Positions 1 through 64,000 of a DNA stretch of 64,000 bases are shown one piece after another. The translations under genes and the position numbers were made by a program. The DNA is from Perkinsus olseni. Taxonomy: Eukaryota; Perkinsozoa; Perkinsida; Perkinsidae. The stretch is from positions 85,944-149,943 of the forward strand of contig JABANP010000092.1 in the NCBI GenBank assembly GCA_013115135.1. The letters are read 5' to 3'. The first letter of the stretch is position 1; each line of letters starts with the position of its first letter. Under the pieces are notes generated by a model that was not told the origin of the DNA, searched no databases, and worked only from the letters and a program-made list of their open reading frames with translations.

Positions 1-601
1 CATTACTTCCGGCGTAATGACCGTCCTTAGGTCGGTACGTGACTCTTATCGACGGTGAGAGTTGAATTCGTCTGTACCGGAGAGCCTACCGTTTTCGAGC
101 TCTCTACCTCCATTGCCATCATCGTGATTCGGAGTTGGTCATTAAGGTCGTCACTATCGCTCTCGAGTGGTCATATTTATCACTTTGGCATGCTTCCTAT
201 TGCCTTTCTAACGTTGCTGTTTATCAAGTCTTTGCCACTGCATTGATGAATGATGAAGTCTTGATGGAAGATGTCCGATATTACCGGATAGATAATCACG
301 TTGTATCACTACAGTTGTGACGATGTGCGTGAGAAATTAGCATCTGTTGCGCTACTCGACCGAAGGCTTGCTCAGCACGTAGGAAAACTCGTCTTGTAGC
401 CACATAAAAAATTGCTTAACGTGGTATGAATTTCATCCGATGAAACTCGAAAGACTAGAAAACTGAGATCCTGCGCAGCGAATGAATATTCGAGGTCGCT
501 AGCTGAACTCGTAGAATACTTCTAATACCAACACCCAATGTCGACCGGGGCAAGTCTGGAGAGCTGATAGCAGGCCGCTACACTAAGTAGAGTCTACTTC
601 C
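1..601. other. No gene recognised
   Basis: I see no coding segment or repeat here that I can support. Short open frames exist on the plus strand but lack recognisable motifs or splice context. The stretch ends at the relic exon starting at 602, so it may once have held further exons of that family, but none is readable. Confidence 0.4.
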
Positions 602-741
602 TCACCTGTTGTAACCGAATATTCTGAATCAGATGGATTTTCTGCTGCCTTCGTCAAATGCAAAAGCATCCTTAATATGAGCGAACAGCGGCCTTGCTCC
701 CTCCGCAAAAGCCACGCCGGCAGCCGCTAGCTCTGCAAAAC
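602..741 (-). pseudogene. Relic of first exon of the multipass membrane-protein family
   Basis: Read on the minus strand this stretch follows the first exon of copy C (24130-24270) almost base for base: the AELAAAG start, a glycine/alanine-rich middle, and the FRIF-type end followed by a GTGAGG splice donor. The start codon is lost (CAG where copy C has ATG) and a stop codon follows the SRKSI stretch. It is therefore a decayed fourth copy, and no other exon of it is readable inside the window. Match by eye; confidence in homology is high, in any function low. Confidence 0.75.
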
Positions 742-1510
742 CCCTTTTGTGAAGTGCGAACTCAATTAAAGCTAAGCAGGGAATCATCTTCATCGCCGGC
801 ACCACCACCCCCGGGTTAAAAGTGAATGGTAAAGCTAGATTAAGTTCATTGGCGGAGCCAGCCGCGAGCTAGCAGCAGGTACAGCCATGAACAGATAGCT
901 GTGATGACGGCGGACCCGAGCTTAGCCCAGCCCTCCGGTCCCTGGATGTGGAGGTAGTATACTCGGGACTTCTGAGTCGACCCAGACCGGGTATTTAGTC
1001 GAACAGTGTACAGCACTGTTGTTCAAAATCTTCGCCGTGGGCTTTACTGATTCGACCTGCGCAGCTTCGATTGGGGCATTCGGGCGGTTCGCTACTGGCG
1101 AACGCCATATCATGTCCTTGCGGAGGCCTCGCGTCACGTCACCCCGGAAATGGCCCTCTTCTTCATTTCGTTCGTAGGATCTTACAATAACAACAACAGT
1201 CTACGGTTACTCAGCTGCAGAACTGTCGTGGATCAGTTTACTGGAATAGAAGGGCGAGATGAAGTATTACAACGTACGCGTAGCTTGTGCGCCCAACTAA
1301 GCGGTCACGTTCCGTCTATCGCCACGGGGTGACGCGCAGGCAGCGGCAGCTGAGCGGCGCTAGCTTAGCTGCGGATACCTTAGCTTCGCTGAGTTAATCA
1401 GCTGAGGATTAGGGAGGCTACCAACAACGTATGATCTGGATCGGATCATGCAATGTGAGAGAACAGATCGAAGCGTTTTGTCTGGACTAGTTGTCCGTTG
1501 TGTCGCCATC
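742..1510. other. Intergenic, upstream of the GH18 gene
   Basis: No coding sequence is supportable. The last hundred bases presumably hold the promoter and 5' UTR of the gene starting at 1511, but no TATA-like or other motif stands out. Confidence 0.4.
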
Positions 1511-2697
1511 ATGAGGGCCTCGAAGCAGCTCCTGGGCCTTTGCATCCTCTTCCAGCTCGTCACTTCCGGGAATCCTACGAAGGAGCAGAGGAAACCATGC
1601 CTTACACCACCCACAACCACATCGCCCCTCGGCAAAGGTTTAGAGATCTATACACAAGTGGCCCTGGAGTTCGACGGGGTTGACCACTCCGAAATGGATT
1701 CGTATGTCGATAAAGTTTTGATGAATGGTACGAGGAACTTCATTCTGCATAACTACAGGCTCCATGATAGCATGATCGTTTTCGACAAGACGTTTTCCCA
1801 ACTTGATGATTGGGATAAGTCCAGGTTCATGTCCCTGAGAGAGCGAGTAAAAGCGAAGGGGGGTAAAATAGTGGCCTCTTTGTGGTGGGGTCCGGACCAT
1901 GTTTCGTTCAAGGACTTCGACAAGGAAACTTTCCAGAGCAGTGTGCGGAAATTTGTAGAAATCTACCCCGTGGACGGCTTCTCGGTGGCATTGGAGCGGT
2001 TTGACGGGGATCACCTCCTCATTATGGGAGAGCTTATCGCAACTTTCAAGAAACTGGGGATGACGTTCATGACGAAGTGAGTTACCACGTCAGGAGTCGT
2101 TTACGAAAACGCCGCTCAGTCCAGATCAGACTACGACATTGTCGTAACGACATCGCGTTCCGCTTTATTTGTCCAATCAGGTGCAACTATTATGACTGGC
2201 ATCGAGCTCTCACGGAGACTGGAGTCCCGAAGATGGCTGATTTGAATGTCATTAGTCTCGAGCCCAGGTTTGACGACGAAGTTCCGGATGCCGAACGAGG
2301 TCTGTTCCTCACGGACGCTATCGCAGAGAAGGCCATTAAGAGCGCTACCAAGGCTGGAGTACAGACGGACAAGCTCATCCTCGGAGTAAGTGGCCGGTTT
2401 GTGGACTCGACCTTATCCGCATTGATCGGAGTCCGCAGTTCCTTGATTACTCAGATGAGTTCTGCTGCTAGGACCTACGACAAATCTGCCGACCCGGGTG
2501 CCACATCTCTCACTGGGTATATCAACGTAGTTGAAGAATTCGGTGCTGACCCCGACGGCGATGGCACGGTTTTCGGTCCTGATGGCAGACTTTATTATTT
2601 CTACTCGCAAGCCAGAGCGCTCGGTAAGGTCAGATTGGCGAAGAGATATGGTCTTCACGGTGCTATGGCGCCACAGGTAGCGGAACGGTGGTACTAG
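1511..2697 (+). CDS. Secreted GH18 chitinase-like protein (degenerate active site)
   Basis: Two exons, 1511-2076 and 2181-2697, encode about 360 residues; the 104-nt intron has GTGAGT and CAG ends and splicing (phase 2) joins FMTK to CNYYDW. The start at 1511 gives a hydrophobic signal peptide (LLGLCILFQLV) and excludes an in-frame upstream ATG at 1448. The fold resembles glycoside hydrolase family 18, chitinase-type TIM barrels. The family signature DGxDxDxE is present only as DGFSVALE, near residue 160: the first Asp and the catalytic Glu remain, while the two middle Asp are Ser and Ala. Substrate-assisted catalysis needs the second of these, so a lectin-like or altered activity is more likely than normal chitin hydrolysis. 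A broken relative lies at 30165-31418 on the other strand. Family assignment is from motif memory, not a search. Confidence 0.7.
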
Positions 2698-4493
2698 ATG
2701 ATGACGGTCATGTAAATAACCATTATGTCATAATCTCCTGATGACGAGATCTCATTCCGTCATATCTCGCTCCTGATCTGAATTCTTCGGATTTACGGGC
2801 TTTATTCCTTCCTCTTGTCAACCTGGTTGACTCAAGCAAGCTTGACTTGGTACACTGGTCGAGTTTGCCTGGCTCACTGACCCGCCAACTGACTCGGTGG
2901 CTTAGCTGCAGTCGCTGAGGTATGCGTTGGCTTCATTTATCCATTCTTACAGCAGGATTAGAATTTTCAAGAAGATTTTTTCATAATAGATGAGGCGGGT
3001 TGAGCTGTTGATAGTAAAGTGTGGACTTTGAGGTGGTGCAGGGAAAACGTCTAATCGTCCGATTGTCTTTTCGGCTTCGAGGATCTGCAGGGACTGTCAA
3101 GGGCTTTGAAGTCCCCAGTTCAACTTGGCAAGTTGGAAGATCCTAGAATCGAACGTGAGGGAAAAATTATGATTTTGGAGCAACCTGCAAGAGGTCAGAT
3201 GACTGCGCAGACGACACTGTTACTTGCCGCTGCTCTCAGCAGCAATTTCGACAGGAGTAGAAGGGAGATATCATCCATTCGGTCCAATCGAAGAGACCCT
3301 GTGAGGAGCAGTTGCACACGACTGACCGTCTCGCTCAATGACCCCGTCCCTCTAAGGGACTCCCTTACCTAAAGTAAGTTACATATTGATTGACCTTTGT
3401 TGGAGGCTCTGGGACAGCTTGACGTCTCCCAGGTCTCGCGGGCTCATCGTGCCCTAGCAAGTGTCGCATGTCTGCTGCTATGAGTTGCATCATTGGCAGG
3501 ATACTGGTGAGAGCACAGCATGACATGCTGAGCATGTCTGTCCTGAAGCTCGCTACGGTATAGGATGACGCCGCAGCTGTTTACACAAACTCACAGGCAT
3601 GGTGGAGTCTCACAATTTGTGAGTCACAAACTAATCTTAAATAAGCCCTTAAGAACGTGACCTAGTGAAACGAACAGAGTCCTTTACTCGCCTTGCTTAG
3701 AAAACTACCGTCAGTTGTTTGCTCCTGCACCGGAAGGCGTGGGTCAAGTGGACAACAGGCATGACCCACCGTGGGTCACCCACGGTCTTTATGATGAAGA
3801 TTTTATCCGACCGAGGTCAGGATACCCTGCGCTACTAGTTATCGGTTCACACAACGAGTAAGACATCTCCCTTCGTGCTAAGTCAAACAAACCTGGTTAC
3901 TACTGCGTGGAAACCATCTTGAACGTGAGGATTCTTAACTTGAGGCTGCGTTCAAGTGACTTGAAACTTACACCTCTTCCTCTTAGTCAAACGATCTTAC
4001 CTGAGTTTTCGAGTAGTTTACTCTTCTCACTCGAGCGAGGGGTTAGTTTTATGATGTTAAAGATATACCGCTAGAGGGCAGATCAGTCAGCCTCTTACCG
4101 CTAGTCAGCAGTCGCTAGTCAGCAAACAATCTCGACAGGCGTACGACGCGTGGTCCTCGGTCACCGACTAGGTAACCGAATTTCGGTTCGATCCAATCGG
4201 TTACGATCCTCTAAAGAATTGTTGTACACAATTATTCGTCTCGCTCGACGTCTCCTCTCCCCCACTAGCCAACCTTACCTATTGAAGTAGATGCAACTTG
4301 AGTACGACTGTGAACGGCTCGTGTTGAGTTATATAACCTAACACAGTACAATGCAATGCCGCCTAGAATTTCTGGGACTCGTGACCCAAGTCCGGCTCAA
4401 CTAAAATCAGCTGGCTTCTCGGAAATCAAGAGATGAACGAGTTCCCTAGGGAAGATCAGTCGATCTCGCCTGCCTCTGTTCAATAGGCCATCA
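2698..4493. other. Intergenic stretch
   Basis: No gene is supportable. Two small hairpins are visible: CCGTGGGTCACCCACGG near 3769-3785, and an inverted repeat with arms GTAACCGA/TCGGTTAC near 4171-4203. Neither is followed by features that suggest a known RNA. Confidence 0.4.
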
Positions 4494-5363
4494 TCAGCAT
4501 GGAGCTGTCGAGGTTGATGATCTCATCAGTAAAGTGAGAAGGCAATGGCCGCAACGGCTCGTATACACGTATGGAGGTTCAGAGCATATCCACCAAGTCC
4601 GCGCTATCTTATTCTTGTTGAATCTCGGCGCATTGAGCCCCACGTGATAGAGGACCAACTCACCATACTCGTCGCCTGGAGCAGTAGTGGCTACCACCAC
4701 ATCAGCAGTCACGAACCATATATTATAGAGATCGGCCGTGACACCAGTGCACTCGATCGTACGCATTTCTCCCAGACCATCCCAGACGTATATGCTCTTC
4801 CCACCATCATCAACAGCAGCCACCCTGAGCTCGTCTCCATAGCGAGTAACGTCGAAGCATGAAGTCGTCACAGGCGTGTACTCCAACCGTCTTACTAAGC
4901 GCCATACTTTGGTGAACACGTTAAGCTCCCACAACAACGAACCACCATCATCGCTAGGGGCAATCATGTACGCGCAATCATAACCCAGACTGACGTGATT
5001 ATACACTCCGAGCCACCGCGGTACCGGATTTGGTACGTATTCCACGCGGCCTCCCTCCCACTTAATTTCAATACGGTGATCAGAATCTCCGCCAACCCAT
5101 ACATAGAATTTGTTGGGTTCATCCGCGTTGCATTCACCGCAGAAGAACTTCACTTCACCGTCGTCGTCGGGGATGACGAAGCCCAAAGGATCTCTCTTCC
5201 CTATGTACTGCATTACAAAGTAACGCAGCTCCAGAGGTAGTGATGCATCCTCAAATTTCCTATTCGTAGTCTTCAAATCAACAGCGAGGTTGAAGAGACC
5301 TTGTCGCGCCATCTCAGCCTCCGAAAAAAACTGCTTGAGTCCACCGAATATTGTACTGTCCAC
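4494..5363 (-). CDS. Unknown single-exon protein, possible beta-propeller
   Basis: One open frame of 289 codons from ATG to stop with no internal splice signals needed, which is unusual in this intron-rich window. The N-terminus (MDSTIFGGLKQ) lacks a signal peptide. The middle alternates short hydrophobic strands with DDGG/DDDG turns (around residues 65-230) and contains YVWDGLGEM, the kind of W-D strand end seen in propeller repeats. No membrane segment is visible. It sits downstream, in the same orientation, of copy A of the membrane/WD family, but shares no clear sequence with it. I do not recognise the family; the propeller idea is inference from repeat rhythm only. Confidence 0.6.
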   Translation of the reverse strand: MDSTIFGGLKQFFSEAEMARQGLFNLAVDLKTTNRKFEDASLPLELRYFVMQYIGKRDPLGFVIPDDDGEVKFFCGECNADEPNKFYVWVGGDSDHRIEIKWEGGRVEYVPNPVPRWLGVYNHVSLGYDCAYMIAPSDDGGSLLWELNVFTKVWRLVRRLEYTPVTTSCFDVTRYGDELRVAAVDDGGKSIYVWDGLGEMRTIECTGVTADLYNIWFVTADVVVATTAPGDEYGELVLYHVGLNAPRFNKNKIARTWWICSEPPYVYTSRCGHCLLTLLMRSSTSTAPC

Positions 5364-5783
5364 TTAACAAAATCCGACTACTATCATCAAGAACCGAGTG
5401 GTGTCATAAACGCTTCGATCGTTGATACTCAGTCAGGCCTCTAACTTAGAGGCTCTAAGATGGAGTGGGAAGCGCGAAGAGCTTCAACCTTCTTCAGCGT
5501 GCGCATATACTGACGTCTCTCGCTCCCTCCAATGGGTGCTACTCGGAGAGAATCTTCGCCACTATGTGCTGCAAGAATCGACCAGGGCTCATTAATGAGC
5601 CCAATTGACCGACTGAGAACGCAAATCCGTAGGACTAGAGTAGAGAAGATCACCTTGAAAAGATAAGTTTTAAGCTAGAATGAGCGGGTTTATAAAAATA
5701 CCAGTGCCATAATGGCAGTAACGTGACGACGCTGAGGTGCTACCAACGAGTAATCGCCCCTTTGTCACAGAAGGAACTTGAAC
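5364..5783. other. Intergenic between the unknown gene and copy A
   Basis: Nothing supportable. A 70-codon frame on the minus strand (5441-5653) has no recognisable feature. Confidence 0.35.
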
Positions 5784-8700
5784 TTATTTTTCTAAAAACT
5801 TATTAACTTCTTCATTAATCCTAAAAAGGTCGGCTCGTTGGTCTTTTCCCAGGCCAGAGACGACGATGGAATCTTCTTCTCGTCCTTGAGTGTTGACAGC
5901 AGCGATGGCGGTATATCGCTGTACCTCCGGTAGTGTGAGGTGGGTGATGGTCCTCCTACCATCAGCCATATTCCAAATATCAATATTACCCGACGTCATT
6001 AATACCAACACACCGTACCTTCTACTAAAGGCGATGCCACTTATCACATCAGCAGCCGACGATTGACGATCATCATAGTCGCCGATCTTCGCCTTACGAC
6101 GCCATTCACCATCACCATCAACTTCCAACAGATATAAAGAATTATCAGGAGTAGACACAGCCAAACTCCCTTCTCTAATATATGCTACTTTCACGACCGC
6201 AACCGGTAGCTTCCAAAGATTCGGCAGTAGCGCAATTGAGCAAACGGTCGGTGCCATTAGCGACCATCACGTCCTCGCCGATACTCAGAAACATCACTCG
6301 GACTGAGTACAGAGCAAGGCAACCGAGGCCAGAAAAGATATGCCATCAGTTGCTACAGCTGAACCGTTGTTAGAAAAACCCAAACCAATAGGGGTGAAGA
6401 ACGGCGGGAAACCGGCCGAGCGTTCTCCGGCCGATGCAGCCTTGAAAACCGGGCCTGGCAGGTCCGTACCGGTGGGAACATCAGCGCACACCAGAGCCCA
6501 CCAGATAAAGTCTGAGCGAAAAACGAATCCGTCAAAGGAAGCAGGCAGACGATGAACTCACCCAACAGTCCACACGGCAGAAATAATCGCTGAGACCTGC
6601 TTGTAGATCGACCAAGGGCGGAGACGATAATGGGTGATGTTCTTAGGGCGATCGGGGTGACGGTACTCACAAGGCTTGAGGATGACCTTCGGGCTGTCCA
6701 CGCAACTGGAAAAGGAAGCTTAGTCTAGGAAGGGGAGGCGACCATCATCTCACCGGCTGGACTTGCCCTTGCCAGCCTTGCGCTCCTTCACAAATTCCTC
6801 GACATTTTCACCAAATTCATCAACCTGTTCTCGAACAATACTAGGATCAGTTACCTATCGCCGTTGAGGAAATGCAAGAGAGCAAGTGATGCAAGTGATG
6901 AGACTCACCCCCTTGAAGCAGGACTCTTGCCAACGATCCTCTGGGGACGGCCGTTGTCCGTAATGTGCCTCCACCCACTCACCTGAGTGCTCCACTGTCA
7001 CCACAAAAAGCCAACTTTCGCGGACTCACCAATTTTGCTGTGGCGGATCGACGCCCCTCGACCCTCTTCCATCAAGGCCAACTGCGAGTCCTTTCTGAGG
7101 GAGCAAAAGTCCCCACACCATCAACAGAACGATACCGCAACTTGTTTCCTGCCGACCTCTTCTCAGCGGAAGAAAAACTGTCCTGGTCAGTAAAGGGTTT
7201 AACGCCGAGCATATTTCTTTATCCTCTTTTTCGACCAGGTCATCGTCCAAACGGTCCACTTCTCGTCGGCACTCGGGAGGGCAATAACCGTCGTTCCTTT
7301 CGAAGTCCCACTCGTAGTCGCTAGGCCTCCTACTTCCCTGAATCCACAAGAAAACTGAGTCGGAGGTTCAGTTGGAAGTCACGGGATTCTCCATCGCTAT
7401 ATGCTAGTCACGCAATATTTATTTGCAACTCATCATAATAATGTCAAACGTGTACAATTCTGTGTTCGCTTGAAAAATTCCGATCGGAGAGGTCAGAGGC
7501 CACTTATGAGTATCCGCTGGAAGATTCCTAGACCGACGACATATAGCTCCCAATGGTTCATCTCCATGCCTAAAGCGTAGCCCTAGCATGCACGACCATC
7601 ACCCTGTCGTCATTCACCATCCGTTCCCCACTTCCTGTGCGTCTGGTCCCAATAAGCGGGTTTTCTTTTAAATTAAAATGAGCAAGTGGCATCTTGCCCG
7701 CGCTGCAAAAGACTTACATCGATTCCCCCTTCCGTCATCTCGTGGCGAACAAAACCGTGGAACGGGTTCTCATGCAGGAGAATATCTAACGCACGCAGAA
7801 GGATAGGCGTACAGATATACCGCCATTGAAGAGCCCACCTGACGTCATCCGGACGATATTGAACTTGCCAGGCAAGACTTCAGTGGCCTCCAACCCTTGC
7901 AGGACCAGATAGTAATACCAGAGGCAGTGCAGGGCGATGGACGCCAGGGCTGTGTCTTCACCTGAACGGCAAAGGCGAGAACTCATGGAAGCGTTCTCTG
8001 ATGCACTCGATAACTACGGAAATCAAAGATGGCACGAGAATGACTGAGGAAATGGTATAAAGGCTGCCTCATTTTTCCAAAATTTGCATGTGGCATTCTT
8101 TTCCCGACTGTATACCTCCCTCGAACTTCGAAGCCTCGTGTGCGGTTGCAACGACAATCTTCCTCCTCACAGGGGAGTACTCAACATTAGCCAGATCCCC
8201 TCTCCCACGCTCACCTATGGACGTCTGCCCCGCGTAGTCCAGAGTGGCGGCGGCTGCTGCAGATAGGGGCGTCAGGTAAGCCAGGACCAGCATAACGATG
8301 AGCTCGTTGTAGCTCTCGAAAGTAAGATTCATCCTCAGGTGAAGCATCGCCGCGGTGGCGATGACGACAACGAACGCCCAGGCGGCCCAGACCTCGCGAT
8401 CTCCCATCATAGTAGACCTGACAGATGAACCGTTGAGGAAATGCAAGATACGACGAGAGTGCAAGATGCTCCTCACCCTAGCGCGAAATCGGCGAACGTC
8501 AATAGCATCTGGTTGTTGGCCAAGACCATGAACACACGGGCGTAGGCGTCGTAGCCCTGCCAGGATTTTTGAAGACGCTGGAAAAGGGAAAAATGCGACA
8601 CAGTATACCTGAGGAGCATCGATCCGGTACCGCAGAGCCTCGAGCCAGTGAGCCCCTCACTTATCATCCTCTGCGTGGTCCATCATACCGTTCTTCCCAA

Positions 8701-9774
8701 CATCTCGGGCGTCCTTCCGACTCGACCCCTCGTGGGCAGTCCGTCGCTGTGATAGTCGCCGGACGACCGGGATACGAAAAATCGATTTTATTGGGTTGCA
8801 CTCGAACCTCTGATAGGAAGACCAGGATGCAAGGTGAGAGTACCCCACTCCCAACGTCCCAACAACAGCAGCCCCGACCTCGGCGGCACAAGACATGGTC
8901 TAGCTTTGACACAGCCAAGACGACAGAGAGGAGGCACCCGCGACAGGAGCAACTAATGGACTCGGGGCCTCAACTCTTCGCCGCATCAACAAGACAGCCA
9001 CAGGAGAATCTTCCCCCTCACTCACCTCGATGGTGTCAGCGGCATTGGCGATGTCAGAGGTCTTCGGTAGAGGAAGCCTGACGAGTGTGACGATGGTCTA
9101 CTCGAAAGGGACGTGGCCACCGATCTCGACCCTACCGGAGCCATCGTGTGAGCAGCTTGACTTCGAGGGACTGGGCAACGATGGAGGCGTGAAGGGCGAA
9201 GCAGACAGATAGTAAAAGAAGTACAGTACTGGCAGCCAAGTTGAGAATCCTGAGGAATAAAAATAGACGACTGCAGGGATAGAACCCACGCCCTTCTAAT
9301 TGGAAGAGCGACGCCGTAACCCACTAGACTGGTCAGATGATACTCACCAGATGAACCATAGCCACGACGGGACTTCCTTCGGTTGAGGTATATCAGGTGG
9401 TATCATACCACAATAAATAGAGTGAACACTCACAGCAAGAGCCACCGAGTTGACAGTAAGGTACGTGTCCATCCTGGAGATAGTCAGACCAAAAAGATCT
9501 CTCAAATCCTCACGATACAAATCAATCTGAAAGAAGAACGCCTCAACCCGCGTCTCAGCGACAGCGTTGACGCCCCAGAGCACCACTGTAGTACTCAGAA
9601 GGAATGCGGCTAACCTGCCTGGTCAATTCGCATATCCTGGACTTGATGGACCGCCCATTGCCGCAGCGTTTGATCCAATACGAAGGCGGCCTTGTTATAA
9701 GAGAACAACGCCCCTGCTGAGGAGCCGGCCAGAGCAGCGACCCCCGCGACTGTTGCTGCAGCTGCGGTTGCCAT
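5784..9774 (-). CDS. Multipass membrane protein with WD-like C-terminal domain, copy A (frame broken)
   Basis: A multi-exon gene read from 9774 (ATG, MATAAAATVAG) down to 5784. Supported exons: 9612-9774; about 9605-9348 (LYREDLRDLFGLTISRMD plus a membrane segment); 9136-9249 (STVLLLLSVCFALHA); 9026-9077; about 8656-8817; 8477 to about 8613 (SWQGYDAYARV); 8215-8417 (two membrane segments around MLHLRMNLT); 7839-7961; about 7750-7790; about 7200-7350; 6909 to about 6990; 6757-6854; about 6560-6700; and a last exon with WD-like blades (GNIDIWNMADGR). About eight hydrophobic segments precede the WD-like part. Compared with copy B, three extra bases, each in a short A run near 6333, 6289 and 6216, break the last exon; its extreme C-terminus also differs. 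These are either decay or homopolymer sequencing errors. The family is unknown to me. Confidence 0.6.
6855..6908 (-). repeat. Module-I intron in copy A (54 nt)
   Basis: GTGAGT donor, ATAG acceptor. The intron carries the shared core TTGCATTTCCTCAACGG eight bases before the acceptor and two upstream copies of a CACTTGCAT 9-mer. Splicing (phase 0) joins QESCFKG to VTDPSIVREQ. Paralogous intron in copy B at 11281-11335 has one more perfect 9-mer. Confidence 0.8.
8418..8476 (-). repeat. Module-I intron in copy A (59 nt)
   Basis: GTGAGG donor, GTCAG acceptor, with ATCTTGCATTTCCTCAACG about a dozen bases before the acceptor and a second TCTTGCA upstream. Splicing (phase 2) joins FADFALG to STMMGDREVW. 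Copy C has an unrelated 360-nt intron at the same position and phase (21050-21409). Confidence 0.85.
9078..9135 (-). other. 58-nt intron in copy A
   Basis: GTAGGG donor and GTCAG acceptor. Phase 2 splicing joins LLTRWLR to LPLPKTSD, matching copy C (LLTQWLR to LPLPRTED), which confirms the boundaries. No shared module seen. Confidence 0.75.
9250..9347 (-). repeat. tRNA-like intron in copy A (98 nt, sense)
   Basis: Between the GTGAGT donor and CTCAG acceptor lies a tRNA-like sequence (about 9266-9336) with a D-arm-like TAGTGGGTTACGGCG, an anticodon-arm-like hairpin and a T-arm GTGGGTTCTATCCC. Pairing of the arms is imperfect. Splicing (phase 2) joins LWFIW to ILNLAAST. Copy C has an unrelated 348-nt intron at the same site and phase (23280-23627). 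Confidence 0.8.
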
Positions 9775-10236
9775 GATAATCTATTATACAAATTAAAAAC
9801 AATCTTACATGCAGATCATTACAAAAATATCAGACCAATCATAAAATTATTAAATTAGCAATTAGCAATAATTTGACCTTTTCTTGATGATCTTCATTCA
9901 AGATTCTTCTAATAAGATTCAATAATGATGTAAAAACAATTATCAAATCGTATCAAAACAGTCTTTACTGGAGATGATACGTCCCAAGCCGCCGCCATCG
10001 TCAACGCAACAATCAACATTTATCAGATTCGAAACTGGACACTAACAAGAAGGAGGAGGAGAGATAGACAACGGTCCACCATCATTGGTGTTGAACGGGT
10101 GGGACCGCTGTCTTGCCCAGAGAACGGGGCATTACTAAAGTTTAATAGAAAATCTACGATCCCAATAACAAGGGACATCGCGGGTTAGAATATCTTAGCT
10201 TCACCATGGCAAGATACGGAATAGGTTCTTACGTAC
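9775..10236. other. Conserved spacer between copies A and B
   Basis: About 460 bases that recur, nearly base for base, upstream of copy B (16758-17217). It must contain the promoter of copy A and the 3' flank of copy B. The part next to the start codon is A/T-rich with a short run reading TATTATACAAATTAAAAAC. No defined element can be named. Confidence 0.6.
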
Positions 10237-11280
10237 TCAGTCCACTCGGACACGTATCGCGACTGCCTGTCGATCCTTCTTCAGTCCAGAGACGATGATG
10301 GATTCTTCTTCTTGTTGTCCTTGAGTGTTGACAGCAGCAATGGCGGTATAACGCTGTACCCCCGGTAGTGTGAGGTGGGTGATGGTCCTCCTACCATCAG
10401 CCATATTCCAAATATCAATATTACCAGACGTCATTAACACCAACACACCAAACCTTCTACTAAAGGCGATGCCACTTATCACATCAGCCGACGATTGACG
10501 ATCATCATAGTCGCCGATCTTCGCCTTACGACGCCACTCCCCATCACCATCAACTTCCAATAGATATAAAGAATTATCAGGAGTGGATACAGCCAAACTC
10601 CCTTCTCTAATATATGCTACTTTCACGACCGCAACCGGTAGCTTCCAAGATTCGGCAGTAACGCAACTGAGCAAGCGGTCGGTGCCATTAGCGACCATCA
10701 CGTTCTTGCCGATACTCAGAACATCACTCGGGCTGCGTACTGGACAAGGCAACCGAGGCCAGAAAGAAATGCCATCAGTTGCTACAGCTGAACCGTTGTT
10801 AGAAAAATCCAAACCAATAGGGGTGAAGAACGGCGGAAAACCGGCCGAGCTTCCTCCGGCCGATGCAGCCTTGAAAACCGGGCCTGGCAGATCCGTACCG
10901 GTGGGAACATCAGCGCACACCAGAGCCCACCAGATAAATCTGAGAAAAACGAATCCGTCAAAGGCAGCAGGCAGACGATGAACTCACCCAACAGTCCACA
11001 CGGCAGAAATAATCGCTGAGACCTGCTTGTAGATCGACCACGGACGAAGACGATAATGGGTGATGTTCTTAGGGCGATCAGGGTGAGGGTACTCACAAGG
11101 CTTCAGGATGACCTTCGGGCTGTCCACGCAACTGGAAAAGGAAGCTTAGTCTAGGAAGGGGAGGCGACTATCATCTCACCGGCTGGACTTGCCCTTGCCA
11201 GCCTTCTGCTCTTTCTCAAATTCCTCGACATTTTCACCAAATTCATCAACCTGTTCTCGAACAATACTAGGATCAGTTAC

Positions 11281-11335
11281 CTATCGCCGTTGAGGAAATG
11301 CAAGTGATGCAAGTGATGCAAGTGATGAGACTCAC
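11281..11335 (-). repeat. Module-I intron in copy B (55 nt)
   Basis: Counterpart of 6855-6908. It holds three consecutive CACTTGCAT-type 9-mers leading into TTGCATTTCCTCAACGG, showing that the 9-mer number changes between copies. Confidence 0.8.
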
Positions 11336-12670
11336 CCCCTTGAAGCAGGACTCTTGCCAACGATCCTCTGGAGCCGGCCGTTGTCCGTAATGTGCCTCCA
11401 CCCACTCACCTGAGTGCTCCACTGTCACCACAAAAAGCCAACTTTTGCGAACTCACCAATTTTGCTGTGGCGGATCGACGCCCCTCGACCTTCTTCCATC
11501 AAGGCTAACTGCGAGTCCTTTCTGAGGGAGCAAAAGTCCCCACACCATCAACAGAACGATACCGCTACTTGTTTTCTGCCGGCTTCTTCTCGGCGGAAGA
11601 AAAACTGTCCTGGTCAGTAGGGTTCAACGCCGAGCATATTTCTTTATCCTCTTTTTCGACCAGGTCATCGTCCAAACGCTCCACTTCGCATCGGCACTCA
11701 GGAGGGCAATAATCGTCGTTCCTCTCGAAGTCCCACTCGTAGTCGCTAGGCCTCCTACTTCCCTGAGTCCACAAGAAAACTGAATCTAGCCTGAATCTGC
11801 CACTAGCCTGTATTGACTCAATGCCAAGAGGAAGCGAACTACTCACCGAGTGAACCACAGGAGAGTTCTACTGAGGATCCTAACGCCGGCAAACAGCCGG
11901 GAGTGTCGGGAGTTTTCAAACATCAAGATGAGGAACAGGCCACTTGTCCGCCCCCCGGCCCGGCAGCGCACTTACGTCGATTCCCCCTTCCGTCATCTCG
12001 TGGCGAACAAAACCGTGGAACGGATTTTCATGCAGGAGAATATCTAACGCACGCAGAAGGATACGCGTACAGATATACAGCCATTGAAGAGCCCACCCGA
12101 CGTCATCCGGACGATATTGAACTTGCCAGGCAAGACCTCAGTGGCCTCCAACCCTTGCAGGACCAGATAGTGATACCAGAGGCAGTGCAAGGCGATGGAC
12201 GCTAGGGCTGTGTCTTCACCTAAACAGCAAAGGCGAGAACTCACGGGAGCGTTCTCTGATGCACTCGATAACTACGGAAATCCAAAACGGCACGAAAATG
12301 ACTGAGGAAGTGGCATAGTGGCTGCCTCATCTTTCCAAAATCTGCATGGGGAATTCTTTCCCGACTGTATACCTCCCTCGAACTTCGAAGCCTCGTGAGC
12401 CGTTGCAACGATAAACTTCCTCCTCACTGAGAAGTCCTCACCATTAACCGGATCCCCTCTCCCTCACCTATGGACGTCTGTCCGGCATAGTCCAGAGTGG
12501 CAGCAGCTGCTGCAGATAGAGGTGTCAGATAGGCCAGGACCAGCATGACGATGAGCTCGTTGTAGCTCTCGAAAGTAAGATTCATCCTCAGATGAAGCAT
12601 CGCCGCGGTCGCGATGACGACAACGAACGCCCAGGCAGCCCAGACCTCACGGTCTCCCATCATAGTAGAC

Positions 12671-12729
12671 CTGCCAGATGAACCGTTAAGGAAATGCAAG
12701 ATACGACAAGAGTGCAAGATGCTCCTCAC
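12671..12729 (-). repeat. Module-I intron in copy B (59 nt)
   Basis: Counterpart of 8418-8476, with one base change in the core (CCTTAACG instead of CCTCAACG). Confidence 0.8.
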
Positions 12730-12795
12730 CCTAGCGCGAAATCGGCGAACGTCAATAGCATCTGGTTGTTGGCCAAGACCATGAACACACGGGCG

Positions 12796-12922
12796 CACGG
12801 TGGGGTGAGTGTGGCGGTATATCTTGAAAAAAAACTCGTTTGTTCAACTCACGATGGGGATTAAAATGTGACATCTCTTAGCTCTGTATCCGCCCTGGTT
12901 GCCGAGTTACGTGCGGGAGGGT
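12796..12922 (+). repeat. Left terminal inverted repeat
   Basis: 127 bp, perfect inverted match to 15376-15502, including an 8-base A run. Confidence 0.93.
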
Positions 12923-13208
12923 TAGACGCATTGAAAAACGCCGAAAAACGCGAGATATACAGCCGAGAGTGGTTCAACGGGAATGTTTTTTGTGAACCAC
13001 TGCTCCCACAGAAATAGAAGTGCTGGGCTATCATAATCTGCTTCCGTAGTTTATCCGTCAATCCCGATTCGTATGACCCCGGCTATTCCCTGCAAAGAGC
13101 GATTCTGTTTTCTTTGTGCTCACCAGCACAACAGGAAGGGAGTTCCCGTTACCAGGCCGTCTGTGCTTGCTAAAGTGAAGCTGGTGTGGGGGGGAGGAGG
13201 CTCTTGGG

Positions 13209-15304
13209 ATGCTGGCGCTGGAAAACTCCCCTAGCCAGATCTGTTCGGCATGCGATATAGGCCTCGGAACCGACCCGAACAAGTACATAAAAGAGTGGGT
13301 TCGCGAAGGAGTGCGGACTCGTCAGTCACAGACTAGAGGCCCTAAAAACGGTACCAAGGGAGAGGTGCCAATGGATTGGCGGTTTTTGGCTTTCTGCGGA
13401 GGAGAGAAGGGCAAGGATTGTTTCTTCTGCTCGAATATGGGTGCGAAGAACACAAATGCCAACAGGAGACGCGGTAAATCTGGTAGGCCTGCGAAAGTCG
13501 CTTCCAGTGAGAGTAAAGGCAAGGCGGAGGGCTCGCGGCTTGGGCAAGAGTTGGGGAGTAGCTCTAGTAGTAGCTCAACCTGCACACAGCCAGTGCTCCT
13601 ACTTGTGAACAAGGACGTTCTTGGAGCTACCAGTGCTGCCGGGTCTGACGAAGTCATTGAGTTCTCACAGCTCAGTGCTTCAGTGAAACATGCTCTACTG
13701 GTTGAGACATCCCAGAAGGAGAATCTGGCAGGTCAGGTAAGCACTGGGTGTGCTTCCGCATACCGCAAGCAGCTGGGTCAGCCTAAGGGGAAGGAACTGA
13801 CTATGCCAAAACTTCATGGCAAGCCAGTGACATACCAGCAGGTCTTCTCGAAGCAGTCGAAGCCTCGGCTGACAATTGGCCTGGACTTTCTCAATCGTAT
13901 TCAAACGACGGCGACTATATCTAATAGGGCGCTTGAGAGGATACGACAGCTTCTGCACAGCGAGCTCACCTCAGTAGCAACAGTACCGTCGAAGAACGAC
14001 TTGCAAGAAGATCGCGCCACGATGAAGGCTGACTGGAGGACTATGGAAATTGAAGGGGGTATCGTAGCTATGAGCAAGTCCCCTGTAGATGCTCTGAAGG
14101 ACAAATATGGCTCTGGCTGCATTATACGCCTATCTGGTGATAGCGGCGGAGGCTTCTTCAAGTTGCTTGCAGCCCCTGTCAATGCAATATATTTCACACC
14201 ACGGAAAATCTGATACCCATGCGCCATACCTTCTCTGCATAGGTGATGTTCCTGAAAAGCGGGAGCCCATGGCTAAGATCTGCTCGGAGCTCCGAGCCGT
14301 TTTTGAGCACTACCGGATCATTCTGAGCGGTGATATAAAGTGGCTGCAAGTAATGCTTGGTCTCACCACTACTGGCTGCCCATACTGCGTGAGCTCCGGA
14401 AGATCTGAGTCCCATCGGATGGTCTACGAAGAAGCGGGACCTCTGAGAACTACTGCCAAGTCTAAGGAGCTGGCAGTGGCCAACAAGGGGCGGGTCAAAG
14501 CTCATATACAAGGCCAGAGGTTCGAGCCGCTGTATCAATTTGAAGGTTCGCCGTACTTGGCAGTTGCTTGCCCTGTCCTTCACTTAGGAATGAATCTCGT
14601 CAAAGCGTTACTAGGGAGATATGCAAAAACTCACGAGGCCCGCCAGAAGATTCAGAAGTTTCTTAGGGACAACTATGGAGTTGCACCGTCCTTGCCCACC
14701 CTCGTCGTCAACCCTAGACCGTAAGTTTATACAGTCCCTATCCCTCACCGGGAAGGACTGTGCTACACTGGCAACTAGAATCGCTGGGCAATCCGGCGCA
14801 GAAGCTCTGTGGGAGTCGGCAGGTTACGATGCCGAAGCGGCGACTATCATCAGGCTCTGGGGCGAGGTCCGCCATCTGGTTTACTCGGAGCATAGCACCG
14901 ACGGTGAAGAGGACGGAGGGAATTGGATTGATCAAGTAGAGGGGTATCTCAGGGACATGTCGAGAGCCGTGGCTGAGCTGGGCCTCCCAGTAACCCTGAG
15001 TCTGCATGTCACCTTGCATCACTTGCTCGATAGCCTGGAGGCTCTGGATCAAGCTGGCGTTGCTGCTTGGTCCGTGACCGAAGAAAGTGTCGAATCCCTC
15101 CATGGCGTGATCAACCGAGAGTCCAGCGTGAGCATGGTGAAGTGCATGACGACCTCAGATGCCATCAAGCATCTTGGAGTTACATACAACTCAAAGCGGC
15201 AACTGGGAAAGCCGACCAAAGGGTCACAGGTCTCCCCCAGGCCTCGTCGATCATGCGCAAAGTATAGAGATGCCCTTTCTTCCAGTAGTAGTTCCTCATC
15301 GTAA
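13209..15304 (+). pseudogene. Transposase-like gene with two frame breaks
   Basis: Three consecutive frames read as one protein: 13209 to about 14195, then about 14195-14722, then about 14735-15304. The first break near 14195 is a frameshift; the second could be a frameshift or a very short intron (GTAAGTTTATACAG at 14721-14734). Visible features: two CxxC pairs near the N-terminus (CSAC, CFFC), a basic segment (NRRRGKSGR), then GDSGGGFFKL, GDIKWLQVMLGL followed by CPYC, and EESVESLHGVIN, ending in a serine run. The spaced D, D and E suggest an RNase H-fold DDE transposase; similar GDxGGGFFK and CxxC patterns occur, from memory, in repeat-derived animal proteins. The residue roles are inference. 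Confidence 0.6.
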
Positions 15305-15375
15305 TTATTTCCATCATAATTGACGTTTTTGAAGTTCAACTGGTTGCGTTATGTTGACTGGAAGTATCGAGTGAG

Positions 15376-15502
15376 ACCCTCCCGCACGTAACTCGGCAAC
15401 CAGGGCGGATACAGAGCTAAGAGATGTCACATTTTAATCCCCATCGTGAGTTGAACAAACGAGTTTTTTTTCAAGATATACCGCCACACTCACCCCACCG
15501 TG
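15376..15502 (-). repeat. Right terminal inverted repeat
   Basis: Perfect inverted copy of 12796-12922; followed directly by the CGGGCG target duplication. Confidence 0.93.
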
Positions 15503-16235
15503 CGGGCGTAGGCGTCGTAGCCTTGCCAGGATTTTTGCAGACGCTGGAAGAGCGAGAAATGCGACACAGTATACCTGAGGATCGATCCGGTACCGCAGAG
15601 CCTCGAGCCAGTGAGCCCCTCACTTATCATCCTCTGCGTGGTCCATCATACCGTTCTTCCCAACATCTCGGGCGTCCTTCCGACTCGACCCCTCGTGGGC
15701 AGTCCGTCGCTGTGATAGTCGCCGGACGACCGGGATACGAAAAATCGATTTTATTGGGTTGCACTCGAACCTCTGATAGGAAGAACAGAATGCAAGGTTG
15801 GAGTACCCCACTCCCCACGTCCCAACGACAGCAGCCCGGCCCAGCCTAGGCTTCTCGTCACGATCTCAGCAGCACAAGACATGGTCTAGCTTTGACACAG
15901 CCAAGACGACAGGGAGAAGGCACCCGCGACAGGAGCAACTAATGGACTCGGGGCCTCAACTCTTCGCCGCATCAACAAGACAGCCACAGGAGAATCTTCC
16001 CCCTCACTCACCTCGATGGTGTCAGCGGCATTGGCGATGTCAGAGGTCTTCGGTAGAGGAAGCCTGACGAGTGTGACGATGGTCTACTCGAAAGGGACGT
16101 GGCCACCGATCTCGACCCTACCGGAGCCATCGTGTGAGCAGCTTGACTTCGAGGGACTGGGCAACGATGGAGGCGTGAAGGGCGAAGCAGACAGATAGTA
16201 AAAGAAGTACAGTACTGGCAGCCAAGTTGAGAATC

Positions 16236-16333
16236 CTGAGGAATAAAAATAGACGACTGCAGGGATAGAACCCACGCCCTTCTAATTGGAAGAGCGACGG
16301 CGTAACCAACTAGACTGGTCAGACGGTACTCAC
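16236..16333 (-). repeat. tRNA-like intron in copy B (98 nt, sense)
   Basis: Counterpart of 9250-9347. Two base changes (GTTGGTTACGCCG here against GTGGGTTACGGCG in copy A) fall in the D-arm-like part. Confidence 0.75.
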
Positions 16334-16757
16334 CAGATGAACCATAGCCACGACGGGACTTCCTTCGGTTGAGGTATATCAGGTGGTATCATACCACAAT
16401 AAATAGAGTGAACACTCACAGCAAGAGCCACCGAGTTGACAGTAAGGTACGTGTCCATCCTGGAGATAGTCAGGCCAAAAAGATCTCTCAAATCCTCACG
16501 ATACAAATCAATCTGGAAGAACGCCTCAACCCGCGCCTCAGCGACAGCGTTGACGCCCCTGAGCACCACTGTAGTACTCAGAAGGAATGCGGCTAACCTG
16601 CCTGGTCAATTCTCATATCCTGAACTTGATGGACCGCCCATTGCCTCAGCGTTTGATCCAATACGAAGGCTGCCTTGTTATAAGAGAACAGCGCCCCTGC
16701 TGTGGAGCCGGCCAAAGAAGCGACCCCCGCGACTGTTGCTGCAGCTGCGGTTGCCAT

Positions 16758-17217
16758 GATAATCTATTATACAAATTAAAAACAATCTTACATGCAGATC
16801 ATTACAAAAATATCAGACCAATTATTATAAGTAGTAAATTATCAATTAGCAATGATTTGACCTTTTCTTGATGATCTTCATTCGAGATTGTTCCAATACG
16901 ATTCAATAATGATGTAAAAATAATTATCAAATCGTATCAAAACAGTCTTTACTGGAGATGATACGTCCCAAGCCGCCGCCATCGTCAACGCAACAATCAA
17001 CATTTATCAGATTCGAAACTGGACACTAACAAGAAGGAGGAGAGATAGACAACGGTCCACCATCATTGGTGTTGAACGGGTGGGACCGCTGTCTTGCCCA
17101 GAGAACGGGGCATTACTAAAGTTTAATAGAAAATCTACGATCCCAATCACAAGGGACATCGTGGGTTAGAGTATCTCAGCTTGACCATGGAAAGATACGG
17201 AATAAGTTCTTACGTAC
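16758..17217. other. Conserved spacer between copies B and C
   Basis: Nearly the same sequence as 9775-10236. The duplication unit therefore includes the intergenic region, and copies A and B inherited a common upstream region. Confidence 0.6.
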
Positions 17218-20200
17218 TCAGTCCACTCGGACACGTATCGCCACCGCCTGCCGATCCTTCGTCAGTCCAGAGACGACGATGGAATCTTCTTGTTGTCCTT
17301 GAGTGTTGATAGCAGCAATGGCGGTATAGCGTTGTACCTCCGGTAGTGTGAGATGGGTGATGGTCCTCCTACCATCAGCCATATTCCAAATATCAATATT
17401 ACCAGACGTCATTAATACCAACACGCCGTACCTTCTACTAAAGGCGATGCCACTTATCACATCAACAGCCGACGATCGATCATCATAGTCGCCGATCTTC
17501 GCCTTACGACGCCACTCCCCATCACCATCAACTTCCAATAGATATAAAGAATTATCAGGAGTGGACACAGCCAAACTCCCTTCTCTAATATATGCTACTT
17601 TCACGACCGCAACCGGCATCGCCAACTCCGACCCCTCGCTGTAGCCCACCAATCGGTCGTCATTAGAAGCCACCATCAAAGAACCATTCACATACTCGAT
17701 ATCCGAGATGTCCTTCCCGAAATCCTCAACCCGACCAGCCTCTTGCGGCGGCCAAACTCCGACAGAATCCGCGTAGACGACAGACTGAGGCGATTCGCCA
17801 GTCGCCGTCATGCCAACAGGCACGAAGAAAGCTCCCGTCCCGCTGGAAATCGGTGTGGTACTCTCGACAGACGCCCGGATGTCATTGCCGGTGGGGATGT
17901 TGAGGAGGTCGAGGACGCACCAAATGACACTGAGAATATACACAACGAAATAAACTGGCGGTAGAGCCCGCTCGGCCGAACACTTCGATCTACCCAGTAA
18001 GAGGACCCGGTTCGAACCCCAGGCCTAACATTTTTCCGTCATTTCTCTCCGTAGGGATTCCCAATGCGCTGAGACAGAGTGATTCCGCTTCGGACGAGAA
18101 GAAATTATTCTACACGCGCAGAGTTGTAACTCTGGGACCTCTCACAAATGTCGACCAAGTCGAGTAAATTCCAAACAACGGTTCGGAACTTGTGTTCACC
18201 GGGGGCGCTTCGCCAGATAGATTCGCCCAAAAACTCACCCGACGGTCCAAGCCAATACCACAACAGTGGAAGCCTGCTTATAAATCGACCATGGTCGTAG
18301 AGAGTAGTGCTGGAAGTCCAATGGGGCACGCTGATGATGATGACGGTGACGCCGCGGTTTGCCATCCGCATTCGGAAGAGGAGGGCGTATCTTCCGAACT
18401 CGTGGAGGTCACGCATGAAGATCCGGTCGATTCCGAAGAACACTTAGTAGAACTCCGCGACCTGACAACATCAAAATTCTCCGTCTCTCCGGAGAGAGAC
18501 CAACCCTACCTCAAACTATCTTCCTTTTTCAGAAAACCAACATGAAGCTCCTCCACCGACTTCTCCAAGTTCCGCAAAGCATTCTCGAGGTCCTCTACAG
18601 ATCTTCGGGGTCGTGAGGGACGACGAGTCAACGTCGTCGTACTAGCCGTTGACACTGTGTCGCTCTGAAAAAAACTTTTCTACTGACTTCTTCTTCCGAT
18701 AAAATTGAGCCGGTCGCTCGACTATCATGTGCTCACTCCGATTCGCTATTTTGGCGAGAAAGTCCAGAAAAAAATATAAAAATTTCTGTTCGGAATACTG
18801 AAATGAATATTTATTATAGAAAAAAATAAATATTTATCGAAATTTTTGGAAATTTTACTATAATTTTTAATAATATAGGAAAAAAAAATATTTATCGAAA
18901 TTTTTTTCACTTTCATTGAATTTATCACAAAACAGCGCCCTACACGAAGAGCAGAAAAAATTCCACCAGAATTTCCCCTCAAAACTAAGTGAATTTTTAC
19001 CCAAAACCATTACGACCGACCCTTTTCTTCTTACCAAGGATCTCTTGAGGACAGGTCGCCATCTGATGTCTCCAGTCACACTGTTAACGTAATAGTCCAC
19101 CTCCGAGTCATTACCACCTACACTAAGAACAATCAAAGAAATTCGATGCTCGCCCTTCCGAGAACACCGATGACAACCACTCGTCTGGTCTCCACGTTAG
19201 AGACGGCATCCGTAACTCAGTCAAGCCAGACACCCGGGTTCGATCCCCGCACCCTGCAATATTACCCGAGCAGTCTGTCGCCATCCGAACCCAGTCCTGA
19301 GGTGTAGATTCTCCCTCTTCCGCCGCGACCGAAGATGACGAGGACGAAGACGACTCCTCCGAACCCTTTCCCTTCGTGCTTCGCTCCGCCCCCGAAGACA
19401 TGTGAAAATCGCTCCTGGCAATCGAACAGGTCAGGAACTGCAACCACCCGAAAAAGTGTATTGAGAATTCATCACAGAATGATCATCCCACGGGTAGCAA
19501 GCTGTCATGTCCCAATTCCGTCAAGTTAGAAATAGCATTCGATTCAGTGAACTGTGGGGATTCGAAAAATAACCTATATCGAGTTTATAATACTAGCTGT
19601 GATTTTATCGACCATTATGATCGTAGAGTTTCATCGTATAATTTAGAAATCACTAATTACGTTAATCTGACTCAATCCGGGTCTGTGTTAACTTAATACT
19701 GGGTTTGGCTTACCATCCGAGATAACGCGCACAATTTCTGGGAAGTAACAGAGCAACTGTCTTTCAGTACTCAAAGACAAATCTTACTCAGGCTGTTATT
19801 TCTGTCAATCCAAACCTCCACCCGTCCCAAAAACAGTACCGTATTTTCTCGAAATCTTTCTTCAAGTCTGACAATTTGCTCTGCTGCATCGCCGACAACT
19901 TGCCACCCGAACCATCATTCTCAGCCGCGAATATCTTTTCCAATTCCCGTTCCTCATCTTCGCACTTTTCCTTCAAAATTTCCTCTGGCGGGGAGTCCTT
20001 CGTGAGGTTGCTCGTCCCCCAGAGAAAATCCCCAGGATTTTTGGTCTGCAAGAAAAACAAATAATCCACCATTCTGTCCAGCTTCGCTCCGCCTTTTTTA
20101 CGTCAATTCCGAGATCGTGCAGCTCATCCTTCACAAAGTGTTGCATCGAGTTGTCGCTCATCACATCTGAACGCAGAGAATCGTCAAGAGTCAAATCCGA

Positions 20201-23200
20201 AAACTCATTTTCACCGAGCTCAACCTCTCCGAGGAATTTTCGAGCAATCGCTTTTCCCACTGGGAGAACGAAGCGATCCCTAGTAGCAACCTACCTCTCT
20301 ATTTTACGTCCTTATCCCACTGTTCTATCAAACGACAATTAATTTACCCCGCAATTTCTAAACCAGGACAAATATTCTAGGAAGCGAAGAGCCTTGAGGA
20401 ATCCTAACTTAGGATTCCTAAGATTAACTCTTCATCAACTCTCTTCATCTATTTGCGTTGTGATTACTTTTACGGGTGATCTAATTTTACTCATCTACAG
20501 CAGTATCTTCAACACATATAGTTACAAGTATCTCTACGACTTAGAATGACACCAATGACATAGACGATGATAGAGCCCGTGGCGTCAGACGAAAATCGCC
20601 TTCCACCGCAATTTCGACTCTAGAAAAAACAATGATCATCAAATTCCTTCCGCCATTACCAGAAGAGATGTCTACGGTGTTGAACTTTTCCGGCAGACCT
20701 CCCCGAGACTCCATCGCCTGGGCGAATACAAAGCACATCCAAAGGTCATTCAGGACGAAAGATATCAGAGCCCAGACACGACCTGAGAAAAGAAGGATAC
20801 TCACTACTCCGAAACTGGGCGAAAAAATCCGAATTTGTGAGTAATTTACCCGCTGTTATCCAGCCAGCATAGTCCATAGTAGCCGCCACGCCAGCTGTCA
20901 AAGGGGCTGCGTAAATAAGGGCGACCATGATTATCAACTCCCATTTGGTGAGGGTCAAATTAATTCGGAAATGTAGCATCGCTCCCGTCGCCACGACGAC
21001 GATGAACACCCATGCTGCCCAGGGTTGTCGATCTCCAATCAGAGTGGACCTACAAGACACTTCATGATTTGGCGAAAGTATGGTATAATAATATATCACA
21101 GATCTAACAATGACCTAACAGAGTCTTCAAATGCTAATTCTCAAGTTAGCAGGGCGGCCCTGCCAGGGCCACACGGACGGTCACACACGGGAAGCAGAAC
21201 ACCAACGCGTGACTGGGTCGTTAGGAAGAGCGAAGGACCACAAGACGAACGTGAAGGAGATGCTCGAGAAGCATCCGGAAGCTGTGCAAGACACAACGCT
21301 ACCTTCGCGTGGATCATCTCTCGCCACCGACGAGAAAAATAACAACCCGAAATAATATGATCGTATCAACCCCGTAATTCCCAACATCCGCCCGAAAAGC
21401 GATTACTACCCCAGGGCGAAGATGCATAGCGTTGAGGAGAAGCTGGTTGGTACCGACGGCCATGCAGACTCTCGCGTAAGCGTCATAACCCTGCCAGGAC
21501 TTCTGAACGTGCTGGAACAACTTAAAGTGGATGTGATACCTGCCAAAACCCTCAGTGACTCCGATATTGTCGATACCATGGTGACACGGACGAGTGTGTC
21601 ACCATACACAAAACGACGCTTTGATCCATCTAGAGACCTAGTGCAGCTCATAAGACGCTTTCTGACATGTACCCTGGCACTGCTGTTTCTCGAAAAGCTA
21701 CCAAAATTCGCCCAAATCACGTCAGATTACAGCGACTATTCAAACGAAGCACGTCTATCAATATGACAATTAATGCTACACCAAAAAACTCAAAGCCCTG
21801 AAGCGCTAAGCCTACACAAATAAGTCTCCAGGCGCTACCTAGCAACAGCAGTGGACTATGATTCTCAATACTACCAGTCCCATCCAAGTCAACGCGGAAG
21901 CCCTCTCGTTCAACCATTTTAGGAAGCGAGACGTAATCACTTCCCATATTACAATCGGTCTCCCTCGCCGCTGACTCTGCCGTCCTTATCAACCTTCGTG
22001 TAATCGTCCATGTCCACTTTCTTCCGCCGGGGGTCCAGACGCTGCAGCCCTGGTATTCGTAGAATAGACGACACTGGACAACACTCGTAGTCCTACAATA
22101 AGAAGCCATCATAAAATATCTAATTTACCACTACTGTATCCTGTATCACAATCTGAGATCCAATTCAATAAGTTGTGCATTCAATAATACCACACGTTAC
22201 TCAAACTGCCCATAAAACTGAGCAAGTAGCCCACGTCGCTCAATCCCAGCCAGAAATCTACTGAACGGTAGAAGTTGAAGAGTTGAGTAAATATTCTAGT
22301 ACTACGAAGAACTCAGGAAGTACAAGCTGATCGCCAATGGCAACCCTTTGGTCGCCGGCAAGCTCTCCCGTAAACTACACGCCATCTTCAAAATTTACAG
22401 GACCACAAATTGCCCAAATACATGAATAAACGAGAAAGACATTCCGAGGGCTCCTCTCCTTCGACGCTTCCCATCAGCCCTTCACCAGTACCCCTAGTTT
22501 TCCCACGACAAGTTCGAATTTTCTACATTCCGATTCGAGCCAAAACCCTGTAGTACCTCAATAGTAGCCGATGCAGCCGCGATATCCTCGGTCCGAGGCA
22601 ATGGCAACCTGACGAGAACGCAGTTTAATTAAATTACAGTTCTGCAAGGCTTAGTGGTTATGTGCGGTCAAAGTAATTACCCTAAATTCAGGCCTAGATG
22701 AAATTATTCATTTTCCTTTTTTTCAAATTAATTGAAGTATTCAGATTAGAAAATCTCCTTATATAGAATCTCTGGATTCATCTTCCAGCAACTCCCTCTT
22801 CGCATCGCCCGCGAATTCTCGTTGCCCTTTCATAAAATTTCAGCCAATAGTATGGTGGGATGGTAGTTATGAAAAACTTGTGTACAACTTCCGGTATTTT
22901 TCATTTCCAGTAAGTTTGCTGAATAGCTCATTCGCGTTTGAATTACCAACGAAATGAAAACTCACGCAACGAAATCTTCATTGACTTTTTCACGGAAGAT
23001 GGTAGAGTACAATATTCTGAGAACAAATTTCGGCGCACTTGAAATTAAGGATATTTACAACGCGTTATTTCCTGAACCACAGTTCAGAATCGCTCAGTGA
23101 GCGACGCTCACGATTTTTCTCAGCATCTCCCCGGAAAGTTCGAAAATCTTGAGTACCTGTACTACCTGAGCCACTGGGTGAGCAGCTTCACCACCATCGA

Positions 23201-24270
23201 CTGAGCCGTGATTGATGCATGCAGAGACAGCCAAATGGATATCAATAAAAAAATCGTAGAACCGGAGAGATCGAGGCACCTGAAGACGACAGGAGCCGCG
23301 GACTATCAACGACAGAGTTTGAAAGCAAATTACAGAGAAATGATGGTTAGCGGTCGAAGGTCCTCGCCCTCCCACACAGCAAGAAAAGTCCGGAAAGGCT
23401 ACGAAACGCGACGATAACGCATCGGAGGTTTTACCCAAAATACGTGAAGTAAAGTTTCCTAGCCGCGATGTGACATAGTCAAATCACTTGCGACTTCCGA
23501 GAAACCGGTTTTCGCGATTCTGATCGATGCTACCGAAGATGACCCTACGGTCTTAAATAATTTCTACAATAATTACAGCGTGATTCGATGGTGGCTAACC
23601 CGAGTGGACCCTCCCCGGAGATATTACCACATCCACCACAACCATGGTGGGTTCTGTTGAGGCAACACTCCATCGTAAAACAGAGCAATGCAGAAGCCCA
23701 GCATAAGAGTGTTGACCACGAGATAGTTATCCATTTTCGATATAGTGAGACCGAATAGGTCGCGAAGATCTTCACGGTACAGACCGACCTGCCAGCAACC
23801 GAGGATGGGTATCCGAGTACAGAGGATAATATCCCATCCTCATCATACTCGTTCGCGAAGATTATTGAAAACGAACCAGCAGATGAGACCAAAACGAGAA
23901 TGAGTTGCAGATAGAGAAAACAGAGTCAACAGGCGTGTAACACGGGGGCGTTGATGGTCCAGAAGAATGATTCGGAACACAAGCGAATTTCACGATGAAC
24001 GGCTTAGACACTAGTTGACCGGGAAAAAAGCATAACCAGGACGATTCGACAGCAATTTTATGGGAAATTTTCGGATTTTTGGACAAAAACGGGAAATTAC
24101 AAAACTCTCCTTCCTTCTCCCGTTATCACCTGTTGTAATCGAATATTCTGAATTTGATGGACTTTCTGCTGCCGCAATGTTTGGTCGAATACGAAGACAT
24201 CCTTATTATACGAAAACAGCGATCCGGCTCCGTTCGCCAGAGCCGCTCCGGCTGCCGCTAGCTCTGCCAT
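17218..24270 (-). CDS. Multipass membrane protein with WD-like C-terminal domain, copy C
   Basis: Read from ATG 24270 (MAELAAAGAALANG) to stop 17218. Supported exons: 24130-24270; one ending at 23628 (LYREDLRDLFGLTISKMD); 23166-23279 (STIFLLISIWLSLHA); 22558-22608; 21410 to about 21530; 20850-21049 (FIVVVATGAMLHF); about 20660-20790; 20102 to about 20260; about 19800-20045 with an acidic coiled-coil-like stretch (KEKCEDEERELEKIF); 19266 to about 19480; 19135-19215; about 19029-19125 (YYVNSVTGDIRW); about 18239-18440; 17218-17937 with WD-like blades. Roughly eight membrane segments. Introns are longer and different from A and B. The last about 400 coding bases are nearly identical to A and B while the preceding part is not, pointing to gene conversion. 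Function unknown. Confidence 0.65.
17958..18027 (+). repeat. tRNA-like sequence inside a copy C intron (antisense to gene)
   Basis: Contains a D-arm-like GGCGGTAGAGC and a T-arm CCCGGTTCGAACCCCAGG, with extra bases between as in tRNAs with a long variable arm. It lies in the intron just upstream (in gene direction) of the last exon, close to the acceptor. No clean cloverleaf. Confidence 0.55.
18760..18930. repeat. A/T-rich low-complexity stretch in a copy C intron
   Basis: Repeated short runs such as AATATTTAT and AAATTTTT. It lies within an intron and has no coding potential. Confidence 0.6.
19216..19265 (-). repeat. tRNA-like intron in copy C (50 nt, antisense)
   Basis: GTAATA donor and CTGAG acceptor. 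The plus strand reads CCCGGGTTCGATCCCCGC, a T-arm. Splicing joins ATDCS to VTDAVSNVETRR in frame. Confidence 0.7.
20046..20101 (-). repeat. Intron with module III in copy C (56 nt)
   Basis: GTAAAAAAG donor followed directly by GCGGAGCGAAGC, and a TTTTTCTTGCAG acceptor. Splicing joins ELHDLGID to TKNPGDFLWG. Confidence 0.75.
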
Positions 24271-24909
24271 ACCACTTATAAAAAATACAAACTGATTAAA
24301 AAACGGAAAAGGAGACCCGCCATCGCCTCCATCGATGAGTTCGGAGTGAAGCCCTCGTCAAGTGGTGGGGTCGTTATTTTCCTATTCTTAAGGATTGCTC
24401 AATAGACGAATAGTGGAAATTAGAATCGACTCTAGAACTGCCGCATTCAACGTGTTAACATCAATTCCAGGATCGATTCTGAGTTTCACAATTACTCGTT
24501 TGAACGTGGAGTGGTTCATCCGTAAAACATCATTATAATTCTCAAGATGGCCATGGACTATTATCACTATTTGAATAATAAATGCTAAAGATAGAGTATC
24601 CATGGTTGACTCTAGGCATAAATGAATCGGAAAGATGCTCATCACATGCCCTGAAAAATATTTAGGCCGTGCATGGGAGAAGAGCTCGCTCTTACATCCG
24701 AGAAAGATACGCTTCTCCGACCCTATTGTGTGTAACTGTCCCAATCAAATGGTGGAAAGGTGTAGGCACAGAGAATAGAAATAACGAAGGATGGGCATCA
24801 CAAATATCAGAGATTAAACATACATCTTCCAGGGGTTGAACCTGGATCACAGGGATCACAGCCGTGCCCCGCTCCCGTGTGACCAGTTCGATTCGAAAAC
24901 TGTAAGTTC
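24271..24909. other. Spacer upstream of copy C, left of the LTR element
   Basis: No gene is supportable. Near its right end is a tRNA-like sequence on the minus strand (24823-24893). The promoter of copy C should lie here. Confidence 0.4.
24823..24893 (-). repeat. tRNA-like sequence, isolated
   Basis: The minus strand contains CCAGGTTCAACCCCTGG, a T-arm-like hairpin, preceded by about 50 bases of degenerate tRNA-like sequence. No gene exon flanks it that I can identify. Confidence 0.45.
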
Positions 24910-24914
24910 CAGTC

Positions 24915-25216
24915 TGTTATGGAAAGATGCTGAAGTGCGCAAGATTTGATGATAGCTGTTGTCTTCCTATCGATCGCACGATCTGTTTACCCCGCCCTTA
25001 AGGGGAATGAGTGTCTGTGAACGTATCCGCGGCCGTTTACTCTCACCATTGCTCACCGTTGCTACTGTAGGGGTTCTTGTTATGGTCTCAATCGTATCGT
25101 GGTATGAGTAACCACCCCAGTTCGTCAGTATCGTCACAGAGCGGGAGTTCCGAGTTGTCTAGTCTCGAGGGGCCACCAAACCACGGGTTCGATCAGTCCG
25201 ACGAATTATTACATCA
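24915..25216 (+). repeat. 5' LTR
   Basis: 302 bp, TG to CA. Its first 33 bases match the last codons of the RNase H frame; the gag start codons (25077, 25104) lie inside it. A possible primer site TGGCGATCTCGGTGGGAC begins two bases after its end, which is where a tRNA 3' end would pair, but the donor tRNA is not identified. Confidence 0.95.
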
Positions 25217-26651
25217 TCTGGCGATCTCGGTGGGACTTGAGATCGGTACGGCCCTTGGTGGTTCAAGGTTGACGACGGCCACACTCAACGCCCTGGTCTC
25301 CCAGTTCGTATCGGCCTTGATGGTAGAGGCCCCTTATCCCTCCCCCGAGTGGTTTCGGGCTATGGTCGAAGCCGTAATGTCGAGGGCGACTACGGAGATG
25401 GCCTTGGACGTGCCGGAGGAAGTAAGGGACGAGGTAGATGCACGGGTGGTCGAGGGGGTCGAAGCGCTCATACAGTATATCCTCGTAGAATTAGAGGAAA
25501 AGAGAGAGTCCACGCGTGAGGGACGCCAACAGAAGAATTTGTTAAGGAAGCAGTTGTGGGGAGATTCGTTATCGGTGGTAGCGATAGGTCTTGAGGAGTC
25601 ATTCTGGGATCGTTATGCTGGGGCGAAAGTCGCGTTGTACCGTTCGAATCGGAGTGAGACGCACGATGGTCAATCCTCGAACGCTGAGGTTCGAGTGCCT
25701 TCCCCGAACGCTGAGGTCCGGGGGGCCATGAGGTCTCCTTCGCCGAGAGTTGTCTCGGACGGTGATGGTGAGTCACAGGGAGTAGTCCCTGTTGAGACGG
25801 GTCCATCGAATGCGCGAGAGTCTGAGGGCGCCCCAGTGGTGTCGGCTACCCTGAAGCTCGGGTCGGAGAGTGACCCTACAATTAGAACCCCGTGGCTAAC
25901 TGCTTCACGGGCAGCTACCGTCGCTGGTGGGCATGTCTCCGGGCAGCCAGACTCCGCGAAGGGGGAGCTGCCCAGAGTTGGGCGTGCCTCACCCCAGGCC
26001 GAGTCGGCGCCGGAGCAGCCCAAAGATGAGCCAGCTCCAGGATCGGGTCAGGTTTCCAGGAGGGGGCCCTCAGGAGGGGTCGGTGACGCTCTGACCGAGG
26101 CATCTCTAGAGAAGATTCGCAAGGCCGTTAAGGCAGCGAAGGCTCCTCCAGGTGCTCCGATACGTCTCGGAGGCACAGAGATTCTCAGTTCGTTTCGCGT
26201 CTTCTACAAAAATCAAGCCCTGATCAACGGCTGGTCTGAGGTGCATGAGTTCTATTGGCTCTCTCTGAACATTGAGACTAAGCTCTGGCTCCAAATCAGT
26301 GGAGTCAAATTTAAATCTGTTGCCGAACCCCTTGAGTCGCGCCTGTTATGGGCAAGCCGCAGCTTTTATATGGTCCAGTCTGGAACGTCGTTTCGGTGCG
26401 GACAAGGAGATCGAGAAGCTGCAGGCAGAGTCCTTGAGTCAAGGACCTTGACGCTATCGCAGCGTCCGAGCGAGAAGCTGCTGGCCTACTTAGGTAGAGT
26501 CAATGACTACAGGGCAAGATCGCATTATGCTAACCTCACGCGGAAGGATTCTCAGTGGATAGCGGCGGCGAGATCGGGGATCAGGGATCCTCTTGATGCG
26601 TCGCTTGAGTTACCTTCCGGTGGACCCGAGCATCCGAGAGAGCTCGGTTGA
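25077..26651 (+). CDS. Gag-like protein of the LTR retrotransposon
   Basis: An open frame of 524 codons starting within the 5' LTR (ATG 25077, or ATG 25104, MSNHPSSSV). The N-terminal third is acidic and helical in character; the middle is Ser/Pro/Gly-rich and probably disordered; the end (LESRTLTLSQRPSEKLLAYL) resembles a capsid C-terminal region. The frame stops at 26651 and continues, one base shifted, in the frame beginning near 26593, which carries the nucleic-acid-binding knuckle. Whether the shift is programmed or damage is unclear. Confidence 0.75.
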   Translation: MLWSQSYRGMSNHPSSSVSSQSGSSELSSLEGPPNHGFDQSDELLHHLAISVGLEIGTALGGSRLTTATLNALVSQFVSALMVEAPYPSPEWFRAMVEAVMSRATTEMALDVPEEVRDEVDARVVEGVEALIQYILVELEEKRESTREGRQQKNLLRKQLWGDSLSVVAIGLEESFWDRYAGAKVALYRSNRSETHDGQSSNAEVRVPSPNAEVRGAMRSPSPRVVSDGDGESQGVVPVETGPSNARESEGAPVVSATLKLGSESDPTIRTPWLTASRAATVAGGHVSGQPDSAKGELPRVGRASPQAESAPEQPKDEPAPGSGQVSRRGPSGGVGDALTEASLEKIRKAVKAAKAPPGAPIRLGGTEILSSFRVFYKNQALINGWSEVHEFYWLSLNIETKLWLQISGVKFKSVAEPLESRLLWASRSFYMVQSGTSFRCGQGDREAAGRVLESRTLTLSQRPSEKLLAYLGRVNDYRARSHYANLTRKDSQWIAAARSGIRDPLDASLELPSGGPEHPRELG

Positions 26652-27234
26652 CGAGGTCGCACCCATTGGAGAATGGGAAGCATGGTTGATCTCCATGGAG
26701 CAGCTGACGATGAATGAGGGTGATACTACCCAACAAGGAGCATCGCAGGATGAGGCGGTGACTGTCTTCGAGACTCAGGCTGGTCCGCCTGGGGCTCAAG
26801 AAGCCGCGAAGGGTGCCGGACGCCGACGAGGACGACGTTCGCCGTTTGCGGGAAAGTGCTATGGCTGTCAAGAGTTTGGCCATCGTATAGCAGATTGCCC
26901 TCAGCGGAAGAACAGCGCCGGTGACAACAAGGAAGGGAAGGCCGGAGGATCGACGGAAGCAGCTACAGCTGAGTCAGGTGGACCGGTGGATGACGCTGAG
27001 AAGAGCCCTCCAGGTGAGGACAAGACCAAACCTCGGGAGAGCGAGGACTGTACAGTGCAGACGGCGTCGTATGCTGTCGACTGTTATACAGTACCGATAG
27101 CGTCATACGCCTTCGACTGTCACCACGCCAAGCAGTCGGCCGGGAACGACTCGGTTCGGTCCTACGCCATCACGGAGGCTGACAGCCCGCCAGTACTCCT
27201 TTTAGATTTTGGAGTCATCGACAGGAAGGCCTAG
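26593..27234 (+). CDS. Gag C-terminal part with CCHC zinc knuckle
   Basis: This frame overlaps the gag frame by 59 bases in the +1 register. It holds CYGCQEFGHRIADC, a C-x2-C-x4-H-x4-C retroviral-type zinc knuckle, after a basic stretch (GRRRGRRSPF). It would bind the RNA template during packaging. The frame stops just before the protease motif. Confidence 0.8.
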   Translation: MMRRLSYLPVDPSIRESSVDEVAPIGEWEAWLISMEQLTMNEGDTTQQGASQDEAVTVFETQAGPPGAQEAAKGAGRRRGRRSPFAGKCYGCQEFGHRIADCPQRKNSAGDNKEGKAGGSTEAATAESGGPVDDAEKSPPGEDKTKPRESEDCTVQTASYAVDCYTVPIASYAFDCHHAKQSAGNDSVRSYAITEADSPPVLLLDFGVIDRKA

Positions 27235-27943
27235 TCGATACAGGATCGGCGACTTCTTTGGTCGACTTGGACACGGCCAAGCACCTATGTCAGTTGGGTC
27301 ATGCGGTCTGGAGTCCAGACTCTGGACGCCGACACGTCTCAGAGTGACAGTCAAGTATGCTGATGCACGCGAAGAGGTTGCTCGAGGAGAAGTTATCCTT
27401 CGTGCTACGGTTAACGGCAGTGTCTGTTATCTGCCATGTCTCGTCGTCGAGCGGCTTGGCAGGTCTATCATTCTGGGACGGCGCAGCTTGAAACTGCTCG
27501 GTACGGAGCTCAAGTTCCGTCAGGACTCTGAGGCGGTGAGATGTTCGCTACGTGAGGCCTTTAAGGCAGCCGGCGAGACGGTGAGTCCGCCAGATGCCGA
27601 GGCAAACTGTGGTAGTGTCGACATCGCAGAGGCCGTGGAGTGCTATACCACAAATGGAGAGCTTTTCGTTGATGATCAACGTGAACCGTCACATCCAGAG
27701 AAGGGCCAACAGATTGGCCGCGATGTGGTTGATCGGAAGCTCCGCCCTATGTTGAGCGAAGCTGTCGAGGCTGGAGTTGGAGAGAAGACGCCCGATGAGT
27801 TTATCTCGCAAGCACTGCAGAATATCTCCGAGTTAGGAGAGCTGCCAGTTGCCGAAGGATATGCCCTACGCTTGAAGAAGCTCGAGTCCGATGACGCCGA
27901 GCCAGCTGAGGAAGGTCAAGAGTACCGGTTCCTTGCGAGCTGA
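27228..27943 (+). pseudogene. Aspartic protease region of the LTR retrotransposon
   Basis: LVDTGSATSLVD at about 27231-27266 is the retropepsin active-site motif. It is read in a third frame that stops about 115 bases later; the family-like continuation (LGRRSLKLLGTELKF, similar to the second conserved hydrophobic-Gly-Arg element) is in yet another frame up to 27943. The protease is therefore split by at least one frameshift. Confidence 0.7.
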
Positions 27944-28006
27944 CAGGTTAGACAGGCGGGTTCGACAGGCAGTGCGGTATGGAACAGCGCGTCGCTGATC
28001 CATCGA

Positions 28007-28888
28007 TTGCAGCAGCAGGAGCGAGAAGAGTTCCAGAAGAACTGTGACTACTATGTTGCTAAGGGCTTCTGGAAAGAGAAAACTCCGGATCATGGGCTGG
28101 CAGCTGCGCAGAATGCGGATAGCAGTTTGATGGGAGTGATATTCCCAGTCAGACAAGATCCTAACAAGTCGACGGCCGTGCGGCCGGTATGTGATCTGCG
28201 CCAAGCTAATTTGGTCTCTCCACCAGTTTCTAATACTCAGTTGACGACGAGTGATGCGACGATGAGACTTCGATCTCGCTTACAGCCATTACATGTGGTG
28301 GCCCAGTATGATCTTCAGAAAGCGTTCTACTCGGTTGAAGTAGACATCACCAACCCACATGGTCAGTCCGTCCCATTGGAGTTGAGCGTAGGGGGCGCGG
28401 TGTATGAGACGCGCAGGCTCGTCTTTGGACTGAGCTGCGGTCCTCTGATTTTGAACACCACGCAGCGCATCGATCTCATGGTAGCCGAGGCGGCGTATAG
28501 AGCCTTCTATGGAGATGATAAGGCTAATCCGCCTCCGAATGTGGTGGTGGTGATGGATGATTTCTTGCTGTCCGGCAGTGAGGTATCAGTGAAGCGCTTT
28601 GAGAGCCTTCTACTCTGTTGCTGGCAGAAAACTGGTTTCCGTTGCCCAGACGACAAGCGCACCCGTTGGAACGAGTCATGTGCCGTTCGGTGGCTTGGAG
28701 GGTACTGGAAATGGTCGGCGCAGAAAGGAGAGTTGTCTCTCTCGCGACCGGAAGTCTCTTTCGTCAAGGATTTTCCTCAAGCTAAGTCGTCTGTCTCTCT
28801 GTCCAAGCGTCAGGTCTTCAAGTATGGAGGCCAGTTCATTTGGAATTTCGTGCGGTGTCGGAGAGACGCTGGCTCGCAGTCATGCTGA
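28007..28888 (+). CDS. Reverse transcriptase region of the LTR retrotransposon
   Basis: An open frame of 293 codons. Conserved elements: RPVCDLRQAN, motif A QYDLQKAFYSVE with the first catalytic Asp, motif B GLSCGP, and motif C VVMDDFLLSG with the paired catalytic Asp (the usual Tyr before the xDD is Val). LSKRQVFKYGG marks the connection region. The frame is lost near 28845, where the RNase H frame takes over. The sequence style fits a Ty3/gypsy- or BEL-like element; the lack of integrase prevents a firmer call. Confidence 0.85.
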   Translation: MQQQEREEFQKNCDYYVAKGFWKEKTPDHGLAAAQNADSSLMGVIFPVRQDPNKSTAVRPVCDLRQANLVSPPVSNTQLTTSDATMRLRSRLQPLHVVAQYDLQKAFYSVEVDITNPHGQSVPLELSVGGAVYETRRLVFGLSCGPLILNTTQRIDLMVAEAAYRAFYGDDKANPPPNVVVVMDDFLLSGSEVSVKRFESLLLCCWQKTGFRCPDDKRTRWNESCAVRWLGGYWKWSAQKGELSLSRPEVSFVKDFPQAKSSVSLSKRQVFKYGGQFIWNFVRCRRDAGSQSC

Positions 28889-29492
28889 CTGTGCGAGAGT
28901 GCTAGCTTCCAGAACGGAAGCTTGGGACCGGAAGGGCGGTGAATGGGTGAAAGAAGCTTGGCTTCATCTCTCGCTGGCGTGTCGTTATTGGGACCGGGCT
29001 AGAGAAGAAGAAGATCAGGCCCTGCCGCTCTACTCTGGTGTGAAGAGCCTTCGCGCCGAGATTGATGCATCCGGCGTAGGGTTCGGTTACGTGTGGAAGG
29101 ACGGTTCGGATGGCCAGGTTCTTGCCTGTGCTGCGCGTATCCAGTCCCGAAGCATGTCGGTAGGCTCGTGGCATGTGAACAGAAGGGAGCTCTATGCTAT
29201 CGCATGGTGTCTCCAGAGGCTCGAGGATTGCCTTTCCTTCTTTCCATTGGTGACCTCTGTGCAACTATTATCAGATAGTTCCGTTGCCGTCAAGCAGTCC
29301 GATGTCTGGACGGTGCCCCGTTGTAAGAGCGTCGAGCGTAAGGCCATCTTGAGGCTGAGAGGTGTCATCTGTGACACAGTTCATGCTCTAGCGGTGCGGT
29401 CCCCGGCGGTTAACGTGGTTACTGGTCACATAAGTGGTGCTCAAAATCACATTGGGATGTTATGGAAAGATGCTGAAGTGCGCAAGATTTGA
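28845..29492 (+). CDS. RNase H region of the LTR retrotransposon
   Basis: A different frame from the reverse transcriptase. EIDASGVGFGYVW, NRRELYAIAWCLQ and LLSDSSVAVKQ supply the Asp, Glu and Asp of an RNase H active site, followed by GHISGAQNHI. The last eleven codons lie inside the 3' LTR and the stop is at 29492. The integrase expected downstream is missing. Confidence 0.8.
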   Translation: MSCGVGETLARSHADCARVLASRTEAWDRKGGEWVKEAWLHLSLACRYWDRAREEEDQALPLYSGVKSLRAEIDASGVGFGYVWKDGSDGQVLACAARIQSRSMSVGSWHVNRRELYAIAWCLQRLEDCLSFFPLVTSVQLLSDSSVAVKQSDVWTVPRCKSVERKAILRLRGVICDTVHALAVRSPAVNVVTGHISGAQNHIGMLWKDAEVRKI

Positions 29493-29759
29493 TGATAGCT
29501 GTTGTCTTCTTATCGATCGCACGATCTGTTCACCCCGCCCTTAAGGGGAATGAGTGTCTGTGAACGTATCCGCGGCCGTTTGCTCTCACCATTGCTCACC
29601 GTTGCTACTGTAGGGGTTCTTGTTATGGTCTCAATCGTATCGTGGTATGAGTAACCACCCCAGTTCGTCAGTATCGTCACAGAGCGGGAGTTCCGAGTTG
29701 TCTAGTCTCGAGGGGCCACCAAACCACGGGTTCGATCAGTCCGACGAATTATTACATCA
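29458..29759 (+). repeat. 3' LTR
   Basis: 302 bp, three differences from the 5' LTR, followed by the CAGTC duplication. There is no clear polypurine tract immediately upstream. Confidence 0.95.
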
Positions 29760-29764
29760 CAGTC

Positions 29765-30164
29765 AGACCGGCTCGTCAACCAGCAGCGAAGCCCCGCTGT
29801 TTGAGTACAGACCGTTGCGGCCTTTGGTGACCAGACTAACGTCTTGTACGGAATAACCCAACTGAAGACCGGAACTCAAGCTGAAGTCAGATATGGAAAC
29901 TGAATCGACGGCTGAGGGCCGGGTCCTAGCGTCAGGTGTTAGAATATTCTGCGAGGCCGGCAAATATCTCGCCAAGCTGAGCTCGGTCGCAAGACCTGTC
30001 TGCTGCACTGTAACGGTGGTTTCAGTCAAAATCTACCGAGATACGTTAGCCAAACTTTGTTGGCATCACTTGGTCGAACGGGTCCGCAGAGCCTCCAAGC
30101 AGGAAGAGATCTTTGGTCCCTTAAACGTTTCTGAGAAGTACTCTAGCGGGTCTCGATACTAGAC
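29765..30164. other. Right flank of the LTR element
   Basis: An 88-codon frame on the minus strand (29763-30029; SRAs TVQQTGLATELSLARY, SLSSGLQLGYSVQD) runs up to the insertion site and may be a broken exon, but I cannot tie it to a family or to the left flank. Confidence 0.3.
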
Positions 30165-31418
30165 CGAATTTCTCCGACAATAGCGGAGAACAAGGAGCGT
30201 GTTTCGTGAGGGAAAAAAATCTTGCTCATCACCATAACCACCAGCCAGTGATATACCGTGCAGGCCATGCCACTTCGCCACTCTAACAATACAGCTTGTC
30301 CGGGTTTTGGTCCAAAACTTTTGGAGAAGAAGTAATAGAGCCGACCATCAGGAGCGAAAACTGTGCCGTCCCCCAGTGGGGAGGCACCAAACTCGGTAAT
30401 TGCTTTGTAGTATCCAGTGAAACGACCTTCTTTTTCGGCGACTTGGTCATAGGTCCCAGCAATAGGAGTTATCTAAGTAACCAGAGGCTGCGGATTCTGA
30501 CCAGTGCAGCGGCGGTCATCTACCGCAAGGGATGAGCTTCTCCTTACGTACTCCAGCCTTGTGAGCGTCGCTAATGACCTTCTCAGCGTTCGCGTCAGTG
30601 AGGAACATACCTCCCTCAGCTGAAACATTGCGATGGACGTTGGGCTTGAGTACAACGACATTCAGATCGGCGAGTTGAGGGACTTCGGTCTCCAGAGCAC
30701 GATGCCACTTGAAATAGTCACACCTAGCAGAACAAGTTCAGATGAATCGCAGCCTGGTAATCGAACGACGAGCGAGTATATAATAACATCTCCAGCCGAC
30801 GGTTTGCCCTGGGAGCTCACTTTGTCATGAAGATCTTCCCCAGCTCCTTGGAGGCCTCAGCAAGGCCCTTCATTATGAGGACATCCACGGGATAGGTTTC
30901 CAAGAACTTCCGAGCACTGTTCTGAAAGCTCACTTGTCGTTTTCATGGAAATAAAGGCCCAGATGAAGCATCATTTTACCCCCTCTAGCCGCCACTTGCT
31001 CCCTCAAGGCCGTGAAACCGGAGTCGTCCCACGCTTTGTGTTGGAAGATCGATGGCACGATCTTATTGCCGTCGACCATGTAGCCAGTCAGTAGGAGGTT
31101 CCTCGCACCGCCCCGCAAAACTTCGTTGAAATACCATTCCCAGTTGAAGATGTCAATCTTTGGGCCCTCGGGAGAATCCCACGGATGAGTCACACCTTTA
31201 TAGAACTCGAGAGGCGGCGAGGATGAGAAGGGGGTCCACGTGGTGGAAGTGGACGGACTGGGTTCCATAGATGTAGTCGAAGACTTTGGAGTGGTCGAAA
31301 GCTGTCGTGATGCCTTGAGAGGCTCTCGCGTAGTGGAAGATGGGCGCTTGACAGAACCCGTGGATCTGACGAGCTCTAGCAGGAAGTAGAAGCTGAGGAC
31401 ATGCGGCACGACCTCCAT
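30165..31418 (-). pseudogene. Broken GH18 chitinase-like gene
   Basis: Read from ATG 31418: a signal peptide (VLSFYFLLELV), a Ser/Thr/Pro-rich linker, then a GH18-like start (GGARNLLLTGYMVDG) parallel to the gene at 1511-2697. Near 30934-30943 a TGA replaces a codon and a base is missing. Further on, about 14 codons are absent between YPVD and LIM, removing the whole active-site region (DGFSVALE in the relative). An intron-like gap and the second-exon homology (PDGRLYYFFS) follow with further shifts down to about 30165. Clearly a pseudogene. Confidence 0.8.
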
Positions 31419-33280
31419 GTGATGATGACACTAGAAAGGAGAACTAGCCGGAGCCGAGTCCAACAGAACGACTTCACCCAGATCATACACAAAATTGTTC
31501 GCAAGATGGCGGCGGCTATTCAGCTCTTCGTGCAACCGTCTCTCACTCTCTGAGACTCTCAGACTGAAAGTGACCCAGCTTATGACGATATCGCTGACTT
31601 CTCTAGACTGCTGTAGTAATTACCGCGATGGGAATAAATGAAAGCTGAACAGGCATGGGGTGCTTGTATCGGCCCAACGCAATCCACCCTCTAAAGAAAC
31701 GCCTCACTCACTCCAAGATTGGTCGAGCGCCGTCTCATCCACCTGGCCTTCAGCGCCGTCAAGGTCCGTTCTTTTCAGTTCCCTAAGATGAGGCGTTGTA
31801 GATTGTACAGCCCTCCAAATAATTTTGGAATATCGTGTTTTTCTCGGCGCTAGCTCCAACTGAGACGAGTTACGAAACGAAATGTACAGGGATACTTCGT
31901 AGTACCCCACTGAATAGAACCCCGAAGTTCGACAGCTATTGGAAATATGCCCCCGTGTCGCACGGGTCTCGACATCCTGCCAAAAGGACAGTTTGCCCCG
32001 CACATTTCGAGAGCGGAGAGCTGCGCGTTTCCCCTCGCAAACTGAGAGTCCGAGAACACTGCTTCCTTTCTCACCGTCCATTCGAGTGACTCCGCATTGT
32101 TTTCAGATTTTGCCGGGCCCTCAGGATTCTCCGAATCAGCTGCGTCACGTGACTCATCCCCCAGTACCGTGATGACTTCACTCTTGGGCGTGATCGCCGA
32201 CGTGCTTGGAGAAGGCCTGACAAATATAACAAAACCGGTAAAGGTGCTGGAGAGCTTTCGGTGAGTACTACATACAGAAAATCTACGAATGAAGGCCCAT
32301 GCCCACAGCAACCTTCATATGGTTGCTGGGGAGCTTCCCGTTCATATGCTACATAGCGTTAGAGTACTAGGAGTCGCATTTTACAGTAAAATTTTGGAGT
32401 AAAATTTTTACTCACCATTCCGCACGAGACACGGAAATCTGAGACGAATTGCAAGAACCACATGTAGTTACTGTGAAAGAATGGTTCTTGTCAGAGCTAA
32501 CTTGGATGCTGGCGAAGTCGGAGTTCTTTCCATTCCGTGCTTATCTGGTCCCTGCGATTTTCAGTTGCATCTTCAGTGTATTTCACGAGAAAACCACGAA
32601 ATCACTTCCAAGCAGGCCTACTACTCCTAGCACCCGGATAGCATCATACTTTGAGGACTCTTAGTATGAAAACTGCGAAGCATCTGAGCTGCTGCAGCTA
32701 ACGAGCGTTGATCCAAATTGGATCACCCAATAAACTCGATTGGCAAACATACCGCGGCGGTATAACTTCACTTACAGAGTGCTCGTGTCAACGGAGCTTC
32801 CAGCAGCCTTACCATTACGCCTGCGAACGAAGAAACGCGAAATGAACCTCAAGGTGAGGCGATTGATCGACTTCACGTCACCTCTCCTTCAAAGTCCATT
32901 CCGCAATAGATGCGACAACAATTTGACGAGGACTAAGACTGGCAAAGCCGGAATAGAAATCTGCCGAGTTTTCGAGGTGCTCGCGGAACTTTCCGTCGTT
33001 GGACATTGTCAGATGGAAAAAACTAGAGCGAATAAAGCGTCAGGAATATAACATGCCCCGGATAAGCTGATTTCCCCAACACTGGAGTCAAGACTTGCTT
33101 GAGAGGAAACTATCAAGTCACAAAGCCTCACTCTTCGGCATTTTTGGATGACGCCTGTTCATCTGAAGGGCCCGATGGTCTGACAAGCGAACTAATACCT
33201 TACTATCGCTCAAGCAAGTAACTGGTTAAACATCAGTCTACAAACTGCTTGTCCGTCAGATATCTCAAAGCCGACTCCTG
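31419..33280. other. Intergenic, with an unassigned minus-strand frame
   Basis: A 153-codon minus frame (31850-32311) contains EWTVRKEAVFSDSQF and a Cys/Gly/Arg-rich end, but I recognise no family and no supporting splice pattern. The remainder shows nothing definite. Confidence 0.3.
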
Positions 33281-34097
33281 GAGCCCGTTCAAGTGTTCAT
33301 TTTTCCGTGAACTTTTTCTCGGAAAAGTGACTTCCGTGAGCTCGGAGAAAAAAATGTTGTTCAAGTGAGTGAATCATCGGAGCTCAGAATCCGAGTTCTC
33401 GGATCCGGTGAATTCCGAGTAGCACGACAACATATTCCTAGTTGGCTGTTCAGGTGCGGCTATTTTCCCCTCAAATCACGCATTCCGAGTCCTAGCGATA
33501 GGGTATAGTGTTTCCGAGTCCCCTCCATGAAACACAACGCGAGGACTCAACAGAAAAGTATCTACCATCACACTCACGCAGTCCCCAATCATCGCAAGGC
33601 CCCTAATATGTTACTAACTAGTAGAAAACATTCTTTCACGCGGAATAGACAATGTAGCTGCAAGCTAGTAGCCTACCAATAATGAGGGAAATAATCTGCG
33701 AGCCATGCTTGAGAAATAGTTTAGTCTTTCGACAATCCCACGGTGGGATTCCCACCCCGAGTTCGGCTTTCAGCTTCTCGCAAAGCGAACGGTAGTACTC
33801 AGTTTTCTGCTTCACATAATTTTCTTGAGATGTCTTGATATGTGCTGTCACTGATGCTTTGCGTTGTAAAATCGAGCCAGAGTGGGTTCCGAGGCCCAGC
33901 CGTGACTCGAAGGCGGCACTTGAATGCACTGCACAACCGCTCGGGGAGGCTACTCGGAGAAAGTTCTCGGAAATTGCGCCTTTCCGAGCTGGAACACTTG
34001 AGCAAACTGCAGCTCGGAGGTCATTTACTAGGTCTCGGAACTAGGAAAATGCAACTAGGACTCGGAACTCGGAGTGGCTGAGCACTTGAACGGGCTC
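33281..34097. mobile_element. MITE with 15-bp TIRs and CTG target duplication
   Basis: Ends are GAGCCCGTTCAAGTG and its exact reverse complement (34083-34097). CTG flanks both ends (33278-33280, 34098-34100). The 817-bp interior has no coding capacity and is rich in CTCGGA/TCCGAG words. A 3-bp CWG duplication with such short TIRs is typical of PIF/Harbinger-derived elements; that assignment is inference. Confidence 0.75.
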
Positions 34098-34100
34098 CTG

Positions 34101-36589
34101 CACTATCAGCTCACACTGTACGACACGCAGATGTGGTGAAGTGCGAGTGGTACCCCGTCATAGCTGACTGCCGCCGGACACGCGTAGCTGATTCACATGG
34201 ATGACCAGAATCGGGGCGCCTGAGACAGCGGGTTGGTGCATTAGTTACTCTCATTTTCTCGCAGGGTCGTTGATGCGGAACATAGCAGAAACCGTCAAGA
34301 GGCTTACTGTTCAGCTTTCTGCCATTCCTTGATAGCAGCTACCGTGATCTGCCTCGGTGTCAGCTGTGGAAATTTTGTTGATAAAATCAGTGTTCGCTCC
34401 GTGAGGAAGCGTACGAAGTGATCATCTGGGAATCGGTGGGCGGTAGTAGACTACTACTAGTAATAGTAGTGCAGGCTCTCTTCATCGTAGCTCCGCCTCA
34501 CCTTTCGACGACTCGACATTGTCGAAAGATGAGAATAGGAAGATAACAGAAGAACTGGAACACTACAACGGGCCTAAAATCCCTCGCCGTCTCGAGTCAG
34601 GCCGACAATGCAATCAAAGGAATGAATGTGGCGAACGTTACCCATCTGTAAATACTAGAGACTTAACGCGTTGAGTTCTGTTGATACTAGATGGCTCCTT
34701 GTAGAACTGATGAAGTTCAACTACGAGCTACTGCTCGCTGCAGCCGCTTGCTGCCAGCAAGCTGCTGGTAATGGTACCACGAACGGCGACGGAAAGCGCC
34801 GCTCTCAAAGCGGTGAGGATCTCTAAAGACGATAGCCATGACATGTCTCTATCAACGCGCGTCCATATAGCGGCGTGATGGTGCTTAGAATGTTTGATCG
34901 CCAGTGGCGACTAGCCAGGGGTTACTAGTCGTAGTTCATGCCGCAGTTTTGTCACTAGGGAGTCAGCGGTTGTGGCGGTGCGGGTTATTGTTGGTATGTC
35001 GGTTGGCCAGGCCAACTTGGTCTACTCGATGGAACATCGAAATGCCATTGTCCACTATTAGAGGCTCCGATGGCGATGAAGATCTCTCTCTACACTATTT
35101 TAATTGACTTAGCACGACATCAAAGACTTGTATCATCACGAAGTAGTAATTGACTAGTCGCAAGGCATGGTCACTCATTGTGGTTGTCAAACACTATTGT
35201 GCTCGTTCGCTTTCCTGGAGCTGCAGCCTGCAAAATAATCTCACGCGTGTGCCAGATACTGCTCCGAAGATCTCCCCCACCTCCAGACGCTCCGCATCTT
35301 TCGAAGGCAATGCCTTCAAGGCATTGGTAGGCCGACAGGATTCCCCTTCAATTCCTATAAGAGGCTAATGCTAGAGCGAGAACTTCGCAAATCAATTATC
35401 AGGGTGCGCGCTGTGCTCTCACTGTCTCATGTATCCTGCCAAAACGGATGACCTGCTGGATCATGATGATCCAGCCTGGATGTAACGGCGACACTCCGGG
35501 CAATGACGGCCACCGGCAGCGAGATCGCCAGCGATATGAATACTGCAAGACATTGGGGACATTCGACACAAAGGTGCAGCATTGGGACACCAGCTGCACA
35601 CCTAGCGCTAGTATCAGACTCTGTTTCTGCCTCCGGCTACTTGAGTTGAGTTGACTCATTTATATTCGGGAGGAAGACGGCTGCGTCCCTGCGGAGACGC
35701 GTGGGTCGCGCCGCCAGGCCTCTCTTTCGTTTTAAGCCACCCTCCCTGAACCCTGCAAAACCGAGAGTGTGGGTGAGCTCGTTGCCATCCAAAGGATGGG
35801 GCGGGCTGGACGTGTCTAGCACCGTTACCAGGGCAAGGTGCTTGGTCGAATACTTGGCTTTCATGGGCCTGCAAGTCCGTGATCGCCGGGGCTTCGGCGG
35901 TTCCGAGAGCTCTCTCACGGAACTGCGCTTGCCTCAGGTTCCGGCGCTCGCACGCCCCACTCCCCCTCCCCACACTCAGAGGTTTCACCCGTCCGATCAA
36001 GACATATGCTACACGGGTCCCGTGTCACGGGAGGAGGATGTCACTGATGAGTGCCAAATTTTACAATTCCACAACTTTCCTTACTTGTGTGGGTCTCGTG
36101 ATAGTTGTAATCCATTGCCTGCTCCTCTTTGACGAAGCACTGTGCATGAGGGGTCTCCCACGAGTTCCACCCCGCGGTCACCGAGCGGATGAACAATAAC
36201 TCGATTGACTGTCAGTCAATGACTGATCTGAAGATCGACGATTTGCGAAAGGAGTGCTGAAGGCCGCACGCGAGTGCAACCAATTTCATTCGCTCACATA
36301 GTGTGTGACACATACTTGCACGATTCAAATAGAAAATTATTCGCTTCCTCAGGAATCTTGCTCAGGGCCTTGCAAGTGCCGCAACATTGAGACCATCGAA
36401 GGCAGTGTCGGCGAGCCCTTTCTTACCGCTGGTTATAAACGGTGCATAGCTGGGCAGGAAGTGACATACTCTCCAGCGTAGGGAATCGACTAGAGCGCTT
36501 CTACGATCGACGGCCCCTTTTTGGAATCCTGCCGCACTTGAAGAAAGGCAGCTTGCGGAGAAAGGACATCAGAGAAACTTTGACAGAAC
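34101..36589. other. Mostly noncoding stretch left of the LINE
   Basis: Apart from the small frame at 34710-34826, I see no supportable gene. A 143-codon plus frame (35701-36132) has no recognisable motif. A near-palindrome GCTGGATCATGATGATCCAGC (20-odd bases, about 35455) is present. Part of the region could be degraded 5' LINE sequence. Confidence 0.35.
34710..34826 (+). CDS. Possible first exon of a small secreted protein
   Basis: MKFNYELLLAAAACC is a compact signal-peptide-like start followed by QQAAGNGTTNGDGKRRSQS. The frame stops after 38 codons, but a GTGAGG donor at about 34813 would end the exon earlier. No continuation was found, so it may be a fragment. Confidence 0.35.
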   Translation: MKFNYELLLAAAACCQQAAGNGTTNGDGKRRSQSGEDL

Positions 36590-37535
36590 CCTCGATGAAA
36601 GCTCAATGGAGATGCTGAATCGCTTTCTCTCCGCAAGCTTCCAACTGTCGCATATGCCGTAATAGGACAAGCTGAAATGCTAGCGATCGAGAGAGCACTC
36701 ACACACCTTGCAAGAATGCAAGGAGTCGAGAAGGTAACGCTCTTTTCAGACTCCCTAGTGTGCCTACAGATGCTGCGAGCGGGACGACCCTGGAGCGAGA
36801 CGCTTGGCCGCGTAAGGACCCTCATATATCTGATATATTATATCAGCTGGGTGACAAGGTGCGCCTGGCGTGGATCCCGAGTCACACGGGGTCAATAGCA
36901 CCGAGCGATCTTGTGGACAAAAGGGCCAAAGACGCAAGGCACCATGGAGTCAGCGTGAGCTGTCCGGGTCCAAGGGCCCACACGGCCTCACTACTGAAGA
37001 GAGCGTCCGAGAGGGAGTGTGCGGCTCGGGTAAGGCAGTTGAATGAAAGGCTTCGCGCGTTGTGTGGATCCCAGCGCCAGAGAAGAATCGTCCAAGATCA
37101 CATCGCCGCTGGACCAAAGCTCGCCGGCCTGATCATCGGGCATGCAAGACATTACAGAGCATACATGCACCGCATCGGCAGAGCCTCGGATCCGTATTGT
37201 CAGAAGTGCCAGCTGCGAGAGGCCGAAACACCCAGACACAGGGCAATAAGGTGCCCGGGGGTTGCTAGGCCGCAGTGGGTGCATCCCAATGGTACTCTTG
37301 GGCAGTTCAGCATCAGCAAGAAGAGGATAAAGGCCCGTGAGCGTTTGCTTAGCGTGGGAGTGACGGGCCCCCAAGTCGCATAATCGTCTGCTGGGCGTCC
37401 GTGCTTTGTCTGTCGTGTTCTACTTTGGCTTGGTATAAAAAAGAAAGGAAGAAAAATGAAAAGAAAAAAAGAGAAAGAAAGAGAAAAAAGAGAAAAAAAA
37501 GAAGAAAAAAGAAAAGAAAGAAAGATAAATAAGAT
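36590..37535 (+). mobile_element. 3' end of a LINE (RNase H, zinc knuckle, A-rich tail)
   Basis: RNase H-type motifs: GQAEMLAIERAL, TLFSDSLVCLQML and RLAWIPSHTG followed by DLVDKRAKDA. Then CQKCQLREAETPRHRAIRC, the C-terminal knuckle seen in I/R1/Jockey-type non-LTR elements. The frame shifts once between about 36800 and 36850. The protein stops at 37383; about 50 bases later an A-rich tail of about 100 bases ends the element. The 5' part (endonuclease, reverse transcriptase) is missing, as is usual for 5'-truncated LINE insertions. Confidence 0.8.
37434..37535 (+). repeat. A/G-rich tail
   Basis: Almost pure A with interspersed G, consistent with a degenerated poly-A tail of the LINE. Confidence 0.7.
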
Positions 37536-37572
37536 AGGTATATTTCCTTATCATTATACTTCCGTTAACCTG

Positions 37573-37625
37573 TACCTGAACTATTACCGGAACTATTACT
37601 TGAACTATTACTTGAACTAGTACTA
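37573..37625. repeat. Short tandem repeat (GAACTATTAC units)
   Basis: About four imperfect units of 12 bases (GAACTATTACTT) directly downstream of the LINE tail. Confidence 0.7.
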
Positions 37626-37918
37626 GTGCATACCAGTAGTATGATACCAATCTTACTATTCGTCATATACTTTGCACTTCTCCCTTTTATAGTGTCGCTG
37701 GTGAATTGTCACTCGGTGTGAGGAGAGAGAGCTAAATATACCATCATATTCAGCGAACGACTATTTGCACGCTTTGATTTCCGAGCTCTTCTCGAAGGTC
37801 ATGTACTACGTCGAGAGAATCTGCAGCTGTAACAACAACAAACATGAATGTTTCTGATACCACTGTATGTTTTGATCATCCTGCAGCTTTATCCGGGTCC
37901 TGGTTCAGGACTCCTTAA

Positions 37919-37967
37919 TCGCCAAGTCTCATCTCATCCGGGCCATTGATAAGATGAGACTTGGCGA
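37919..37967. repeat. 16-bp perfect inverted repeat
   Basis: Arms TCGCCAAGTCTCATCT and AGATGAGACTTGGCGA separated by 17 bases. The hairpin would be stable in RNA or as a cruciform. It lies between the LINE and the left copy of the segmental duplication, with no known role. Confidence 0.8.
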
Positions 37968-38198
37968 ATTTATTCATCACGGTTTCAAAATCCCTCTGGG
38001 CCAGCATAACTGCCGCACTGGATGCAATAAATGGGCGATTTCATACTGGGCGAATTGAGATGGACGAGTTGCCCCCATGGGCGAACTGCCCACTGAATGT
38101 AATTATACTGGATGAGATACACCCAAGGATAGGTCTCCTCCGAGGGGTGGCATTCGGCATCGGTTCGATGTCCTCGAATCTCCACGATACACACGAAG

Positions 38199-39672
38199 GT
38201 GTCATAAGAACGAGTAACTCAATTGTCGAATGTCCGTTGATATCCCACAGACTAACGCAGGTATCCCCACCAGCGATAGAAATCAGGTTTCCGACGGTCA
38301 TCGTGGCCGCAGACGTTGAGCGTCTGCGCTACTATGGGCGAATACGTAAGAGGATGCCATATCCACGCTCGATTCTACCAGCACGATGCTTACAATGCTG
38401 CCAATGATCGGTTTCGAAAGAAGAGATGAAAGGCTTGAAAATCTCGAGTTTACATGCGTCGACGACCACAACTGACTGAATCGTGTCTTGAAGCTCTCAA
38501 ACAGCGGTGAAATGACCTTTGATGTCATCCACTAGAGATGAAGTTACCACCAGTGGGGATTCTCCCTCTGGTGGCGAAGCGGTACAAAAAACCCTTACAC
38601 AACGACAGGCTAATAAGACTCTTATTATAAGAGGTCACGTCGCGACGCATGGTCGTCGGCGAGTGAACACCTTACGAAAAACTCATAGGCCGGAGATGTA
38701 TCCTTACGCCTTCGAACTGAGTGAAGAGCGTTCGAGAGGTATCGGCGGCGAAGTAGGACAAGTCGTCAACCTGGAGGGGTATCGAGCACTCTTTAGTGAT
38801 ACTATCTTTGAATATCTGCAAATTCTCGGAACTACTCGAACGGACGCTATAGACCAGATACGGCTTGGAGGTCCTGTCTTCAGAGACTTGCAACTGCGTC
38901 GATATCTGCTGGTCAGAAGCCTTGCATCTTGCTACTGGGTATACCGAGTGAGAAGCCGTATAGAAAGAAAGCTCGAAGTCTCGGTCATTGTACTGGTAGT
39001 GCTGCAGTTGAGGGCTCAGGGTGAAAGTAGATCTCGGGAAAACTTGAGGGTGTCCTTCCAGACTAGCGGAAAGATGATCATCGTCGGCGAAGGAGATGGT
39101 GGCTAGATCACCGTCGATGGGACGAACATCAGGGCAACCCGTCTCAATCTGGGTATACCAGGAATCGATACTTGAGAGAGACTGGGAGAAGTCGATGGTG
39201 TAACTGTTACCACCAATGGGAAGAAGCTTCAAACCATCAGATGGGTATCCGGTGTCACTGATGACAAGTTGATCATTACAAAAGAACAGTAGAGTCACCG
39301 CTCCGTCATCTTTCACATCAAAAATCACGTTGTACTTCTCAGACTTGAGCTCGAATCTCCCAGCAGGTTGAGCCTCCACCAAACCGAAGAGTAGGGCCGA
39401 AGTAAGCGATAATGATAGGATGATGATACTCATGTTAGACATGCCGTGGCTTTGATTGATGAGGGATGAGATTACTGTGATAGGGATGAAGGTTGGTCGA
39501 CCAACAAAACTGATGAGGGAAAATACTACTTGGCGAACACCCGCAGATAGAGACCAAGGCTGCGATGTGCCTTGATAGCTGGGGAAGGAGTATCGATCGA
39601 AGACCCGGCGCGTGCCGCACGCGCGTTGTCTCCTGCGCGCACGGTGGCCTACCGCAACCGCACTACCACTCG
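38199..39672. repeat. Segmental duplication, left copy
   Basis: Matches 42237-43697 with small gaps; it includes the 3' flank and the secreted-protein gene on the minus strand. Homology stops at CCACTCGG near 39672, where this copy carries about 1.1 kb of extra sequence before similarity resumes near 40795. Confidence 0.8.
38672..39442 (-). CDS. Secreted protein, tandem copy 1
   Basis: Single-exon frame of 256 residues from ATG 39442. MSNMSIIILSLSLTSALLF is a clear signal peptide, with likely cleavage after VEAQ. The mature part is rich in Asp, Ser and aromatic residues and reads as beta-strands: LLFFCNDQLVISDTGYPSDG, then IDSWYTQIETGCPDVRP, IDGDLATISF. No membrane segment. The upstream in-frame ATG at 39757 is rejected because it would bury the signal peptide. 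Family not recognised; extracellular or vacuolar location is inferred. A frameshifted copy lies at 42712-43462. Confidence 0.75.
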   Translation of the reverse strand: MSNMSIIILSLSLTSALLFGLVEAQPAGRFELKSEKYNVIFDVKDDGAVTLLFFCNDQLVISDTGYPSDGLKLLPIGGNSYTIDFSQSLSSIDSWYTQIETGCPDVRPIDGDLATISFADDDHLSASLEGHPQVFPRSTFTLSPQLQHYQYNDRDFELSFYTASHSVYPVARCKASDQQISTQLQVSEDRTSKPYLVYSVRSSSSENLQIFKDSITKECSIPLQVDDLSYFAADTSRTLFTQFEGVRIHLRPMSFS

Positions 39673-40795
39673 GTGCAACTTCCCTAGTGGGATCAACGAT
39701 CCGTGCGAGCCGATGTGGGGAGGGCCCCCATCTCCGAGCGAGCGCTATCATCCCCATTCCCTCTCTCAGGTACCAGACCGCGCCAAACGAAGGCTAATTT
39801 TTTTCGGCCCATACGATTTCTTCCTTTCCACCACGCACCACTCCTATGCCTTCCATATTCTGCATATACGTATCCAGATAACCTGCGAGCCCGTCGTTCG
39901 TGAAAATATCCCCCCGTCTGTTCTGCCACGTGCTTCGCTCCGCTCACGTATGTCTCTTTCGTTTCCACTTTCTCCAAGTCACCACGAACTTCGCTCCGCT
40001 CATTCGTGCTCCCTCCTTCCTTCCTTTCCATACGTCACGAAGTACGTGCGACGTCGTCGTTGCCGTGCTGCCGTACTCTCAAGCATACGTGATGTATTGC
40101 CGAGACTTCCTCAGCATGATACCTCGTCCACCCAACAATTCACCCACGTTCTTGCCGTCTCCTTCCACACTGGTCAGCTTTTGGGCCAAAAGTTTTGGCA
40201 ACTGCCTCGCGAACACTGCGCACCCGCTGACTACTTCTCAGGGATGGCTCGTGAAGTGGATCGCTGAACACCGTTACCACTGTAGCATGTCCGTTAGCCG
40301 CGTACAGTTCCATCACACCGACGCTGCCGATCTACCATCCTCACTGCGGCGAGTCCATAGTCCGGGACACGGACTCCGTGCTCCCGTGAACCTCAGCCTC
40401 TATCTCATCGTTGCCCACATCCACAGAGTCTGTCGTGCAGACTCAGCCCGCGATACAAAACGGACAGGACGGGGAGCGTGCCGAGGCGGTAGCCTCGGCC
40501 CCCGCAGGAGAGCTCCCCGCCGGAGCGTCCGACGAACCTTCGTCTAGGCAGTACCGCTCTGGCCTGCAGAGCCTGCAGCACGTCCCCACATGCGGTACGG
40601 CTCAGACATCATGCGTGCGACATCTCCGACAGCCATGACGTGTATATCCGTCTACGCTTCACCCGTCTGAAAGAGGTCGTAGAACGGCCAGTGGCATTTT
40701 GCCACGCTACAAACACTCCCTCGTCTGTACGGCGGCTCGTTGAACCACCGAGTTACCCTTTTGTGTCCTTCGCCCCCGCATCGAAGGACTCTGGG
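39673..40795. other. About 1.1-kb extra sequence absent from the right duplicate
   Basis: Between CCACTCGG and ACAGCG this copy has sequence that the right duplicate lacks (there, CCACTCAGTACGGCG is continuous near 43692). Frames on the plus strand (for example QPAIQNGQDGERAEAV) have no recognised domain. Two CTTCGCTCCGC words lie inside. It may be an insertion, but I see no target duplication or terminal repeats. Confidence 0.5.
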
Positions 40796-41839
40796 TACAG
40801 CGTAGATAGATGGGACGAGGGTCAAAGAAAGATTGATAATGTGATGGAAGCGTCAGCCACACTGTAAGAAGCGCTAGTGTTTCGTGGTCGTGCACAGCCC
40901 GCGCAGCTGTGGAAGCGGAATTAGCCGGGAGGAAAGGAAGTACCCCAGCTGACGATGATCTCGGTCTGAGAGCAACATTCCTTGGTTTGATGAACGGGGC
41001 CTATTCAACAGGCTGAACTGACCCTCCATAGATAGATACGCCGGTGATGCTGGCCCAACTAAGCCGTACTGTCGGTGTTGGACTTCAAGCTCACACAAGA
41101 TAATGTGATAAACAGCGTGATCTAGCGCATATTCTCAATGATTGATACTCATTGAGTATTACCTGTACGCATTGAGTGTAAAGCTCAGGATGATACTGAT
41201 ATCGGGTAGAGAGTGGAGATGGTTGTCGCTAAAGTGCACACTTGACACGACCAGGGATGGTCTGCGGATTCTGATTTGGAAAGTGATTGTGATTAGCTTA
41301 CCCGATAAGGTTCTGATTTTACGCGTGGTTCCGTCTCCTTTCGAATCATACACGGACGCATCATACTCAGATCATCCAAGCTCGCTATCCCGTAAAGGAA
41401 TCACTTCCGAAGGGATTCTATGTGATTTAATGCTGATTGCTGGGGAGTTTCCATGCGGGCGTGATCCCACCGAATGGACGTAGCTGGAGGTTTGTAGTCA
41501 GAAGGCCGGCGCTGATATCATCACCACGCGCTCAGGGAGGTGGTTGGCCGACTTTCGATTCACTCGGGGCTGCAGAACCCCTCTAGTACAAAGTTGGTAG
41601 AGCACGGCCGTCACATCCCTGTAGAGCGTTTGGGCAATAGAAGCAGAGTCCGAGGCAATAGAGGATCACATCGAATGAGGGTGTAAATCGCGACTCCAAG
41701 TTTGGGTGCAGATGTCCTATGTGCTAGCGTTGTACCCTCGACGTCACCGTTGCTCTTTGCCGGTTCTCTCCGTAGCCGGCCCTGGCATACGTCAAGGAGT
41801 CCGACATGGACCTCTGTGTAGATACACCAGGCTCAGCAG
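40796..41839. other. Intergenic between duplicates
   Basis: No gene supportable. Sequence around 41690-41850 resembles 44205-44360, indicating that the duplicated block once extended further. Confidence 0.35.
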
Positions 41840-42235
41840 CGTCTCTTCTGGAATTCTCTTCACTCCGCAAAGCTGAATGGCATCTTGCTAGTCTCCTCAG
41901 CTGGCAATAGTTTCGGCAGAGCCGATGACACTACCCCTTGTTGGTTCGGTGGGCCACTCGGAATTTTCGTCGCCTACCTTAAGGACGGCAGGACCCGGAA
42001 TATCCTCAGTACTATCACAACCTGGGGCGAAAGAGTCGACTTTGCAGCGTATGGTACGAGTACCTTCACTGGCCGTGACGAGAACGGGTAACTGAGGTAT
42101 GCCAACGGGCCGTTGGCAACGGCACATCATACGCGCAGCCGATCGTTGCCGGCCTCGCTGGCATTCTGAAATCGATCGGTGTTCAGCCGAGGATGGCGAA
42201 GCAGCTCATGTCCTCTCTCGCTTTGCGTTCAATTG
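41840..42235 (+). pseudogene. Subtilase (S8 serine protease) relic
   Basis: Plus-strand fragments match the C-terminal half of subtilisin-like proteases: LNGILLVSSAGNSFGRADD (the oxyanion-hole Asn region), VDFAAYGTSTFTG, then, after a stop near 42089 and a frame change, GNGTSYAQPIVAGLAGIL with the catalytic Ser in the GTS motif. The catalytic Asp and His parts are not found. Cut off at the left edge of the right duplicate (42237). Confidence 0.75.
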
Positions 42236-42236
42236 C

Positions 42237-43697
42237 GTCATAAAAACGAGTAACTCGATTATCGAATGTCCGTTAATATCACACAGACTAACGCAAGTAT
42301 TTCCGACCAGTGATAGAAATCAGGTTTCCGACGGTCGTCGTGGACGCAGACGTTGAGCGTCTGCGCTACTATGGGCGAATACGTACGAGGATGCCATATC
42401 CACGCTCGATTCTACCAGCACGATGCCTACAATACTGCCAATGATCGGTTTCAGAAGAAGAGATGAAAAAGCTGGAAGTTTCTCGACTTTACATGCGTCG
42501 ACGACCACAAACAGACTGAATCGTATCGCAAAACTCTGAAACAGACCCCTGAAAGACCCCTTGATCTCATTCAGTGGAGATGAAGTTTCCACCGTCAGAA
42601 ATTCTGCATCTAGTGACGAAGGGGTGCAGAAAAACCCTCACACAACGACAGGCTAATGAGAGGTCACCTCGCGACGTTTAGTCGTCGGTGAGTGAACAGC
42701 TCACAAATACCTCATTTATTGTGAAGATATATCCTTTCACCTTTGAACTGAGTGAAGAGCATGCGATCGGTAGCGACGGCGAAGTAGGACAGGTCGTCAG
42801 ACTGGAGGGGTATCGAGCATTCTTGGATGATCCTATCTTTCAATATGTAAGGGGTACTCGAACGGACACCATAAACCAGATACGGCTTGGAGGTTCTGTC
42901 CTCAAAGGTCTCCAACTCCACCCATGTCTCCGGCGTAGTTGGATTGCACATTGCCAACGCAAATACGTAGTCACCACCCGCAAAGAAAAAAAGCCCGAAG
43001 TCTCCGTCAGTGTACTGGTAGAGTCGCAGCTCAGGGCTCAGGGTGAGAGTAGATCTCGTGAATACATGCGCCTGTCCTTCCAGACTAGTGGAGAGATGAT
43101 CATCGTCGACGAAGGAGATGGTGGCTAGATCACCGTCGATGGGACGAACATCAGGGCAACCCGTCTCAATCTGAGTATACCAGGAATCGATACTCGAGAG
43201 AGACTGGGAGAAGTCGATGGTGTAGTTGTTATCACCAATGGGGAGAAGCTTCAAACCATTAGATGGATATCCGGTATCATTCAGGACGAGATGGCCATCA
43301 CAGTAGAACTGTAAGGACACCTTTCCTTCGGACACATGAAAAATCCCGTTGTTCTTTGTAGACTTGAGCTCGAATCTCCCAGCAGGTTGAGCCTCCACCA
43401 AACCGGAAGAGTAGGGCCGAAGTAAGCGATAATGATAGGATGATGATACTCATGTTAGACATGCCGTGGCTTTGATTGATGAGGGATGAGATTACTGTGA
43501 TAGGGATGAAGGTTGGTCGACCAACAAAACTGATGAGAGAAAAGACTAGGGAATACCAGCAGATAGAGACCAATGCTGCGATGTACCCGGATAGCGGAGG
43601 AAGGTTTAGCGATCCTTCGATCGAAGACACGCCGCGTGCCGCACGCGCGTTGTCTCCTGCGCGCACGGTGGCCTACCACAACTGCACTGCCACTCAG
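42237..43697. repeat. Segmental duplication, right copy
   Basis: Counterpart of 38199-39672. Confidence 0.8.
42712..43462 (-). pseudogene. Secreted protein, tandem copy 2 (frameshift in signal peptide)
   Basis: Closely related to copy 1, but one extra base near 43402-43404 (CCGG where copy 1 has CCG) shifts the frame inside the signal peptide, turning LLFGLVEAQ into LLFRFGGGS. The mature part stays open for about 229 codons (42712-43401), with many amino-acid changes concentrated in the C-terminal half (GGDYVFALAMCNPTTPETW). It has no ATG of its own in frame upstream of the mature part. Either recently broken, or a sequencing error. Confidence 0.65.
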
Positions 43698-46020
43698 TAC
43701 GGCGTGGATACATGGGTCCAGGTTCAAAGAAAGGTCGAATCAGTCTTAAGAGAAATGAGGCGATAATGTGGTATAGAGCGTGGCCAACAGCGTAATGTAG
43801 CACGTACACTCAATTGGTTTAAACCATGCACGCGAGCGCAAGGCGCCGAATGAAACAAGAACGGGTGGCTAGGAATATTACGATTCTTCATGCTGGCTGC
43901 TGGAAAGGCTTCAATAGGGGCCATGGTGGTGAAGTTATCCTGGACTCCACTGAATGAAGAGTGTCGAGGGTTCGTAGTTACAAGGCTATCGCTGCTCTCG
44001 TCGCTAGGCCACGTCACTAGCGTGAGGACGAAGCTGACGTTTCATCTAGCTCTTCGGAGACCGTGGCACCAACGAGTTCAACAGGAAAGCCTTTCCCACT
44101 TAGGCCGGGGACAACGGAGTTAGTGCGGTATGACTCAGTACTGTCAAGGTGGGAGAGGCTCTACCGTAGACCACAGCCACTACATTCCGGCGTTTTCATT
44201 TCTGGGTCATGTGTGCTAGCGTCATCCACCCGACGTCACATCAGTAACTGATGATCAGTTGTCTCCATCGCTGTATCGCTCTGTAATCGGCCCGGGCATG
44301 CGACAAAGGAGTCCATTGTGAACCTCGATCTGGATGGAGCTGTGCCTCATCTTCTCTTGTCAGCACGCAAGTCCTAAAGCCTAGCAACGAATAAGACGGG
44401 TTATCCTCTCTCCATACTAAGGCGTGAATCCATTGTGGCTCCGTTGCATGTCCTCTTCTCTCGCGCCAAGCTAACTGCTACCACAGCAGGTCTTCCCGTG
44501 CACCGGCCCTCCGTTGCTGCATCCTCAATTGCAGGAGCCCAGGAAAGACTGAAGGTTAACTTGTTAAACTAGGTTAAATACCGATACGGATGGTCGCGTC
44601 GCTCCGCCATCGTAGTAGTTGGTGGCGTAGGCATGGAAGTTCCACCTGGATGGAACCGTGAGGCGAGCGAGCTCCGACCATGTCCCACCTGCCGTGAACC
44701 GGTTAAGGCTAGACGGCGATGATTGATTTTCTCCCCATCCCGCCACTCCCGGGAGCGAGTACCGAAGAGGGTGTAGACACGCACTGTCGGCAGACTCAGG
44801 CTCTGGGTCGCCGAATGAGTCTTGCCCTCGTCGGTGCTTCACGAGCCGGTTCGTACCGAACCGACCTACCAGACCCACGCGACCAGGAGTGGGATATTTA
44901 ACATCAAGCTGAAACTCTCAGTAATGGTTTTGCCATTTTCATGAACATTAGTTCCCTTTTGCGATCATTGAAACCCGTGTACTGAGGCTCGTAGTTTAGT
45001 CGGAGCGTAGTACATCACAGCTGATTCATACTGACCGTGTCCTAGCTAGATCGGATGCTCATGGCATAGGTGTGTTGACGTATTTCTCCACCCGACAAGC
45101 TGATTGCGCTCCGACCTCTCAAGAGCCGAGCAGAGAGAGGGCCCACAGCGGAACCTCCGATGTGAACCATGTAAATTCAAACGGCAAGAGCTCGATGGTA
45201 CTGCATGAGACAGTGGACTCTAGCAGTCCTCTCCTCCTCCGACTGGCACGACCCATCACAACTCGACCCTCATGGGAAAGGTTCTGTGCATATCCGCATA
45301 TGTTAATTGGGCCGTAGTGGCAGCAGCTACTCAGCGAGGCAAGTGGACTACATGCGGGGGTGCATCAGCATCCAAGGTCGATACCTGAAAGTCTCAGGAC
45401 AGTCCGCGCAGGGAAAGCCTTCCCGATCCCGGGCCTAGAACATATCGATCATCGCCTATCGACTATTTTCTGACTCGAGTTTTCCGTTGATGACTCGCGG
45501 CGCAACTCACCAGAAGATTCTTCGTCGCCGTATCCACCAGTACCATCCTCAGTCGATCGACTCTACTGAACTCCGCGCACTCGAACTCGCAACTCTCCAG
45601 TCTGGCATTGCTGCTCGAGGACGGTCCGAATATCCACCTGCCAAAGCCACAAGTGACCACACCTCCGGGGTCCCGACCGAGGGCTCGGCTGTAGCTGGCG
45701 AAACTCACTCCTCGCCACTCAAGGTCCACTTCCTCTCCTGAGAGGGCTCGTTGTACTGCCGCACCACCCCTGCGTTACCTGACACCAATTTCATGATGAC
45801 TCGGGTGAAATCGGGATGAAGTGAGGGATGAGCCGACCAGTGATTCAGAACGATTAAATCGATTAACTCACAAACATCATCTTCTACGGCAAAATACCCC
45901 CGAGACTATTGCACGCGGCGAAGAAACTTCGCAAAAGGGCCGTTGCAATTGCACGCGGCCATCGTTCGAAGTAGTTTCTCGTAAACTCTGTCTGTCGAAC
46001 ATAAACATCAGTGATGTTCA
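43698..46020. other. Intergenic stretch right of the duplication
   Basis: No supportable gene. Sequence around 44205-44360 echoes 41690-41850. Minus frames around 44564-44878 have no recognised motif. Confidence 0.35.
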
Positions 46021-46097
46021 AGATCATCACGAGCCTCGTCTTAGATCCTCACGAGCCTCGTCTTAGATCCTCACGAGCCTCGTCTCAGATCCTCACA
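46021..46097. repeat. 22-bp tandem repeat, about 3.5 copies
   Basis: Unit TCACGAGCCTCGTCTTAGATCC, repeated head to tail with one change in the last copy. Confidence 0.85.
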
Positions 46098-46199
46098 CAA
46101 AAAATCTCAAACACGAACGATCCCATATCATTCTTGCGATCTTACTGCTCGCTAGTGTCAACCGATCAGAAGATCCCCCCGATTGCACTACACAGCATG

Positions 46200-46320
46200 T
46201 AGAAAGCGGCAGCCTGTCGGTCGGTCCTCCGCCGGGCTGCCTTCATAGCCTCGTTGTCCCCTCCCCGCTCACGAGGCGGGTGCAGGCCGGGCCCGGTCGC
46301 CCTGATAAACCCTTCTAGTC
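46200..46320. other. GC-rich segment with two strong hairpins
   Basis: Arms GGCAGCC/GGCTGCC around 46208-46240 and CCTCGT/ACGAGG around 46250-46283. It does not match an snRNA or tRNA that I recognise. Confidence 0.4.
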
Positions 46321-46334
46321 CAATGGCAGCGGGG

Positions 46335-46650
46335 TGACTACCTCTTGGACGGCCGCCCTCCAGCCGGTATCATCCTCTGTGTTTCCCTCCACGGACATAC
46401 TATGGACCTCACCTGTCGAGAGCACGCTTGATCCAAAGATACTCTTCGTATTCCCTCACATGCGGGGTAGCGGCTTCAGTAGCAGTGACGACAATACTGC
46501 TCCTAGACACGTCAAGAATGAGAGTCTCCTTCGCTCCGCTAGATCTGAGAAATACCATGCCAACCAGAAGATACCCCAACCTCCGACTTCGAGCTGCCAC
46601 GATGACGTTGTGAAGATACCACCAAAGATACCACTTGGCCGGAGGAGGAG
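46335..46650 (-). CDS. Possible minus-strand exons with a module-III intron
   Basis: SRRLGYLLVGM and SSIVVTATEAATPHVREY can be joined by removing a 50-odd-nt GTATTT...CTAG segment (about 46508-46560) that contains GCGGAGCGAAG. A GTGAGG donor follows ALDR at about 46406. The rest of the gene is not found, so this is tentative. The antiparallel 145-codon plus frame (46334-46771) looks Ser/Pro-rich and random. Confidence 0.3.
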
Positions 46651-46987
46651 CTCACCAAGTAGCGATCCACCATCGCCAAACCTGACACCGGATGTCACTA
46701 CGCATGATAGGGCAAATCCTGCGGATCAATTGAAGTACCACTCCTCCCCCAAATCGAGGGGATTCGAATGAGCTATGAACGATCTCTTTATGGTAGCGAC
46801 TAGGGCCTCTCTAATGACACCGGCCCGATAGAATCATGCTGGTGCTTCCAACTCCGTCGTGGCCCACTTTTGAAATTTCCGGTTTTTCTAACTCTTCGGT
46901 ATTGCATTTCTGAACGTTTCAGTGCCCAGTAAAAAATTTCCGGAAGAGCGCAGTCATGCGTATCTTTGACGCTTGTATGAGACAAGG

Positions 46988-49900
46988 TCAACCTTCACCT
47001 TCTTGAGACGCTCTCGACGGTCGTGCACGGTGCTCTGGCAGAATCGGTAGGCAATCTGTGATGTCGATATCCTCGAAGTCATCAAAGTCATTCACACAGT
47101 CAGCAATCAATCTGAAAATCCGTCAATAACACTTTCTGACACCTCTAGCTACCAACCTGATCTTCCTCTCCTCCTGCATCCCTCCCTTCTTATTCTCCCC
47201 ACCATCACCAGTCACGGGCTGCTCTATCACTTCGAACAGCTGCAGGACGTTGCGCCCGCCCACCAGCACCGTCCGACCAGACAGACCCGCTGCCAACACT
47301 CGGAAGGGGTTCACTAGACTCTGATAAAATTCGGCGCTGTCAAACTCCCTCTTCGGCGATGACTGGGGCTCACCTCCCTGACGTCTATGGCGTCCCCCTC
47401 CCCAGAATCTTGACCTGACGAGGACGGCTTCAAACGAGATTTCGGTCTTTTCCTCTTTTCCTTTCGGAGTTTCCTATTTTCGAAAATCCCCCCTCCCCTC
47501 TTTGCGAGGACGAAATTGGATAGATCCCCCCCTAGTCTCGAGAGAAGCTCGCGGCCAGGATTAATCGATTTTCCCTCACTCCAGCTTACCGGAGGTAGCT
47601 TCCATAACGAAGTCCTCCATGCCTACTGTGGCTGCCATCGCCACTCGTATAGCCGGGGTTTCGAGTTCCACGGAGTCATGGTGCCTCCGAGTTCTGTAGT
47701 GATTGCCGGACTGAGCGCTGCGTTGAGGAAGAACCTGTAGGGAAGTAGCAAATGGAGTCCACAAAAAATAGAATTTCCGCAAATTTCCGCGAATTTTCCG
47801 ACCGGAAAAATAATACAGGAGTATTGAAGATGATGTAGTCGAGAATTACAACCCATAAATTCCTATCCACCGTCATCACCAGAGCAAAGGGCGTATCCAA
47901 AAGATCCGACAACCACCCGTCTCCGAGAAGCCGCAACAGTCGAGAGCTCCAATCCAGAGGCGATAGATACTACCTCGTCCAGTCTTAGGATGTGTCGAAG
48001 TGCCCCACCCTGGCCGATACTCTGAAAATGGATACGCATCATCATCATGACGAGGGGCTGCTACTTACGTCCCTGACTTCAACAACAGTTACCAGAAGGA
48101 CTCTATTACCGTGGGGGAGGAAAGTCATCAACCTGAAAGATATGCGGCTGACAGGTTAACCTACCAAGTGCAAGCATGAGCGGAAGATTCTCTCACCTTA
48201 TACATGCAGGAGCTCTGCCAAGCATGTCAGATATCACACACTTAGCCTCGAGGATATTGCTAGTCTCGGGAGGGGTGTTAGTCCACCCTCCTGGCTGATC
48301 CCCATGCCAGCACCACACAACCTTAGAAGATGCGTTGAGGAAATGCAAGATAGCAAGATTTAGAATCCTTACCACATCCTTCCCGTTTGTAGTTGCAAAA
48401 ATGTCTAACTTGTTAGGGTGTTGACAGATCGCTTCAACAGGATCCTCTGCCGTCTCACCTATAGGTCCCCGGTTCGATCCGACCACCCGGCATTTCTCCA
48501 CCTACCTTCCCCTACGACCGTGCTCCGTATCGGGTCGACCACGTATGCGTGGGAGGCCACCAAGGGCACCTCCCGTCTCGAACCGGTACCGCAAAGAGGC
48601 AGCTGAGGAGCGAGAGGTCGGCTAACGAAAACGGTCTCGCCTTTGACAGAGATAACAATCACGCTAACTCGCGGTTTCGTCCTTGCAAAGGATTCAACCC
48701 TAACCATATTCAGCAAGCTTCAAGCTAAGATTCTCTACGCCCTCCAGGCCTACATCCGCCGCCACTAACCTTCTCCTCTCCGCATCGAAGAACAGGGCCG
48801 TCTCAACAACTCCATTGGAGCGGACCTGACCCTCAGTCAGAGCCCAACTAGCCGGCCACGACTCCTACCACGCTCGAGCCGGCCACGCCCCACTTCTTGT
48901 CGCTCATGTGCTTCCCTTCAACGAAGTTGTTGATGGTGAGAAAGACTCGAGGGACGGGGCAGAAGGGCGGCTGAACGGAAGGATATTCTCTGAGGGAGGA
49001 TTTGGGAGAGATCTTCGAATTGCCACACCTGCTGGCTCCCGTCCGCATAGAGGTCATCACAGAGGGAGGCGTCGAGCGCGCTGCCTGAGAGAGCTCAAAG
49101 TGCCCATCAACTACCCTCCACACCAAGCCCGTCTAGCTCAGTCGGTAGAGCGCAAAGGCTCTTAACCTTGTGGTCGTGGGTTCGAGCCCCACGGTGGGTG
49201 TTTATTACCAATATGCCGCCTCTCATGCTTCTCCACATTCATCCAATCCGGCGTATTCCCCGGAGATTGATTAATTACAGAATGGTAGATCGACTGCCTC
49301 TCCACCGACCCTCCATTCGCCGGACTTTTGAAGGACAAATCACACGGACTCGATATCGGGCCCTGACAAACAACCCAGTCAGAATCTACCACCAAACGTT
49401 GAGGAAATGCAAGATTGCAAGATTCACCTCGCACCTCAGCTGCTCGCGCGTCAAACTGGAGCTTCCTAGAAGGCAGCACTGGTGAGGGGGATACGAATCG
49501 GCCGTCCTTGACTGAGCTGCCATCACCGCCCTCATGCTTCCGCTTCTCCGACCGCAGCCGATTCTCCTCATCTTTCTTCCTCAACTCTTCCAATTTCCTC
49601 CGACTCTCCTCTTCCACTTTCTTTAACCTCTCTTCCTCACGCCTCTTGGCAGCTTCCTTCGCCTCCTCGTCTTCTTGCATTTTCAAAGCAGCTTGGATGC
49701 GCAGCTCCTCCAAACGCTGGTTCTCCTTGTTCCGCTCATCAATCACCTGACGGGAGCTTCCTATCGAACACACCATCGATACCCAAAGCCTCGCTCTACA
49801 AACTCAGTTGAAAAATATTCGTACACGAATAAACTCATAAAAAGTACGACGAAATACACTTTCAAGTTCAAACTGCAGAGCTCTGTCACTTAGGATACTC

Positions 49901-52900
49901 TCCCACGGCCAAATTTTACCACCGATGATACTTTCCAACGACCATATCCCATTCTAATAACGATTGCATTCTCGTACGACATTTATTACTCTCCCACAAT
50001 CGACTTCAACAAGTGACAGCACGAGCCGGCCAAATCCCAAAATGCGCTCTCTTGGCCCAAACACTGCACAGGGAAAGAGATTGATTCCTCCCGTAAGCTC
50101 ACCCTCCGTGCCGCGGCGAGCAGCCTTGAGGTAGCTCGCTTTATCCTGTAGACCAACCAAATTTTATCAGCGAAAATCGCCAGCGTGCGGAAGACGCCTG
50201 AGAGAAGGGAGAGTGGACACCGAATGATACGAAGAACCCTCACTTGGATGCCTTGAGAATCTTGGGTAGCCTCTGGCAGATGATGACTGCATGCACAGCG
50301 CTTTTAAACCTTTGTCTCGCAACTCTCGCGAGAACTTCCTTGATGATATCCTCATCAACCTACAGGATGCAGACTTCAACCTATTTTGTATCTCCCAGAG
50401 TCAGGATATCAGGATACCCACTTGAGCTTCACCACTTCCCTTCAGCTTCTCCAAGAATTCCAACTGCCTCGCCCTCAGGAAGACCCTCGTGAGCCCAACA
50501 GAGAACTCCGAGGAGGGCATCCCCAAACCCGTGGAGGAGGGCGAGGATGAACGCGCGACTGAAAAATACTCGTTCCAGTTCAATTTTTGTTTCTTCTTGA
50601 AAAAATCTTCAGAAAAACTGTTACACGTCCAAAAATACTCACGTATCGCCAATATTATAAACCCAGGAAAATAAATTTAGAATATATAAACAGAATCATA
50701 CTACTAATGATGAAAATAATATACGACCGAAAAATCGGCATTGAAGAACTACCGGACCTCAACCAAGCTCACAAGATTCGCCACGGGTGCGGAACATTCA
50801 TCTTCGTCTCAAGTTTTCTCATAATTTTTCAAAATTAAATTTTATTGCCAAAAATAAAACCGACGGAGCTCCGTGCAGTGAAGGGAAATTTCGACACTTA
50901 CTCGTCCATAGAATGGAATCTTCTGGGCATCATATGCTTGTAACGGGTGACAAGGTCCTTAATCGGCAGTCGATTCGGGTAACCATGATGCATCATGTTC
51001 ACCAACTCCACCGTACCGCATTGTATCACTTGAGATAGGACATAACGCTGAGTAGGGAAGAAGAAATATCCGAAAAGGAAAAAAAAGGTCGAGTCACTAT
51101 CTAATTTCCTGTGTGCAAAAATTACAAGAATAATAGTACATTCGTATTTCATCCAAATTTTCAGCGGAAAAAGACTTCACCTCTGTTCACTTTCTCGTGA
51201 AAATTCCCCTTATCAAAATCTGCGAAACATTCGCATTTGCCTTACATCGACGATGTTCTGGCTGGGGAAATTCTCGAGGGAGAGTCGTATCTCACTCTAT
51301 CAAAGTGGTCAGGAGATTGTTGGTTATTCGGATTGAAGCATCGTATGTAATGCAAGCCCGTCTTGTCCAGCATCTTCAACATCTTCTCCAACTCATCGGT
51401 GAAGTGCTTCCGCACCGACTTGAACTTTTCACATTGCATTGAGCAACCCTGAAGGAAAGAAAACTAAACATGTATTACCATCTATACCCTAGAATTCCTT
51501 GCAGAGTTATCAGTTATAATACAGTACAAAGATCGTAATTACAGCTACCACTATGATAGTCTACGTTTCTAATACGTAAATAGCGGCCAGATACCATACC
51601 AGTATCATGATCATAAACGTGACTCACGCCATGTATTAGTATCAACTTCCGCGTATGTATTTGCATGAAGCTTCTACGCAATGAAGCTCAAATTCTGAAA
51701 ATCTCAGTTTCCATAAGAATTTCCAATCCTTCTATGACGAAAGATATCATACCGAAAATGAACCGATAGTAATATGGGACGCCCTTCCCACTAGCGCTAA
51801 GCGAAGCCGAGTGACGCAGCCCAGTGCGGAGAGAAGTCCCACCTCCTTATCGCCCAGCTCCTTAGCCCATGCATTAGAGCTTCCCAGTATGAGGCTCTCC
51901 ATCTCCGGTACCATTCGACCGTTGTTTTTCTCCATCCAGCCACTCGCCGTGTAAGTCACTTCCCCTGCGGAAGAGAAGAAAAGGGAAAATGCAAAGAGAC
52001 CAAATCATGCAAGAGCCACAATAGCTCACCAGCGTAATGGTTGATGATGAAGCCACTTGTGATCTTCGTGCGTTCAATTTTCGCGCCCTTGCGGAAGCCT
52101 CGGTTCGGCGGTGCTTTCTGTGGCTTCGGCGGCTTCAATTTGCATCCCGCACTACCATCGAAGAAACCGCTGCTGAACCTATGGAGAAAAACCGGTCTTG
52201 AAAAGTGCCCCACCTCGGGTTCGATCCGAGGACCTCCATCTCACCTCTCCAACGTATTTATCATCGTCCTCCGGCATTCCCCTGGAAGCTCTCAGGCAGC
52301 AGTCGTCCAGGATACTCAAAGCGCCACTAAAATGGGAAGACTTCCATGAATGGCAGAATAAAAGTTTCCAGATCTCTCACGAACTGTAACAGACGTCAAC
52401 TCCTCGCAAGCTCACGATGGATAATCCCCCAAACCCTCACAGTACGGCATGTCGTGAATGACCGATGAGCCCGTCTAGGACAAAGACGATTGAATTTGAA
52501 AAGTAATCACCTCAACAATGAAAGGCAAAGCTCACGGTTCACATCGTACGACCCCTCCCTTCCTTACTGTATGACTTTGACCGTGGGTGTGGCATCTGGT
52601 AAGGGTACCGACTCCCACTGTATTCCCTCTGCCTCATAGGCTTGCTGCTCTCTGTCCAGAACCTGCGTGCACCCTCAATCTAGACAACTCGAATGTTGTC
52701 CCTACTCACCTTGGAGACGAAGAACTGCTGAAGCCTCTCGTTGGTGAGGTTGATGAGCAACTGTTCGTAGGAGTTCTTCTCGAGGCTCTCGAACCCGTAA
52801 ATATCGAGAACTGACAGAACAACGGAGACTATGACATGAAACAACTCCACTGGGACGGCTAAGGCAGAAAGATGAAACAATTTTACTGGGAATGCACAGA

Positions 52901-55900
52901 GTCAGTGCCACTGACCCAACTGACAACAAATGAGTAACTTCCGATCACGAGAGCATTTTTAGTAGATCATAGCTTCTCTCTTCCGAATCATCGTCTCGCC
53001 CCAAAACCCCCGGGCGAGTTAAGGGCTCGACCTCACCGAGGGTAGAAGAACACAAGATATGCCATGAAAGTTGCTAATTGCAAGAGAACCCTTCCCACTG
53101 GTAAGGAGGAAGTTCCTAGACGGGCAGAATGATCATGCTCATATTCTCGTGAGAGCCTCCGGACCAGCATGGACCCTCATCAATGATCAGTCATCATATC
53201 AAACCACACAGCAGGCGGGTCCACCTAAACCTTCTGCTACCCTTGTACAGAACGTACGCTAACGGTATTAGCTGTAATACTCTGGTTGGACCTATCTGAT
53301 AGAGCTCGACGCGCGCTTTCAGACGGTATATAGCTTAATGTCATTTAAATACACGGAACATGTATAACCGTCATCTTCGTTCAGTGGGACACCCGCTACC
53401 CGCTAAAACATGTCACACTCGATGTCGATGCCTGCAACGGCCTAGTCAATCGCACCACTGGTGGGCCAGTGTCCCAAGGCCACCACTAATAATCAGTGAA
53501 TGATAGGGTGACACTGTTAGATGCATCACCAGTCTCTCCACCAGTGGGCCACTTAGAACAGTAAGGCCGCCGGCTGGAACAACAGTAGTAGTAGTACTGG
53601 GTAGAGCTGTCATAGTGAGGCCGACTAGGCCGAGTAATGTTAATAAGTTTCCGCTGCCGGGTTCGCTCCAATGTCAATGCTGGTCATTCCTTCCCTTGGG
53701 GATGGTCAACCAGCAACCCAAGCTTTTCTAGCTCATAGGACCATTCACGAACCGAACTTCGGCTACCGAAGAATATGCATAGGATGGCATAAACTCTTTA
53801 CGACCTAATTTCTAGATCCTCGCCGCAACGTGCTCAGAATCCTCTCCCGGGAGTAGAGCAGCATTTAAGACCTTATACCGTTCTTTCTAGATAGTCACAG
53901 ACATCCGAAAGAGGGATCTGACCATGTCATTGACCAGTACCGTCGCTGTTCCTCGCTATCGCGTTGAACAGCTCAGCTTGAGCTAAAGTCAAGCTTGGAT
54001 ACGCCTAATCACCCACTACATGAGGTATCATACATGGCAGGTTCCACCTAGGGCGTATCAAACCCCAAGTATGACACCTAATAGGTGGTCTCCCTCGCAC
54101 GAGTCACCGAATCATCTCGATAGTTCTGACGACTAGGGCTGGATGAAGACTCCACTGCGCCGTGGCGAGACCAATAGTTTTTGTCAGAATGCCGAAGGGC
54201 ACTAAAGGCTCGGGGTGAAGCTCGCTGCCACAGTTAAAGGAGATGAGAAACCTTTCCTCTATCGGAGAGGCATCAGTCAAAACCAAAACTTCGCTCCGCT
54301 AAGATTTCTAAACCCCTCCAATGCTACTTCCAATGTGATTGTAGAGTCTCTCCATATCATTAGACCCGTCATTATATCCCATCAGAGCATTTACCTTCTT
54401 TACGATGCGCTCGAATAATCGGGCATAGATTACTCTGATGAGTGTGTTCAGGGACTGTGTCACCTGATCCACAACGCGAGGTCCCGGGTTCAATCCCCGG
54501 CATGTCCACAAATACCGAATATAACACCGTCACGTGCACAGGCCCTCACCGAGTGTGAATCTTACCTGCTCCGGAGTCCGGGCTACTTGATATGAACTTG
54601 CAGCATTATTTAGCTTCATTCGACGGTATCTTAGGTCGAAGCCAATGCCCCACAAAATGAGCGGAGCGAAGGTTCTCACAACAGTGTTTTATTGAGCAGC
54701 ATCGTGTCCAATCCCAGAAGGGACGCAGCGTCGTCAAGGAGGAGGAAGTCGTTGGCTACTAAGTTCGAGGCTGACATAAAATATATTCCGGTTATCGGGC
54801 AAGATACGGAACAAGCCAGAACGGACCCCTACTCGTGTCCATTCCTCCTTGAGATGGCGGTTCCGGCTCCGCCTGACTTGGTTCTCCTCCAGCTCCCTCC
54901 TCATGACCTTCAAAAGGAAACAACAAGAATGACCACTACAGCGGCGGATCCTTAGCCTAGTGATTAGCGAACGGCGGCGCGTATCTTACGTCGACTGACG
55001 AAATAAAAACTGGAACGTATGATACGTTACGTATCCTACGTCAGATCCCTATATCCATATATCAAGTCATATAGTACACCATGCTCAAGACTAGTTTAAG
55101 ACTTGCGTTCAAATATGTACTTAGACATCAAACCCTGCAGCATCCGAAGTAACAGCCAAGAGCCAATTGGTGCTTGGAGATTCTCTAATGGAGAATAGCC
55201 AACAGCAGAATCACCTCCTTCCTCCTCATCATCATCCTCTTCCTTATCTTCTTCAAATTCAACTCCACCCAGCAACAACAATGCCGACACAATCGAGAAG
55301 ATATCACTAAGTCACAGCGTCTCCTCCACACCACTGACGTATCTTACTTTTGATCTTCCTCCGTGACTCCTACCGATGTCAAAGATTCGCCTGAAGTAAA
55401 GGAGGGATCGCTAACTCATTAGAGAACAACCAGCGGTAACATCAATCAAACGGGCGGCAAGGAATTCTCTCCGTCACAATTATTCCATGTTTATCAGCGC
55501 TGAGATCTTTGAATATTCCAACCCTTAATTTTTTCGCAAAATTCGCCCATGAATTTTTCCAGCGTCTCACAGAGCTCGGCAAATTTTGCAGCATCATGAT
55601 CACGCTGTTCGTTGCTGACAACGGACTCCCCGCCTTGGTTAGTGAGAACATAGTCACGACCTGATCGTCATGCCGGAAACTCGGGTCAACCTGAGATACG
55701 CACCATCGTCTCCTCTGAGCCTCAACGTCTCCTGCTGCTCCTCACTGCAACCAGCCAACAGCTGGTAGAAGACATGATAATTCCTGACAAAGTCAGCGTC
55801 ACTGCGCCACGAAATTCCTCCCCACCTCTCCCCCGTAGCGTGACTGGTGACCCTCGCACTCTCAAGCAGGAAGGGCGTCAAAGATGCGCAGACTAGGCGC

Positions 55901-56988
55901 CCGCTTTTAGTATACCACAACGACGAATACTTCCCGAACCTGGCCAAGGTAAAATAGCGACTCAGCAGCACTACCGGTAGAACTCTTACCGGCTACTATT
56001 ATTGTTTCTAACCGTCCTGGCGTTTCCGAAGGCCTCCAAAATAGGGTTAGCCCTTAGCACCTGCATGGATACGGTGCTACGTATCTTACCTCGAACCTTG
56101 CGTGATGCGAAATCCAGCAACAATATAGCGCTAATACGGATACATTCACTTCGGCCCCCCACCCCTCAAGAGCAAACCAGCACGCACCAGCCTCAGACCA
56201 ATATACCACACCCTCACCTTATCGTAGAGCTCCGTGACTGTGTGCTGTACTTGTCCCGTGATCGAATGGACCTGCCGGAAGGGAGGTCACCGTGGGTAGC
56301 AATAATACCACAACTTCCCCAAAAATACTTGCGGTGTATCTTCCGCCCAACCACTGGTCTGTTTCTTGGCCAGATACGATGCTACTATCTTAGCCGTTTC
56401 TGTCTTTCCCGCGCCCGACTCCCCAGAAATCAGGATCGCCTGTGACCGCTGCGTCGAAATCTGAAACCGATACCGCACCTTCTGCAACTCCCACCATCCC
56501 GGCCTTACAAAATTCCGATAGGCAGCCTCCGCGATCGCATAGGGGTGAGGAGGCATCGTGTGCGGCGGCTTCTGCCAGTACTCCGCCATCCTCTCCTCTC
56601 CCCCGAGCTGCTTGTACGGGTTCACAGCCAACAGCACGCTGCTCACGTAAGTGTATACCAAATCTTCACCATATCGCACTTCCATATTATGCAGAATATT
56701 CGCTTCGTCTATGTGAGTCTGCATGGTCACATCCGAGTGACCGCGAGCCTCATCAATCGTCTTATCATAAACTTTAATTTGATTTAACGGCACTATCTTC
56801 GTCCCTCCCACAGAAGACTTCCTGCTCCCCCCTATGCTCTTATCAGCGGGCAAATCCTTGAATTCGATATGCGCTCCCCTCGAGATGAGAGAGACGATCG
56901 TCGCCAGACGGTAACCGTGCCTTCTCCACGGCACCCAGGCGACATCCCCGGGTTGGAGAGACGGGAGTTCAGAAGACGTCGTCGACAT
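46988..56988 (-). CDS. Myosin heavy chain with WD40-type tail (class XXII/MyoF-like)
   Basis: Read from ATG 56988 to TGA 46988. Exons with myosin landmarks: 56509-56988; 56329-56460 (P-loop [12 protein letters not shown]); 55990-56060 ([20 protein letters not shown], switch I); 55826-55939; 55704-55783 ([11 protein letters not shown]); up to 55660; about 55210-55310 ([16 protein letters not shown]); 54683-54766; about 54566-54640; about 54330-54463 ([10 protein letters not shown]); 52711-52810 (LDIYGFE, relay); 52568-52662; 52245 to about 52324; 52030-52178; up to 51964 ([13 protein letters not shown]); about 51301-51430 ([10 protein letters not shown]); about 50902-51060; about 50430-50560 ([17 protein letters not shown], converter); neck exons about 50105-50355; coiled coil 49428 to about 49760; then propeller-like exons from 49084 down, including 48506 to about 48716, 48373-48458, 48197-48321 and about 47160-47314. 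An ATP-driven actin motor whose tail probably binds cargo. Class assignment is inferred from architecture. Confidence 0.85.
48322..48372 (-). repeat. Module-I intron in the myosin tail (51 nt)
   Basis: GTAAGG donor, CTAAG acceptor, ATCTTGCATTTCCTCAACG in the 3' half and a second ATCTTGC upstream. Phase 0 splicing joins TNGKDV to VVWCWHG of a WD-type blade. Confidence 0.85.
48459..48505 (-). repeat. tRNA-like intron in the myosin tail (47 nt, antisense)
   Basis: GTAGGT donor, TATAG acceptor. The plus strand reads GGTCCCCGGTTCGATCCGAC, a T-arm, and CACCCGGCA-like acceptor bases fill the rest. Splicing joins TVVGEG to [10 protein letters not shown] in frame; the alternative GTGGAG donor would create a stop. 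Confidence 0.85.
49085..49208 (-). repeat. Myosin intron holding a complete tRNA gene (124 nt)
   Basis: GTAATA donor seven bases from the 3' end of the tRNA-Lys, CTCAG acceptor on the other side. The frame downstream is [10 protein letters not shown] in the proposed propeller. Confidence 0.75.
49127..49200 (+). tRNA. tRNA-Lys (CTT), inside a myosin intron on the opposite strand
   Basis: 74 nt. Acceptor GCCCGTC/GGTGGGT with wobble pairs, D-arm with an A box matching TAGCTCAGTCGG, anticodon loop CTCTTAA giving CTT, T-arm GTGGG/CCCAC around TTCGAGC, discriminator G. One mismatch at the top of the anticodon stem. The B box (GGTTCGAGCCC) is near consensus. No CCA is encoded, as expected in a eukaryote. 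The downstream T run is only TTT, so termination is uncertain. Confidence 0.88.
49386..49427 (-). repeat. Module-I intron in the myosin coiled-coil end (42 nt)
   Basis: GTGAAT donor, GGTAG acceptor. Nearly half of the intron is ATCTTGCATTTCCTCAACG. It is a multiple of three with no in-frame stop, so retention would insert 14 residues. Splicing joins AAEVR to DSDWVV. Confidence 0.8.
51965..52029 (-). repeat. Myosin intron with a module-I-like stretch (65 nt)
   Basis: GTGAGC donor, CCGCAG acceptor. It contains TCTTGCAT and TCTTTGCATTTTCCC, relatives of the module-I core. Splicing restores the conserved motor motif HYAGEVTY, which fixes the boundaries. Confidence 0.8.
52179..52244 (-). repeat. 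tRNA-like intron in the myosin motor (66 nt, antisense)
   Basis: The plus strand reads CCTCGGGTTCGATCCGAGG, a perfect T-arm-like hairpin. GTGAGA donor and CCATAG acceptor. The exons are motor-domain sequence ([12 protein letters not shown] before, FSSGFFDG after). Confidence 0.85.
54464..54565 (-). repeat. tRNA-like intron in the myosin motor (102 nt, antisense)
   Basis: The plus strand reads GGTCCCGGGTTCAATCCCCG, a T-arm, close to the 3' splice site. Splicing joins ARTPEQ to [17 protein letters not shown], a conserved motor helix. Confidence 0.85.
55784..55825 (-). other. 42-nt myosin intron, in frame and stop-free
   Basis: GTGGGG donor, GTCAG acceptor. Removal gives GER joined to NYHVFYQLL, the conserved GERNYH motif; retention would add 14 residues. 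Confidence 0.85.
56461..56508 (-). other. 48-nt myosin intron, in frame and stop-free
   Basis: GTAAGG donor, TTTCAG acceptor. Removal joins AYRNF to [10 protein letters not shown] just before the P-loop, as in other myosins; retention would add 16 residues. Confidence 0.75.
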
Positions 56989-56999
56989 GACAGCAACAA

Positions 57000-58107
57000 T
57001 AGCGGCTCTTCCAGAAAGTATCTTCGAGATGTGTATTTCGCGCCCCCAGTAGTTGCAACAGCCAATACTGTTGTCGGCATGCGACCGAAAATTACCCAGG
57101 AGTTTCGAAAGATTTGGTATCGTAATTAGTCAGTTGTCGAAGATATTATTCACTGCTACAAATATTTATACTATGAAGCCCGGGTATCCCCGGCTCAACC
57201 GTCACGCGCCCTCTAATTGACCCAACTGGAACAAACCCTCAGCCGTTCTCACAGCGACATCTCAGATCCTTTGACATGGCGGAGTAAAGAGTTTGAAGAA
57301 CATCAACAACAGGAAGATTCCGACCAACAGCAGCCACGCTCTCGCCGAAGCCCGTATATATCGGAGACATATCTAAGGTCGAAGCACGCCCATGACGCTT
57401 TGCTCTTATCGACAACCCGATTCAGTCCCGGCTCAGACACGCAGGAGTCAACGCGTTATCGAGCATCCCATCGGAAGCGAAAAATTGTACAAATTACTAT
57501 TATATCAATTGTATCATGACACTCGCGGGGATCGAACCTGGGACTCTAATCTCGCTAGCGCAAGTTGCGGCCCTTCGCCGCGAAGGCCTAGTCACACACG
57601 CTTGCTACTGTTCTACTGTAAAAATTGCTGCTGTCCCGAGAGAGTCTGCCACTAGTACCAGTATCTTCCTCGCGACTTTTCTCCTCTCCTTCCTCAGTCT
57701 TCTTTTCCGAGGAGACAATTTCCCCCAAGACGGCAGCACCGCCCTTCTCGGCAAACGGGAGAACGCCGCGCCAGACGATGAGCCTGCAAGCCGTGCGGAC
57801 CGGTAAACCCCGATGACATCAACAACCATGATGAAAGAGACGCGAGAGACGTGCAAATAATATGGCACATTCTCCGCACTAGTATTATCAGCAAAAGGAC
57901 GCCGAACAATGACTACAAACTGGAATACGCTTTGCCAAACGATTGACGTTGAAACGTTTCCCTTGAACGCTTTGATGCAGTGCTTTGAACGAACACGTCA
58001 ACGACTGCGATAAACCGCGAATTTCGGTTACAGGCATTTTCTTGTGACCAGAGGACATGCCTCTCCCACCTTCCCACGGTCGTAAGAACTGCATCACCAG
58101 CGTAGGG
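57000..58107. other. Region between the myosin start and the membrane-protein gene
   Basis: The myosin promoter should lie near 57000-57200. An 87-codon minus frame (57605-57868) is Arg/Lys-rich (SPRKRRLRKERRKVARK) but unsupported. A tRNA-like sequence is noted separately at 57517-57594. Confidence 0.35.
57517..57594 (-). repeat. tRNA-like sequence with long variable region
   Basis: The minus strand ends CCCAGGTTCGATCCCCGCG AGTGTCA and starts TGACTAGGCC; a TGAC/GTCA acceptor remnant and a T-arm are visible, with extra length as in Leu or Ser tRNAs. Probably a decayed tRNA gene. Confidence 0.5.
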
Positions 58108-58977
58108 TTATTTAGAGGAGGAAGGGAGATTCCGATTAATGACTACCGACCGAGTAACCTCATTACCGAAGATGATGGCCGCAAAAGTTGCTTTAGCTGG
58201 TACCGAAGGTATCTTAGCTTCAACCGCGAGAAACATATCCGCGGTAATTACGGCAAGTACGACACTCATAGAGAATAGGACTACTCCGAGCGAAAAAAAT
58301 TGCAAGACGACCTGAAAGACGGGAAAATGCTGGATACCATTTTCGCTTCGCTCCGCCTACCCCCACCGGACGGAAACCCTTCTTCGGCTTGCGATACAAC
58401 AGTACTCGGAAAATCCTCTGCACCAACACGCCAAACGAAGCTGATACAAAGCTCGTGTGGGCCACTGGGCTGAAAGGAGCGCTCTCATCCAAAAAGGTCC
58501 CCGGTTCAAATCCTCCCCACACCCCTTCCCGGCGTACCTTGGCACCCTCCCGAATAAAGTAAGAGTGGCTAAATTACACGCCACACTAGGCAGAATTGTG
58601 AGCACTAGGGAATTCAGAAACCCCCCGCCATCAGTGAGGAACAGCATCAGGAAAGCTCGGCCGAGAACACAAGATACCATCAGGGCGACGCCGCCTGAAC
58701 GAAGAAGCCAGAATTACTGGAAGCAAGCTTCGACCTAAGATACTCATCATTCGCGTCCCCTCACGAAAATCCAAATTTCGATCATACTCAACTAGTTGAA
58801 TAGCAAAAACAGGTTGGTATCTTTTCTGCTATATGATAACGACGCCGATCTGATGCTGTTAAACCCCAATCCCGTCCTCTCCAACTCACCATAAGCGAAC
58901 AATGGTTCCAGCAGTACTCGGAATCCAATCTCCCAAGGCATGTCACACCTGAAGGGATTATCCACAGGAAAACTCAT
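58108..58977 (-). CDS. Multipass membrane protein, family unknown (5' end uncertain)
   Basis: Exons from about 58977 to 58889, 58538-58694, 58361-58451 and 58108-58311, with all three junctions keeping phase. The protein shows at least four hydrophobic segments: GGVALMVSCVLGRAFLMLFL, SLVLTILPSVACNLATLTLF, FVSASFGVLVQRIFRVLL and VVLQFFSLGVVLFSMSVVLA. Between the third and fourth is a basic loop (YRKPKKGFR). The stop is TAA at 58108. The true start is not found; upstream sequence (CDMPWEIGFRVLLEPLFAY) is also hydrophobic. No family recognised. Confidence 0.6.
58312..58360 (-). repeat. Intron with module III (49 nt)
   Basis: GTAGGCGGAGCGAAGCG at the donor and TTTCAG at the acceptor. Splicing joins GFRPVG to VVLQFFSLG. 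Confidence 0.8.
58452..58537 (-). repeat. Intron made of a whole tRNA-like sequence (86 nt, antisense)
   Basis: After a GTACGCCGGGAAGGG donor segment, plus-strand 58455-58523 is a full tRNA length whose ends GTGTGGG and CCCACAC pair perfectly over 7 bp; only GAG separates it from the next exon. Inside are a CAT anticodon-like loop and the T-arm-like CCCCGGTTCAAATCC, with mismatched stems. Splicing joins LFGRVPS to FVSASFG in frame. Confidence 0.85.
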
Positions 58978-59185
58978 CGACTACAACGACTCCTTCTTTT
59001 CGATACCACTCTTTTAATAGATCATCACCAGAAGAAGCGACCTTATCGAGCCACAGACAAGGCAGGGCCAGCATGGGTAAACGAAGCTGACTCGTCACGC
59101 TCTCACAGAGGTTGCTATTATGCCAGAAAAATAAGTATTAATCGATTATAACGATTACTCATTTGGACGATCGATTTGGTTCATC

Positions 59186-61729
59186 TTACCAAAATCGACA
59201 AATTAAATCCGAAAGGAACCCACCCAGTCGACTTACGCATCCCTGCTCCTCCTCTCCAAATAACTTATCTCCGTCACCAATGGCGTCCATCCAGGCAGAG
59301 ACGAGGGCATCGCCTAACAATTTCGTGGCGCGCGACATATTTCGCCCACTCACCTTGGTAACGGTGATATCGAGGATAGTTAATACGAGCAAAACCAACA
59401 GCCGCCTCGCCAACTCCGGAGGGTTCTTCATAAATTTGATGATGCACTCGGAAAGGATGATTTCATCTGAATGAAAGTCGGGTCGAAAACTCAGGACCGG
59501 TGAGCCACCGGTCGACCTCACCGGCGATGAGCCCAGGGAGAATCCTGACAGTAGCAGCTCGTCTGGCCGAAAATTTGCTCTTCATCAACAAGACAATTTA
59601 CAGTTCAAATCTTGAATGTCCACCAATAAAAATTATCCACCATTTCAGACAGAAGCCAGTGCTCACAAACGCTATCCTCAATAACTCACACCAAAATTCC
59701 CCCTCTCGCCGTGGGGAGCTCTGCGAAAACTGATTCCGAAGATTTTTAATCAGACAATAATCATCCTCAGCCAGATAACAGTCTCCCCTCACTACCTCCC
59801 ACCACCTCCCCGTCATCAGGCAAATCAAAATGTAAAGCCTTCTCGACTGGAGGACCTCCCATGGGTATCCACAAATCCCCCAGCTGATAGTCCTCATATC
59901 GCCACGGTTCACCTGAAACTCACCGAATCGATCGTCCGGGCACTTCAAAGTTGAAGCAAACGAGTCAGCGGGAAATATATTCTCGAAAGCTACTACCAAA
60001 ATTTCGTCAACTCGCCCGATCAAACCCAAAAAATAAAATTGCAAACCCTACTACAGGGTGCTGTCTATAGCTGCCCACTACTAACCAGATCGTTGCTTTT
60101 CAGAGCCTCTTTTCTTTACTTTGGTAAACCAACCACCTAACCGCCCTACTACTACCTCTCGCGTTGACCACAATACTAGCATACGAGCCTCTATAGGAAG
60201 GCGATACCCCCAGCCCTCCTTCACAACTCATCTTCTAAACGGCATGAAAAATAACACCCACACCAATTCCCATTTTATCACCCCCGCTTGCTCGACTTCC
60301 TCACGGTCCATCATCAATCTTCCCGCAGTAGCCGACAAAACATCGGGGAGGCTTGCAAGGACATAAACGACGAACCCTCAGAAGTTAGACGACGATTCTA
60401 TCACAAACTCCTTCCAATACAACGTCTTAGGAGTCCTCGAGCAAAAGTGCGTGAAAAATTCCGCCCACCGGTCGAACTCTCCAAAAGAGACCCAAATATC
60501 TTCCACTTTGGTCACTATTCGACTCAACCTCTGCGTATCTTCCCCGACTCAACCTCTGCGCATATTCCTCGAGCCAACCTCTGCGTATCTTCCACGAGTC
60601 AACCTCTGCGTATCTTCCATGAGTCAACCTCTGCGTATCTTCCTCGAGTCAACCTCTGCGTATCTTCCACGAGTCAACCTCTGCGTATCTTCCACGAGTC
60701 AACCTCCAACCCATCCATCCCAGATCCCACTATTAAAAAACGAAACCTTCATCACCGGATACCTTTCGAAGCTTCATAATGTGACCGCAGTGATGGGAAT
60801 TATATTCTTTCGCGTGCGCGACGTTTATGCAACTTTCCCAATGCCAATGTATTTTCTATTTCTTCCTCTCAACAGCCTCCTTGGCCTCCTTCGCTCCAAG
60901 AACCCTGAAACAACAACTCATCGATCACCAGGGCGCGCGCTTTTCTCCTCAACCCCTCACCTCGTCGAAGCCTTGTGGCTGCCCCCTTCGCCCATACTAG
61001 ATACAGACGACGCTGAGCTAGGCCGGCCAGACGCCGTTCGCCGTCTCTTCGGTGCTGGCTCCGCAGCTGCTGCTCCGAGGGGCTCGGAGGGAGGTATGGT
61101 GACGATGTAGAACCATCTGATAATCGTGAGCTTAATACGCTTTCATAAATTCACAAAACCACTTCCTTTGCAAAAACTTTCTTTTATTTTTTCTATTTCG
61201 AGATGCATTCTCCATTTCTGTTGAAGTCCATCGTTTCGCGCACAAAATAAATCAAATTCCGTTATCGATTCCGTCAACTCTCAAATACATTTCCCCAAAC
61301 CCCATCAACCTTAATGTTGGCGAAATTTTCCATTCCCATCGAAGCCGATCGGTTCAGCTTCTCACGGGCGCGCGCGAAAGTGAATCATATTTCCATCCGA
61401 GCTCTTTATCACGAAGCTCTATGCATCCTCTCCTCAATAATGGGTAAAGATACTTCTTACGGTATATCAACCGCACATCTTAAGAAAGGCCTTCTCTCGT
61501 GTACACGACAGACGTAAAAACACGCAAAGCACTTCTGTCACGAAAGGGGCGTCCCTCTAATTCTGACACAGCCCCTTACCGATGGTAAACGTGCTTCGGA
61601 TCGCTATCATCCTTCATCTTCTCCTTCGACGTTATCTTCCCCTCACTGCCATCATCCAGCATCACTTCCCGGCCCAACAGATCATCAGCCCCTAGCCACA
61701 CATCTGATGCAGAGAAGGGATGCCACCTT
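59186..61729 (-). CDS. Possible nuclear protein with TFIIS N-terminal-like segment
   Basis: Exons readable on the minus strand: 61580-61729 (DVWLGADDLLGREVMLDDG); 60961 to about 61107 (disordered, with the basic PKRRRTASGRPSS); 59807-59912 (EPWRYEDYQLGDLWIPMGG); 59522 to about 59600 (ATVRILPGLIA); and 59186-59466 (ELARRLLVLLVLTILDITV then TKLLGDALVSAWMDAIGD). The last resembles the helical TFIIS N-terminal/IWS1-type domain, with its ITV and final Trp, but the match is weak. The start, the exact 3' end and possible missing exons are unresolved; some segments could belong to separate genes. Confidence 0.45.
60524..60711. repeat. 25-bp minisatellite, eight units
   Basis: Unit TCAACCTCTGCGTATCTTCC plus five bases ending ACGAG, starting at 60524, 60549, 60574, 60599, 60624, 60649, 60674 and 60699. 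Only a few bases vary among units. It lies between exons of the minus-strand gene above. Because 25 is not a multiple of three, open frames through it carry a 75-base protein period and are not evidence of coding. Confidence 0.9.
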
Positions 61730-62047
61730 CTACCGCTGTGGCGTCAACTACGACAACAATTTACAAGGTATCTTTCTATGAACTATCGTTTCCATGGAAC
61801 GATGAACCACTAAAGGGCTTTCTACTCAGGTTATACGATTAATACAATTACGAGCTCTTCCGCTCGGCCCCTAAGAGGATAGGAATACCGACGGTCTTGC
61901 CAAATACAACAGCAACGCGAGAAACAGCCCTTCGACGGCTCCCGAAAAAAATACGGTTTTCCTGACATCTAGTAACGCATTATTAGTCACGTCTAACAAG
62001 GGTTCGAAACTCTCCCGCCATTTGCCAGCTTCAACCAAAGATCCTCA

Positions 62048-63708
62048 TCACCGACCCTTTATCTCCCCAGCCTTGATCCTCCGAGCTGCTGTCTTCACAC
62101 TCTGTGCCATATGCCCCTCCCTCTCAACGCTACTACCAGTCCACGCCAGCTCTACCGAATGCTGGGACCCTCCACCAACCTGATCAATACATAACCAAAG
62201 TATCCTGGGAAACTTTGGGAAAATCTTCCAACGATTCAACTAATATGGAAAACACAGCCATAGAGTGTCACTTAACGATCGATGATCGATTGCACCCTCA
62301 CCATTTCCAAGCAGGCCCCGTTCACGGGAATTGATACCATCCAAAACACACAGAGATTTAACGGTTTTTCTATCACTTCCAAGGAGACACTTTTCTCGCT
62401 AATAAGTACCACGCGAAAAGTCGATGCTTACTATATAGTAAAACTTTTATATAACCTACAAAGTGATTTCAATATTAAAATTTTAATTACATGATCAGTT
62501 CCAAATAAACCTAGACATTAGAAGACTCTTTTCCCGCCCTGAGTGAGAAATGTCAAATCGATCACGCGATCGATATCTCACCTGGAGGACAAACTTCGAC
62601 TCGAGTTGTTTACTTTGGACCAAGTAAGGCGAGAGTTCATCAGTCGCATCGGTAGAACTCGCCGCACCTGAACCACACGGTGTGGACTCTCTCCCGACCT
62701 ATTCTGTATCTTCCACAGTTCTACCTTTGGATATGTCCCGGGGGCAATTACCAAGCTGGTGAGTCTCACCAAATCCCCAGGTATAGAAATCCCCACTGGT
62801 CGTGCATGCAAGTGCCTAAAATGCCGCACCCAGTGATCGAACCAGGGGCCTTTCGATTACCAACTTACATGAGAGCCGCCAGCGGCGACATGTGTAATAT
62901 TTGTCAACTTCAGCTTCGTCGGGGTCGTCACATCTTCGCTTCCTCCGCCCAATCCAGAGTAGTCGCGTCGACCCCACGTGAACCTAATCCGTTGAGAAAA
63001 TGCAAGATTTGCAAGACGACCAAGATTCCCTCATCTTACACTTCTCCAGCCTTCGTCAATGCAACCGTATGGAAGCTTCCTCCCACTATTTCCTTCACCG
63101 GAGATCCAAGCGTGTCCGAAGCTAGACTACTGATTTCTACAGGATAACCTGTCATCAACCAGCATGACATAAAGATACCACCAATCAATCACGGCTAATA
63201 ACACTCGTACCACCCTCGTGCTTGGAATACGACCGATGCCATACCACTCCTTTCGTAATTCATCGAACTACTGACACTCGCCCTCACTGACCACTATAAC
63301 CACATTGCCCAGTTACATACAGCTGCATCAGAACCACCGAGGGAAGTCCACGACGCACGAGACAATTTTGATCGACCCTTATTATTACGGATAGGTTCGG
63401 CAGTTGTCTTGCCCAACCCAAGCTGCGCGAAGTTGTTCAGTCCGCAGCCAAACACCTTCCCCTCCTCAGTAACCAGGAAAGTACCTAAAAACCAACGTAA
63501 ATCTGTTTATGCTACTTTCCACTGATAACCAGTTTATGCTACTTTACCATTGACAACCGACGACTCAGTCTCCAAGTGAACGCGGATATCAGGCCAAAAT
63601 ACCCACTTAAAGATGCGCGACAAGAACGAAATTTGCCGCAAAATGGTTCAACGCACCTTGCGCCCCCTCACGAACGCAAGCGCCACGGAAACGCGCTTTC
63701 GACATCGT
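62048..63708 (-). CDS. RCC1-family beta-propeller protein
   Basis: Exons: 63389-63484 (TFLVTEEGKVFGCGLNNFAQ), 63040-63148 (GGSFHTVALTKAGEV), 62869-62983 (FTWGRRDYSGLGGG), 62725-62815 (TTSGDFYTWGFGETHQLGNC), 62582-62667 and 62048-62179 (GGGSQHSVELAW, stop at 62048). Intervening introns are 53-57 nt except the first and last. These carry the G-x-x-H-(S/T)-(V/L)-x-L and (Y/F)-x-W-G-x-(N/G)-x-x-x-Q-L-G elements of RCC1 repeats. A possible first exon is 63660-63708 (MSKARFRGACV). RCC1 itself is the nuclear exchange factor for Ran; whether this is the orthologue or an RCC1-like protein cannot be decided here. Confidence 0.85.
62816..62868 (-). repeat. tRNA-like intron in the RCC1 gene (53 nt, sense)
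   Basis: GTAAGT donor, TTTTAG acceptor. The minus strand contains GGCCCCTGGTTCGATCACTG followed by GGTGCGGCA, the 3' half of a tRNA. Phase 0 splicing joins AAGGSH to ALACTTSGD, a canonical RCC1 repeat. Confidence 0.88.
62984..63039 (-). repeat. Module-I intron in the RCC1 gene (56 nt)
   Basis: GTAAGA donor, ATTAG acceptor. ATCTTGCATTTTCTCAACG (one change from the core) ends 6-7 bases before the acceptor; further CTTGC copies lie upstream. Splicing joins TKAGEV to FTWGRRD. Confidence 0.88.
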
Positions 63709-64000
63709 AAATGAGTTCTACTCCCGGACTCCCAAAATATCGTCCCGCTGAAGCATTACAGTTAGCCGAAGCGTATACGCGGTCGAGCGGGCCTCGCTCC
63801 TTTTGTTCCAGCTCAGCGGGTGAGGATGCAGCTTGTAGGAGGTCGCTCGCTTAGCCCTTCTAGTATGCTTCAATAACACCGCCTCTTCCTCTAACGACAG
63901 GACCAACTCTCATGCCAAACACCCGGGTTCGATCCCGCACATGGCATCTACGGATCTTGCTGGTATTACCAGTAAGGTTCTCATCTCCACTGCCTCCGTG
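63709..64000. other. Right edge of the window
   Basis: A 62-codon minus frame (63718-63906) cannot be linked to a gene. A tRNA-like stretch on the plus strand (63911-63948) has a CTCATGC anticodon-like loop and CACCCGGGTTCGATCCCG T-arm, antisense to the minus-strand gene series, so it may be another tRNA-like intron of a gene continuing beyond the window. Confidence 0.4.

What the first reader, a model, noticed from the sequence alone, without database searches (positions are those of the whole stretch)
48459..62868. Recurrent tRNA T-arm sequences inside small introns of several unrelated genes
Seen: T-arm-like segments in introns 48459-48505, 49085-49208, 52179-52244, 54464-54565, 58452-58537 and 62816-62868, and also 9250-9347, 16236-16333 and 19216-19265. 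They occur in myosin, RCC1 and two membrane-protein genes. Most are antisense (at least six), some sense. In myosin and RCC1 the boundaries are fixed by conserved motifs. Established: tRNA-derived SINEs are common, and introner elements create introns in some protists. Inference: a tRNA-derived intron-generating element family, in both orientations.
Basis: partly seen in the sequence, partly recalled or inferred. Interest (0 to 1): 0.92.

Follow-up and report, generated by a model that had tools for sequence, protein, structure and literature searches.

The report
Introns made from tRNA gene ends
In this shellfish parasite (a Perkinsus), many small introns that interrupt ordinary genes look like pieces of transfer-RNA genes, in either direction, which suggests an unusual route by which new introns arise.

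Summary
The window lies in a 61.5 Mb Perkinsus genome (P. olseni or close). The tRNA T-arm core GGGTTCGAWYCC occurs 1,555 times genome-wide, against 22 for the reversed control. Of 63 sampled non-palindromic copies, 48 fall in predicted introns (29 sense, 19 antisense); introns cover about 31% of bases. Aligned copies show the 3' half of a tRNA gene: AGGTC, T-arm, seven-base acceptor strand, C72-A73, oligo-T terminator. Nothing further out is conserved, so there is no SINE body. Twenty of the 48 introns are at most 60 nt, most of them filled by this unit. In sense, the T-run is the pyrimidine tract; in antisense, its complement lies at the 5' splice site. Domain matches run across the splice in kinesin, dynein, SNF2, myosin and RCC1; seven long dynein and six kinesin paralogue hits lack the intron. 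The window also holds longer forms, including an intact antisense tRNA-Lys gene inside a predicted intron. Not shown: mobility, target-site duplications, an empty allele (13 of 13 second copies carry the element), or splicing in RNA. Best reading: an introner-like intron-gain route from tRNA genes, now mostly neutral relics.

The parts
48459..48505 (-). 47-nt intron made of an antisense tRNA 3' half: GTAGGTGGAGAAATGC, N7, antisense T-arm, GGGGACCTATAG
   Evidence: Profile score 31.0 in a predicted intron with exactly these ends; reading frame open across the join; no Pfam match for the flanking protein; intron also present in the second copy on contig C486, 98% identical
49085..49208 (-). 124-nt predicted intron, in the gene model that continues from the myosin, holding a whole antisense tRNA-Lys gene; the 5' splice site GTAATAAAC is the complement of the tRNA terminator
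   Evidence: Gene model only, no homology across this join; the splice-site reading is direct sequence reading
49127..49200 (+). intact tRNA-Lys(CTT) gene
   Evidence: ARAGORN; Rfam RF00005, 55 bits
52179..52244 (-). 66-nt sense tRNA-3'-half intron in the myosin motor domain (AGGTC, T-arm, acceptor, CA, CTTTT)
   Evidence: Profile 26.8 on the gene strand; Myosin_head match spans the join (residues 3-93, join at 28; 29.0 bits, under Pfam's cut-off of 33.3 for this short piece). The HMM had drawn a longer intron, 52179-52567
54464..54565 (-). 102-nt antisense tRNA-3'-half intron in the myosin gene; 3' splice site GACCTCGCGTTGTGGATCAG
   Evidence: Profile 27.6; Myosin_head match spans the join (residues 12-60, join at 28; 23.8 bits, under the cut-off); no PDB match for this piece. 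The HMM had drawn a longer intron, 54464-54832
58452..58537 (-). 86-nt antisense intron that is a nearly full-length degenerate tRNA, with a 7-bp acceptor stem GTGTGGG/CCCACAC
   Evidence: Sequence and fold (the rest of the predicted fold is not a cloverleaf); frame open across the join; no Pfam match for the flanking protein. The HMM drew it as 58441-58577
62816..62868 (-). 53-nt sense tRNA-3'-half intron in an RCC1-repeat gene: GTAAGTTGGTAATCGAAAGG, T-arm, GCGGCATTTTAG
   Evidence: Profile 32.6; RCC1_2 residues 5-30 span the join at 14 (31.5 bits, cut-off 22). The HMM had called this stretch intergenic
9250..9347 (-). 98-nt sense intron holding a nearly full-length tRNA-like sequence that ends in TTTTTATTCCTCAG
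   Evidence: Predicted intron with these ends, profile 26.9; tRNA likeness read by eye, the fold is not a cloverleaf
16236..16333 (-). duplicate of the 9250-9347 intron (same event)
19216..19265 (-). antisense tRNA-3'-half; 5' splice site GTAATATTGCAGGG at 19265; 3' end of the intron uncertain
   Evidence: Profile 27.2; HMM intron 19118-19265
17997..18034 (+). further T-arm element, antisense to a predicted minus-strand intron 17930-18238
   Evidence: Profile 19.7
57513..57550 (-). further T-arm element, sense, in predicted intron 57373-57652
   Evidence: Profile 24.5
63914..63951 (+). weak T-arm element, gene context not resolved
   Evidence: Profile 13.0

Best explanation
Copies of tRNA genes, mostly only the 3' half (from the anticodon arm through the T-arm and acceptor strand to the oligo-T terminator), were inserted into protein-coding exons in either orientation and became spliceosomal introns because their own ends serve as splice signals. 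In sense, the 5' splice site comes from a GT in or near the anticodon arm (for example GTAATCGAAAGGTC) and the T-run is the pyrimidine tract before CAG. In antisense, the complement of the terminator lies at the 5' splice site (GTAAAATGC, GTAATAAAC) and the pyrimidine-rich complement of the anticodon stem and variable loop (GACCTTTCGGTTACAG) leads to the 3' splice site. Shown here: anatomy, intron bias, both orientations, preferred splice distances, coding continuity across the splice in the cases tested, and absence from the paralogue hits named. Inferred: that insertion created the introns; that the source was gene DNA or a terminator-bearing precursor (T-run and no CCA after base 73); and that the copies are now neutral relics. 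The insertion machinery is unknown.
For: GGGTTCGAWYCC 793+762 against 12+10 control. 48 of 63 non-palindromic sampled copies in predicted introns, 29 sense and 19 antisense, 5 in exons, 10 intergenic. Unselected columns show AGGTC (48, 48, 49, 37, 50 of 63), C72 44, A73 42 and T 41, 47, 36, 37 of 63 at exact tRNA spacing. These also hold in antisense copies (A73 15 of 19) and, more weakly, in non-intronic ones (9 of 15), so the T-run is not only a pyrimidine tract; base 73 and the next two read ACC in 0 of 63 and ATT in 26 of 63. Splice sites sit at preferred distances: sense 5' site 8-22 nt upstream in 20 of 29 (7.4 expected, none of 100,000 simulations), antisense 5' site 14-19 nt in 8 of 19 (1.7 expected, p 3e-5); the 3' sites more weakly (15 of 29 against 8.2, p 0.004; 10 of 19 against 6.0, p 0.02); ranges chosen after seeing the data. 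Whole-intron patterns: sense form 66+45 against 0, antisense form 14+16 against 0; overlapping starts are counted apart. Homology: in seven of ten spliced proteins sent, one Pfam match runs over a join; ungapped PDB alignment over the dynein join; RCC1 and two myosin joins. The dynein intron is absent from long hits on 7 of 13 other contigs, the kinesin intron from stop-free hits on 6 of 14. An intact tRNA-Lys gene is itself inside a predicted intron.
Against: No empty allele: of 25 loci queried, the 13 with a second copy all carry the element there. No target-site duplication: repeats of 7 nt or more 5 observed, 4.9 expected. The outer T-stem positions pair no better than shuffled columns (49-65: 30 of 63, 31.8 expected; 50-64: 38, 37.1 expected), which intact founder tRNAs plus drift would not predict. 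Acceptor bases 66-70 are near random while their neighbours are conserved. Fifteen of 63 copies are outside predicted introns and several introns are much longer than the element. One of the 48 (L059) is a tRNA-gene-like copy. No intron hits in five other 10 kb stretches. Intron calls rest on an unvalidated gene model; no transcript data.
Confidence: 0.68

Rival explanations
1. tRNA pseudogenes or tRNA-derived repeats insert everywhere and survive mainly in introns that already existed, because insertions in exons are purged. The introns are older than the tRNA pieces.
For: 10 of 63 sampled copies are intergenic and some introns extend far beyond the element, e.g. L020, L025, L033, L061, L077. 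No empty allele was found. Tandem tRNA-like copies occur in L070 (letters printed, read by eye).
Against: Twenty of 48 introns are at most 60 nt and leave little room for a previous intron. Splice sites sit at preferred distances from the T-arm in both orientations. Several dynein and kinesin paralogues have no intron at the site. Introns and intergenic DNA have similar totals of bases, yet hold 48 against 10 copies (p about 5e-7).
Confidence: 0.22
2. The T-arm/B-box and terminator are kept by selection as a working intronic signal (a TFIIIC site, a pol III transcript or a splicing hairpin), whatever their origin.
For: The acceptor part diverges faster between second copies (9 of 49 sites) than the T-arm and the rest of the intron (17 of 240; Fisher p 0.02). 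B-box and terminator blocks are conserved around random acceptor bases.
Against: The T-arm diverges like the rest of the intron (8 of 119 against 9 of 121) and no slower than the flanks (133 of 2666). T-stem positions do not covary. RF00005 gave no match at E up to 5 in 20 element loci.
Confidence: 0.08
3. Chance resemblance in GC-rich short introns.
For: The T-arm core is short and TTCGAA is palindromic.
Against: About 70-fold over the reversed control genome-wide; 111 whole-intron pattern matches (overlapping starts counted apart) against 0.
Confidence: 0.01

Closest known systems
Introners (Gozashti et al. 2022, PMC9860276; Micromonas, Symbiodinium, Aureococcus, ascomycetes)
   Same: Many short introns of common origin spread over unrelated genes, with splice sites carried by or recruited at the element ends; aquatic protist host; my estimated copy number lies within the reported range (5 to more than 2,000 per family).
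   Different: The abstract calls most families consistent with DNA transposition; ascomycete ones were read as RNA-based (passages). tRNA, SINE and Perkinsus do not occur in the main text. Here the unit is a tRNA 3' half with a pol III terminator, no TSD was detected, it occurs in both orientations, and its acceptor bases differ from copy to copy.
Amoebophrya introner elements (PMC7789003)
   Same: Dinozoan relative with many repeated introns.
   Different: Those have 8-20 nt inverted repeats and 3-5 nt direct repeats in non-canonical introns (passages). Here GT-AG (set by the gene model) and no excess of direct repeats.
tRNA-derived SINEs
   Same: tRNA-related sequence dispersed in genes in either direction.
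   Different: No body or tail conserved beyond the tRNA part; the 5' half with the A box is usually missing, whereas SINEs keep a tRNA 5' head with A and B boxes (recalled).
p-SINE1-like intron of the rice CatA catalase gene (Iwamoto et al. 1999)
   Same: A single reported intron resembling a SINE of tRNA type (tRNA type recalled).
   Different: Known to me only from a reference title quoted in PMC3151243: one gene in one plant group, not a genome-wide set.

Membership tests
Introner | Similar introns at many unrelated positions in one genome | tested here: met
   similarity is limited to about 25-38 nt
Introner | Similarity reaches the splice sites | tested here: met
   splice sites at preferred distances; short introns filled by the unit; not so in the longer introns
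Introner | Insertion creates the intron: empty orthologous or paralogous sites | tested here: inconclusive
   paralogue hits without the intron, but all 13 second copies filled; no other species' DNA available
Introner | TSD and/or TIR (DNA-type introners) | tested here: not met
   direct-repeat test negative; no end conservation beyond the tRNA part; TIRs were not tested separately. Families without TSD/TIR exist
Introner | Spliced in mRNA | not testable with these tools
   only indirect: protein continuity
tRNA-derived SINE | tRNA-like B box | tested here: met
   (selected for by the search pattern)
tRNA-derived SINE | A box and tRNA 5' half | tested here: not met
   no conservation upstream of about -14; 5' acceptor pairing at tRNA distance 17 of 63, 12.6 expected, p 0.10; a few full-length forms exist in the window
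tRNA-derived SINE | shared tRNA-unrelated body or tail | tested here: not met
tRNA-derived SINE | target-site duplications | tested here: not met
functional tRNA gene | cloverleaf recognised by the tRNA model | tested here: not met
   no RF00005 match in 20 element loci at E up to 5; in the window met only for 49127-49200

The most novel reading that the evidence does not exclude
A class of introner of pol III origin: terminator-bearing 3' halves of tRNA genes have generated on the order of a thousand or more introns in one Perkinsus genome. They work in both orientations because the oligo-T terminator reads as a pyrimidine tract one way and as part of a 5' splice site the other way.
Probability: 0.55. 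Interest if true: 0.86.

Novelty: new variant of a known kind. Interest (0 to 1): 0.74.

Why it matters
Where new introns come from is an old question, and the known large-scale sources are transposon-like introners. A tRNA-gene source would add a Pol III-linked route, explain how one short sequence can yield a working intron in either direction, and give a test set (P. olseni, P. marinus and P. chesapeaki) in which gain can be dated. It would also mean that tRNA finders and intron annotation should be read together in such genomes.

Tried and rejected
SINE body or tail: none conserved outside about -14 to +27 around the T-arm. Acceptor stem pairing with an upstream 5' strand: mean best pairs 5.54 against 5.39 (sd 0.07), a weak excess, and 17 of 63 against 12.6 at tRNA distance (p 0.10). 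T-stem covariation: none seen. Target-site duplications: none seen. Clusters of shared acceptor sequences: 12 pairs with 6 or more of 7 identical, 11.4 expected. Real tRNA genes as yardstick: the A-box/B-box pattern returned 76 matches but no letters, so matching acceptors to real tRNAs was not done beyond looking at the ARAGORN hits. Protein match for one myosin join in the PDB: none; Pfam matched it under its cut-off.

Rows dropped: 16 palindromic rows (8 sites) were left out of the orientation counts. With them, 50 of 71 sampled sites are in predicted introns, 6 in exons and 15 intergenic. The sample is 79 of the 1,555 hits, the first listed (contigs C1-C20), not a random draw. Gene-model errors seen by eye: L045 and L012 look like missed introns; the HMM ends of the L018, 52179, 54464 and 58452 introns differ from those that I read by hand; the 33-nt L062 intron is probably drawn too short; 62816 was called intergenic.
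Full report
WHAT THE GENOME IS. The window is part of contig C912 of an unnamed 61.5 Mb assembly of 968 contigs. A predicted glutamate decarboxylase from it matches Perkinsus olseni at 94%, P. marinus (partial) at 87% and P. chesapeaki at 82% (BLAST local identities), so it is a Perkinsus, P. olseni or very close to it. This rests on one protein.

CHECK OF THE OBSERVATION. The listed places carry T-arm-like sequence. In the window the relaxed B-box pattern occurs 29 times against 15.6 expected and at most 27 in 100 shuffles. The exact core GGGTTCGAWYCC occurs 793 times forward and 762 reverse in the whole genome, against 12 and 10 for the reversed pattern. Some of these are real tRNA genes, and palindromic sites are counted twice.

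GENE MODEL. No annotation was available, so I trained a 13-state gene HMM on the window and the fetched loci (the first run stopped with a programming error). It converged on ordinary signals, AG|GTRAG and TTTTNTCAG|GT, with 672 introns and a lower quartile of 48 nt. It is not validated by transcripts and makes errors, some noted under Tried and rejected.

INTRON BIAS. I fetched DNA around the first 79 of the 1,555 hits and, leaving out 16 palindromic rows (8 sites), classified 63 copies: 48 in predicted introns, 5 in exons, 10 intergenic. One of the 48 (L059) is a tRNA-gene-like copy with an insertion. Introns cover 30-31% of bases in the window and in five other 10 kb stretches. Against that share the binomial p is about 2e-13; against the intron share of non-coding DNA alone it is about 5e-7. 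Orientation is 29 sense and 19 antisense, not different from even (p 0.19). A profile scan of 114 kb that did not start from the strict core found 10 of 276 introns with a hit, against 0.1 in shuffled introns. By density that is 2.90 per 10 kb in introns, 0.43 in exons and 0.30 in intergenic DNA. The five other stretches had two hits in predicted exons and none in introns. The genome-wide share therefore rests on the strict-core sample. Scaled to the genome it implies roughly a thousand introns with the strict core, and more if decayed copies are counted; this is an extrapolation.

ANATOMY. Aligned on the T-arm, the 63 copies show unselected conservation exactly where a tRNA gene has it: AGGTC just before the T-stem (48, 48, 49, 37 and 50 of 63), then the T-arm, then seven acceptor positions of which 66-70 are close to random, 71 is G in 38, 72 is C in 44, the discriminator is A in 42, and four T follow in 41, 47, 36 and 37 of 63. 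Nothing is conserved further out, so there is no SINE body. Base 73 and the next two read ATT in 26 of 63 and ACC in none, so the source carried a terminator, not a mature CCA end. These columns hold in sense, antisense and, more weakly, non-intronic copies. The T-run is therefore not just a pyrimidine tract.

SPLICE SITES. Twenty of the 48 introns are at most 60 nt long (14 sense, 6 antisense; range 33-60), and most of these consist of the unit. Sense examples read GTAAGCGAAAGGTCGTGGGTTCGATTCCCGGTATCCCTCCTCCTCAG and GTATGGTGGATTAGGTCCCGGGTTCGATTCCCAGTACCTGCATTTTTTCTCAG. An antisense example is GTGAGTAGTGTCGAGGCTGGGGATCGAACCCACGACCTTTCGGTTACAG. Under uniform placement in introns of the same lengths, the sense 5' site should fall 8-22 nt upstream in 7.4 of 29; it does in 20. 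The antisense 5' site should fall 14-19 nt upstream in 1.7 of 19; it does in 8. The 3' sites show the same more weakly (15 of 29 against 8.2; 10 of 19 against 6.0). These ranges were chosen after seeing the data. A whole-intron sense pattern occurs 66+45 times and an antisense one 14+16 times, with 0 in the reversed controls; overlapping starts are counted apart, and the sense list includes duplicated segments and one repeated unit, so distinct sites are fewer.

ARE THEY INTRONS? In seven of ten spliced proteins that I sent, a single Pfam match covers a join: kinesin, response regulator, pyridoxal decarboxylase, choline kinase, HATPase, SNF2 and dynein. In the choline kinase this holds for one of its two joins; the kinase L033 matched, but its best stretch did not cover a join; two of the ten had no match. 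The dynein join aligns without a gap to a solved dynein, the SNF2 join with a one-residue gap nearby. Perkinsus decarboxylases run straight across the join of L019. In the window, an RCC1_2 match over its cut-off covers the join at 62816, and Myosin_head matches under the cut-off (23.8 and 29.0 against 33.3 bits, short pieces) cover those at 54464 and 52179. The frames are open across 48459 and 58452, but those proteins have no Pfam match.

GAIN OR OLD INTRON? The dynein search touched 13 other contigs. On seven of them (C889, C834, C168, C520, C535, C71, C501; the last with two stops in its frame) one long hit runs across the site without an intron; five more are covered by shorter hits; C59 is interrupted at the site by a 250-nt intron whose boundary is one base away. 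The kinesin search touched 14 other contigs: on six a stop-free hit runs across the site, on the others the hit has stops, is short on one side, or misses the site. This fits gain in single paralogues, though loss is not excluded. Against recent activity: of 25 loci queried, 13 have second copies elsewhere, 90-99% identical, and all 13 carry the element. Seven of these were read letter by letter, six were judged by the span of the hit. Direct repeats flanking the elements are no commoner than in shuffled pairs.

SELECTION OR RELIC? Between second copies of seven introns the T-arm differs at 8 of 119 sites, the rest of the intron at 9 of 121, flanks at 133 of 2666, the acceptor at 9 of 49 and the splice-site ends at 2 of 63. 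The faster acceptor (p 0.02 against T-arm plus rest) rests on few sites, four of them from one locus. T-stem positions 49-65 and 50-64 pair no better than shuffled columns, nor clearly in the 31 copies with an exact register (49-65: 18 against 14.9, p 0.20; 50-64: 16 against 16.7). The tRNA covariance model gave no match at E up to 5 in 20 element loci. I read them as unconstrained relics.

A SERIES IN THE WINDOW. The predicted intron at 49085-49208 holds an intact tRNA-Lys gene, antisense, whose terminator complement forms the 5' splice site GTAATAAAC. The 86-nt intron at 58452-58537 is a degenerate, nearly full-length antisense tRNA with a seven-pair acceptor stem. The 98-nt intron at 9250-9347 is a sense one, by eye. 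The other listed ones are 3' halves. This series is the best hint that the source is tRNA genes as a class rather than one element.

WHAT REMAINS UNEXPLAINED. Why acceptor bases 66-70 are random between conserved blocks, and why T-stem partners do not match, is not explained by intact founder tRNAs plus drift. Mixed origin of the two halves, or faster change of the acceptor, are possible. I could not compare with the full tRNA set of the genome.

KNOWN WORK. Introners are the closest kind. In Gozashti et al. 2022 (abstract, section 7 and search passages seen) neither tRNA, SINE nor Perkinsus occurs in the main text; supplements were not seen. The Amoebophrya introners (passages) have inverted and direct repeats and differ. 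I saw no paper on tRNA-derived introns in Perkinsus in the listings; that library holds only openly licensed papers and long lists were capped. A SINE-like intron in a rice catalase gene is known to me only from a cited title.

VERDICT. The feature is real and far beyond chance. Origin from tRNA gene ends and bidirectional use as introns are well supported by anatomy. Insertion as the cause is likely but not proven. New variant of a known kind.

Noticed in passing
window 6862, 8431, 11288, 12684, 48333, 49397, 62990 (all minus strand): A second intronic motif, CTTGCATTTCCTCAACG, overlapping a likely branch point; introns such as GTGAGGAGCATCTTGCACTCTTGTCGTATCTTGCATTTCCTTAACGGTTCATCTGGCAG. Six of the seven window copies lie in same-strand predicted introns (the seventh was not tested); of three copies in other loci one did and two did not. 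The 16-mer occurs 114+112 times genome-wide against 0 for the reversed control. It looks like a separate introner-like family.
   Followed up: partly
window 12789-15509: Insert flanked by 134-nt inverted repeats, 99% complementary, 2.45 kb apart, with long open frames and no Pfam match: probably a DNA transposon.
   Followed up: partly
window 8000-10606, with copies at 12258-12762 and 15503-17584: Duplicated gene segments, 88-98% identical; they duplicate one tRNA-like intron.
   Followed up: yes
window 25071-29492: Retroelement-like open frames with a reverse transcriptase match (RVT_1, E 0.0003, below Pfam's cut-off).
   Followed up: no
L070 (G000 C16:130600-131400): Several tRNA-like T-arm units in tandem, interleaved with repeated flanks (letters).
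   Followed up: no
G000 contigs C12, C25, C192, C214, C233, C288, C334: A repeated 61-nt tRNA-like unit (e.g. C214:47387-47447) in seven listed places; unlike the introns it is very similar between copies.
   Followed up: no
window 60520-60706: Tandem repeat of 25 nt, 7.5 copies.
   Followed up: no
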